Source: Propionivibrio sp. (GTDB lineage: Bacteria; Pseudomonadota; Gammaproteobacteria; Burkholderiales; Rhodocyclaceae). From it: a DNA stretch of 39,053 bases. Shown one piece after another: positions 1 through 39,053 of the stretch. Both the position numbers and the translations under genes were made by a program. The stretch is from the NCBI GenBank assembly GCA_029975435.1, contig JARKPC010000174.1:1-39053 (forward strand), written 5' to 3'. The notes under the pieces are model-generated. The model worked only from the letters and a program-made list of their open reading frames with translations. It was not told the origin of the DNA and ran no database searches. Positions within the stretch are counted from its first letter, which is position 1. Each line of letters opens with the position of its first letter.

Positions 1-1
1 G

Positions 2-205
2 CCCAGCGGCGGTGAATTCAACATCACCGCCGTCAAGTTCCGCAGCAAGGCCGAGAAGGCCGGGTACAAACAAGGGCAGATCATCACCGGCATCGAGATC
101 GAGAATCACCGGCCCGATCCCGCCTGGATGTTCATCCCGACGTTCGGAGTGCTTGGCCTGATTGTCGTTCTGCAACGGCGCAGAATCGCAGCGGCAAAGC
201 GATAA
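2..205 (+). CDS. C-terminal fragment of a fused TRAP transporter permease (DUF3394-like tail), truncated by window edge
   Basis: An open frame enters from the left edge and ends at TAA 203-205, so only about 67 C-terminal residues are visible. They read ...FNITAVKFRSKAEKAG..., then a short hydrophobic segment (FIPTFGVLGLIVVL) and a basic end (QRRRIAAAKR). A beta-rich stretch followed by one membrane helix and an Arg-rich tail resembles the C-terminal DUF3394 domain found on TRAP 4TM/12TM fusion permeases. That family assignment is from memory of the tail pattern; the transporter body is outside the window. A perfect terminator hairpin follows 20 bases later. Confidence 0.55.
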   Translation, partial: PSGGEFNITAVKFRSKAEKAGYKQGQIITGIEIENHRPDPAWMFIPTFGVLGLIVVLQRRRIAAAKR

Positions 206-225
206 CTGAATCGAAGTCTTGTTTT

Positions 226-259
226 GAAGAAACGCTGCCCAGAGGCAGCGTTTCTTCTT
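226..259 (+). terminator. Rho-independent terminator after the TRAP permease fragment
   Basis: A perfect 14-bp stem (GAAGAAACGCTGCC at 226-239, partner at 244-257) encloses a 4-base CAGA loop. The 3' arm ends in a T-rich run (TTTCTTCTT). It lies directly downstream of the stop codon at 205. Confidence 0.85.
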
Positions 260-327
260 GTGGGGGAAAGATATCTTCTCGATTGCGTTGCGCGCCGCAT
301 GCCATGCCGAGGCCAGTTACGTCACGG

Positions 328-333
328 TATAAT
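328..333 (+). promoter_or_regulatory. Candidate -10 box for the methyltransferase gene
   Basis: A consensus TATAAT lies 60 bases upstream of the methyltransferase ATG and downstream of the terminator at 226-259. The hexamer 17 bases upstream (TGCCGA at 305-310) is a poor -35 match, so only the -10 is convincing. Confidence 0.4.
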
Positions 334-393
334 CTTTCCTTGTTCTAAGCGACCAGCGATTCGTCCTGACGAATCCCTCCGACGGGGAATGAA

Positions 394-1074
394 ATGGCAG
401 CCGTGGCGATGAATACCGAAAAAGCGCGTTTCAACATGATCCAGCAGCAGATTCGCCCCTGGGAAGTGCTCGACCCGGGTGTGCTGGCCTTGCTGTCCGT
501 CGTGAAACGCGAGCAATTCGTGCCCGCAGCGCACAAGGAACTGGCATTCGCCGACGTCGAGATCCCGCTCAAGGCCAATGCGCAACCGGGGCAGACGATG
601 CTCGCGCCGCGGGTCGAAGCGCGCTTCTTGCAGGAACTGGCGATCAAGAATACCGACAAGGTGCTGGAGATCGGTACCGGCAGCGGTTACATGGCGGCGT
701 TGCTGGCGGCCAAGGCCGAATTCGTCAATTCTGTCGAGATCGATCCGGAACTCGTCGAGCTGGCACGCAGGAACCTGCAGAGGGCCGGAGTTGCCAACGT
801 CAGCGTTGATCAGGGCGATGGCTCCTTGGGCTGGGATCTCTATGCACCCTACGACGCGATTATCGTGTCCGCCTCATTGCCGGTGCTGCCCGAGACCCTG
901 TTGCGCCAGCTGAAGATCGGCGGTCGCCTGGTCGCCATCGTTGGCGAAGAACCGGTCATGGAAGCGCAACTGGTCAAGCGTACCGACGAGAACGCCTTCA
1001 GCACCGTAAACCTGTTCGAGACTGTCGTCGCGCCGTTGGTCAATGCACAGCAGCCCAGCAAGTTCTTGTTCTAA
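394..1074 (+). CDS. pcm: Protein-L-isoaspartate O-methyltransferase family protein
   Basis: This 226-aa SAM-dependent methyltransferase belongs to the PCMT family, whose founding members repair isoaspartyl residues in damaged proteins. The SAM-binding motif I is clear (KVLEIGTGSGYMAALL, about residues 88-103), followed by an acidic motif (SVEIDPELVELAR). The conserved N-terminal NMIQQQIRPWEVLD and the C-terminal motif (GGRLVAIVGEEP) fit the family. The start at 394 has a purine-rich GGGGAA upstream; ATG 409 (MNTEK) is an alternative. It is followed 32 bases later by tolC on the same strand, a pairing I recall from other betaproteobacteria. The true substrate of this pcm-like branch beside tolC is not certain. 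Confidence 0.85.
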   Translation: MAAVAMNTEKARFNMIQQQIRPWEVLDPGVLALLSVVKREQFVPAAHKELAFADVEIPLKANAQPGQTMLAPRVEARFLQELAIKNTDKVLEIGTGSGYMAALLAAKAEFVNSVEIDPELVELARRNLQRAGVANVSVDQGDGSLGWDLYAPYDAIIVSASLPVLPETLLRQLKIGGRLVAIVGEEPVMEAQLVKRTDENAFSTVNLFETVVAPLVNAQQPSKFLF

Positions 1075-1106
1075 TCAACCGGGTCATACTACTGCGAGGC
1101 CTATTC

Positions 1107-2444
1107 ATGCGCCGGAAGCACTTGGCAAGCCGTCTGTCGATACTACTGGGAATGTTTTGTCTTTCCGGACAGGCATTGTCTGCCGATCTGCTGCAGGTCT
1201 ACCGCGAAGCTCTGGCCAATGACGCGCAATACGCGGCGGCGCGCGCAACGGCCGAAGCCGGGCGGGAAAAGCTGCCACAGGGGCTGGCCGGTTTGCTGCC
1301 GGTGATCGGAGGTACGGCCAACACGGTGTGGAATGAAAACAAATACCGCGTCGATGGCGGGGCGCAGACACACAAGGAATACAACACCAACGCGTACAAC
1401 GTCAGCCTGACCCAGCCCTTGTTCCGCTGGCAGAATATAGTTCAGTACGGTCAGGCCCAGTGGCAGGTTGTCCAGGCCGAAGCGAATTTCGCCCAGGCGT
1501 CCCAAGACCTCATCCTGCGTGTGGCGCAGGCCTACTTCGACGTCCTCTATGCGCAGGAAAACCTGAGGGCCGTGCGCGCCAACAAACAGGCTATCGCGCA
1601 GCAACTGGAACAGGCGAAGAAGAATTTCGAGGTCGGTACAGCCACGATCACCGACACACATGAAGCCCAGTCGCGATACGACCTGGCCAGCGCCCAGGAG
1701 ATCGCAGGAGAAAGCGATCTGGAGGTCAAGCGTTATGCCCTGCGGGTCGTGGTCGGCAAGGATGTTGGCGAACTGAACAGGCTGCGCGCCGATGCGACGC
1801 TGTCCCCGCCGCAGCCGGCCACCATGGAGAGATGGGTGGAGGCTGCCGAAAGCGGGAGTTTTTCGGTCCAGTCGCAACAGGCGGCCGTCGAGGTCGCCAC
1901 CAAGGAAGTCGAGCGCATCCGTGCCGGGCATTATCCGACGCTTGATGCGGTGGCCAACTATGGCCAGAACAACGCGGCGCTATCGTTCGCCGGAAACTCC
2001 AATCTGGAAACCGATGTGCGCAATGTCGGTCTGCAACTCACCATTCCGATTTTCCAGGGCGGGGCCGTCAATTCAAGGACTCGCGAAGCGATTGCCAATC
2101 GCTCGGCGGCGCAGTCCGCGCTTGAAAGCGCGCGGCGCACGGCAACGCTCGGAGCGCGGCAATCGTTCCTGGGAGTGGTGAACGGGCTGGCGCAGGTGCG
2201 GGCGCTCAATGCGGCGCTGGTATCGAGCACCAGCGCATTGGAGTCCAACAAGCTGGGCTATGAAGTCGGCGTGCGCATCAATATCGATGTGCTCAATGCC
2301 GAGCAGCAGGTCTATGTCACCAAGCGCGACCTGGCCAAGGCCCGCTTCGATACGCTGCTCTCGCAGCTCAAGTTGAAGGCGGCAGTTGGTACTCTGGGCG
2401 AGAGCGATCTGGAACAAATCAACCCGTTGTTCGAGGCGCAGTAA
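1107..2444 (+). CDS. tolC: TolC-family outer membrane efflux channel protein
   Basis: A 445-aa precursor whose Sec signal peptide (MRRKHLASRLSILLGMFCLSGQALSA) is cleaved near residue 26. The mature protein has two homologous OEP halves with long Gln/Ala-rich helices (about residues 100-215 and 310-425) typical of the TolC alpha-barrel. The segment TQPLFRWQNIVQYGQAQ and its counterpart QLTIPIFQGGAVNSRTREA mark the repeated strand-helix junctions. It would act as the outer-membrane duct of a type I secretion system or RND/MFS efflux pump; no inner-membrane partner is nearby. Its last 26 bases overlap the 3' end of the convergent waaA. Confidence 0.93.
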   Translation: MRRKHLASRLSILLGMFCLSGQALSADLLQVYREALANDAQYAAARATAEAGREKLPQGLAGLLPVIGGTANTVWNENKYRVDGGAQTHKEYNTNAYNVSLTQPLFRWQNIVQYGQAQWQVVQAEANFAQASQDLILRVAQAYFDVLYAQENLRAVRANKQAIAQQLEQAKKNFEVGTATITDTHEAQSRYDLASAQEIAGESDLEVKRYALRVVVGKDVGELNRLRADATLSPPQPATMERWVEAAESGSFSVQSQQAAVEVATKEVERIRAGHYPTLDAVANYGQNNAALSFAGNSNLETDVRNVGLQLTIPIFQGGAVNSRTREAIANRSAAQSALESARRTATLGARQSFLGVVNGLAQVRALNAALVSSTSALESNKLGYEVGVRINIDVLNAEQQVYVTKRDLAKARFDTLLSQLKLKAAVGTLGESDLEQINPLFEAQ

Positions 2445-3693
2445 ATTTCCTGACCAGGGCGATCGTCCGGGCGGTCGCTCCGCGATGCTCCTGGCTGAAG
2501 CTGACTGCCGACTCGCGCATCGCCTGTAGCAGTCTTGTATCTGCCAACAGGCTTTTGATCGCCGCTGCCGCATCGGTCGCGTCGGAGATGCGTTGCGCCG
2601 CGCCGCAGGCCAGCGCGTCTTCGGTCGCCTGAGCGAAGTTGAACGTGTGCGGTCCTACCAGCACCGGGCATCCGCAGGCCGCTGCCTCGATCAGGTTCTG
2701 CCCGCCGAAGGGCAGCAACGTACCGCCGATCAGCGAGATGTCGGCGGCTGCAAAGTAGGCGGGCATCTCGCCCATGCTGTCACCCAGCCAGACGCGCGTT
2801 TCGGGCCCTGGAAAGCCGCCTTCGCTGCGTCTGCAGAATGGCAATCCACGCTCCTGGACCATCGCCGCCACCTCATTGAAGCGTTGCGGGTGTCGCGGTA
2901 CCAGCAACAGTAACAGTTCGGGCAGATCGAGCCGGGAAAATGCGTCGAGGATGAGCGGCTCCTCTCCTTCACGGGTACTGGCAGCGAGCCACACCGGGCG
3001 CCTGCCGAACGACCGGCGCCATTCGGCGCCGAGTTGCAGCTTTTCAGGGGCCGGGGTGACGTCGAACTTCAGGTTGCCGGTCATGCAGATCTCTCCGGCG
3101 CCTATCGACTTCAGGCGTTTCGCGTCGGCGGACGTCTGCGCGGCGATGCCCGCAAGTTTTCCCAGAGCCGGCCGGATAAGCGGCAGGAGGCGCTGGTAAC
3201 CCTGCTGTGATTTGGCCGACAGGCGGGCGTTGACCAGAAGCATAGGAATCTCGCGTTGGCGGGCGGCGGCGATCAGGTTGGGCCAGATCTCGGTTTCCAT
3301 GAGCAGGCCGAGGCGCGGCTTGAAGTAGTCGAGAAAGCGACCGCAGGCATCGGGCAGGTCGTAAGGCAGATAGGTTTGGATCAGGCGCGGTCCGTACTTG
3401 CCGATAAGTTCTCCGCCGACTGCGCGTCCGGTCGGCGTCATGTGCGTCATCAGCAGCGAATGATCGGGATACTCGGTGAGCAGCGCCTTGATCAACGGTT
3501 CAGCGGCGCGCGTCTCGCCGACAGAGACGGCGTGCAGCCACAGCAGACGGTCGGGGCGTGCCTGATCGAGGAACCCGTAACGCTCCCCGAGGTGCTGCAG
3601 ATACTCGGGCTGCTTGCGTGCCCGCCAGGCCAGCCGGATCCAGACAAGGGGCTGGGCCAGGTAGAACAGCATGGAATAGATCAGGCGGATCAT
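2419..3693 (-). CDS. waaA: 3-deoxy-D-manno-octulosonic acid (Kdo) transferase
   Basis: A 424-aa glycosyltransferase (GT30) that adds Kdo to lipid IVA in LPS synthesis at the inner-membrane cytoplasmic face. An N-terminal hydrophobic anchor (MIRLIYSMLFYLAQPLVW) precedes the family motif LWLHAVSVGETRAAEPLI with its catalytic Glu (about residues 50-67). Later motifs are LLMETEIWPNL and, near the C-terminus, GGTLLPFGGQNLIEAAACGCPVLVGPHTFNF. I chose the ATG at 3693: it overlaps the waaC stop as ATGA, the sign of translational coupling. A longer frame upstream only shadows waaC. The 3' end overlaps the convergent tolC tail by 26 bases, leaving no room for a separate terminator. Confidence 0.93.
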   Translation of the reverse strand: MIRLIYSMLFYLAQPLVWIRLAWRARKQPEYLQHLGERYGFLDQARPDRLLWLHAVSVGETRAAEPLIKALLTEYPDHSLLMTHMTPTGRAVGGELIGKYGPRLIQTYLPYDLPDACGRFLDYFKPRLGLLMETEIWPNLIAAARQREIPMLLVNARLSAKSQQGYQRLLPLIRPALGKLAGIAAQTSADAKRLKSIGAGEICMTGNLKFDVTPAPEKLQLGAEWRRSFGRRPVWLAASTREGEEPLILDAFSRLDLPELLLLLVPRHPQRFNEVAAMVQERGLPFCRRSEGGFPGPETRVWLGDSMGEMPAYFAAADISLIGGTLLPFGGQNLIEAAACGCPVLVGPHTFNFAQATEDALACGAAQRISDATDAAAAIKSLLADTRLLQAMRESAVSFSQEHRGATARTIALVRKFTAPRTTG

Positions 3694-4646
3694 CGGTGCA
3701 ACTCCTGAGCGATGGCGGTCAGGACTTCGGGTACGTCTGGCGCGCGGCCCGGGCCGCCGAGATTGCGGAAATTTCGCGTGCCATGGACTCCGGTCAGCGC
3801 CGGATCGGTGGCGATGTAGAGCGCAATGGTCGGGACACCCAGCGCCGTAGCCAGGTGCACCAGACCGGTATCGACGCCGACAGCCAGATCGGCGTGTCCG
3901 ATCAGTGCCGCCAGTTCGCGTATCGTCAAGGATGGTGCGGCGATCGAAGCGGGGGCGCCGGCGGCAATGCGCTCGGCGCGTTGCCGCTCGACCGGGTTGC
4001 CGGAAGGCAGGACTGGTGTGATTCCGCGGTCGAGCAAGTGCCGGGCCACGCCAATCCAGTGCGCTTCGCTCCACAATTTGTCGTCGCGGCTGGTCGCCGT
4101 CAACAGCACGGCATGGCGTTCGGAATTGAGCCATGGAAACGCCAGGTCGGGTGCGGTGATGCCGTAGTCCAGGGGTAGATCCACCGGGTAGTCGAAGGCG
4201 GCGGCGCTCAACCAGCGGTTGCGTTCGACGGCATGGGCATTCGGCGGAATGACGAAGGTCTTGTCGTAAAAATAGGAAGCCAGCGGTTCGCGGGCGACCT
4301 CGGCGGCATAGCCGTAGCACCTGCCGCGTGCAAGAAAGGTGATGAGTCCGCTCTTGATCAGCCCCTGCGTATCGAGTACGGCATCATAGACGGTCTGGCC
4401 GAGGCGTTTCCTGAATTCTCCGATTTCACGCCAGGTGGAGGTGTGGAAAAGCGTCTTGCGCCAGCGGCGGATGGCCACCGGGACGACTGTTCCGACTCCG
4501 GGATGCAGGCGCGGAATGTCGGCAAAGGGTTCCTCGACGCACCAGTCGATGACGGCCTCGGGGAACTGGCGTCGCAGGTCGCTGGCGACGGGCAGGTTGT
4601 GGATGACATCGCCCAGCGATGATGTTTTGACCAGCAGGATGCGCAT
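3690..4646 (-). CDS. waaC: Lipopolysaccharide heptosyltransferase I
   Basis: A 318-aa GT9-family enzyme that transfers L-glycero-D-manno-heptose to Kdo in the LPS inner core. The N-terminus MRILLVKTSSLGDVIHNLPV is the signature of this family, and the ADP-heptose-binding C-terminal half carries GHADLAVGVDTGLVHLATALGVPTIALY (about residues 250-278). It is translationally coupled to waaA by a 4-base overlap, so the two core-assembly steps are made from one transcript. A minus-strand TATAAT at 4682-4687 lies 36 bases upstream of the start. Confidence 0.92.
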   Translation of the reverse strand: MRILLVKTSSLGDVIHNLPVASDLRRQFPEAVIDWCVEEPFADIPRLHPGVGTVVPVAIRRWRKTLFHTSTWREIGEFRKRLGQTVYDAVLDTQGLIKSGLITFLARGRCYGYAAEVAREPLASYFYDKTFVIPPNAHAVERNRWLSAAAFDYPVDLPLDYGITAPDLAFPWLNSERHAVLLTATSRDDKLWSEAHWIGVARHLLDRGITPVLPSGNPVERQRAERIAAGAPASIAAPSLTIRELAALIGHADLAVGVDTGLVHLATALGVPTIALYIATDPALTGVHGTRNFRNLGGPGRAPDVPEVLTAIAQELHR

Positions 4647-4681
4647 CGGCAGGAAGATTAGGCGCGCTAGCGGAAGGGCGC

Positions 4682-4687
4682 ATTATA
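4682..4687 (-). promoter_or_regulatory. Candidate -10 box of the waaC-waaA operon
   Basis: ATTATA on the plus strand reads TATAAT on the minus strand, 36 bases upstream of the waaC ATG. No good -35 is found at the usual distance. The 185-base region between waaC and the divergent dehydratase gene must hold both promoters. Confidence 0.4.
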
Positions 4688-4831
4688 CGCTCCGGGTTGC
4701 GGTTTCGTCGGGAGTGAGCTTTACAGGGAATTGGCCGAATTACGTCGGAATTCGAAGCTGAGCCGGTTCCGTGCGAATACGTATCTCACTGAAATGCCCA
4801 CCGATTAACGTAAAATGTCGGACATGACACG

Positions 4832-6703
4832 ATGCTGCCCCGGTGTAATTTTTCGATGATTCCTCATTCGCTGGTAAAACGTTTCCTGGCCATCCTGCAC
4901 GACCTCGTCGCCGTGGCGGCCTGCTGGTTCATGGCGTATTGGCTGCGCTTCAATCTGGACATTTCCGCGGAATTTATGGAAAGCGCCCGGCATGCCTTGC
5001 TGCCGGTCTTCGCCGTCTACGCTCCGGCCTGCTGGTTTTTCGGGCTGTATCGCGGGGTCTGGCGCTATGCCAGCGTGATGGACCTGCGTCGTATCATCGT
5101 GGCGGTAGGGTCGGCCTCGGTCGTTGCCGCGGCAGCGATCTACATGCTGCACCTGCCTGGCGTACCGCGTTCGGTGCTGATCCTCCACCCTGTCCTGTTG
5201 ATCCTGGCGATGGGGGGCAGTCGGTTTGCTTACCGGGCATGGCGCGACCGTGCGCTCTATGGCCGGGTGATGTTTGCCGGGGAGCCGGTGCTGGTGCTGG
5301 GTTGTGGCGACGCTGCCGAACGCCTGCTGCGCGAACTGGCACATTCGCCCGACTGGTCCGTGGTCGGCCTGTTGAGCGAGGATGCTCGTCGTGTCGGGCA
5401 GGAATTGCACGGCGTCAAGGTTCTCGGCCCGCAGGAAGACCTGTCCGCTTGGGCCGAAAAACTGTCCGTCAGCAAGGCGATCGTGGCCATGCCCGAAGCG
5501 TCGCCGCGGAAGCGCCGCCATACCATGGAGCTGGCCGTTCAGGCCGGGTTGTCGGTGATGACCGTGCCGAGCCTGGAGGACATGCTGGGCGGCAAGGTGG
5601 CGGTTTCCAAGATTCGCCAGGTGCAACTCGAGGATTTGTTGGGGCGGGAGGCGGTCGAGCTCGACAGCGCCGGCCTGCATTCCTGGATCGACGGGAAAAC
5701 GGTCCTGGTTACCGGTGCCGGCGGGTCGATCGGTTCCGAACTCGCCCGCCAGGTGGCCCTGTTCAACCCCGGTTTGCTGATTCTGCTGGATATCTCCGAG
5801 TTCGCCCTGTACCAGGTGGAGCAGGAATTCCAGCGGCAGTATCCGCAGGTCCAGTGCGCCTTCATCGTTGGCGATGTGAAGGACGTGGCGTGGCTGGATT
5901 GGATTTTTTCGCACCACCGTCCGTCGGTGGTGTTCCATGCGGCGGCTTACAAGCATGTTCCCTTGATGGAGGGCGACAATGCCTGGCAGGCGGTCAGGAA
6001 CAACGTGGTCGGCTCGAAACGGCTGGCCGAAGCGGCGCGGCATTACGGAACCGACAAGGTAGTCCTGATCTCCACCGACAAGGCGGTCAATCCAACCAAT
6101 GTGATGGGCGCGACCAAGCGCCTGGCCGAACGCGTGCTGTCTGCAATGCAGCAGGAACGGCATGAAGACGAAGGCGGCACCCGCTTCATCACCGTGCGTT
6201 TCGGCAACGTGCTGGGCAGCAACGGATCGGTGATTCCGACCTTTCGCGAACAGATTGCGCGCGGCGGACCCGTCACGGTGACGCATCCGGAGATCATCCG
6301 TTACTTCATGCTCATACCGGAGGCGGCGCAATTGGTGTTGCAGGCCGGGTTGATGGGCAAGGGCGGTGAGATTTTCGTTCTCGAGATGGGGGAGCCGGTA
6401 CGAATCGCCGATCTGGCGCGCGACATGATCCGCCTGTCCGGTTTCTCGGAAGATGAGATCAAGATCGAATTCACCGGTTTGCGGCCTGGCGAAAAGCTCT
6501 ACGAGGAACTGTTGACCGACAGCGAACAGACCGTGCCGACGCCGCACGCCAAGTTGCGCGTGGCGATGTCGGAGGCGGCGCCGGACGCCGAGTGGCGGCG
6601 CGATCTCGAGAGTTGGCTGAGAGAACCGGCGCCCGAGACCAGCAGCGACCTGAAACTGCGCCTGCACCGTTTCGTCCCGGAATATTCGCCGCAACTCAAC
6701 TGA
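4832..6703 (+). CDS. Membrane-bound NDP-sugar 4,6-dehydratase (WbpM/PglF/CapD family)
   Basis: A 623-aa polysaccharide-biosynthesis dehydratase. The first ~135 residues form about four membrane helices (including FLAILHDLVAVAACWFMAYW), followed by a Rossmann-like CoA-binding region. The C-terminal extended-SDR domain begins with the NAD-binding VTGAGGSIGSELARQ near residue 291. The catalytic segment ISTDKAVNPTNVMGATKR (about residues 411-428) has Met in place of the usual SDR Tyr (MxxxK), as in WbpM and PglF. Such enzymes convert UDP-GlcNAc to a 4-keto-6-deoxy sugar for O-antigen, capsule or protein glycosylation. The start is uncertain: 4832 and 4856 both lack a clear ribosome-binding site. 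Its location next to waaAC supports a surface-glycan role. Confidence 0.88.
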   Translation: MLPRCNFSMIPHSLVKRFLAILHDLVAVAACWFMAYWLRFNLDISAEFMESARHALLPVFAVYAPACWFFGLYRGVWRYASVMDLRRIIVAVGSASVVAAAAIYMLHLPGVPRSVLILHPVLLILAMGGSRFAYRAWRDRALYGRVMFAGEPVLVLGCGDAAERLLRELAHSPDWSVVGLLSEDARRVGQELHGVKVLGPQEDLSAWAEKLSVSKAIVAMPEASPRKRRHTMELAVQAGLSVMTVPSLEDMLGGKVAVSKIRQVQLEDLLGREAVELDSAGLHSWIDGKTVLVTGAGGSIGSELARQVALFNPGLLILLDISEFALYQVEQEFQRQYPQVQCAFIVGDVKDVAWLDWIFSHHRPSVVFHAAAYKHVPLMEGDNAWQAVRNNVVGSKRLAEAARHYGTDKVVLISTDKAVNPTNVMGATKRLAERVLSAMQQERHEDEGGTRFITVRFGNVLGSNGSVIPTFREQIARGGPVTVTHPEIIRYFMLIPEAAQLVLQAGLMGKGGEIFVLEMGEPVRIADLARDMIRLSGFSEDEIKIEFTGLRPGEKLYEELLTDSEQTVPTPHAKLRVAMSEAAPDAEWRRDLESWLREPAPETSSDLKLRLHRFVPEYSPQLN

Positions 6704-6724
6704 TCTCAACTGAGTCCAATAACC

Positions 6725-7546
6725 ATGGCCACCTATGCGATCGGCGATATCCAGGGCTGTTTCGGCTCGTTTTCGCGCCTGCTCGATCATTGTCGCTTCG
6801 ACGGGGCGGTCGATCGCCTTTGGCTGGTCGGCGACCTGGTCAACCGTGGGCCGCGTTCACTGGAAACCCTGCGTTTCGTTCGTGATCTGGGAGACTCGGC
6901 GGTTACCGTGCTGGGCAACCATGACTTGTCGCTGCTGATGGCGGCGGAAGGTTTCGGGAAACGAGGCAAGGGCGATACCTTCGACGATGTCCTGAACGCG
7001 CCGGACCGCGAGGATCTGTTGTTCTGGCTGCGCCGCCAGCCGTTGTGCCATGTCGAGGGCGCTTATTGCATGGTGCATGCCGGTTTGCTGCCGCAATGGA
7101 CGGTGGTCAAGGCGCGGGCCCTCGCGGCCGAGGTCGAGGCGGCATTGAGGGCGCCCGACTGGCGCGAGTTCATGGCGCATATGTGGGGCAGCGAACCCGC
7201 CGCCTGGCGGGATGACCTGCAAGGCTGGCCACGCCTGCGGGCGGTCGTCAACGCCATGACACGCATGCGTTTCTGCACGCCCGACGGAGTCATGGACTTC
7301 CACGCCAAAGGCGAAATCGACAATGCTCCGGAGGGATGCGTGCCGTGGTTCGAGGCGCCGGGCAGGCGCAGCGCGGATACGGTTCTGGTCACCGGTCACT
7401 GGTCGGCCTTGGGGCTGAAGATACTGCCCAACCTGCTGGCGCTCGATTCCGGGTGCTTGTGGGGCGGTCCTCTCACTGCCGTCAGGCTGGAAGACAGGGC
7501 GGTGTTCCAGGTGCCTTGTGCGCAGGAGGAAATTCGCGCCTGGTAG
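6725..7546 (+). CDS. apaH: Symmetrical bis(5'-nucleosyl)-tetraphosphatase (Ap4A hydrolase)
   Basis: A 273-aa metallophosphoesterase that cleaves Ap4A to two ADP. The metal-binding motifs occur in order: GDIQGCFGSF (residues 7-16), GDLVNRGPRSLE (about 37-48), GNHDLSLL (about 65-72), and the late HAG and GH histidines (MVHAGLLPQW, VTGHWSALG). The C-terminus has the family's GCLWGGPLTAVRLE. Length matches typical ApaH (about 280 aa). It starts 22 bases after the dehydratase stop and is probably cotranscribed with it. A strong hairpin follows the stop. Confidence 0.95.
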   Translation: MATYAIGDIQGCFGSFSRLLDHCRFDGAVDRLWLVGDLVNRGPRSLETLRFVRDLGDSAVTVLGNHDLSLLMAAEGFGKRGKGDTFDDVLNAPDREDLLFWLRRQPLCHVEGAYCMVHAGLLPQWTVVKARALAAEVEAALRAPDWREFMAHMWGSEPAAWRDDLQGWPRLRAVVNAMTRMRFCTPDGVMDFHAKGEIDNAPEGCVPWFEAPGRRSADTVLVTGHWSALGLKILPNLLALDSGCLWGGPLTAVRLEDRAVFQVPCAQEEIRAW

Positions 7547-7572
7547 CGGCGCGGGTTGCCGCGCCGCGCTTT
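7546..7572 (+). terminator. Terminator hairpin after apaH
   Basis: A perfect 9-bp G+C stem (GCGGCGCGG at 7546-7554, CCGCGCCGC at 7559-7567) with a GTTG loop is followed by GCTTTC. It sits between convergent apaH and the PfkB kinase gene. The T-run is short, so termination strength is uncertain. Confidence 0.6.
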
Positions 7573-7579
7573 CAGGTTC

Positions 7580-8515
7580 TTACCAGGGGGATTCGCCGAA
7601 GGCCCTGGCAAAGCATCCGGCGATGTCGTTGCGGGTTGGGCGGTGGTTCTGCCCGCCACGGGAAGCAACCTTGATAGCGCCCATGACCGCCGCAAGCCGG
7701 CCGGTCTTTGTCCAGTCCCAGCCCTTGGCGATGCCGTACAGCAATCCGGAGCGGTAGGCGTCGCCGCAGCCGGTGGGATCGACGACTTCCTTCGCCTGCA
7801 CGCAGGGGATGTCGATGCCTCTGCCGGCCGCATAAATCTGCGATCCTTCTCCCCCTCTTGTGACGATGAGAGCCTGGAGTCTGCCGGCAAGCTGCTCCAG
7901 CGACTGGCCCGTGCGGTCGCACAGCAGCCGGGCTTCATAATCGTTGAAACAGGCGTAGTCGGCCAGTTGCAGGAAATGCAGCAGTTCTTCCCCGGAAAAC
8001 ATCGGCAACCCCTGGCCGGGGTCGAAAACGAAGGGGATGCCGGCCGCCGAGAGGTCCGACGCATGCTTGAGCATGCCCTCCCTGCCATCCGGGGCGACGA
8101 TGGCCAGCTTCACATGTCGGGTATCGGAAATGCGGTTCTGGTGCGAGAAGCTCATGGCACCCGGGTGAAACGCGGTGATCTGGTTGTCGTCCAGATCGGT
8201 GGTGATGAAGGCCTGCGCGGTATAGGCGCCGTCGATCTGCCGCACATGGGCGCGGGACAGGCCCAGGCCGTCCAGCCGGCTGAGATAGGGGGCGGCATCC
8301 TCGCCGACCGTGGCCATGATCAACGGATCGTCGCCGAGCAGCTTCAGGTTGTAGGCGATATTGCCGGCACAGCCGCCGAATTCGCGGCGCATCTCGGGCA
8401 CCAGGAACGCCACGTTCAGGATATGGATCTGCTCCGGCAGGATATGGTTCTTGAAACGATCATGGAAAACCATGATGTTGTCGTAAGCAATCGAACCGCA
8501 GACTAGTGTGGACAT
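7580..8515 (-). CDS. PfkB-family sugar/nucleoside kinase (adenosine-kinase-like)
   Basis: A 311-aa ribokinase-fold kinase. The N-terminus MSTLVCGSIAYDNIM and the FGGCAGNIAYNLKLLG motif (about residues 46-61) form the substrate pocket. The C-terminal PfkB signature VDPTGCGDAYRSGLLYG (about residues 248-264) holds the catalytic Asp and anion hole. I prefer ATG 8515, which has AAGGTG at good spacing, over an in-frame GTG at 8527. The Asn-Ile/Tyr-Asn composition after GGCAGN resembles adenosine and inosine kinases rather than ribokinase, but the substrate is not determined. It lies 75 bases downstream of the DUF3426 gene and may be the last gene of the acc operon. Confidence 0.85.
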   Translation of the reverse strand: MSTLVCGSIAYDNIMVFHDRFKNHILPEQIHILNVAFLVPEMRREFGGCAGNIAYNLKLLGDDPLIMATVGEDAAPYLSRLDGLGLSRAHVRQIDGAYTAQAFITTDLDDNQITAFHPGAMSFSHQNRISDTRHVKLAIVAPDGREGMLKHASDLSAAGIPFVFDPGQGLPMFSGEELLHFLQLADYACFNDYEARLLCDRTGQSLEQLAGRLQALIVTRGGEGSQIYAAGRGIDIPCVQAKEVVDPTGCGDAYRSGLLYGIAKGWDWTKTGRLAAVMGAIKVASRGGQNHRPTRNDIAGCFARAFGESPW

Positions 8516-8590
8516 GGGCTTCGGCACCTTGTAATTGAGGCGCCGATTATAGCATCAGGCCTGGAGAGGCTCCTGCTGCCGCGAACCGGG

Positions 8591-9520
8591 TCAGGGATAG
8601 AAAATGTAGAGCCGGTAGCCAGCCGCGCTGATGTCCTTGGCTTCGATCCACAGGCGCACGGGGATGTCGGAATTGGCGGGGAACGCTTGGTCGGAGGACA
8701 GCTTTGCCGGGAGGTATTCCTTCGGTGTGAAGACACGCCGGGCGATGGCGACATCCTGGGTGTCGGTCAGCGACAGTTCGAGCGACGGGTAGGCTTGAGC
8801 ATAGGGCGCTCGGTTGCGCAGCGTGGCGTTCAGGACGAGCAGGTTGCCGCGTGCCGTGTCGGTCTGCAAGTCCGAGGTTTCGATGCTGACCAGTTCCGCG
8901 CGGGCCGGCAAGGGCAGCGGCTTGTCGAGAGCTTGCGAAAAGGTCAGCAGCAGCGGTTGCAGGCTGGGGAACGCCACCGCCAGTTCGCTGCGGTAGTGAA
9001 ATGAGGCCTGACCGGCTAGACCCAGTGCGAGAAGCACGGCGGCCAAGGCAAACGGCCAGCGCGAGGATTTTTCCACCGGGGCAGCGACCGGGGCGGCCAT
9101 GACGCCCTCGGCCCATTTACTGTAGCCGGGGATTTCCGTGGTGTCGCGCGGCAGGATCAGCCCGGCGGCCTTGCCGATTTCCTGTGTGGCGGAGGTGTCA
9201 TGAGCTTCTTCCTCCTCGGAGAGAGCCTCATTGCCGTCGGCTTGTTGAGTTTCGGGTTCGGCTTGCGAGGCCGGCTGCTCCATTTCCGGAATTAGAGCCG
9301 GTTCAGCGGTCAGAGACGATTCCTCCGGGGGAAAGTCAACAATCGTCGCTTGAGCCGGCGTCAGAGCGGGAGCGGTTGCCGCGCTTTGGTCTTCCAGGAG
9401 CGTGTCCAGCGCGTTGAAAACCGACTGGCAGTGCCCGCAACGGACTTTTCCGGCGCGCGCCTTGAGTTGTTCCGGTGTGACGCGGAAGACAGTCTGGCAT
9501 TCCGGGCAGCGTGTTCTCAT
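8591..9520 (-). CDS. Zinc-ribbon (MJ0042-type) DUF3426 membrane protein
   Basis: A 309-aa protein. The N-terminus MRTRCPECQTVFRVTPEQL...KVRCGHCQSVF carries two CxxC pairs forming the MJ0042-type zinc ribbon (residues 5-30). A long acidic, Pro/Glu-rich linker follows, then one membrane helix (FALAAVLLALGLAGQASFHY, about residues 157-176), and a C-terminal DUF3426 domain that should be periplasmic. Function is unknown. It is 9 bases downstream of prmA, a conserved neighbourhood in betaproteobacteria as I recall it. Confidence 0.85.
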   Translation of the reverse strand: MRTRCPECQTVFRVTPEQLKARAGKVRCGHCQSVFNALDTLLEDQSAATAPALTPAQATIVDFPPEESSLTAEPALIPEMEQPASQAEPETQQADGNEALSEEEEAHDTSATQEIGKAAGLILPRDTTEIPGYSKWAEGVMAAPVAAPVEKSSRWPFALAAVLLALGLAGQASFHYRSELAVAFPSLQPLLLTFSQALDKPLPLPARAELVSIETSDLQTDTARGNLLVLNATLRNRAPYAQAYPSLELSLTDTQDVAIARRVFTPKEYLPAKLSSDQAFPANSDIPVRLWIEAKDISAAGYRLYIFYP

Positions 9521-9529
9521 GAGCCGATT

Positions 9530-10423
9530 TTACGCGGGTTTGATCCCGGCCAGGCAGACCCAGCCTTCCCTGGTGTCGGCAACGGCCAGTGGGATCCATG
9601 GCGCGTAGGCGGCGATCAACTCGTCGGTCTGCTCCGCCAGAATGCCGGAAAGCGCGAGTCTGCCGCCTGGGCGCACGTGCGAACAGATCGCCGGCGCGAG
9701 CGCCTTGAGCGGATTGGAAAGAATGTTGGCGACGACGATATCGAACTGTCCCTTGATTTCTCCGGCCGAGTCGGCAAAGCGCGCGCTCACCTCATTGCGC
9801 TCGGCATTGCTTTTGGCGGCACCGACGGCCTGCGGGTCGATATCGACGCCAAGCACGTCATGGGCGCCGAGTCTGGCTGCGGCAATGGCGAGGATGCCCG
9901 AGCCGCAACCGTAGTCGAGAAGGGATACTCCCGGGGTAACGCTACGTTCCAGCCATTCAAGGCACAGCCTCGTTGTCGGGTGGGATCCGGTGCCGAATGC
10001 CATCCCGGGGTCGAGGACGAGGACGATGGCCTCGGGATCGGGGGCGGTATGCCAGGACGGAACGATCCACAGGCGTCCGGAGATACGGATCGGGTCGAAC
10101 TGCGATTGCGTGAGCTGGACCCAGTTCTGCTCTTCCACTTCTTCCAGCGCGTAATCGGGGGTTCGTTCGAGCCCGGCGAGCGGGGCGCAGGCTTCCAGCA
10201 GCTCGTCGACGTCGGTACCCGATTCGAGCAGGGCGATTACCCGCGAGCGATCCCAGCCGGGTGTGGTGACTGAACCGGGTTCGCCGAATTGCGGCGTTTC
10301 ATTGGGCGTACCGGCGTCGGCATCTTCGATGCTGGCCGACAGGGCACCGGCATCGAGAAGAGCGTCGGCCAGCGATTCGGCGTGCTGACAGTCGGTCTCG
10401 ATGGTGATGGAAAGCCAGGACAT
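9530..10423 (-). CDS. prmA: Ribosomal protein L11 methyltransferase
   Basis: A 297-aa SAM-dependent enzyme that trimethylates ribosomal protein L11. The N-terminal MSWLSITIETDCQHAESLADAL begins the L11-recognition domain. The catalytic domain has the hallmark DPGMAFGTGSHPTTRLCLEWL (about residues 139-159), then motif I LLDYGCGSGILAIAA and the NPL(K)ALAP motif (VANILSNPL). Length equals E. coli PrmA (293). It starts 6 bases after the accC stop, so it is part of the accBC transcript. Confidence 0.95.
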   Translation of the reverse strand: MSWLSITIETDCQHAESLADALLDAGALSASIEDADAGTPNETPQFGEPGSVTTPGWDRSRVIALLESGTDVDELLEACAPLAGLERTPDYALEEVEEQNWVQLTQSQFDPIRISGRLWIVPSWHTAPDPEAIVLVLDPGMAFGTGSHPTTRLCLEWLERSVTPGVSLLDYGCGSGILAIAAARLGAHDVLGVDIDPQAVGAAKSNAERNEVSARFADSAGEIKGQFDIVVANILSNPLKALAPAICSHVRPGGRLALSGILAEQTDELIAAYAPWIPLAVADTREGWVCLAGIKPA

Positions 10424-10429
10424 GCGTTG

Positions 10430-11794
<1,365 letters not shown>

Positions 11795-11806
11795 GGCGGA
11801 AACCTC

Positions 11807-12274
11807 CTAGCCGATGATGAACAACGGTTCGCCGTATTCCACGGGCTGGCCGTTCTCGACCAGAATGGCCTTGATCGTGCCGGAAAAGTCGGATTCGATC
11901 TCGTTGAGCAGCTTCATGGCTTCAACGATGCACAGGGTGTCGCCCGCCTTGACCGTGCTGCCGACTTCGACGAACGGGTCGGACCCCGGACTCGCGGCGC
12001 GATAGAAAGTGCCGACCATCGGCGACTTGACGACCTCGCCTTCGGGTTCATCGGCGTCGTCTTCCAGATCGTCATCGTCGAATGTCGTTGATTTTTCACG
12101 CGGCGCAGGAGCGATTGCAGCGGGAACTCCCTGTGGAATCATGTAGGTTTGCGGTGCTGCCATGGCGGTATGCTTGACGATGCGCACCTTCTCTTCGCCT
12201 TCGGTGACTTCGAGTTCGGCGATGCCTGATTCCTCGACGAGGTCGATCAGCTTCTTGAGTTTTCTCAAATCCAT
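11807..12274 (-). CDS. accB: Acetyl-CoA carboxylase biotin carboxyl carrier protein
   Basis: A 155-aa carrier. The N-terminal [20 protein letters not shown] is followed by a flexible acidic linker (about residues 65-80) and a C-terminal biotinyl domain. The biotin-acceptor Lys lies in [15 protein letters not shown] (about residues 116-130), and the protein ends with the usual GEPLFIIG. The ATG at 12274 has GGAGG seven bases upstream; a longer frame is an upstream extension. It heads accB-accC-prmA. In many relatives aroQ precedes accB, but here the 207 bases upstream contain no gene. Confidence 0.95.
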
Positions 12275-12481
12275 CGGTTGCCTCCAGTGGGTCTGTGTAG
12301 AGCGGCTTCGGCGCGGCCAAGCTGTGTGGCCTATTGACGCTATCTTGCTGCGAAAATCCGTGAAAACGGAGAATATCAATGTGTGGTGGCGGGGTCTGGC
12401 TCGCGCGAAAGCCTGTTGTGCTGCATGCCAGGATTGCGTTGATAGCAGCTAGTTTGCCGTAGTTGGCGACATTTTGTCCAG

Positions 12482-13039
12482 CTAAGGGGTCGCGGCGCCT
12501 TTCAGCAGGCCGTCCAATTCGGCTTCGGGCAGTCGACCGGTCCGTGCCAGGAGAGGTTCCCCGTTTCGGTCGAGAATCAGCGTGAACGGCAGGCCCGATT
12601 GCCGGTTGCCCAGATCCATGCTCAGGGCAACGATTTGCGCCCCGCCGATCAACAATGGGTAGGAAACACCGTGCTGCTGAGCGAAAAGGCGCACCGTCTC
12701 GGGCGTGTCGTTGGAAATTCCGACGAATTGAACGCCTTTGGAGGCGTATTTTTCGCTGATTTGCGAAAAATAGGGCATTTCTTCGCGGCAGGGAGCGCAC
12801 CATGTTGCCCAGAAGTTGATGACGAGGATCTTCCCCTTCCATCGTGAGAAGGAATGAGGTTTTCCCTCGTGGTCATCGAACTGGGCATTGAGCAGGGTGG
12901 AAAGTGCCTCCTTTGAGGCTGATTCCTGTAGCGGGCGTTGGGATGTCTGTTTTTCAGGCCGGACGAGAAACCCGGCCGTGAATGCCACCGCCCCGACCGC
13001 AACGCATAGTGCGGGGAGCAACCATTTTCGGAGAATCAT
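12482..13039 (-). CDS. TlpA/ResA-family membrane-anchored thiol-disulfide oxidoreductase
   Basis: A 185-aa protein with an N-terminal signal anchor (WLLPALCVAVGAVAFTAGFLV) and a thioredoxin-like domain facing the periplasm. The redox motif WATWCAPCREEMP (WCxxC, about residues 75-87) is typical of TlpA/ResA, as is the downstream cis-Pro region (SGLPFTLILDRNG). It likely reduces disulfides, for example in cytochrome c maturation, or acts in a general thiol pathway. It overlaps the upstream hypothetical gene by 4 bases (ATGA), indicating coupling. No specific partner is visible. Confidence 0.88.
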   Translation of the reverse strand: MILRKWLLPALCVAVGAVAFTAGFLVRPEKQTSQRPLQESASKEALSTLLNAQFDDHEGKPHSFSRWKGKILVINFWATWCAPCREEMPYFSQISEKYASKGVQFVGISNDTPETVRLFAQQHGVSYPLLIGGAQIVALSMDLGNRQSGLPFTLILDRNGEPLLARTGRLPEAELDGLLKGAATP

Positions 13040-13635
13040 GCGCTGCCGCCGTCCAGCAATTTCCGGACCGCGGCGATGCGTGCGCGCGCGCGCGGCCTTC
13101 CGTCGCGGGTCCTGAAGGTCACGCGCTCATCGTTGGACGGATATACGACGAGATTGATGTCCGCGTCGTCATCATGCACGGTGAGAACTGCTTCCGCGCG
13201 CTCGGACCTTGGCGTGCTGTGCTGATAGTCGAACTTCTGATTGAGCAGGAATATTTCCACATCCTTGGCGCTGTCGGTGAACAGCTGAATGTCGATTTCG
13301 GCATAACGCCCGGCAGTTCCGTCGAGAACGGAACCCGTCAGATAAGGGTTGAATGCCTGCAAGATCGCCATGAAATCGACGGCTTTTTGCCGAAGATACT
13401 CAATCCTCTCGGATTGTTCGTCGCCCTGAAAGAGGCGTTGGTAGAGACGCAGTTCCGCTTCGACTTCCGCGTCTTCGGGTAATCCGACGTTTTCGGGAAG
13501 TCCCAGGCTGAGTGCTGCCTTGCGCTTGGCTGCGAAGGTGTTGTGGATACCGTCTTCGGCCATCAGCCGGGCGGCGACGCTGGCTATTCGGGAACGTTGC
13601 GGATCGCTGCTCGGGAAGGGGCTGTCTTTGCTCAT
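13036..13635 (-). CDS. Conserved hypothetical protein, possibly nucleotidyltransferase-like
   Basis: A 199-aa protein with no export signal. The N-terminal part (SRIASVAARLMAEDGIHNTFAAKRKAA) is helical. The middle has TGSVLDGTAGRYAEIDIQLFTDSAKDVEIFLL, which resembles the GS...D-x-D region of a nucleotidyltransferase fold (Ser/Gly then Asp-x-Gln instead of Asp-x-Asp). The Arg-rich C-terminus is RARARIAAVRKLLDGG. I recall similar proteins beside mpl and tlpA in betaproteobacteria, sometimes labelled as nucleotidyltransferases. The function is not known. It is divergent from mpl and overlaps the thioredoxin gene start by 4 bases. Confidence 0.75.
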   Translation of the reverse strand: MSKDSPFPSSDPQRSRIASVAARLMAEDGIHNTFAAKRKAALSLGLPENVGLPEDAEVEAELRLYQRLFQGDEQSERIEYLRQKAVDFMAILQAFNPYLTGSVLDGTAGRYAEIDIQLFTDSAKDVEIFLLNQKFDYQHSTPRSERAEAVLTVHDDDADINLVVYPSNDERVTFRTRDGRPRARARIAAVRKLLDGGSA

Positions 13636-13758
13636 CGATCCGTACTCCAGTGGTCAAGGCAGATGGAACCCCGACGCGTTGCCCGTGAACTGCGGGGTAC
13701 AATCCGTCTGATTGGCGAAACGCTCGCCGGTTGGACAATTCTAACTTGGATTTATTTC

Positions 13759-15126
13759 ATGCACATTCACATCCTCGGGATCTGCGGCACGTTCATGGGC
13801 GGGATCGCCCAGTTGGCACGTGCCACGGGACATCGTGTCACGGGCTGCGATGCCGGCGTGTATCCTCCCATGAGCACGCAGCTCGAAGCCGCCGGCATCG
13901 AGTTGATCGAGGGGTACGGCGTCGAGCAGCTCGGGTTGAATCCGGACTGCTTCATCATCGGCAACGCCATATCCCGCGGGAACCCGTTGCTGGAGGAAAT
14001 CCTGGACCGCGGATTGCCCTATGTTTCCGGCCCTCAGTGGCTGGCGGACAACGTCCTGCGCGGACGCTGGGTGTTGGCGGTGGCCGGAACGCATGGAAAA
14101 ACTACCACTTCCTCGATGCTGGCCTGGATACTCGAGGATGCGGGATTGAGTCCGGGTTTCCTGATCGGGGGGGTGCCCATGAACTTTGGCGTCTCGGCGA
14201 GACTGGCGGGCAGTCTGGAGGATTCTCCATTCTTCGTGATCGAGGCCGACGAGTACGACACGGCCTTCTGCGACAAACGGTCGAAGTTCGTCCATTACCG
14301 CCCGCGGACGGCGGTTCTCAACAATCTTGAATTCGATCACGCAGACATCTTCGCTGATCTGGCGGCGATCGAGACTCAATTCCATCATTTGGTGCGTACA
14401 CTGCCGCGTCAGGGACTCGTTGTGTCCAATTCGGCCGAACCCAGTCTCGAGCGGGTCTTGGCCCGCGGTTGCTGGACGCCGGTCGAACGATTCAACGAGC
14501 CGGGTGGTTGGCGGGTCGAGGGCGACGATGCGTCAGGCGAGCTATCCCTGATGCGTGGCAATGAGGTGATCGCCCGTACGGTTTGGTCGCTGTCAGGCGA
14601 ACACAATCGTTCAAACGCGGTTGCGGCGCTGCTGGCAGCCCGTCACGTCGGAGTTCCTCTGGAGCGGGGAGTGGAAGCCCTGTCGCGTTTCCAGAACGTC
14701 AAGCGGCGAATGGAGTTGCGCGGCACCGTGCGAGGGGTCAGCGTTTACGACGACTTCGCGCATCATCCCACGGCGATTGCCACGACGGTTGCCGGCCTGC
14801 GCAGGAAGATCGGGACAGAAGGCGGACCTCGTATCCTGGCGGTCCTCGAACCGCGCTCGAATACCATGAAACTGGGCGTGATGAAGACACAACTTCCCGG
14901 CAGTCTGGCCGAGGCCGACCGCGTCTTCTGTTATGGGGCCAATCTCGGCTGGGACGCCGCGGCGGCGCTGGCGCCGCTCGGGAACAAGGCGACCGTTGGT
15001 GACGAACTGGACACGCTGGTCGCGCAAATTGTCTCGGAAGCACGGTCCGGAGACCACATCTTGGTGATGAGCAATGGCGGTTTCGGGGGAGTTCACAGGA
15101 AACTGCTCGAAGCTCTGGGAAACTGA
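13759..15126 (+). CDS. mpl: UDP-N-acetylmuramate:L-alanyl-gamma-D-glutamyl-meso-diaminopimelate ligase
   Basis: A 455-aa Mur-ligase-family enzyme that recycles the murein tripeptide by joining it to UDP-MurNAc. The start MHIHILGICGTFMGGIAQLA is the Mpl N-terminus, so I place it at ATG 13759, not at the longer frame from 13543. The ATP loop is VAGTHGKTTTSSML (about residues 108-121). The central-domain EADEYDTAFCDKRSKFVHY and the C-terminal VYDDFAHHPTAI (about residues 330-341) are characteristic of Mpl. Length matches E. coli Mpl (457). It is divergent from the hypothetical gene ending at 13635. Confidence 0.95.
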   Translation: MHIHILGICGTFMGGIAQLARATGHRVTGCDAGVYPPMSTQLEAAGIELIEGYGVEQLGLNPDCFIIGNAISRGNPLLEEILDRGLPYVSGPQWLADNVLRGRWVLAVAGTHGKTTTSSMLAWILEDAGLSPGFLIGGVPMNFGVSARLAGSLEDSPFFVIEADEYDTAFCDKRSKFVHYRPRTAVLNNLEFDHADIFADLAAIETQFHHLVRTLPRQGLVVSNSAEPSLERVLARGCWTPVERFNEPGGWRVEGDDASGELSLMRGNEVIARTVWSLSGEHNRSNAVAALLAARHVGVPLERGVEALSRFQNVKRRMELRGTVRGVSVYDDFAHHPTAIATTVAGLRRKIGTEGGPRILAVLEPRSNTMKLGVMKTQLPGSLAEADRVFCYGANLGWDAAAALAPLGNKATVGDELDTLVAQIVSEARSGDHILVMSNGGFGGVHRKLLEALGN

Positions 15127-15213
15127 GAGATCAGCGGCGGCCAGAGAATTGCTGCCATAATGAATTGACGATAACTGACTTAATTCCGGAGCACAGGGCC
15201 GGACGAGTAGAAC

Positions 15214-16230
15214 ATGCCCAAAACGGTCGAAGAAATATCCCGCGAAACCGGCTTTTCCGTTACCACTGTCCGCCTGGTGATCAACGGACAATCGGAAAAG
15301 TACCGGATCAGTGCCGCGACCCGCAAGGTCATCGAGGATTATGTGGCCTTGCACGGGTACTCGATCAACCATGCCGCGCGGAGCCTGAAGCTGAACCGGA
15401 GCGATACGATCGGTTTTGTCGTGCCCGATCTGTCCAATGCGTTTTTCGCGCGCCTGATGGCGGCACTCGAGGTTCTGTGTCGCAAACGGAATCTCCTGTT
15501 GCTGACCGTCGCTTCGCACGAGGATCCGGTATTGGAAAACCGCGCGGTTGCCAACTTGCTCTCACGGGGTGTAGACGGACTCGTCATTGCACCCTGTCAG
15601 GCGACCGTTCTGCCGCAACTGATCAAGGGACGAAGCCGCTCGTCGATTGTGATGATTGATCGTGACTACAACTCGGGACTGTTTCCGACCGTCGTCAGCG
15701 ACAATTTCCAGGGCGGGCTCACGATGTCGCGCCGCATGTTGCGTCAGACGGCGAGTGAGCCTTTCGCGTTCCTGTGCGGCCATGCCGAATCGCCAAGCAT
15801 TCAGGATCGCATCCGGGGGTTCGCGGCGGCTTATGGGGAGGCAGGCATCGCCGGCGCCGAGGCCATGGTCCTGCTGGAGGCGGAAGACAGCATCGACGCC
15901 GGAAGGCGAATGATGCAATCGCTGATTGAAAATGCCCGGCACGCTCCGCGAGCGTTTATGTGCTCGTCGCTGCTGGTTCTGGAGGGAGCGCTCCAGCAGA
16001 TCAAATCCCAGGTCGGCAGTATCGATTCCCGCATTCTGATCGGAACGTTCGACGATCACACCATGCTCGACTTGTTGCCCAATCCCGTGCTCTCGATCCG
16101 CCAGAACGAGAAGATTCTGGCCCAGAAGATCGTCGAACGGCTGGTCGAGCAGCCGGCTGCGAAAAATCTCGACATTTCCTCTGCCGTCGTGGCCACGGAG
16201 CTTGTCTGCCGTAACCTGGACGCGTTGTAA
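15214..16230 (+). CDS. LacI-family transcriptional regulator (Cra/FruR-like), first copy
   Basis: A 338-aa repressor-type regulator. The N-terminal HTH (VEEISRETGFSVTTVRLVING, residues 4-24) is followed by SEKYRISAATRKVIE, the long hinge-proximal linker seen in Cra/FruR. A periplasmic-binding-like effector domain (from IGFVVPDLSN, about residue 67) follows. The recognition helix reads TTVRLVING, lacking the usual Ser-Arg of LacI proteins. It begins 87 bases after mpl and is followed by the ribokinase gene, with a candidate operator (16238-16253) just past its stop codon. It probably responds to a sugar or sugar phosphate made by the adjacent catabolic genes; the effector is unknown. Confidence 0.87.
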   Translation: MPKTVEEISRETGFSVTTVRLVINGQSEKYRISAATRKVIEDYVALHGYSINHAARSLKLNRSDTIGFVVPDLSNAFFARLMAALEVLCRKRNLLLLTVASHEDPVLENRAVANLLSRGVDGLVIAPCQATVLPQLIKGRSRSSIVMIDRDYNSGLFPTVVSDNFQGGLTMSRRMLRQTASEPFAFLCGHAESPSIQDRIRGFAAAYGEAGIAGAEAMVLLEAEDSIDAGRRMMQSLIENARHAPRAFMCSSLLVLEGALQQIKSQVGSIDSRILIGTFDDHTMLDLLPNPVLSIRQNEKILAQKIVERLVEQPAAKNLDISSAVVATELVCRNLDAL

Positions 16231-16237
16231 CGGACGA

Positions 16238-16253
16238 GCTAATTCGACGTAGC
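16238..16253. promoter_or_regulatory. Candidate LacI/Cra-type operator upstream of the ribokinase gene
   Basis: GCTAATTCGACGTAGC, with AGCTA/TAGCT arms and a central TCGA, matches 14 of 16 bases of the perfect-arm site at 31091-31106 in the FGGY kinase promoter. It lies 7 bases past the stop of the first LacI gene and 137 bases upstream of the ribokinase ATG. Its imperfect second half suggests weaker binding or an auxiliary operator. Confidence 0.5.
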
Positions 16254-16301
16254 TGGATGGGTTTTCTCCGCCATTGCGCCGAGCCCATCAAAACACATCA
16301 G

Positions 16302-16329
16302 TAGACAACTGCCCGCCAGCTGATATAAA
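16302..16329 (+). promoter_or_regulatory. Candidate promoter of the ribokinase gene
   Basis: TAGACA (16302-16307) and TATAAA (16324-16329) are separated by 16 bases, ending 60 bases upstream of the ribokinase ATG. Each hexamer differs from the sigma-70 consensus at one position. Confidence 0.45.
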
Positions 16330-16389
16330 TTAGCGAGGTGCTGATTACGATTTAGTAACTGCGCAGCAAAAAATAGACAGGGCGGGGGT

Positions 16390-17280
16390 ATGAACAAGGT
16401 TCTCGTGGTTGGCAGCATCAACATGGATCTGGTTGTCGAAGCCGGGAAGTTTCCCGCGCCCGGCGAGACCCTGCTCGGACAGCGCTTCAGTACGTTTCCC
16501 GGCGGCAAGGGGGCTAACCAGGCGGTCGCCGCACGGCGGCTCGGCGCTCGCGTGGCGATGATCGGTTGCGTGGGCGGTGATGCGTTCGGGCGGGAGTTGC
16601 TCGGCCTGCTCGAAAAAGAGGGCATTGACACCCGCTTTGTTCGCACCGCGGAGGGTATTTCCACCGGAGTGGCCGCAATTACCGTCAGCCAGGCCGAGAA
16701 TTCGATCGTGGTCGTGCCAGGCGCCAACCATGCGCTTTCCCCCGCCGACATACAGGCGGCCGAGAGCGCTTTCGCCGAAGCGGACCTTGTGCTTTGCCAA
16801 CTTGAAATTCCCCTCGAAACCGTGGAAGCCGCCGCGATGCTCGCGGAACGCCATGACAAACCGTTCATCCTGAACCCGGCGCCGGCCATGCCCCTGCCGG
16901 AAGGGTTGCGTGCGCGCACCGCGCTGGTAACGCCCAATGAACACGAATTGTCGATTCTGTCTTCGCTTCCGGACAGCCAGTGGCAGCGGCAGCTGGCGTT
17001 GCACCCCGAGCGCATCCTGATGACCCGTGGGTCCGATGGCGCCTGGTTCGCCGGCAGCGACGGGGAATTGCATCATCAATCCGCATTCAAGGTCACACCT
17101 GTCGATACCACAGGCGCCGGCGATACGTTCAACGGCGCGCTGGCGGCATTCTGGGGCAGGGATCTCGCAGAGTTGGCGCGGCTGGCCTGTGCTGCGAGCG
17201 CGCTTTCCGTGACGCGGGCCGGGGCGCAGGGTGGCATGCCTACCCGGGAAGAACTGGACGCGTTTCTTGGGTCCAGGTAA
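16390..17280 (+). CDS. Ribokinase-family (PfkB) carbohydrate kinase
   Basis: A 296-aa kinase very like ribokinase. The N-terminus is VVGSINMDLVVEAGKFPAPGETLLG, followed by the substrate motif FPGGKGANQAVAARRLGA (about residues 37-54). The PfkB signature DTTGAGDTFNGALAAF (about residues 239-254) contains the catalytic Asp. It would phosphorylate a pentose or related sugar at the terminal hydroxyl. Its place between a Cra-like regulator and the TRAP transporter suggests the phosphorylated sugar comes from the transported substrate or a by-product. RbsK is the closest functional model, but no Rbs ABC transporter is present, so the substrate may not be ribose. Confidence 0.87.
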   Translation: MNKVLVVGSINMDLVVEAGKFPAPGETLLGQRFSTFPGGKGANQAVAARRLGARVAMIGCVGGDAFGRELLGLLEKEGIDTRFVRTAEGISTGVAAITVSQAENSIVVVPGANHALSPADIQAAESAFAEADLVLCQLEIPLETVEAAAMLAERHDKPFILNPAPAMPLPEGLRARTALVTPNEHELSILSSLPDSQWQRQLALHPERILMTRGSDGAWFAGSDGELHHQSAFKVTPVDTTGAGDTFNGALAAFWGRDLAELARLACAASALSVTRAGAQGGMPTREELDAFLGSR

Positions 17281-17494
17281 CGAACATCAAAGGATCGGTA
17301 AAGTCGGCATAGACCGGTAAGCAGCAAGAGCAAAAAGGAAGCAGCAAGGAAGTTGTCGGGCAGGTGAAGAGCGGCGCACGTCGGGTTTTTCAAGTGCAGC
17401 TGTCCGCGCGAACGAATGCGGGCGCAAGCCGGCGGATTCCGGACACGAGGCGCGGATCGGACTTTTTTATTGCAACACTCAGGAAGGAGAAATC

Positions 17495-18520
17495 ATGAGT
17501 AACATTTCGTTGAAGCAGACATGGACCAACAACGGCATCAAGGCGCTGGCGGTGATTGCCGCACTGGGCTTCGGATTCGCCGCACCCCAGGCGATGGCGC
17601 AAACCAAGACCACGATCCGCATCTCGACGCCGGCCGTGCCTGAAGACTGGCATGCCAAGATGTGGACGGTGTTCAAGGAAACGCTGGAAAAATCCGCGCC
17701 TGGCGAGTTCGACGTGCAGATCCACCTCAACGCGGCGCTGTTCAAGCAGGGCACCGAGCCCACGGCGATGGCGCGCGGCAACCTGGAAATGTCGGCCATC
17801 TCGGCGCAGGATATTTCCAAGATCGTTCCGGAATTCTCGATCTTCACCGCCGGTTACATCATCCGCGACCCGGCCCACCAGGCGAAGGTCTTCGATGGCC
17901 CGGTTGGCGCCGAAGTCTTCAAGCCGGTCATCCAGAAGATGGAAGTCACCCCGCTGGCTACCGCGTACCTTGGCACTCGTCAGCTCACCTTGCGCGAAGA
18001 CAGGAATGTGATGACCCCGGCCGACCTCAAGGGCGTCAAGCTGCGCATGCCAGCCAGCAAGGAATGGCTGTTCCTCGGCGAAGCGCTTGGGGCGACCCCG
18101 ACGCCGCTGGCCTTTGGCGAAGTCTATCTGGCGCTCAAGACCGGCACCATCGATGGTCAGGACAACCCGCTGCCGAGCGTCCGTGCCGCCAAGTTCTATG
18201 AAGTCAGCAAGACCATCGTCCTGACCAGCCACCTGGTCGACGCGATCTTCCTGTCCTATGGCACCAAGGCCTTCAACGCGCTGAAGCCTGAGCAGCAACA
18301 AAAGGTCAAGCTGGCCGCCGAGGCCGCTGCGCGTTACAACAACGCCAACCGGATCAAGGACGAAGCGGAATTGGTCGACTTCTTCAAGTCTCAGGGCCTG
18401 AAGGTCATTACCCCCGATGTCGCGGCCTTCCGCAAGACCGTCCAGGAGAAGTACCTGAAGTCCGACATGGCCAAGGTCTGGCCGAAGGGACTGCTGGAAA
18501 AGATCAACGCCGTCAAGTAA
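17495..18520 (+). CDS. dctP: TRAP transporter substrate-binding protein (DctP family)
   Basis: A 341-aa periplasmic binding protein. The signal peptide (about residues 1-35, ending AAPQAMAQ) precedes TTIRISTPAVPEDWHAKMWTVF. The family's conserved Arg, which holds a carboxylate, appears to be in LKGVKLRMPASKEW (about residues 175-188). The segment ALKTGTIDGQDNPL (about residues 211-224) is the classic DctP signature. It captures the substrate for the DctQM permease. A strong AGGAAGGAG site precedes the ATG. The substrate should carry a carboxylate if the Arg is used canonically, which argues for a sugar acid as one nutrient of the cluster. Confidence 0.93.
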   Translation: MSNISLKQTWTNNGIKALAVIAALGFGFAAPQAMAQTKTTIRISTPAVPEDWHAKMWTVFKETLEKSAPGEFDVQIHLNAALFKQGTEPTAMARGNLEMSAISAQDISKIVPEFSIFTAGYIIRDPAHQAKVFDGPVGAEVFKPVIQKMEVTPLATAYLGTRQLTLREDRNVMTPADLKGVKLRMPASKEWLFLGEALGATPTPLAFGEVYLALKTGTIDGQDNPLPSVRAAKFYEVSKTIVLTSHLVDAIFLSYGTKAFNALKPEQQQKVKLAAEAAARYNNANRIKDEAELVDFFKSQGLKVITPDVAAFRKTVQEKYLKSDMAKVWPKGLLEKINAVK

Positions 18521-18533
18521 TCGTTCAATGGCG

Positions 18534-18590
18534 GGCGCCCGTCTTCGCGACCGGGCGCCTGAACGGCCCGGCGCCATGCGCGCCGGGGCC
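18534..18590 (+). promoter_or_regulatory. Two consecutive RNA hairpins in the dctP-dctQ gap
   Basis: The first hairpin is GGCGCCCG (18534-18541) with CGGGCGCC (18552-18559). The second pairs GGCCCGGCGC (18565-18574) with 18580-18590. Neither is followed by a T-run, so they look like mRNA-stabilising or polarity elements that keep binding-protein expression above that of the permease, not full terminators. Confidence 0.5.
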
Positions 18591-18613
18591 TTCGGCATAC
18601 CGGTGGGGGCATC

Positions 18614-19126
18614 ATGCTCAAGCAGCTAAGAAACGTAGCCAATTTCATTGGCACGCTGAGTTACGGCGTGCTATTTCTGACCTTCATCTTTCAGGTGGCC
18701 TTGCGCTTCATCTTCAACAAGCCGCTCACCTGGAGCGATGAACTGATCGTCATTCTTTATGTGTTCAGCATGTTCTGGGCGGGGGCCTTCCTGCTCAAGG
18801 AGAAAGATCACGTCATGCTGGATCTCGTTTATGAACACTTGTCGCCGCAGGGCAAGCGGGCATTCTCGATCGCCTATTCGGTGGTGATCGGTGGGCTTTT
18901 CCTGTGGGCGGTGCCGGCGTCGTACAGCTATGTCAGTTTCATGATGCGCGAAAACACGCCCGTGCTGGACGTGCCCTTTGGCATAGTGTTCGGCGTGTTC
19001 ATCCTGTTTCTTTTGTCCATCGGCTTTTATTACATCAAGAAACTGATCGTCCTGTTCGGCCCGAACTGGAAAGCGGAAGTCGGTGTGGTAGAGCATGATC
19101 TTCACAACTCGGAGTCGGTCGAATGA
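18614..19126 (+). CDS. dctQ: TRAP transporter small permease subunit (DctQ family)
   Basis: A 170-aa integral membrane protein with about four helices: around residues 15-35 (GTLSYGVLFLTFIFQVALRF), 45-65, 85-108 and 120-145. The conserved TWSDELIVILYVFSMFWAGAF region (about residues 38-58) is typical of DctQ. It forms the small subunit that pairs with DctM. Its stop overlaps the dctM start by 4 bases, so the two are translationally coupled. Confidence 0.9.
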   Translation: MLKQLRNVANFIGTLSYGVLFLTFIFQVALRFIFNKPLTWSDELIVILYVFSMFWAGAFLLKEKDHVMLDLVYEHLSPQGKRAFSIAYSVVIGGLFLWAVPASYSYVSFMMRENTPVLDVPFGIVFGVFILFLLSIGFYYIKKLIVLFGPNWKAEVGVVEHDLHNSESVE

Positions 19127-20418
19127 GTAATGCATTAATCATCATGCTCGTCGTGATGGCTGGCACCATGTTGCTGCGCGCGCCGATTTCCTTCGGCATG
19201 CTGGCAGGCGGCGTGGCCTACCTGGTAGCCAAGGGGCAGGACGTCGGCCTGATGGCCGAGCAGGTGCTCAATGGCCTGTACAACAGCTACGTCCTGCTGG
19301 CCGTGCCGCTGTTCATCCTCGCGGCCAGCATCATGAATGCCGGTGCGATAAGCGAACGCCTTTTCTCGATGGCCATTGCGCTGGTCGGACACTTCCGCGG
19401 CGGCCTGGCTTACGTCAACGTCATCGTCAGTGTGATCTTTTCCGGCATGAGTGGCAGCGCCATCGCCGATGCCGCCGGCCCTGGGCTGGTTTCGATCCGC
19501 ATGATGACCGAGAAGAACCGCTTTACGCCGGAGTTCGCCGGAGCGATTACCGCCTGTTCGTCCACGATCGGACCGATCATTCCACCGTCGATCCCGATGG
19601 TCATCTACGCGTTGGTTTCGGGCAGTTCGGTCGGTGCTCTGTTCCTCGGCGGGGTGATACCGGGGTTCATCATGGCTATCGCGCTGATGCTCGGCATCTT
19701 TATTCTCGGGCGGATTCACAATTTCCCGCGCGAAGAAAAGAAGCAGCTCAAGGATTTACCAAAAGTTGTTCTGGAAGGCTTCCTGCCGCTGACGCTGCCG
19801 ATCGTCCTCCTGGGTGGTATCTACACCGGTGTCTTCACTCCGACCGAGGCGGCCGCGGTGGCCGCCATGCATGCAATCCTGCTGACGCTGTACTATCGGA
19901 GCCTGTCATGGCAGCGTTTGTGGAACGTCTTGCAGGAATCCCTGAAGCAGAGCGCGTCGGTGACGCTGATCGTGGCCAGCGCGTTCATCATGAACTACGC
20001 GATCGCTGCCGAGCAGATTCCGGACCTCGTGGCGCACTGGTTTACGCAGCACGAATTTACCAAGATCGAGTTTCTCCTGCTGGTCAACCTGATCTTCCTG
20101 GTGCTTGGATGCTTCCTAGATACCTCGACGATGCTCCTGGTGCTGGTGCCGCTGCTGATTCCGTCGGCCAAGGCGATGGGCGTCGACCTCGTGCACTTCG
20201 GGGTCGTCGTCGTCGTCAACATGATGATTGGCTTGGTGACGCCGCCGTTCGGCATGCTGCTTTTCGTCATCAACGCGCTGACCGGGACGTCGCTCAAGGG
20301 CATGATCAGGGAGAGCCTGCCGTTCATGGCACTACTGCTGCTGTCATTGCTGCTCATGACCCTGGTGCCGGAAACGGTGCTCTGGCTGCCGCAGTCGATG
20401 GGCTACGTCACCATGTAG
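19123..20418 (+). CDS. dctM: TRAP transporter large permease subunit (DctM family)
   Basis: A 431-aa membrane protein with roughly 12 helices, the sodium-coupled transport subunit. Conserved motifs include FSGMSGSAIADAAGPG (about residues 106-121), IPPSIPMVIYALVSGSSVGALFLGG (about 155-180) and GCFLDTSTMLLVLVPLL (about 327-343). The C-terminus LVTPPFGMLLFVI is typical. It is coupled to dctQ by overlap, and a hairpin-plus-T terminator follows the stop. Confidence 0.94.
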   Translation: MSNALIIMLVVMAGTMLLRAPISFGMLAGGVAYLVAKGQDVGLMAEQVLNGLYNSYVLLAVPLFILAASIMNAGAISERLFSMAIALVGHFRGGLAYVNVIVSVIFSGMSGSAIADAAGPGLVSIRMMTEKNRFTPEFAGAITACSSTIGPIIPPSIPMVIYALVSGSSVGALFLGGVIPGFIMAIALMLGIFILGRIHNFPREEKKQLKDLPKVVLEGFLPLTLPIVLLGGIYTGVFTPTEAAAVAAMHAILLTLYYRSLSWQRLWNVLQESLKQSASVTLIVASAFIMNYAIAAEQIPDLVAHWFTQHEFTKIEFLLLVNLIFLVLGCFLDTSTMLLVLVPLLIPSAKAMGVDLVHFGVVVVVNMMIGLVTPPFGMLLFVINALTGTSLKGMIRESLPFMALLLLSLLLMTLVPETVLWLPQSMGYVTM

Positions 20419-20425
20419 AGCACCT

Positions 20426-20472
20426 GCGGGCTTGTGAAATCGTTCCGCGGTTTTTCTCAGGCCCGCTTTTTA
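20426..20472 (+). terminator. Probable terminator after dctM
   Basis: A 9-bp stem (GCGGGCTTG at 20426-20434 with CAGGCCCGC at 20458-20466, one G-T pair) encloses a 23-base loop and is followed by TTTTTATT. It ends 14 bases before the second LacI gene, which may therefore rely on read-through or on a promoter inside the loop region. Confidence 0.6.
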
Positions 20473-20485
20473 TTGGTTCGATGAC

Positions 20486-21514
20486 ATGCCAACGAGTACC
20501 TACAAGCGATTGACCATTGACGACATTGCCCGCATGGCGGGCGTGTCGCGCACGACGGCAAGCATGGTGCTCAATGGCCGGGCAGAGCAGTTCCGGATTT
20601 CCGCCGCGACGCAGGAACGGGTGCTGGCCACGGCACGCGACAACAACTTCCAGCCTTCGCATTCCGCGCGCGCACTGCGCTCCGGCTGCAGCAATACGCT
20701 CGGACTGGTGATCCCGGAATTGACCAACTTCGCCCACGCCAGTCTGGCCCAGGCGATGGAGCCGATCTGCCATCAGGCCGGTTACCAGCTGCTGGTGGTC
20801 TCGAGCAACGACGAGGCCGAGCAGGAAACGGCGGGCATCGAACACCTGATCGCGCGGCAGGTCGATGGGCTGATGGTCGTGCCCTGTTCACCTGATCCGG
20901 AGACTTACCTCAAGTGGAGCAAGCGCCTGCCGTTCTTCCTGGTTGACCGGCGCATCGACAACACCTCCTTGCCCTACGTCGTGACCGATGCGGAAGGTGC
21001 GGTAACCACCATGGTGCTCGACGCCCTGTCCACGAGATCCGACGAAGCCTACTATTTTGGCGGACAGCCGCACCTGTCGCCGAGCATCGATCGACTGAGA
21101 GGCTTCCGGGCAGCCTTGGCCCAGGCCGGTCTGAAAGAAGCTCCGGGCTGGGTTCGCGCCCGTGACTACCATCGCCAAAGCGGCTATTCCCTGATGCAGG
21201 AATGCCATCGCGATCTCGGCCGTTATCCCCGGGTGCTTTTCACCGGATCAATCACCCTGCTGGAAGGCGCGCTGGCCTATATCAGCGAACACGGTCACTT
21301 CGGCATCGCGCCGCAGCGCATCATGACTTTCGACGATCACTACTTGCTCGATTGCCTGCCGGTGAGGATCGACGCCATCCAGCAGGACAGTCGAGCCCTG
21401 GCCAGCGCCAGCCTCGAGCGCTTGATCGGAATGATCAACAAGAAGGCGCCGACATCGGCAACCGTTCCTGCCCACTTGCACTGGCGCAGCCGAAAAGACG
21501 GGACAAGCGAGTAG
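20486..21514 (+). CDS. LacI-family transcriptional regulator (Cra/FruR-like), second copy
   Basis: A 342-aa regulator strongly resembling Cra (FruR). The HTH and linker RLTIDDIARMAGVSRTTAS then MVLNGRAEQFRISAAT (residues 8-42) nearly repeat, as I recall it, the Cra sequence SRTTASYVINGKAKQYRVS. The effector domain has the Cra-like phrases LGLVIPELTN, IEHLIARQVDGLMVVP and VLFTGSITLLEGAL. Cra is inactivated by a sugar phosphate, so this protein may sense a phosphorylated intermediate. Its recognition helix is the best candidate in the window to bind the TCGA-centred palindromes at 31089 and 16238. It lies just after the TRAP operon and is convergent with tctA. Confidence 0.9.
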   Translation: MPTSTYKRLTIDDIARMAGVSRTTASMVLNGRAEQFRISAATQERVLATARDNNFQPSHSARALRSGCSNTLGLVIPELTNFAHASLAQAMEPICHQAGYQLLVVSSNDEAEQETAGIEHLIARQVDGLMVVPCSPDPETYLKWSKRLPFFLVDRRIDNTSLPYVVTDAEGAVTTMVLDALSTRSDEAYYFGGQPHLSPSIDRLRGFRAALAQAGLKEAPGWVRARDYHRQSGYSLMQECHRDLGRYPRVLFTGSITLLEGALAYISEHGHFGIAPQRIMTFDDHYLLDCLPVRIDAIQQDSRALASASLERLIGMINKKAPTSATVPAHLHWRSRKDGTSE

Positions 21515-21542
21515 TCCCGACCGGTTTCGGGAGTCCGTGCGC

Positions 21543-23075
21543 TTATTCTTGCGTTTCGTTCTCCGGAAGCACGGGGCCGCCGCTGCGCTTCTTCCACCAG
21601 TTCCACAGCTTCGGACCAACGATCGGCAGGAAAAGCGTCACCACGGCGATGATCAGGAAGGAGAGGCAGATCGGCCGGGTGACGAAAACGGAATAATCTC
21701 CTTCGGACATGACCAGCGAACGGCGCAGGTTGGTCTCAGCCATCGGCCCGAGGATGATGCCGATGACGATCGGCGACATCGAAAAATCGAGTTTGATCAG
21801 GATGTAGCCGAGGGTGCCGGCGAGCATCATCACGAAGACGTCGATCATCGTGTGATTGACCGAGTAGGCTCCGACGGCGCACAGCGTTAGTACGACAGGC
21901 ACGAGGATGCGCGGCGGCACGTCCATGATGCGGGTCGACAGGCGCAGGCCGGCGAATCCGATCAGTCCCATCAGGATGTTGGCGACGAACAGTCCGATGA
22001 AGATGGTGTTGACCTCGATCGGGTGCTCCTTGAACAACAGCGGGCCGAGTGACAGCCCCTGCACCATGAAGGCGCCCATCATGATTGCGGTGGCGCCATC
22101 GCCGGGGATGCCCAGTGTGAGGAGAGGAACCATCGCTCCCCCGGCTACCGCATTCGCACCAGCTTCCGGAGCCGAAACGCCTTCGATCGACCCGTGGCCG
22201 AATTCCTCCGGGTGCTTGGACCAGCGCTTTGCCTCTGTGTAGGACACGTAGGAGGCGATGTCTCCCCCGGTGCCCGGAATGGCGCCGATTACCGTTCCGA
22301 TCGCGGCGGAGCGGATCTGGGTCGGAAAAACGCGCTTGAAGTCGGCCCAAGTGGGAAATATGCGCTTGATCGCCACCTGAACCTTGCGATTCTCGCTGCC
22401 ACGGTGATTATCTTCGAGGCTGATCAATCCTTGCGAGAAAGCGAACAGTCCGACCAGGACGGGGACGAAAGAAATCCCCCCCATCAGGTAGACCGAGTCG
22501 AATGTAAAGCGGAAACCGGCGGTCATCGGGTCGAGTCCGACGGTGGCGATGGCTAGGCCGATGCAGCCGCCCATCAGGCCCTTGATGATCGAGTGCGACG
22601 ACACGCTGGTGATGATGCTGATGCCGAACACGGCGAGCGAAAAGTACTCTGGTGCGGACATGCCGACCGCCACCTTGGCGAGCAGCGGGGACACCAGTAC
22701 CAGGCAGATGGCGCCGAAGATTCCGCCGACCGTCGAAGACAGGGTCGACAGCCCGAGTGCCCGACCCGCTTCGCCTCTGAGTGCGAGTGGATAACCGTCC
22801 AGGATGGTTGCCGCCGAGGCGGGCGTGCCAGGGGTGTTGATCAGGATGGCGGTGATCGAGCCGCCGTAGATGGCGCCGCAATAGACACCGATCAGCATGA
22901 GGATGCCAGTCAGTCCCTGAAAGGAGAAAGTGAGCGGCATCAGGAGGGCGATGCCCATGTTGACGGTCAATCCGGGTAGCGCGCCGATGATCACGCCGGC
23001 GAGCGTGCCGACGAAGATCATCAGCAGGGCGTTGAAACTGAAAACGACGGAAGCGGCGGCAAAGATGTCATTCAT
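21543..23075 (-). CDS. tctA: Tripartite tricarboxylate transporter large permease (TctA family)
   Basis: A 510-aa membrane protein of about 12 helices. The N-terminal signature GALPGLTVNMGIALLMPLTF (about residues 32-51) and YGGSITAILINTPGTPASAAT (about residues 69-89) are diagnostic of TctA. A repeat of the fold carries AIPGTGGDIASYVSYTEAKR (about residues 265-284). It moves a carboxylate with the proton or sodium gradient using the Bug protein TctC. It lies 18 bases downstream of tctB and completes the minus-strand tctCBA order. Confidence 0.95.
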   Translation of the reverse strand: MNDIFAAASVVFSFNALLMIFVGTLAGVIIGALPGLTVNMGIALLMPLTFSFQGLTGILMLIGVYCGAIYGGSITAILINTPGTPASAATILDGYPLALRGEAGRALGLSTLSSTVGGIFGAICLVLVSPLLAKVAVGMSAPEYFSLAVFGISIITSVSSHSIIKGLMGGCIGLAIATVGLDPMTAGFRFTFDSVYLMGGISFVPVLVGLFAFSQGLISLEDNHRGSENRKVQVAIKRIFPTWADFKRVFPTQIRSAAIGTVIGAIPGTGGDIASYVSYTEAKRWSKHPEEFGHGSIEGVSAPEAGANAVAGGAMVPLLTLGIPGDGATAIMMGAFMVQGLSLGPLLFKEHPIEVNTIFIGLFVANILMGLIGFAGLRLSTRIMDVPPRILVPVVLTLCAVGAYSVNHTMIDVFVMMLAGTLGYILIKLDFSMSPIVIGIILGPMAETNLRRSLVMSEGDYSVFVTRPICLSFLIIAVVTLFLPIVGPKLWNWWKKRSGGPVLPENETQE

Positions 23076-23093
23076 GGCGTCTATGCTGTCGCG

Positions 23094-23555
23094 CTATTCA
23101 AAGAAAACCGAGACAGGCAGCGTAGTGTTGAAGACCTGCGTGAAGAAGATGTAGATCGTGCCGACAACAACGATCGGCGCGACGGTCAAGGCGATGATAC
23201 GGCGTTCGCCCATCAGCCTCATCAGCACAGGAACGAAGACCAGCGTGGCGAGCTCGAAACCTGCTCCCAGCAGCAGGATGCCGTACAGGACGGATACGCT
23301 GGCGCCAAGGTAGGCCAAGCGTACTGCCGGGGAATGCAAATCGACAGGCTTGTCGCGATTCGTTCCCGGTGTCGTCCAGAGCTCAAGGAACTGAAGCAAC
23401 CCGAGCCCGACTAGAAGCCAGGCGATTATTGCGGGCCAGTAGCGTTCTCCCGGAACGCCGTGTTCGTCGTAGCCGGATAGATCGCTGGACAGCCAGAGAA
23501 TCAGGATGCCGAGTGCGATTGAGACAATGGCCACGGCGACGTTGCATCTCTTCAT
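23094..23555 (-). CDS. tctB: Tripartite tricarboxylate transporter small permease (TctB family)
   Basis: A 153-aa membrane protein with four predicted helices: residues about 7-24 (VAIVSIALGILILWLSS), 40-60 (YWPAIIAWLLVGLGLLQF), 80-105 and 118-150. The RYWPAIIAW phrase is typical of TctB. It lies between tctC and tctA on the minus strand and forms the small membrane subunit. A GGAGG site is present upstream of the ATG (complement of CCTCC at 23560-23564 region). Confidence 0.85.
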   Translation of the reverse strand: MKRCNVAVAIVSIALGILILWLSSDLSGYDEHGVPGERYWPAIIAWLLVGLGLLQFLELWTTPGTNRDKPVDLHSPAVRLAYLGASVSVLYGILLLGAGFELATLVFVPVLMRLMGERRIIALTVAPIVVVGTIYIFFTQVFNTTLPVSVFFE

Positions 23556-23581
23556 GTTTCCTCCACAGCCGGGTCAAGAAG

Positions 23582-23610
23582 GCGCGTCGGCAAATTAGCC
23601 GCCGGCGCGC
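23582..23610 (-). promoter_or_regulatory. G+C-rich hairpin between tctC and tctB
   Basis: Arms GCGCG-T-CGGC (23582-23591) and GCCG-CCGG-CGCGC (23598-23610) pair with an internal bulge. There is no T-run, so it is more likely an mRNA-stabilising or polarity hairpin after the binding-protein gene, parallel to the one after dctP. Confidence 0.4.
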
Positions 23611-23619
23611 TGATCCGGC

Positions 23620-24591
23620 CTATTTCTTCTTGGCTTCGGCGATCAGTTCCTTGTAGGTCTCATGATCTTCCTTCATCATCATCTCCGCATTCTTGCCCAG
23701 CATGACGATAGGCATGATGCCCTGCTTCTTCATTGCCGCCTGGTATTCTGGTGAATTGACGGTTTTGCCGAATGCGGTGATTAACTCGTCGGCAATCTTC
23801 TGCGGCAGTTTGGCGGGTGCGGCGAGAACTGCCCAGGCACGCATTTTCAGACCCAGATCCTGGCCCAGTACTTCCTTGAATGTTGGAACATCCGGGAACA
23901 ATTCGAAGCGCTGCGAATCCATCACGCCGAGGATGCGCAGTGCGCCAGCGTCAACCTGTGACTTTGCGGTTCCGGGCGTGGTGATCACCGCATCGAGATG
24001 CCCGCCGACCAATGCGCCGATGGCCGGGCCGATGCCTTCGTTGTACGGCACATTGTTGAATTTCAATCCCAATTTGCGCTCCATGTTTAGCGCCGCGAGA
24101 TGGTAGATCGCTCCGACGCCGGAGTTGCCGACCTTGATCTTGCCGGGGTTGGCCTTGGCCGCGTCGAGGAATTCCTTGAGTGTTTTGTATGGTGCGTCGG
24201 CCTTGACCACTAGCGAGCAGGGATCGGCGATCGGAGTGACGATCGGCGTGAAGTCGGCATAGGTGACCGGCGACTTGCCTTCATGCGGGAACATCGCCAG
24301 TTCAACGGTCGTCATCACCAGTTTGTAACCGTCTGGCTTGGATTTTGCGACCTCAATCAGGCCGGCAACGCCGTTGCCCGCAGGCTTGTTTTCCGGCACG
24401 AACATCACGCCCTTGGGCAGAGCGCTTTTCGTAAACTCGATCAACGTGCGCGCCGACGTGTCGGTGCCGCCGCCGGGGTTCTTCGGAATGACTACCGTAA
24501 TGTTCTTCGTCGGATAAGTCAGGCTTTGAGCCATGGCCTGACCAACCACCGCCGACAGGGTTACTGCAACCAGTAATGACAGTTTCTTCAT
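23620..24591 (-). CDS. tctC: Tripartite tricarboxylate transporter substrate-binding protein (Bug/TctC family)
   Basis: A 323-aa periplasmic binding protein. The signal peptide (MKKLSLLVAVTLSAVVGQAMA) is cleaved before QSLTYPTKN. The Bug-family hallmark ITVVIPKNPGGGTDTSAR (about residues 31-48) binds the substrate carboxylate, and KVGNSGVGAIYHLAALNME (about residues 149-167) is the second conserved loop. The ATG at 24591 has GGAGGAGAG upstream; a longer frame only extends into the gap. It is downstream of the Asp-box gene and is first in tctCBA. Bug proteins are numerous in betaproteobacteria and bind diverse carboxylates, so the ligand cannot be named. Confidence 0.92.
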   Translation of the reverse strand: MKKLSLLVAVTLSAVVGQAMAQSLTYPTKNITVVIPKNPGGGTDTSARTLIEFTKSALPKGVMFVPENKPAGNGVAGLIEVAKSKPDGYKLVMTTVELAMFPHEGKSPVTYADFTPIVTPIADPCSLVVKADAPYKTLKEFLDAAKANPGKIKVGNSGVGAIYHLAALNMERKLGLKFNNVPYNEGIGPAIGALVGGHLDAVITTPGTAKSQVDAGALRILGVMDSQRFELFPDVPTFKEVLGQDLGLKMRAWAVLAAPAKLPQKIADELITAFGKTVNSPEYQAAMKKQGIMPIVMLGKNAEMMMKEDHETYKELIAEAKKK

Positions 24592-24680
24592 GACGCTCTC
24601 CTCCGTTGTTGAACAGACTTTCGCCCTACCAGACGACAATGACGAAAAATTCCGCCATTGCCGGCACAACACTTGATGCG

Positions 24681-25724
24681 CTAGTTGACCGCGATCCTCC
24701 GATAAACGATGTTCCTGCGATTCCAGGTGTAGGTCAGGTGCAATATCCTGCCCTCGGCGATGATTGCCGGATAAGAAAATTCGCCTTCGTCGGTTTCCAT
24801 ATCGAGGAGATCCTGCCACGACGCGCCGTTGTCGCCTGACCATGCCAATGAAATCGGATGACGCCGGCCCCAGTTGCCGCCGATCGGGTTGTACGCCAAT
24901 ACCAGACGCCCATCATCGAGGCGGGCGAGGTCGATGCCGCTGTTGTTGTTCGGCAGTGGCGTGGCATAGGCCCGGCGCCAGGTGCGCCCGAAATCAGCCG
25001 AGTCGCTGCGATAGATGTGGCCGCGTGTGCTGCGCATCAGCATGTGAATCTGTCCATGCGCCGATTCCCACAATGTCGGTTGGATCACGCCGTCCCACTT
25101 AAAAACCCGTTCGACGTCAGTTTCCCACAGCGCGTTCGCAGCCAGCCCCGGCCACACGTCGCTCTGATTCGCGTTGCGTCGCTGCCGATGATCGATCGGC
25201 ACGTCGTGCTTGTGCCAGGTCGCCCCGTGGTCGGGGGAAATGTCGGCGAATGCGTCCCAAAATTCCTCGGTCTCGATAGAGGCCGGCGCGATCCATTCGC
25301 CGTTCGACATGACTAGCAGCTTGCTACGTACCGGTCCACGCGGCAACGTGTCCCCGGGCACCAGCGGTTGTGGAGTCGACCAGGTCCGGCCACGATCCTG
25401 CGAGATCACCCGTCGGGTAATCCAGTCGTGAACGGTGGGGCCAACCTTATAGAACAGCCAGAGCGTGTTGCCGTCCACATGCAGGACCGGGTTCCAGTGG
25501 GCGACCCCGTCTTCCGCGATCAGTCGCACCGGGCGCTGCCAGATGTCTCCTTGCGTGTGCGCCAGCCAGATGGCGACGTCGCCCTCACCCTCGCGCAGGC
25601 CGGCGAAGAACGCTGCGAGCAATTGACCGTCGGGCAAGCGTGCGAGCGAAGACGCGTGGCAATTGTTGAACAGCGTATGTTCCGGCGGGAAAAGGAACTG
25701 TTTGTCGGCGGCGATGACTTTCAT
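24681..25724 (-). CDS. Sialidase-fold (BNR/Asp-box) protein without a signal peptide
   Basis: A 347-aa six-bladed beta-propeller of the Sialidase_2 type. Four Asp-boxes (SxDxGxTW) are visible: SQDRGRTW (residues 108-115), SPDHGATW (163-170), SADFGRTW (242-249) and SGDNGASW (296-303). The N-terminal NNCHASSLARLPDGQLLAAFFAG is the family start. No signal peptide is present, so it is predicted to be cytoplasmic unless exported otherwise. No FRIP motif is seen, so true sialidase activity is doubtful; a glycoside hydrolase or lyase acting on an imported acidic sugar is possible. It is 89 bases upstream of tctC and probably cotranscribed with the transporter. No strong ribosome-binding site was found at the ATG. 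Confidence 0.82.
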   Translation of the reverse strand: MKVIAADKQFLFPPEHTLFNNCHASSLARLPDGQLLAAFFAGLREGEGDVAIWLAHTQGDIWQRPVRLIAEDGVAHWNPVLHVDGNTLWLFYKVGPTVHDWITRRVISQDRGRTWSTPQPLVPGDTLPRGPVRSKLLVMSNGEWIAPASIETEEFWDAFADISPDHGATWHKHDVPIDHRQRRNANQSDVWPGLAANALWETDVERVFKWDGVIQPTLWESAHGQIHMLMRSTRGHIYRSDSADFGRTWRRAYATPLPNNNSGIDLARLDDGRLVLAYNPIGGNWGRRHPISLAWSGDNGASWQDLLDMETDEGEFSYPAIIAEGRILHLTYTWNRRNIVYRRIAVN

Positions 25725-25810
25725 GCGGTCGGTCTGGTTGGACGGATGATGTGATTTGCTGCCTGCCGAAGCGATGATATTTCGCGATAAATAGTGTAAG
25801 TTCCTATATA

Positions 25811-25831
25811 TGAACCGAGTTCACATATTGA
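25811..25831. promoter_or_regulatory. Candidate IclR operator upstream of the Asp-box/tctCBA operon
   Basis: An imperfect inverted repeat, TGAAC-CGA-GTTCA, is extended by A/T-rich flanks (ATATGAAC on the left, GTTCACATAT on the right). It lies about 90 bases upstream of the Asp-box gene in the 177-base gap after iclR. Dyads of this size are common for IclR regulators, but no proven motif was available to compare. Confidence 0.35.
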
Positions 25832-25901
25832 GTGTTAATAGTAAGACACGCACGCAGCGTCGTCAATGAGCTTGGGAGAATCGAGGGCACAACTGCCAGA
25901 G

Positions 25902-26687
25902 TCAGGTGTGGAGGTGCTTCCCGCGCCGGTAGCCAAAAAGACGGGAGATCTCCTCGGCGGCCCCGATGAGGTGCTGGGCCAACTCTGGAATCCATTCGGG
26001 CGTGATCCGGGTGGCGATCCCGAGTGCCGCGAGCGAAGCGAACACCCTGCCGTCGTGATCGCGGATCGGCGCCGCAACACTGCGCACCAAGTCGGCGTGT
26101 TCCGCATTGCTGACCGCATAGCCGCGTTCGCGGATTTCCGCCAGCGCGGCACGAAGCGTCGCGAGGTCGGTGATGGTGTTATCGGTGAATTTCTTCAGCC
26201 CCTTCTCGCGGACAGTGCGTTCGAGGTCGTCCTCCGGCATGAAGGCCAGGATGGCCTTTCCCGCCGCTGTTGCATGCATGGGCGCGGCGATGCCGACACC
26301 ACCATGGAAAATGTGGTGCTGCCAGATCGTCGTTCCCGATTCGTAGCTTTCGATCGGCAGCACGTCGCCATGGGAGGCCACAGTCAAGTGAATGGTGCAG
26401 TTCAATGTCTCGTGCAATTCCTGCATCAAGGGCAGGGCGATCTTGCGAATCTCGAGTTGCCCGCGCGCTCCGCTGCCCCACTCGATCAGTTTGACGCCGA
26501 GCTGATAGCGGCCACTCACCGGGTCGCGCCGCACCAGTTCCTCGACCTCCAGTGTGTGCAGAATCTTGGAAAGCGTACTCTTTGGCAGCGGGTGCTGCTT
26601 GAGAATTTCGACGAAACTGAGCGATCCCCGGCCATTGAGCAGGTCGAGAATGCGTGCGGCCTTGACGATCGAATTGACCAGATCCAT
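25902..26687 (-). CDS. IclR-family transcriptional regulator
   Basis: A 261-aa regulator. The N-terminal winged HTH (NSIVKAARILDLLNGRGSLSFVEILKQHPLPKSTLSKILHTLE, in pieces across residues 5-48) is followed by the IclR effector domain. In that domain the family's stretch AAPMHATAAGKAILAFMP (about residues 133-150) and the late ERGYAVSNAEHADLVRSVAAPIRD (about residues 187-210) are clear. It sits between the aldolase-like gene and the Asp-box/tctCBA operon, so it probably controls one or both in response to a small carboxylate or sugar acid. A terminator separates it from the upstream aldolase-like gene, so it has its own promoter. Confidence 0.92.
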   Translation of the reverse strand: MDLVNSIVKAARILDLLNGRGSLSFVEILKQHPLPKSTLSKILHTLEVEELVRRDPVSGRYQLGVKLIEWGSGARGQLEIRKIALPLMQELHETLNCTIHLTVASHGDVLPIESYESGTTIWQHHIFHGGVGIAAPMHATAAGKAILAFMPEDDLERTVREKGLKKFTDNTITDLATLRAALAEIRERGYAVSNAEHADLVRSVAAPIRDHDGRVFASLAALGIATRITPEWIPELAQHLIGAAEEISRLFGYRRGKHLHT

Positions 26688-26763
26688 AGGGGTTCTTGCA
26701 CTTTATTTTCGTTGGGCGGGCGACCGGAATCCGGGCAATGGTAATAGAGGCTCTGTGACGCAG

Positions 26764-26793
26764 GCAAGAAAAAGGGGCCGCCTTGGCGACCCC
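26764..26793 (-). terminator. Terminator after the aldolase-like gene
   Basis: On the minus strand, GGGGTCGCC (26793-26785) pairs with GGCGGCCCC (26782-26774) through a 9-bp stem with one G-T pair and a tiny AA loop, followed by TTTTTCTTG. It lies 22 bases past the aldolase-like stop codon. Confidence 0.8.
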
Positions 26794-26814
26794 GTGCAGC
26801 CTGTCTGAAACGAC

Positions 26815-27750
26815 TTACTGCAGGATTCCGAGTTGCTTCTTGATTATCTCGCCCAGTTGCACCATCTGCTGCATGTTGCTCTGGAAGTGCGCCGAATAGT
26901 AGTTGCCGGATTCACGCACACGGGCGGCGACGGAGGCGAAGTTGCCGATCGACTTCTGGTAGTCCTTGGCGCAGATCGGATATTCCAGGTACTCGGCCAG
27001 CGACGCGGTGGACAGGTAAGCGGAAACGATCTCGGCCTTTTCCGGTTCCTGTTGCCAGTTGTTGCACAGCCACACGTAGAGTTCCGGATGGAAGTTGGTC
27101 ATCACTCCACTGTAACCGTGCGCGCCGGCTTGCAGCGAGGGCAGCAGCGTCTGGCCGTTGGCGTTGGCAATGCGCAGGCGGCTGCCTTTGACCAGTTCAA
27201 CGCGGCGGGTGATCGTGTCGATTCGGCAGCAGGTGTCCTTGATGAACGTGTAGCGCCCGCTCTGAGCGCACCAGCGGACGACATCGTCCGAAAGCAATCG
27301 CTTATAGGGGTGGGGGCATTCGTAGATGCCGACGCCGACCGTGTCGGGCAGCGACGCCGTAATCCTCTGCAAATTGCCGAGAACGATTTTATCGGACTCG
27401 CCGGGCATGGCGAGACGGTTGCTGATCAGGATCACGCTGTCCACGCCGGTGGCCGCGATCTTTCCGAGCTGGTCGATCTGTTGGGACAGGCCGCAGGCGG
27501 TATGCCCCGATGCCACGACGGGCACGCGGCCATCGACGTAATCGAGCACGAAACGCGTCAGCTGAAGCGATTCAGCCTCGGACAAAAAAAACATCTCGCT
27601 CGACTGGCAGTTGGCGAACAGGCCGTTGACGCCGGCCTTGATGTACCAGTCGATTAACTTCTTGAGTGAATCCCAGTCGATTTCGCGTTGTTCGTCGAAA
27701 GGCGTCAGCATGACCGGCCAGACGCCGTGGTAGTGGTCGTTTGTGTTCAT
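26815..27750 (-). CDS. Dihydrodipicolinate synthase / N-acetylneuraminate lyase superfamily protein
   Basis: A 311-aa TIM-barrel class I aldolase-like protein. The Schiff-base Lys is predicted at K171 (RYTFIKDTC) and the catalytic Tyr at about Y143 (GIYECPHPYK). The usual GTTGE carboxylate-binding motif is replaced by NCQSSE (residues 47-52), so the 2-keto-acid pocket differs from DapA and NanA. The N-terminal HGVWPVMLTPFDEQREID is the family start. It likely acts on a 2-keto-3-deoxy sugar acid as aldolase or dehydratase; it is not a lysine-pathway DapA. It follows the isomerase gene across a terminator hairpin and precedes iclR. Confidence 0.8.
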   Translation of the reverse strand: MNTNDHYHGVWPVMLTPFDEQREIDWDSLKKLIDWYIKAGVNGLFANCQSSEMFFLSEAESLQLTRFVLDYVDGRVPVVASGHTACGLSQQIDQLGKIAATGVDSVILISNRLAMPGESDKIVLGNLQRITASLPDTVGVGIYECPHPYKRLLSDDVVRWCAQSGRYTFIKDTCCRIDTITRRVELVKGSRLRIANANGQTLLPSLQAGAHGYSGVMTNFHPELYVWLCNNWQQEPEKAEIVSAYLSTASLAEYLEYPICAKDYQKSIGNFASVAARVRESGNYYSAHFQSNMQQMVQLGEIIKKQLGILQ

Positions 27751-27761
27751 TACCTATCCAG

Positions 27762-27791
27762 AAAAATGGGGCGGCCAAGGCCAGCCGCCCC
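27762..27791 (-). terminator. Intercistronic terminator between isomerase and aldolase-like genes
   Basis: On the minus strand GGGGCGGC (27791-27784) pairs perfectly with GCCGCCCC (27775-27768), followed by ATTTTTC (27767-27761). It ends about 12 bases before the aldolase-like ATG, so that gene's ribosome-binding site lies just beyond the T-run. Read-through or attenuation would be needed if both genes share one transcript. Confidence 0.75.
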
Positions 27792-27799
27792 GGAGCGGG

Positions 27800-29449
27800 T
27801 CACAGCTTTGCGAAGGCGTCGCCGGCGACGCAAACCTTGATGTTCTGCGTGATGGCCTGCGCCACGAAGGCGCGCAGGACGTCCTGCAGCTTGTCCTCAT
27901 CGACGTAGGCCACCGTGATGTGGTTGCTCTGGTGGCCGGCCATCAGATCATCGCGCCCGACGCCGTCGAGTGTGCAGTTGAGCAGCGGCCATTCGTAGGT
28001 CGTGGCCTTGCGCCGGCGCTCGAACTCGGCGGCCGGCAGTTCGACGGCGGTGCCGGTACCGATGTGCAGGAAGGTCTGCGTGCCCTCGTAGTGGGCGCGC
28101 GCCCAGATCAGCCGACCGGCCTTGCCCTGGCCGTGGATCGACGAGCCGCCTTTCGGGAAGTACATCGCCGGCTGGCGATAGCCGGTGGCGCCGGCGATCC
28201 CGCCCTTGATGTGTTCGAACGGCACCGAGCCGGAAATTTCGAAATCCCAATAGAACGTGCCCTGATACTCGCTGCCCCAGCGGATGTCGTGCAGAGTCGT
28301 TTCCGATGGCAGGCCGAGCGAATCGAGCAGGCGGAACAGCATCGTCTGCGGAATTGCCGTGCCCATGTCGACCTCGTTGACGCAGGTGATCGGCTTGCCC
28401 GGGCGGATGATGTTGCCATTCTCGTCGGGGATCGGGAAGCGTGCCGTCGAACCGATCGCGCCCTCGGCGAAGTCGGACGCCGCGCACGAATGCGCGAGGC
28501 CCTGCTGGTACTGTACGCCGACCGAGGTCAGGCCGAAGCGCTGCGTGAAGCGCGCCATGGCGATCATCATCGCGCACTGCTCCAGCACCTGGTCACGCGT
28601 GAGCTCCTTGGCCGGGTCCGTGCCGAAATTGAACTTCATCCCGCGCGCCTCGTACCACGCAAGACATTCTTCGCGCAGCGATTGCGGCACCTTGGCCATC
28701 TCGACGAGCAGGGCGGATTGCGACAGGCTCTCCATCGGCATGCCGATGTCGACGAGCGCCTTCTGCGGGAAGACACCGTTGATCATGCCCATGCAGAAAC
28801 TGTCGAACAGGCCCATGATTTCCTTGTTGCGCAGCACGAATTCGCCGACCTGCTGGCCGATCGCCCAGGCCGGCGTCTTGCTGGCGGGATGCGACGCATC
28901 GACGGGATGCAGGTACGCGGTGTCATACTTGATCGTGCCGGTCTTCAGCCAGGATTCCAGTCCCTTGAAGAAGAACTCGTCGTCGAAATCGCTCGACCAC
29001 AGTCGCGAATAGGACTTGCCGAGGCTGGTCAGCGTGCCGGCCATGCACAGCATGCCGACGAGCCCCGGCCAGGTGCCGTCGAAGTTGGCCAGCAGCAGGA
29101 CGGGGCCCTGGTGCTTGGCCAGGCTCGGAGCGAGATGGTGCGAGTATTGCCAGGCCGTGAGCAGCACGATGACGGGTGACTGCGGATCGATCGTCGCGAA
29201 CAGGTCGCTGCCTTCGCGCTGGCTGCTGATGAAGCCATGGCCCTTGTCGCCCTTGAACAGGTGCGCGCGCTTGGCCTGGACGCCGAAGCGGCCGGACAGC
29301 GCTTCTTCGAGCTTGTCCTCGAACTTGTTCTGCACCGGCCAGCAGGCGACATTGGCGGATTCGCGCAGGTCGGCGTTGGTGACGAGCAGAACCTCTTTGT
29401 CGCCGGCTTTGATCAGTGGTTTTGCAGGGGGAAGCGTCAGTTTAAGCAT
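27800..29449 (-). CDS. L-fucose/D-arabinose isomerase family protein
   Basis: A 549-aa protein related to FucI (591 aa in E. coli), which interconverts L-fucose/L-fuculose and D-arabinose/D-ribulose with Mn2+. The three metal ligands of FucI have clear counterparts: E359 in CVNEVDMGTA, D388 in LHDIRWG and H510 in HQSNHITV. The Gly-rich segment AMYFPKGGSSIHGQGKAGR (about residues 428-446) is a divergent match to the substrate loop. The N-terminal part is shorter than in E. coli FucI. It lies 30 bases downstream of the FGGY kinase gene, with a GAGGA ribosome-binding site, so aldose isomerisation and ketose phosphorylation are encoded together. No fuculose-phosphate aldolase is nearby. Confidence 0.83.
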   Translation of the reverse strand: MLKLTLPPAKPLIKAGDKEVLLVTNADLRESANVACWPVQNKFEDKLEEALSGRFGVQAKRAHLFKGDKGHGFISSQREGSDLFATIDPQSPVIVLLTAWQYSHHLAPSLAKHQGPVLLLANFDGTWPGLVGMLCMAGTLTSLGKSYSRLWSSDFDDEFFFKGLESWLKTGTIKYDTAYLHPVDASHPASKTPAWAIGQQVGEFVLRNKEIMGLFDSFCMGMINGVFPQKALVDIGMPMESLSQSALLVEMAKVPQSLREECLAWYEARGMKFNFGTDPAKELTRDQVLEQCAMMIAMARFTQRFGLTSVGVQYQQGLAHSCAASDFAEGAIGSTARFPIPDENGNIIRPGKPITCVNEVDMGTAIPQTMLFRLLDSLGLPSETTLHDIRWGSEYQGTFYWDFEISGSVPFEHIKGGIAGATGYRQPAMYFPKGGSSIHGQGKAGRLIWARAHYEGTQTFLHIGTGTAVELPAAEFERRRKATTYEWPLLNCTLDGVGRDDLMAGHQSNHITVAYVDEDKLQDVLRAFVAQAITQNIKVCVAGDAFAKL

Positions 29450-29479
29450 GGCAAAGTCCTCACGGGTGGTTGGCGCGGC

Positions 29480-31069
29480 TCAGTGCCACGCCTGCATGGC
29501 GGAACGGCAGCGTTCCATGTCTTCGTAAAGTTGTAGATAAACGGCGTACTTGGCGTCGTGGAAAGCCTTGGTTTCCGGGCGGGCCTTGACGCTGCCGCCG
29601 GGGCGGACCAGCGTGGCGGCGGCTTCCGGCATGGAGGTGAAGGCGCCGCTGGCCACCGCGCCGAGCAGGGCGGCGCCGAGCGTCACGGCGTCCTCCTCGC
29701 TCACCAGCTGGATCTCGCAGCCGGTGGCGTCGGCGTTCTCGCGCAGCCAGTCCGGGTTCTTGGTGCCGCCGCCGCACATGACGATGCGCTCGATCTTGTG
29801 CCCGGCGGCGTTCATGCTGTCGATGATGTGGCGCGTGCCGTAGGCCAGCGCCTGCAGCGTGGCGAGGTACAGCCGGGCCAGCGCGTCCTTGCCCTGTTCG
29901 AGCGTCAGCCCGACGACGGCGCCGCGGGCGTGGGGGTTGGCGCGCGGCGAACGGTTGCCGTGGTGGTCGGAAAGCACGTGCAGGTCGCGTGTTGGCCATT
30001 GCTCGCGCATCTCCAGGTCGGCGAGCCAGTCATTGAGTACCGCATAAATGTTGCGGTCCTCGGCTTTGGCCGTGGTTTCCAGCAGCGGCCAGGCGTCGCT
30101 CTGGCGCAGCGTCCACTCGAGCAGCGCGCCGGCCGCGCTTTGCCCGCCTTCGCCGAGCCACCAGCCCGGTAGCATGGCGCCGAAATACGGACCCCACACG
30201 CCGGGCACCATGACCGGATCGGGGTTGACCACCATGTGGCAGTTCGACGTGCCGCCGATGATGGCCAGGCTGCCCTTGGGTTCCGTGCTGACCAGCGCCA
30301 ATCCGCCGGCATGGGCGTCGATGATGCCTGTGGCGACGACCACGCCGGGGGGCAGACCCAGTTCAGCAGCGGCCCGGGGACTCAGTTTCCCGGCGGCGGA
30401 GCCGAGCGGGAGAACCTGCAGCGGCACCTTGCCGGTGATGTCGGAGAGGCCGACTGCGGCGAGCAGCGTTTCGCTGAAGCGGTTCTCGTGCGCCAGGTAG
30501 TTCCACTTGCAGGTGAGCGTGCACACGCTGGCGATGTCGGCATCGGACAAACGCCACACGAGGTAGTCGGCGAGATCGAAGAAGCGCCATGCGGCGGCGT
30601 AGCGCTCCGGGAAATTCTGCTTGAGCCACAGCACCTTGGGCAATTCCATCTCGATGCTGACTTCGCCGCCGACGTAGGCCAGCGCCGGGTCCTTGGTGGC
30701 GTTGATTGCCGCCGTCTGCGTTCCGGCGCGGTGATCCATCCACATGATGATGTCGCGTTCGGCCTCGCCGGTTTCGGCTACGGAGACGGGCTGGCCGTTC
30801 GGTCCGACGGCGACGACCGAACACGTGGCATCGACGCCGATCGAGGCAACACAGCCCGGATCGATTTTCGCGGCGGCGATGGCTTCGCGCACCGCCGCGC
30901 CGGTTTGCGTCCAGATATCGGACGATGACTGCTCAACAAAGAGCGGCTTTGGATGAAACTGTTTGATCGGCCGCACGGCAAAGGCCAGTCGCTGGCCGTT
31001 TGCATCGAACAAACCGGCGCGCACGCTGGCCGAACCGATATCGATGCCAAGAAAGACCTGTCCGCTCAT
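29480..31069 (-). CDS. FGGY-family carbohydrate kinase (D-ribulokinase/pentulose-kinase type)
   Basis: A 529-aa kinase. The FGGY N-domain begins VFLGIDIGSASVRAGLFD (residues 5-22) and has SIGVDATCSVV (about residues 76-86) and the IMWMDHRAG motif (108-116), a combination I associate with the pentulose-kinase branch that includes D-ribulokinase. The C-domain ATP site is MCGGGTKNPDWLRENA. I start at ATG 31069 (MSGQ), which has GAGGG upstream; a longer frame runs through the promoter. With the isomerase it would turn an aldopentose (for example D-arabinose) into a ketopentose phosphate. A sigma-70 promoter with an embedded palindrome lies 20-66 bases upstream. Confidence 0.88.
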   Translation of the reverse strand: MSGQVFLGIDIGSASVRAGLFDANGQRLAFAVRPIKQFHPKPLFVEQSSSDIWTQTGAAVREAIAAAKIDPGCVASIGVDATCSVVAVGPNGQPVSVAETGEAERDIIMWMDHRAGTQTAAINATKDPALAYVGGEVSIEMELPKVLWLKQNFPERYAAAWRFFDLADYLVWRLSDADIASVCTLTCKWNYLAHENRFSETLLAAVGLSDITGKVPLQVLPLGSAAGKLSPRAAAELGLPPGVVVATGIIDAHAGGLALVSTEPKGSLAIIGGTSNCHMVVNPDPVMVPGVWGPYFGAMLPGWWLGEGGQSAAGALLEWTLRQSDAWPLLETTAKAEDRNIYAVLNDWLADLEMREQWPTRDLHVLSDHHGNRSPRANPHARGAVVGLTLEQGKDALARLYLATLQALAYGTRHIIDSMNAAGHKIERIVMCGGGTKNPDWLRENADATGCEIQLVSEEDAVTLGAALLGAVASGAFTSMPEAAATLVRPGGSVKARPETKAFHDAKYAVYLQLYEDMERCRSAMQAWH

Positions 31070-31088
31070 GTTTGCCCTCGATTTGTAG

Positions 31089-31108
31089 TTGCTAATTCGA
31101 GTTAGCAA
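31089..31108. promoter_or_regulatory. Near-perfect 20-bp palindromic operator in the FGGY kinase promoter
   Basis: TTGCTAATTCGAGTTAGCAA has TTGCTAA/TTAGCAA arms and a central TCGA; only one base pair is mismatched. It overlaps the last two bases of the -10 box and covers the likely transcription start, the standard place for a repressor. The central CG is typical of LacI-family sites, and two Cra-like LacI regulators are encoded in the same cluster. Confidence 0.75.
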
Positions 31109-31135
31109 TATATCCAATACACCTGAGCATTTCAA
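31107..31135 (-). promoter_or_regulatory. Sigma-70 promoter of the FGGY kinase-isomerase operon
   Basis: On the minus strand TTGAAA (31135-31130) is separated by exactly 17 bases from TATATT (31112-31107). Each hexamer is close to consensus. The palindrome at 31089-31108 overlaps the -10. Confidence 0.75.
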
Positions 31136-31176
31136 GAGGCGATGCAGTGACATGGTCCCGCGATCCGGGAGCGGGC

Positions 31177-31205
31177 AACAAAAAGGCCTCCGGGAACGGA
31201 GGCCT
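31177..31205 (-). terminator. Terminator after the YhcH-family gene
   Basis: On the minus strand AGGCCTCC (31205-31198) pairs perfectly with GGAGGCCT (31191-31184) around a 6-base loop, followed by TTTTGTTG. It separates the YhcH-family gene from the downstream kinase operon. Confidence 0.85.
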
Positions 31206-31254
31206 GCGATGGCGTGTTAGCCGATGATCGGGTTACGCTGTGATGCCCCTTTTG

Positions 31255-31731
31255 TTACAGACCAAGCAGGCTGGCATGAACCTTGACCACAGCCTTGCGG
31301 ATCGTCTCCTTGCCTTTGATGGCCAGGCACGGGCGGTGCAGTTCCTTCGGCAGGAAAACGAGGTAGGTGCCCGGTGTCGCGTCGATGAAGCTCTCAATGG
31401 CCGGCGCCGGGAAGAAGGCCACGTCCTTTTCTTCGAGGTGGTTTTCCGTGGGCGCCAGATCGGGCTGCGGCTGCGAGAAGCCGTAGCGCTCGCAGGTGCT
31501 CACGGGGATTTGGATATCGGCGTACTGGTGATGAGCTTCGGCGCGACTTTCTGCCATCGTGCGCAGTTCGACGTCCTGCACCAGATAGAAAAGTTTGTCG
31601 CCTTCGATTTCGTAGCGCCCCGGTTCCTTCGTCGCGACGTCGACATCTTTCAGCGCCTCCAGGGCGCGGACGATGGCAGCGGGCAGGACGTTCTTTTGTT
31701 TGGCGACATCGGACAACAGACCAACGATCAT
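31255..31731 (-). CDS. YhcH/YjgK/YiaL family protein (NanQ-like anomerase family)
   Basis: A 158-aa cupin-like protein. Family features are VRALEALKDVD (about residues 21-31), the central AHHQYADIQIPVST (about 66-79) with conserved His, Tyr and Asp, and FFPAPAIESF then HRPCLAI near the C-terminus. Characterised relatives include NanQ (YhcH), which speeds opening of sialic acid anomers; YiaL and EbgC-type proteins sit in other sugar operons. It probably helps convert the anomer released by the transporters into the form used by the catabolic enzymes. It has its own promoter, ribosome-binding site (AGGAG) and terminator. Confidence 0.88.
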   Translation of the reverse strand: MIVGLLSDVAKQKNVLPAAIVRALEALKDVDVATKEPGRYEIEGDKLFYLVQDVELRTMAESRAEAHHQYADIQIPVSTCERYGFSQPQPDLAPTENHLEEKDVAFFPAPAIESFIDATPGTYLVFLPKELHRPCLAIKGKETIRKAVVKVHASLLGL

Positions 31732-31796
31732 GACAGACTCCTATGGCATGGGGCGGGAAGCGCATGATCGGCGCAAGACCCGCGTGGGAAAAGTTG

Positions 31797-31826
31797 ATTA
31801 TCCCCCAAACCGGTCGCTGTTGTCAG
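31797..31826 (-). promoter_or_regulatory. Promoter of the YhcH-family gene
   Basis: On the minus strand CTGACA (31826-31821) and GATAAT (31802-31797) are separated by 18 bases, each one mismatch from consensus. The -35 overlaps the stop codon of the lysR gene. Confidence 0.55.
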
Positions 31827-32737
31827 AACGTGCGCGGCGGTTGTTCGGCGAACCAGTTGCCGAGAAATCCCGTCATCGCCTGAACCTTGGCCGACAGGTG
31901 GCGGCGGGTCGGATAGACGACATGAATCGGGAGACGGCGCTGCTTCCATTCCGGAAGAACCTGAACCAGCCGCCCGGAAGCGATCAGCGGCTGCAGGATG
32001 AAACAAGGCGCCAGCACGATCCCGCTGCCGTCCGCGGCCATTTCGGCCAGCAGCATGCCGTTGTTGGCGTTGACCGGCCCGCCGATACGCACGCTGACAG
32101 GCTGGCCGTTTCCATCCTTTCCGTCCTCGAATTGCCACTGGTTGCCTGTTGCCGAGTAGGTGTACGTAAAGCACGCGTGGCGGAGCAAATCCTCCGGGTG
32201 CCTGGGGTGTCCTGCGCGAGCAAGGTAGTCGGGGGAAGCGGCGATGAGCAGCGTGGTATCGCCGATGTGCCGGGCGACGAGATTCTCGCTGCCGACCTTC
32301 CCCACGCGGATGGCGAGGTCGAGTCCCTCCTCGACGAAATCGGCGACGCTGTCGGAAAGCACGATATCCAGGGTAATGTCCGGGTAGGCACGACAAAAAG
32401 CGGCGAACGCGGGCGCCAGGCGCAGGGTGGCCAGGGCGATCGGGGCGGTCAGGCGCAGACGCCCGCGCGGGTGGCGGGCTTCTCCGGCCACGCTGGCTTC
32501 GGCTTCTTCCAGATCGGCGAGCAACTGCGTACAGCGCTCGAAGTAGGCGAAGCCTTCGTTCGTCGGATTCATGCGCCGCGTCGTGCGGTTGATCAGGCGC
32601 ACGTTCAGGTGGGTCTCCAGTTGCGCCACCATGCGCGACACGGCGGTAGTGGAGAGTCCGGTCTGTTCGGCCGCCGCAACGAAGCTGCCGGCCTCGATCA
32701 CCGAGCAGAAAACACGCATCGCCTCGAATTTGTCCAT
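31823..32737 (-). CDS. LysR-family transcriptional regulator
   Basis: A 304-aa regulator. The N-terminal winged HTH begins MDKFEAMRVFCSVIEAGSF and continues VAAAEQTGLSTTAVSRMVAQLE (residues 20-41), followed by HLNVRLINRTTRRMNPTNEG. The PBP-like effector domain starts near residue 90. The pattern resembles the LTTR subgroup (DmlR-like, CrgA-like) whose members often control a divergent operon. Here the divergent genes are doxX, a glutathione transferase and a DODA-type dioxygenase. A 33-base dyad in the 136-base gap is a good candidate binding site. Confidence 0.92.
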   Translation of the reverse strand: MDKFEAMRVFCSVIEAGSFVAAAEQTGLSTTAVSRMVAQLETHLNVRLINRTTRRMNPTNEGFAYFERCTQLLADLEEAEASVAGEARHPRGRLRLTAPIALATLRLAPAFAAFCRAYPDITLDIVLSDSVADFVEEGLDLAIRVGKVGSENLVARHIGDTTLLIAASPDYLARAGHPRHPEDLLRHACFTYTYSATGNQWQFEDGKDGNGQPVSVRIGGPVNANNGMLLAEMAADGSGIVLAPCFILQPLIASGRLVQVLPEWKQRRLPIHVVYPTRRHLSAKVQAMTGFLGNWFAEQPPRTF

Positions 32738-32772
32738 TTATTATCCCGAAAAACGCAATACAGATTCAATTC

Positions 32773-32805
32773 TAACCATATTTATCCCGAAAAATATGTT
32801 GGTTA
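32773..32805. promoter_or_regulatory. LysR-type dyad and direct repeats between lysR and doxX
   Basis: TAACC (32773-32777) and GGTTA (32801-32805) form the outer arms, and ATATTT and AAAATAT the inner arms, of an imperfect dyad. The core TTATCCCGAAAAA (32782-32794) is repeated exactly at 32741-32753, 41 bases (about four helical turns) away, next to the lysR start codon. This is the arrangement expected of LysR recognition and activation sites. Confidence 0.6.
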
Positions 32806-32873
32806 AAGTTCGTTCCAACGTCAGTCGGCTGATTGACGCAATTGCGAACTCAACCCTTTCAAGGAGAACACAG

Positions 32874-33320
32874 ATGACCACTCTCGCCGCCAACACCCTG
32901 TCGACGACCCGCAGCGTGTCCTATTCGGCTGCCGACTACGGAGCCGCGCTGCTGCGCGTTGCCCTCGGTGCCATGTTCCTGGCGCACGGCCTGCTCAAGG
33001 TATTCGTCTTTACTCTGCCGGGAACGGCCGGTTTCTTCGCTTCGGTAGGATTTCCCGGTTTCCTGGCTTACATCGTGGCTCCGGCCGAAGTTCTCGCCGG
33101 CGCGGCCTTGCTCGTCGGTTTCCGCACCCGCCTGGTCGCCGCGCTGACCGTGCCGATCCTGATCGGCGCTGCCACGGTGCATTTCGGCAACGGGTGGGTG
33201 TTCAGCGCGCCGAAGGGCGGCTGGGAATACCCGGTTTACCTGATTGTCGCCGCCATCGCGCAGAGCCTGCTGGGCGGCGGCGCCTACGCCATCGACAGCT
33301 CACGTTCTTCCGCTGAGTGA
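32874..33320 (+). CDS. DoxX-family membrane protein
   Basis: A 148-aa protein with four hydrophobic segments: about residues 22-42 (AALLRVALGAMFLAHGLLKV), 48-72, 78-102 and 118-140. The motif FLAHGLLKVFVFTLPGTAGFFASVGFPG is the DoxX signature. The start at 32874 is preceded by AAGGAG at 32861; a longer frame upstream is not supported. DoxX proteins are linked to thiol/redox and quinone stress. It is followed 43 bases later by the glutathione transferase, and all three plus-strand genes likely form one LysR-controlled operon. Confidence 0.88.
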   Translation: MTTLAANTLSTTRSVSYSAADYGAALLRVALGAMFLAHGLLKVFVFTLPGTAGFFASVGFPGFLAYIVAPAEVLAGAALLVGFRTRLVAALTVPILIGAATVHFGNGWVFSAPKGGWEYPVYLIVAAIAQSLLGGGAYAIDSSRSSAE

Positions 33321-33363
33321 TTGTTGTGCGATTGATTTCTCACGTAACCACAAGGAGACAACC

Positions 33364-33972
33364 ATGAAACTGTATTTTTCCCCTGCGGCGTGCTCGTTCT
33401 CGCCGCACATCGCCCTGCGCGAGGCCGGTCTCGACTTTGAACTGGTCAAGGTGGACCTGAAAAACCACAAAGTCGTCGCCGACAGCAGCGATTTCGCCAG
33501 GATCAACCCCAAGGGTTACGTCCCCGTTCTCGAACTGGACGACGGCAGCGTGCTGACCGAGGGACCGGCGATCGTCCAGTACATCGCCGATCGCAAGCCG
33601 GAATCGGGGCTGGCACCCAAGGCCGGGACGTTCGAACGCTATCGCCTGCAGGAGTGGCTGGGCTTCATCAACTCCGAGATCCACAAGGGTTTCAGCCCGC
33701 TGTTCAATCCGAAGACCCCCGACGAGACCAAGACAACTGCCCGCGCGAATCTCTCCAGGCGCCTGGCGTTCGTGGCCGAGCACCTGGCGAAGAACGACTT
33801 CCTGCTCGGCAAGCAGTTCAGCGTCGCCGACGGCTACCTGTTCACCGTCCTTAAATGGGGACAATGGACCGGCATTGACATCGCGCAGTGGCCGGCGCTG
33901 GCCGCCTTCGTCGAGCGCGTCGGCAGCCGCCCGAGCGTGCAGGCTGCGCGCGCGGCGGAAGCAGCCGCCTGA
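33364..33972 (+). CDS. Glutathione S-transferase (beta-class-like)
   Basis: A 202-aa enzyme. The thioredoxin-like domain begins MKLYFSPAACSFSPHIALREAGL, with a Cys at residue 10 where beta-class GSTs have their active Cys. NPKGYVPVLELDDGSVLTEGPAIVQYIAD (about residues 52-80) holds the cis-Pro and the glutathione-binding Glu-x-Pro/Ala turn. The C-terminal helical domain has LLGKQFSVADGYLFTVLKW. It has a GGAGA ribosome-binding site. It probably conjugates or reduces electrophiles, together with the neighbouring DoxX and dioxygenase. Confidence 0.93.
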   Translation: MKLYFSPAACSFSPHIALREAGLDFELVKVDLKNHKVVADSSDFARINPKGYVPVLELDDGSVLTEGPAIVQYIADRKPESGLAPKAGTFERYRLQEWLGFINSEIHKGFSPLFNPKTPDETKTTARANLSRRLAFVAEHLAKNDFLLGKQFSVADGYLFTVLKWGQWTGIDIAQWPALAAFVERVGSRPSVQAARAAEAAA

Positions 33973-34035
33973 CGCGAAATCCCGGAGCGGCGCGGCCAGC
34001 CGGCCGCTCCGAGGCAAATTCCAATCGAGACTTCC

Positions 34036-34839
34036 ATGACTGCCACACAGCCGATTCTCTTCCTTTCTCACGGTTCGCCGATGACCGCGCTCGGCGGCGA
34101 CGAGTTGAATCTCGCCTGGACGCGCCTGGCGGAGCGCCTCACGCGTCCGACGGCGATCCTGATGGTTTCGGCGCACTGGAATACGCGTGTGCCGATCATT
34201 TCCGGTAGCGCCCACCCGGAAACGATCCATGATTTCGGCGGATTTCCGGAGGAGCTCTACGCATTGCGCTATCCCGCGCCGGGCGATCCGGCGTTGGCCC
34301 ACCGTATCAAGCAGCGCCTGTCCGACGCCGGCATCGCGGCCGGAATCGATGCCTCGCGCGGACTGGACCACGGTGCCTGGGTGCCGCTGCGTGCGCTGTT
34401 TCCACGCGCCGACGTTCCCGTGTTGCAACTGTCCGTCCAGCCCGAGCGTTGCGCACGGCACCACTACGCGCTGGGCGCTGCACTGGCGCCGCTGGCCGGG
34501 GAGAACATCCTGATCATCGGCTCCGGGCACTTGACCCATAACCTGATGGACTACCTGCGACCCTCGGGCGAGCGGCCGGCCGCCAGCACCCGTGCGTTCC
34601 GCGACTGGGTGCATGCGCGCCTGATGATGAGTTCCGCGGACGCCGACGATGAACTCTTCGACTGGCCGCAGCGCGCGCCCGATTCGCGCTTCGCTCATCC
34701 GACACCAGAACACTTCCTGCCACTGTTCGTTGCCCTCGGCGCGGCTGGAAAAAATCGTCGCACCGAATGGCTGGGAGGCGGCTGGGTAGGAGATGCGCTG
34801 GCCGCCGACAATTACCTGTTCACGGCGGCGGGAGACTGA
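34036..34839 (+). CDS. Class III extradiol dioxygenase (4,5-DOPA-dioxygenase/YgiD family)
   Basis: A 267-aa LigB-superfamily protein. Conserved metal-binding and catalytic His residues are visible in LFLSHGSPM (H14), VSAHWNTR, GLDHGAWVPLRALFP and IGSGHLTHNL. E. coli YgiD (4,5-DOPA dioxygenase) and plant DODA are models. It would open a catecholic ring, possibly of a dietary or plant-derived phenol, or an oxidised quinol. It is the last gene of the lysR-divergent doxX-gst-dioxygenase set. A weak hairpin follows. Confidence 0.9.
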   Translation: MTATQPILFLSHGSPMTALGGDELNLAWTRLAERLTRPTAILMVSAHWNTRVPIISGSAHPETIHDFGGFPEELYALRYPAPGDPALAHRIKQRLSDAGIAAGIDASRGLDHGAWVPLRALFPRADVPVLQLSVQPERCARHHYALGAALAPLAGENILIIGSGHLTHNLMDYLRPSGERPAASTRAFRDWVHARLMMSSADADDELFDWPQRAPDSRFAHPTPEHFLPLFVALGAAGKNRRTEWLGGGWVGDALAADNYLFTAAGD

Positions 34840-34851
34840 GTGAGGCATTGT

Positions 34852-34872
34852 TGCCGGCGTTTTCCGGCATTT
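34852..34872 (+). terminator. Weak hairpin after the dioxygenase gene
   Basis: TGCCGG (34852-34857) and CCGGCA (34864-34869) form a 6-bp stem with a CGTTTT loop, followed by TTT. It sits in the gap between the convergent dioxygenase and 69-aa genes. Confidence 0.4.
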
Positions 34873-34885
34873 ACGCAGCAGACGG

Positions 34886-35095
34886 CTAGACGAGAACCAC
34901 GTCGGAAAGGCTTACCTCGATGCGGAAACTCGCGCCGTAACAAATGATCTTCTTCAGTCGGCGATTGACCTCGGCCACCAGGAAGGAATTTTCGAGGGCT
35001 ACCCCCTGGCGCATGGCGCGGTCCTTGATCTCTTGGAAAGCAATCTTGTTGAGGCGGACGATGCGGCCAACGTAATGATTCAAGCTCTTGTTCAT
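34886..35095 (-). CDS. Small conserved-looking hypothetical protein (69 aa)
   Basis: A 69-aa basic protein beginning MNKSLNHYVGRIVRLNKIAF and ending GASFRIEVSLSDVVLV. It is preceded by a strong AAGGAGA site and uses codons like its neighbours, so it is probably a real gene. Alternating hydrophobic residues in the C-terminal half (ICYGASFRIEVSLSDVVLV) suggest a small beta-barrel, possibly Sm-like, but I cannot name a family. It has a probable 3' hairpin shared with the convergent dioxygenase gene. It lies between that operon and rpoH; no operon partner is evident. Confidence 0.7.
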   Translation of the reverse strand: MNKSLNHYVGRIVRLNKIAFQEIKDRAMRQGVALENSFLVAEVNRRLKKIICYGASFRIEVSLSDVVLV

Positions 35096-35332
35096 CGAGT
35101 TCTCCTTTTGCGCGACAGTTACGCCAGAAGCCTATCCACCTAAAAGCAATAGGGATGCCAAACAGATGAGTCCCGAACAAATCAGTGAGTTGTCGGGTTC
35201 GGCCAAAGCGAAGAAATAGCTGACTTGTCGCCGCAATCAGACGGACAAACTGCCGGCGACAGGCAGGCCATTGATATGCATGGTTTTGTTGCTGTCGCCA
35301 GACCGCGACGGCTTTCCCGCTTGCGCGCAGGA
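35096..35332. other. Non-coding gap between the 69-aa gene and the rpoH terminator
   Basis: About 240 bases with no supported gene. It should contain the promoter of the 69-aa gene, but no clear -35/-10 pair was found. Confidence 0.5.
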
Positions 35333-35371
35333 ACAAAAAAGCCGTTCAGGTCGCCCCGAACGGCTTTCTCT
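35333..35371 (-). terminator. Terminator after rpoH
   Basis: A perfect 10-bp stem (AAAGCCGTTC at 35338-35347, GAACGGCTTT at 35358-35367) with a 10-base loop. On the minus strand it runs into TTTTTTGTTC, a strong T-run, 20 bases past the rpoH stop codon. Confidence 0.9.
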
Positions 35372-35386
35372 TGATTCAAGTCTGGA

Positions 35387-36244
<858 letters not shown>

Positions 36245-36282
36245 TTGGATCTTCACCTCCTTCTAAAAGAGCCAAGTAAATT

Positions 36283-36309
36283 TTAGCACTCGCGGTCTGA
36301 GAGTGCTAA
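36283..36309. promoter_or_regulatory. CIRCE element (HrcA operator) upstream of rpoH
   Basis: TTAGCACTC (36283-36291), a 9-base spacer (36292-36300) and GAGTGCTAA (36301-36309) form the perfect consensus inverted repeat TTAGCACTC-N9-GAGTGCTAA. It lies 39 bases upstream of the rpoH ATG, just before the ribosome-binding site. HrcA bound here would repress sigma-32 synthesis at normal temperature. Confidence 0.95.
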
Positions 36310-36582
36310 TCGACGGAAAAGTTTCTTGTATCAGTTTGTAATCCTGACAATTAAAGTCGAAAACTCCCGGTGGCCAAGTGTCGGTTTTCACTGAGTTTCG
36401 AACTTTTTTCATTCGGTTCTGAATTCGACGATTTGGCCGAGTCGTCCAATTGGCAAGCGCTACAGAGAATTTGATGGCGAAATAACTGGTAGTGGTTCCG
36501 CTTTAATCAAGACTGAAATGCCCAGTTGGGCGAACTCACCCACGCGACCGAATGCGGAAGTACGCCTCTGACAAAAGCGGAC

Positions 36583-36653
36583 GTTCAACGTTTTAATTCA
36601 CCGGCGATGCGTGGCTTTATGGCGCAGCGTCCCGTGGAAAGATGGGTTGGGAC
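36583..36653 (-). repeat. attC-like integron cassette recombination site
   Basis: The 71-base segment is bounded by GTTCAAC (36583-36589; GTTGAAC on the minus strand, fitting GTTRRRY) and GTTGGGA (36646-36652; the partner end, one base from consensus). Inner arms TTCACCGG (36597-36604) and CCCGTGGAA (36631-36639) pair with extra-helical bases, as in attC sites. It overlaps the 3' end of a minus-strand frame (ending SPNPSFHGTLRHKATHRR), as expected for a cassette. Confidence 0.5.
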
Positions 36654-36897
36654 TCAGTTTGAGATGTCCTTGCCACCACTTGATCTGATGGATACTACGC
36701 ATCGGGGAAATGGTACAGAAACTCGCCCGCCAAGTTATACCTATCGGCCGGCCCCACGTTGAAGAGAAAACAGTGCTCACGCCATGAAGCGATACCTCCT
36801 TGAGGACTTGGGTAAACGTCCCGCCGGACTTGCTTCCATGTGACCGAAGTGGCTGGCTTTGCATTTCGGACAATTCCGATAGCAACAATTCGTCCAA
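36598..36897 (-). pseudogene. Possible cassette-encoded ORF, unknown or decayed
   Basis: A 99-residue frame reading into the attC-like site, with a tail (KLSPNPSFHGTLRHKATHRR) of the kind I recall on proteins whose 3' ends run into attC repeats. An overlapping frame (36695-36904) encodes GVGRIVAIGIVRNAKPATSVTW and ends EFLYHFPDA, which looks more protein-like. A frameshift between them is possible. No ribosome-binding site or family was recognised. Confidence 0.3.
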
Positions 36898-36962
36898 CGC
36901 CCAAGTCTAGATCCAGTGCTCCAAGGTTCAGGCGCGAGAAACCGAATGAACACAGTACGCTT

Positions 36963-38102
36963 TCAGTTGAGGAACCTCAAATCGCGGAAAACAATTTGAC
37001 CATTCAGAATCGTCATGTACGGAAGCAACATTCGATTCCCTTGGCGCGTTTGCTTCAGCGTATCCCGGAACGTGACCAGATTTATATCCATATGGAAGAT
37101 TGCGATATCTGCGTACGCCCCTGCTGACAGGGTTCCGATTTTTCCCTGAAGTCCCATCAGGCCCGCGGGTTTGCAAGTTGCAGCGGCAATTACTTCTGGG
37201 AGCTTGCATCCCAACGCCAAATACTTCGATAGAGTGTATGGAAGGCTATATACAGGGGGTTTAAACAACGTTTTCACGGTGAGATCCGAACTAATGACAT
37301 CCGGAAAAAACCCATCTTCAAGTGCTGCTTCAGCGGTACTAAAGGCGAAATGATTTGAGCCATTCGCGGCATCAAAAACAATGCCACGCGAACGCGCTTC
37401 TTTAACGGCATGTTTAACGCGTCCGCTGTCCAAAATAGTTTCCCCAGTGCCATGGAAAACATGACAGAAAATGTCACCCGGCCGTAAGACCCCCAGCAAA
37501 TCTTCTACAGGTGTAGGTCCATCCGTGACATGAACGCAAACAGGAACCCCAATCTCATCGGCAACTTCGATTGTTCTCTTTACAAAATCAAGGCCGACCG
37601 GGCCGACCAAGCCTTTGCTGTTTCGAATTTTTAAACCGATCAAAACATCCTTGTGCTTCTCGAAAAGATATTTCATCTTTGGCCTGTCCCAGGCATCCGG
37701 TTTGATTTCCTCGTGAAACTGAGTTGTTCCCAAACCAGTCGGGCACACGTGCATGAATGCTTTATATCGCACGCGCTGCATCAGCATGGAAGCAGCGAAC
37801 AATTCGAAATTCGCTGTCCCAGAGCTACCCGGGTCAACCGCAGCAGTAACTCCCGACGGCAGAAATGACGGGTCCGCTGGTATACACAGATCTGAACCGC
37901 ATCCGAAAAAGTGCGCATGAAAATCGATGAGCCCAGGCGTCACGATGAGACCACTGGCATCGATATCTTGAGTTGCAACGACCTCTTCGCCGTCTTTTGG
38001 CACCGCGATCTTGCCGTTAAGCACTAGAACATCAGTAACTTGATCCAGATCTTGTAATGGATCGATCACATGTCCGCCCGTAATTCGTAAATCCACTTTC
38101 AT
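36963..38102 (-). CDS. Amidohydrolase/deacetylase-family metallohydrolase
   Basis: A 379-aa binuclear-metal amidohydrolase. Ligands appear in order: HxH in DFHAHFFG (about residues 60-67), the likely carboxylated Lys in LIGLKIRNS (about 155-163), His in VCVHVTDGP, His in FCHVFHGTG, and Asp in VISSDLTVKT (about 269-278). The C-terminal GTLSAGAYADIAIFHMD is the composite beta-domain. It resembles the Atu3266/EF_0837-type deacetylase group, which hydrolyses acetylated or acylated hydroxy acids and amino acids. Base composition is far lower in G+C than its neighbours, indicating recent transfer. An AGGAGGG site precedes the ATG, 35 bases after the HMG-CoA-lyase-like gene. Confidence 0.87.
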   Translation of the reverse strand: MKVDLRITGGHVIDPLQDLDQVTDVLVLNGKIAVPKDGEEVVATQDIDASGLIVTPGLIDFHAHFFGCGSDLCIPADPSFLPSGVTAAVDPGSSGTANFELFAASMLMQRVRYKAFMHVCPTGLGTTQFHEEIKPDAWDRPKMKYLFEKHKDVLIGLKIRNSKGLVGPVGLDFVKRTIEVADEIGVPVCVHVTDGPTPVEDLLGVLRPGDIFCHVFHGTGETILDSGRVKHAVKEARSRGIVFDAANGSNHFAFSTAEAALEDGFFPDVISSDLTVKTLFKPPVYSLPYTLSKYLALGCKLPEVIAAATCKPAGLMGLQGKIGTLSAGAYADIAIFHMDINLVTFRDTLKQTRQGNRMLLPYMTILNGQIVFRDLRFLN

Positions 38103-38137
38103 TTGAGACCCTCCTTGATAATTCCTTATAGGGCTGC

Positions 38138-39053
38138 TTATTTATTGTTCTGACCCTGCGCCTTTTCCTTCACCAGATCGACGCAGCGTCCGGCCTTGAG
38201 CACCGTGCTCGCGGCCGGGTGACCGACGAACTCGGCTGCCAGACGCGCGGTATCCATGGCCTTCAGCAGGTCGATGCCGGTATCGATGCCCATCTCGTGC
38301 AACATGTGGATGACATCTTCCGACGCCACGTTGCCGGAAGCCCCCGGCGCGAACGGACAGCCGCCAAGACCGGCGAAAGCACCGTCGAACATGCGAATAC
38401 CCGCCTGGATGGCAGTAACGATGTTGGCCAGCGCCATGTCGCGCGTATTGTGGAAGTGCATAACCCACTGCACTTGCGGGAACAGCTGGATCATGTGCGT
38501 ACCGAGTTCATAGACCTGACGCGGGTTGGCCATGCCGGTGGTATCCGACAGCGACAGTTCGGTGATCCCCAGTTTGACGAAACTGCGCACGACGTTCTCG
38601 ACCTGTTCGACGGGCACGCGCCCCTGGAACGGGCAGCCGAACGAGGTCGAAATGGCGCCGGAAAGAGTCATCTTGTTCTGGGCAGCAAATTCGACACAAT
38701 CGGCGAAACCTTCGACCATCTTGACCGGCGTGCTGTTGAAGTTGGCCAGGCAGTGCGCTTCGCTGGCCGAGACGGTCAGCTTGGCCTTGGTCAGGCCCGC
38801 GTCGAAAGCACGTTGCACGCCCTTGATGTTCGGCACCAGCGCCCGATACTCGACGCCCTCGACCTTCTTCATGGCGCGGCACAGCGCGTCGGTATCGGCC
38901 ATCTGCGGCACGGCCTTGGGGTGCACGAAGGCGCCGACTTCGATGATCTTTACGCCGGAGGCGACCACCGCATCGAGAAGCTGCAGCTTCTGTTCTATCG
39001 AGGGGATCGTCTTTTCGTTCTGCAGTCCGTCGCGCAATCCGACTTCGCAGAGG
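38138..39053 (-). CDS. Hydroxymethylglutaryl-CoA lyase family protein, 5' end beyond window
   Basis: At least 305 residues are visible and the frame continues past the right edge. The start of the visible part, LCEVGLRDGLQNEK, corresponds to the conserved N-terminal RDGLQNE motif of HMG-CoA lyase, so the real start lies outside. Other motifs are IEVGAFVHPKAVPQMAD, SLSDTTGMANP and the signature GLGGCPFAPGASGNVASED with the catalytic Cys. The enzyme cleaves HMG-CoA or a related 3-hydroxy-acyl-CoA to acetyl-CoA (or pyruvate) and a keto acid, usually in leucine or aromatic catabolism. The downstream amidohydrolase is of foreign composition. Confidence 0.9.
   Translation of the reverse strand, partial: LCEVGLRDGLQNEKTIPSIEQKLQLLDAVVASGVKIIEVGAFVHPKAVPQMADTDALCRAMKKVEGVEYRALVPNIKGVQRAFDAGLTKAKLTVSASEAHCLANFNSTPVKMVEGFADCVEFAAQNKMTLSGAISTSFGCPFQGRVPVEQVENVVRSFVKLGITELSLSDTTGMANPRQVYELGTHMIQLFPQVQWVMHFHNTRDMALANIVTAIQAGIRMFDGAFAGLGGCPFAPGASGNVASEDVIHMLHEMGIDTGIDLLKAMDTARLAAEFVGHPAASTVLKAGRCVDLVKEKAQGQNNK

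Follow-up and report, generated by a model that had tools for sequence, protein, structure and literature searches.

The palindrome in front of the FGGY kinase-isomerase-aldolase operon (site A) is very probably a repressor operator that switches the sugar kinase-isomerase operon in Propionivibrio-type bacteria. The reading that best explains the observations as a whole, to which we give a probability of about two-thirds, is that site A is operated by LacI-1, one of two paralogous LacI-type repressors encoded about 4 kb apart, and that the other, LacI-2, has an ACG-centered operator of its own. In the window, i.e., the whole stretch of 39,053 nucleotides analyzed here, the earlier note had joined site A and a second palindrome near the ribokinase gene RbsK (site B) in one dedicated regulon. 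Both sequences are present, 14.85 kb apart, and agree at 14 of 16 core bases. The related second site and the two LacI-type regulators stand; a single regulon served by like regulators is not supported as worded, as the recognition helices of the two proteins differ and LacI-2 accompanies a different operator, GCTGnnnACGnTTTAG, at the RbsK promoter (class C), even if the specificities may overlap. What was described as one regulon is probably two overlapping or related regulons that meet at the ribokinase.

Features of the window discussed in the text (strand "." where none is assigned)
Feature	Position	Strand	Remarks
LacI-1, LacI-family repressor	15214..16230	+	Recognition helix SVTTVRLV; predicted to regulate class A
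Class B operator (site B), GCTAATTCGACGTAGC	16238..16253	.	8 bp after the LacI-1 stop codon (16230)
RbsK promoter, TAGACA-16-TATAAA	16302..16329	+	TAGACA in 8/9 RbsK upstream regions, G062 being without it
Class C operator, TGCTGATTACGATTTAGTA	16339..16357	+	Predicted LacI-2 site, just downstream of the RbsK -10; missed by the earlier note
RbsK, ribokinase	16390..17280	+	TIGR02152 score 314.9 (cut-off 299.65)
TRAP transporter DctP-DctQ-DctM	17495..20418	+	DctP nearest to 4pf6
LacI-2, Cra-like LacI-family repressor	20486..21514	+	Helix SRTTASMV; class C and the second aldolase operator are its predicted targets
DHDPS/NAL-family aldolase	26815..27750	-	PF00701 above cut-off; NCBIfam matches below their cut-offs
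Sugar isomerase, L-arabinose/L-fucose/D-arabinose isomerase fold	27800..29449	-	Fucose_iso_C below cut-off
FGGY family pentulose kinase	29480..31069	-	TIGR01315 score 546.4 (cut-off 408.7)
Class A operator (site A), TTGCTAATTCGAGTTAGCAA	31089..31108	.	Predicted site of LacI-1, 20 bp ahead of the start codon of FGGY (31069)
FGGY promoter, TTGAAA-17-TATATT	31107..31135	-	-35 TTG and -10 TATATT conserved
Terminator-like hairpin after the upstream YhcH gene	31184..31205	-	1 found, shuffle mean 0.3
YhcH/YiaL-type protein	31255..31731	-	TIGR00022 above cut-off

Site A at the FGGY promoter

As the earlier note had seen, the palindrome overlaps the promoter: the last two bases of the -10 element are the first two of site A. 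The promoter matches the consensus at 10 of 12 positions and was the one found in the scan, against a shuffle mean of 0.1. Since the terminator-like hairpin lies between it and the YhcH gene, it probably heads a separate unit. The assumption that central-CG palindromes are typical for the LacI family agrees with the accessible part of Ravcheev et al. 2014 (PMC4052901), which describes even palindromes with a central CG. Site A, at 20 nt (range, 16 to 22 nt) and with a CG center, has this form, and its core starts 37 bp upstream of the start codon, within the 140 to 30 bp where most LacI operators lie. Its resemblance to a LacI-type operator positioned to block the FGGY promoter is supported. 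A LacI-1 dimer would sit across the end of the -10 element and the expected transcription start and so block RNA polymerase; release of LacI-1 by an intermediate of the pathway, which might be a pentulose or a pentulose phosphate, would turn on the FGGY kinase, the isomerase, and the aldolase.

The genome-wide search that the earlier note had proposed as a check, with up to three mismatches, was run on the genome of origin (4.39 Mb in 292 contigs, 82% complete) but did not discriminate. With 212 matches (109 + 103) against 162 for the reversed pattern (71 + 91), this tolerance cannot decide the matter, and the question was therefore moved to relatives. Ten near-matches in this genome (L003, L004, L008, L010, L012, and L177 to L181) were dropped by eye, as they overlap ORFs or are without the promoter unit. 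Within the window, five matches at the same tolerance compare with a shuffle mean of 2.19, and 6 of 100 shuffles reach five. The two window sites are the sole exact matches in the genome; since the pattern was derived from them, this is in part to be expected. Across 28 genomes of the genus, GCTAANNCGNNNTAGC gave 44 strand matches against 132 for its reversed control; in other pattern searches, the counts were 10 against 11, 14 against 9, and 3 against 18. Raw motif counts are no argument here; the position of the matches and the conservation around them are what is telling. A weight matrix for LacI-1 was built from 13 sites outside the genome of origin, among them Telmatospirillum sites preceding an MFS transporter or an ORF without a family match. 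On it, the core of site A (31091) scores 35.3; in 26.4 Mb of Markov-1 random sequence, one position reaches 27.

The symmetric core GCTAANNCGNNTTAGC, which matches on both strands, occurs at 14 sites in the 28 genomes. Ten lie close upstream of FGGY and one upstream of the isomerase gene (G026); another, in a genome without an FGGY match (G002), precedes an operon for a sugar ABC transporter in which an L-fuculokinase takes the place corresponding to the kinase. The remaining two lie elsewhere. In G006 (C35, L091 6848-6863), a chemoreceptor (MCP) ORF begins about 13 bp after a symmetric GCTAATTCGTGTTAGC, which could serve another LacI protein, this genome having 13 LacI HTH matches. In G016 (C292, L095 505-520), a symmetric GCTAATACGGATTAGC is found about 1 kb before a pPIWI-associated island, which consists of an REase/Y-domain gene followed by a 1,133-aa ORF without a Pfam match.

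Seen from the gene, FGGY is present in 11 of the 28 genomes, which were not preselected by the core, and in 10 of these 11 the symmetric core stands a short way before the gene. In the remaining one, G006, only GCTAACACGTTACAGC is present, 254 bp upstream. When 11 promoters from nine genomes were anchored on the site (G000 and G026 give two each; the near-duplicates L056 and L092 were omitted), column identity averaged 0.95 within the 16-base operator and 0.48 in the sequence downstream of it. TATATT and GCTAA are invariant, and TATATTGCTAA is identical in all 11. Because these promoters were chosen for holding the core, their agreement in GCTAA, CG, and TAGC is to some extent a product of the choice; TATATT lay outside the selection, and its conservation is free of this. 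A free alignment of 12 upstream regions included one without a site (L057) and one with the site at the edge of the extracted stretch (L097). GCTAANNCGNNNTAGC is found in 15 of the 28 genomes, namely, in 14/14 with LacI-1 and/or LacI-2 and in 1/14 without (Fisher test, 7.5e-7, which ignores relatedness and the presence of target genes). The sole core match of G003, which lacks symmetry and coincides with the end of a polyprenyl-synthetase ORF, is probably a chance match.

Two observations from these promoters may be added. In G016 (C248, L094, about 1334-1349), a second strong class A-like site, TTGCTAATTCGAGTAAGCAA, precedes the main FGGY operator by 234 bp. In G018 (C146, L092 2760-4293), the match to FGGY runs through two reading frames, which points to a frameshift or an assembly error.

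Two LacI-type repressors and their predicted operators

The earlier note had described both regulators as Cra-like. Both indeed resemble LacI-type proteins, and for both the best NCBIfam match is the fructose-repressor subfamily, followed by Cra, at scores below the cut-offs: LacI-1 and LacI-2 reach 218.0 and 339.3 on the fructose-responsive repressor model TIGR02417 (cut-off, 389.55) and 187.4 and 253.6 on the Cra/FruR equivalog NF008452 (cut-off, 385). The sugar-binding domains of both are above cut-off. For the HTH domain PF00356 (cut-off, 27), LacI-2 scores 44.0 bits, above the cut-off, and LacI-1 scores 22.9 bits (E = 7.6e-5), below it. When LacI-2 alone was searched against the PDB, Cra was its nearest solved relative.

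A search of 99 genomes found LacI-1 relatives (E ≤ 1e-30) in 15, the genome of origin among them, and a further LacI-1 search in a collection of genome contigs gave 15 loci. Orthologues in ten further genomes are 62 to 73% identical to LacI-1, and LacI-2-type proteins are 32 to 38% identical to it. Each recognition helix is conserved in its own form, S[VI]TTVR[LF] for LacI-1 and S[RK]TTASM for LacI-2. Homologues of LacI-1 with the helix S[VI]TT[VI]R[LF] occur in three Telmatospirillum genomes, a Formivibrio MAG, and Gilvimarinus (37% identity). In Telmatospirillum, TTGCTGCGTCGAGTTAGCAT lies between the divergent LacI-1 and isomerase genes and is letter-identical in all three genomes. In the Formivibrio MAG, TGCTAACTCGAAACAGC heads an FGGY-isomerase-aldolase-DctPQM gene run, LacI-1 being on another contig, and in Gilvimarinus, GCTAACTCGCGTTAGC lies upstream of the gene of the LacI-1 homologue. 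Further pattern matches are found in the Gilvimarinus genome (three) and in a Telmatospirillum (one).

The presence of LacI-1 goes with the form of the core. Among genomes with FGGY, the TCGA core is kept in 9/9 with LacI-1, Formivibrio included. In those where LacI-1 was not detected, the core of G009 is TACGA, the promoter of G006 is without a site, and TCGA persists in G018; in the last (92% complete), the RbsK contig ends where LacI-1 would lie. The association is small in numbers, at 9/9 against 0/2 (p = 0.018) or, with G018 counted, 9/9 against 1/3 (p = 0.045). Since a TCGA core at FGGY accompanies LacI-1, LacI-1 is likely the owner of site A.

Most likely, LacI-1 represses not only the FGGY-isomerase-aldolase operon but also TRAP transporter genes on another contig of the same genome, C270, which we predict to be an extra member of its regulon. 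There, TATATTGCTAACTCGAGACAGC (L185 7110-7125) stands in front of a DctP gene, and GCTAACTCGAGACAGC is fused to the same TATATT as in the FGGY promoter and followed by the TRAP genes; this is the -10/operator unit of FGGY again, with one half degenerate. The DctP and DctM proteins of C270 are above their NCBIfam cut-offs, and this DctP shares 58 to 60% identity with two others, one from the neighborhood of LacI-1, isomerase, and aldolase in MS502-56 (L144) and one from the isomerase/aldolase cluster in G026 (L097). In G018 (C111, L103 3129-3144), a second aldolase gene and a TRAP gene set of YiaM type flank GCTAACTCGATACAGC, and position 3003 holds a class B site.

LacI-2, a paralogue with a Cra-like helix, appears to use an ACG-centered operator at the RbsK promoter and may read a similar one at a second aldolase gene located on contig C7. 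The class C element follows directly after the -10 in 9/9 RbsK upstream regions examined; these are stretches around LacI matches, all from genomes with LacI-2, with G005 and G027 as near-duplicates and with G062 from outside the genus, in another family of the same order. A separate promoter scan of the RbsK upstream region gave TAGACA-18-TAAATT. In the genome of origin, the window site (16340-16355) is the only exact match to the class C pattern. The 28 genomes hold 13 matches against 14 for the control; eight of the 13 are RbsK promoters, and the other five are in G014 (one), G002 (two), and G013 (two). Class C is an imperfect palindrome that better fits odd spacing, which is reported for 4% of LacI regulators in the accessible part of PMC4052901. 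The operators at the second aldolase gene are GCTGGAACGTTTTAGC on C7, GCTGCAACGTTTTAGC in G024, and GCTGATACGATTTAGC in G006. G009, whose one LacI HTH match (PF00356, E ≤ 0.001) is LacI-2, has class C. Searches with LacI-2 gave six matches at E ≤ 1e-80, all in one genus and including the genome of origin, in a family draw of 297 genomes, and one match at E ≤ 1e-90, the genome of origin, in a class draw of 369. In G062 (L062 4178-4225), a class C site and an A/B-like site precede RbsK with core starts 32 bp apart; a LacI-2-type gene is present, and no LacI-1 orthologue was found in this genome.

Site B does lie upstream of the ribokinase gene and just after a LacI gene, as the earlier note had it, but it is not a promoter-proximal ribokinase operator. 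The RbsK promoter (TAGACA at 16302, TATAAA at 16324) starts 49 bp beyond it, with a separate operator at 16339-16357, and site B starts 152 bp upstream of the RbsK start, slightly outside the main 140-to-30-bp range. By score it is unexceptional genome-wide: it reaches 17.5 on the LacI-1 matrix, five positions in 26.4 Mb of Markov-1 random sequence reach 17.4, and about 0.8 chance sites per genome would score alike. It is persuasive through its position and conservation only. In G022, G013, G009 (degenerate), G010, and G016, its counterparts have RbsK or DctP on one side and, on the other, a divergently oriented second aldolase gene. This gene is not at site B in the window or in G024 but on C7 and C12, respectively, and the site is kept nonetheless, at 17/19 identity (GCTAATTCGACGTAGCTGG and GCTAAGTCGACATAGCTGG), in surroundings that have diverged. 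Read on the minus strand (GCTACGTCGAATTAGC), it is identical to the Telmatospirillum site at 14 of 16 positions. We regard it, with modest confidence, as a real and probably auxiliary element, conserved in the upstream part of the LacI-1/RbsK intergenic region. Its scores on the LacI-1 and LacI-2 matrices (17.5 and 16.7) give no clear assignment; the TCGA core is like that of LacI-1 sites, and the position is like that of the sites between RbsK or DctP and the second aldolase gene elsewhere. As the core fits LacI-1, RbsK may answer to both regulators. The core starts of the B and C sites are 102, 90, 90, 92, 79, 79, and 162 bp apart; their helical phasing is not significant (hand-estimated Rayleigh p of about 0.07, five values), and we therefore make no claim of looping.

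Ownership of the sites

We infer the pairing of proteins with sites from sequence and co-occurrence, and the weight matrices tell the two classes apart only in part. Site A scores 35.3 on the LacI-1 matrix and 25.6 on that of LacI-2, built from 10 sites, two of them A-like; the latter value equals that of many of its own training sites. The G018 TRAP site with GCTAACTCGA scores 18.1 (LacI-1) against 20.8 (LacI-2), and the class B sites of G010 and G016 score 21.0 and 17.7 on LacI-2 against 13.2 and 13.0 on LacI-1, although these genomes have LacI-1 and a search with LacI-1 as the query found no LacI-2 in them. That class A sites score well on the LacI-2 matrix speaks for a reading in which LacI-1 and LacI-2 bind the A, B, and C sites interchangeably, one of them being sufficient. 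Sites A and B moreover have the half-sites GCTAA..CG in common, and A- or B-like sites are kept where one of the regulators was found without the other: G009, which retains a site at the A position, and G062 have LacI-2 with no LacI-1 found, and G010 has LacI-1 with no LacI-2 found. We nevertheless consider a shared regulon rather unlikely. The recognition helices differ at several positions, each conserved, every class C site at RbsK is from a genome with LacI-2, and the TCGA form of class A accompanies LacI-1 and its homologues in three other genera. It is improbable, too, that control of all sites falls to LacI-2 alone, with LacI-1 at work elsewhere. Of the two, LacI-2 matches Cra/LacI better, and it is the only LacI HTH match in G009, which has sites at the A, B, and C positions; yet G010, G016 (70% complete), and G026 (88% complete) have class A and LacI-1 with no LacI-2 found, the same search with LacI-1 as the query finding none in G002 and G003 either, and the Telmatospirillum site adjoins LacI-1.

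Ownership by a regulator of another type is quite improbable. Genes for an IclR (25902-26687) and a LysR (31823-32737) protein are close by in the window, and a LysR homologue is also found in L057, L092, and L096; these or an unrelated factor might bind the sites. However, tblastn (E ≤ 1e-15 or 1e-10) detected no homologue of either in the site-bearing stretches L055, L056, L059, L063, L098, and L099, several of which are short, and since the site persists where neither is detected, such an owner is unlikely. The even palindrome with a central CG is moreover typical of LacI operators (PMC4052901, accessible part). It is hardly credible that the palindromes are no operators at all but products of chance or RNA hairpins. 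A loose and common motif, raw counts that do not exceed their controls, and a site B that taken alone is within genome-wide chance would agree with this; site A, in contrast, is conserved across genera despite diverged flanks and is concentrated at FGGY. It also starts inside the -10 element, so that the expected transcript start would fall within the site and its left half would not be transcribed, a position that makes an RNA hairpin unlikely. With high probability, then, operator A is real, and control of A by LacI-1 with a separate ACG-centered operator for LacI-2 is the reading we retain.

Predicted pathway and known systems

The control proposed here is a new example of an ordinary mechanism, LacI-type control, probably shared out between two related repressors rather than exerted by one common switch. 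In Escherichia coli, Cra/FruR recognizes GCTGAAACGTTTCA, with the half-site GCTGAAACG (PMC11157272, accessible part). The half-sites assigned to LacI-2 (GCTGnAACG, GCTAAAACG) resemble the Cra half-site, in line with its Cra-like helix, whereas the LacI-1 sites have a TCGA core (GCTAACTCGA), and the control predicted here is local and not global. Closer in organization are the local LacI sugar regulons of Ravcheev et al. 2014 (PMC4052901), which share the even, CG-centered palindrome close upstream of a sugar-catabolic operon and near the regulator gene; the LacI-1/LacI-2 pair was not found in the accessible part of that work, nor did the limited part of the literature searched hold a report on Propionivibrio LacI operators. 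The pair offers a testable assignment of operators to two paralogous repressors and a natural case for the divergence of LacI recognition helices, with predicted regulon members on other contigs (the TRAP transporter of C270 and the second aldolase of C7).

The assignment also groups an uncharacterized isomerase, kinase, aldolase, and transporter into one pathway, probably that of D-arabinose/D-ribulose (D-arabinose to D-ribulose to ribulose-5-phosphate). The isomerase had no sequence match in the PDB. With its model (mean pLDDT, 57.7), Foldseek gave a probability of 1.00 for ranks 1 to 41, all of them L-arabinose, L-fucose, or D-arabinose isomerases, at TM-scores of only 0.22 to 0.27. For the window DctP, the TRAP protein 4pf6 (Roseobacter denitrificans RD1_0742) is the best match by both sequence and fold, with 45% identity in the Foldseek alignment, and the next matches are mostly sialic-acid SiaP proteins. 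As the AlphaFold models are mediocre (mean pLDDT, 69.2 and 57.7), these fold matches are supportive only.

The ligand in the 4pf6 crystal structure is reportedly Kdo. The pathway may perhaps be fed by this lipopolysaccharide sugar, whose cleavage to pyruvate and D-arabinose would fit these genes. According to the accessible part of PMC4016182, NAL-type aldolases join D-arabinose and pyruvate to Kdo, with low relative activity. Kdo is not mentioned in the accessible parts of PMC5812351 and PMC12076931, and no report on Kdo with TRAP, D-arabinose, catabolism, or sialidase was found in the limited part of the literature searched. We advance only tentatively, as a possible wider reading, a Kdo salvage circuit of TRAP uptake, aldolase cleavage, isomerization, and phosphorylation under two repressors, the LacI-1 subfamily and its Cra-like paralogue. 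If it were true, a LacI-1 subfamily with the helix S[VI]TT[VI]R[LF] and a TCGA-centered operator would be common to beta-, alpha-, and gammaproteobacteria, and the Cra-like paralogue would read an ACG-centered operator in the same intergenic region.

Other neighbors of these genes recur as well. A YhcH homologue lies beside FGGY in L055, L056, L057, L063, L092, L096, and L099, and a BNR-repeat (sialidase-like) protein encoded at 24681-25724 of the window is 61 to 64% identical to the product of a gene beside the Telmatospirillum LacI-1, isomerase, and aldolase genes.
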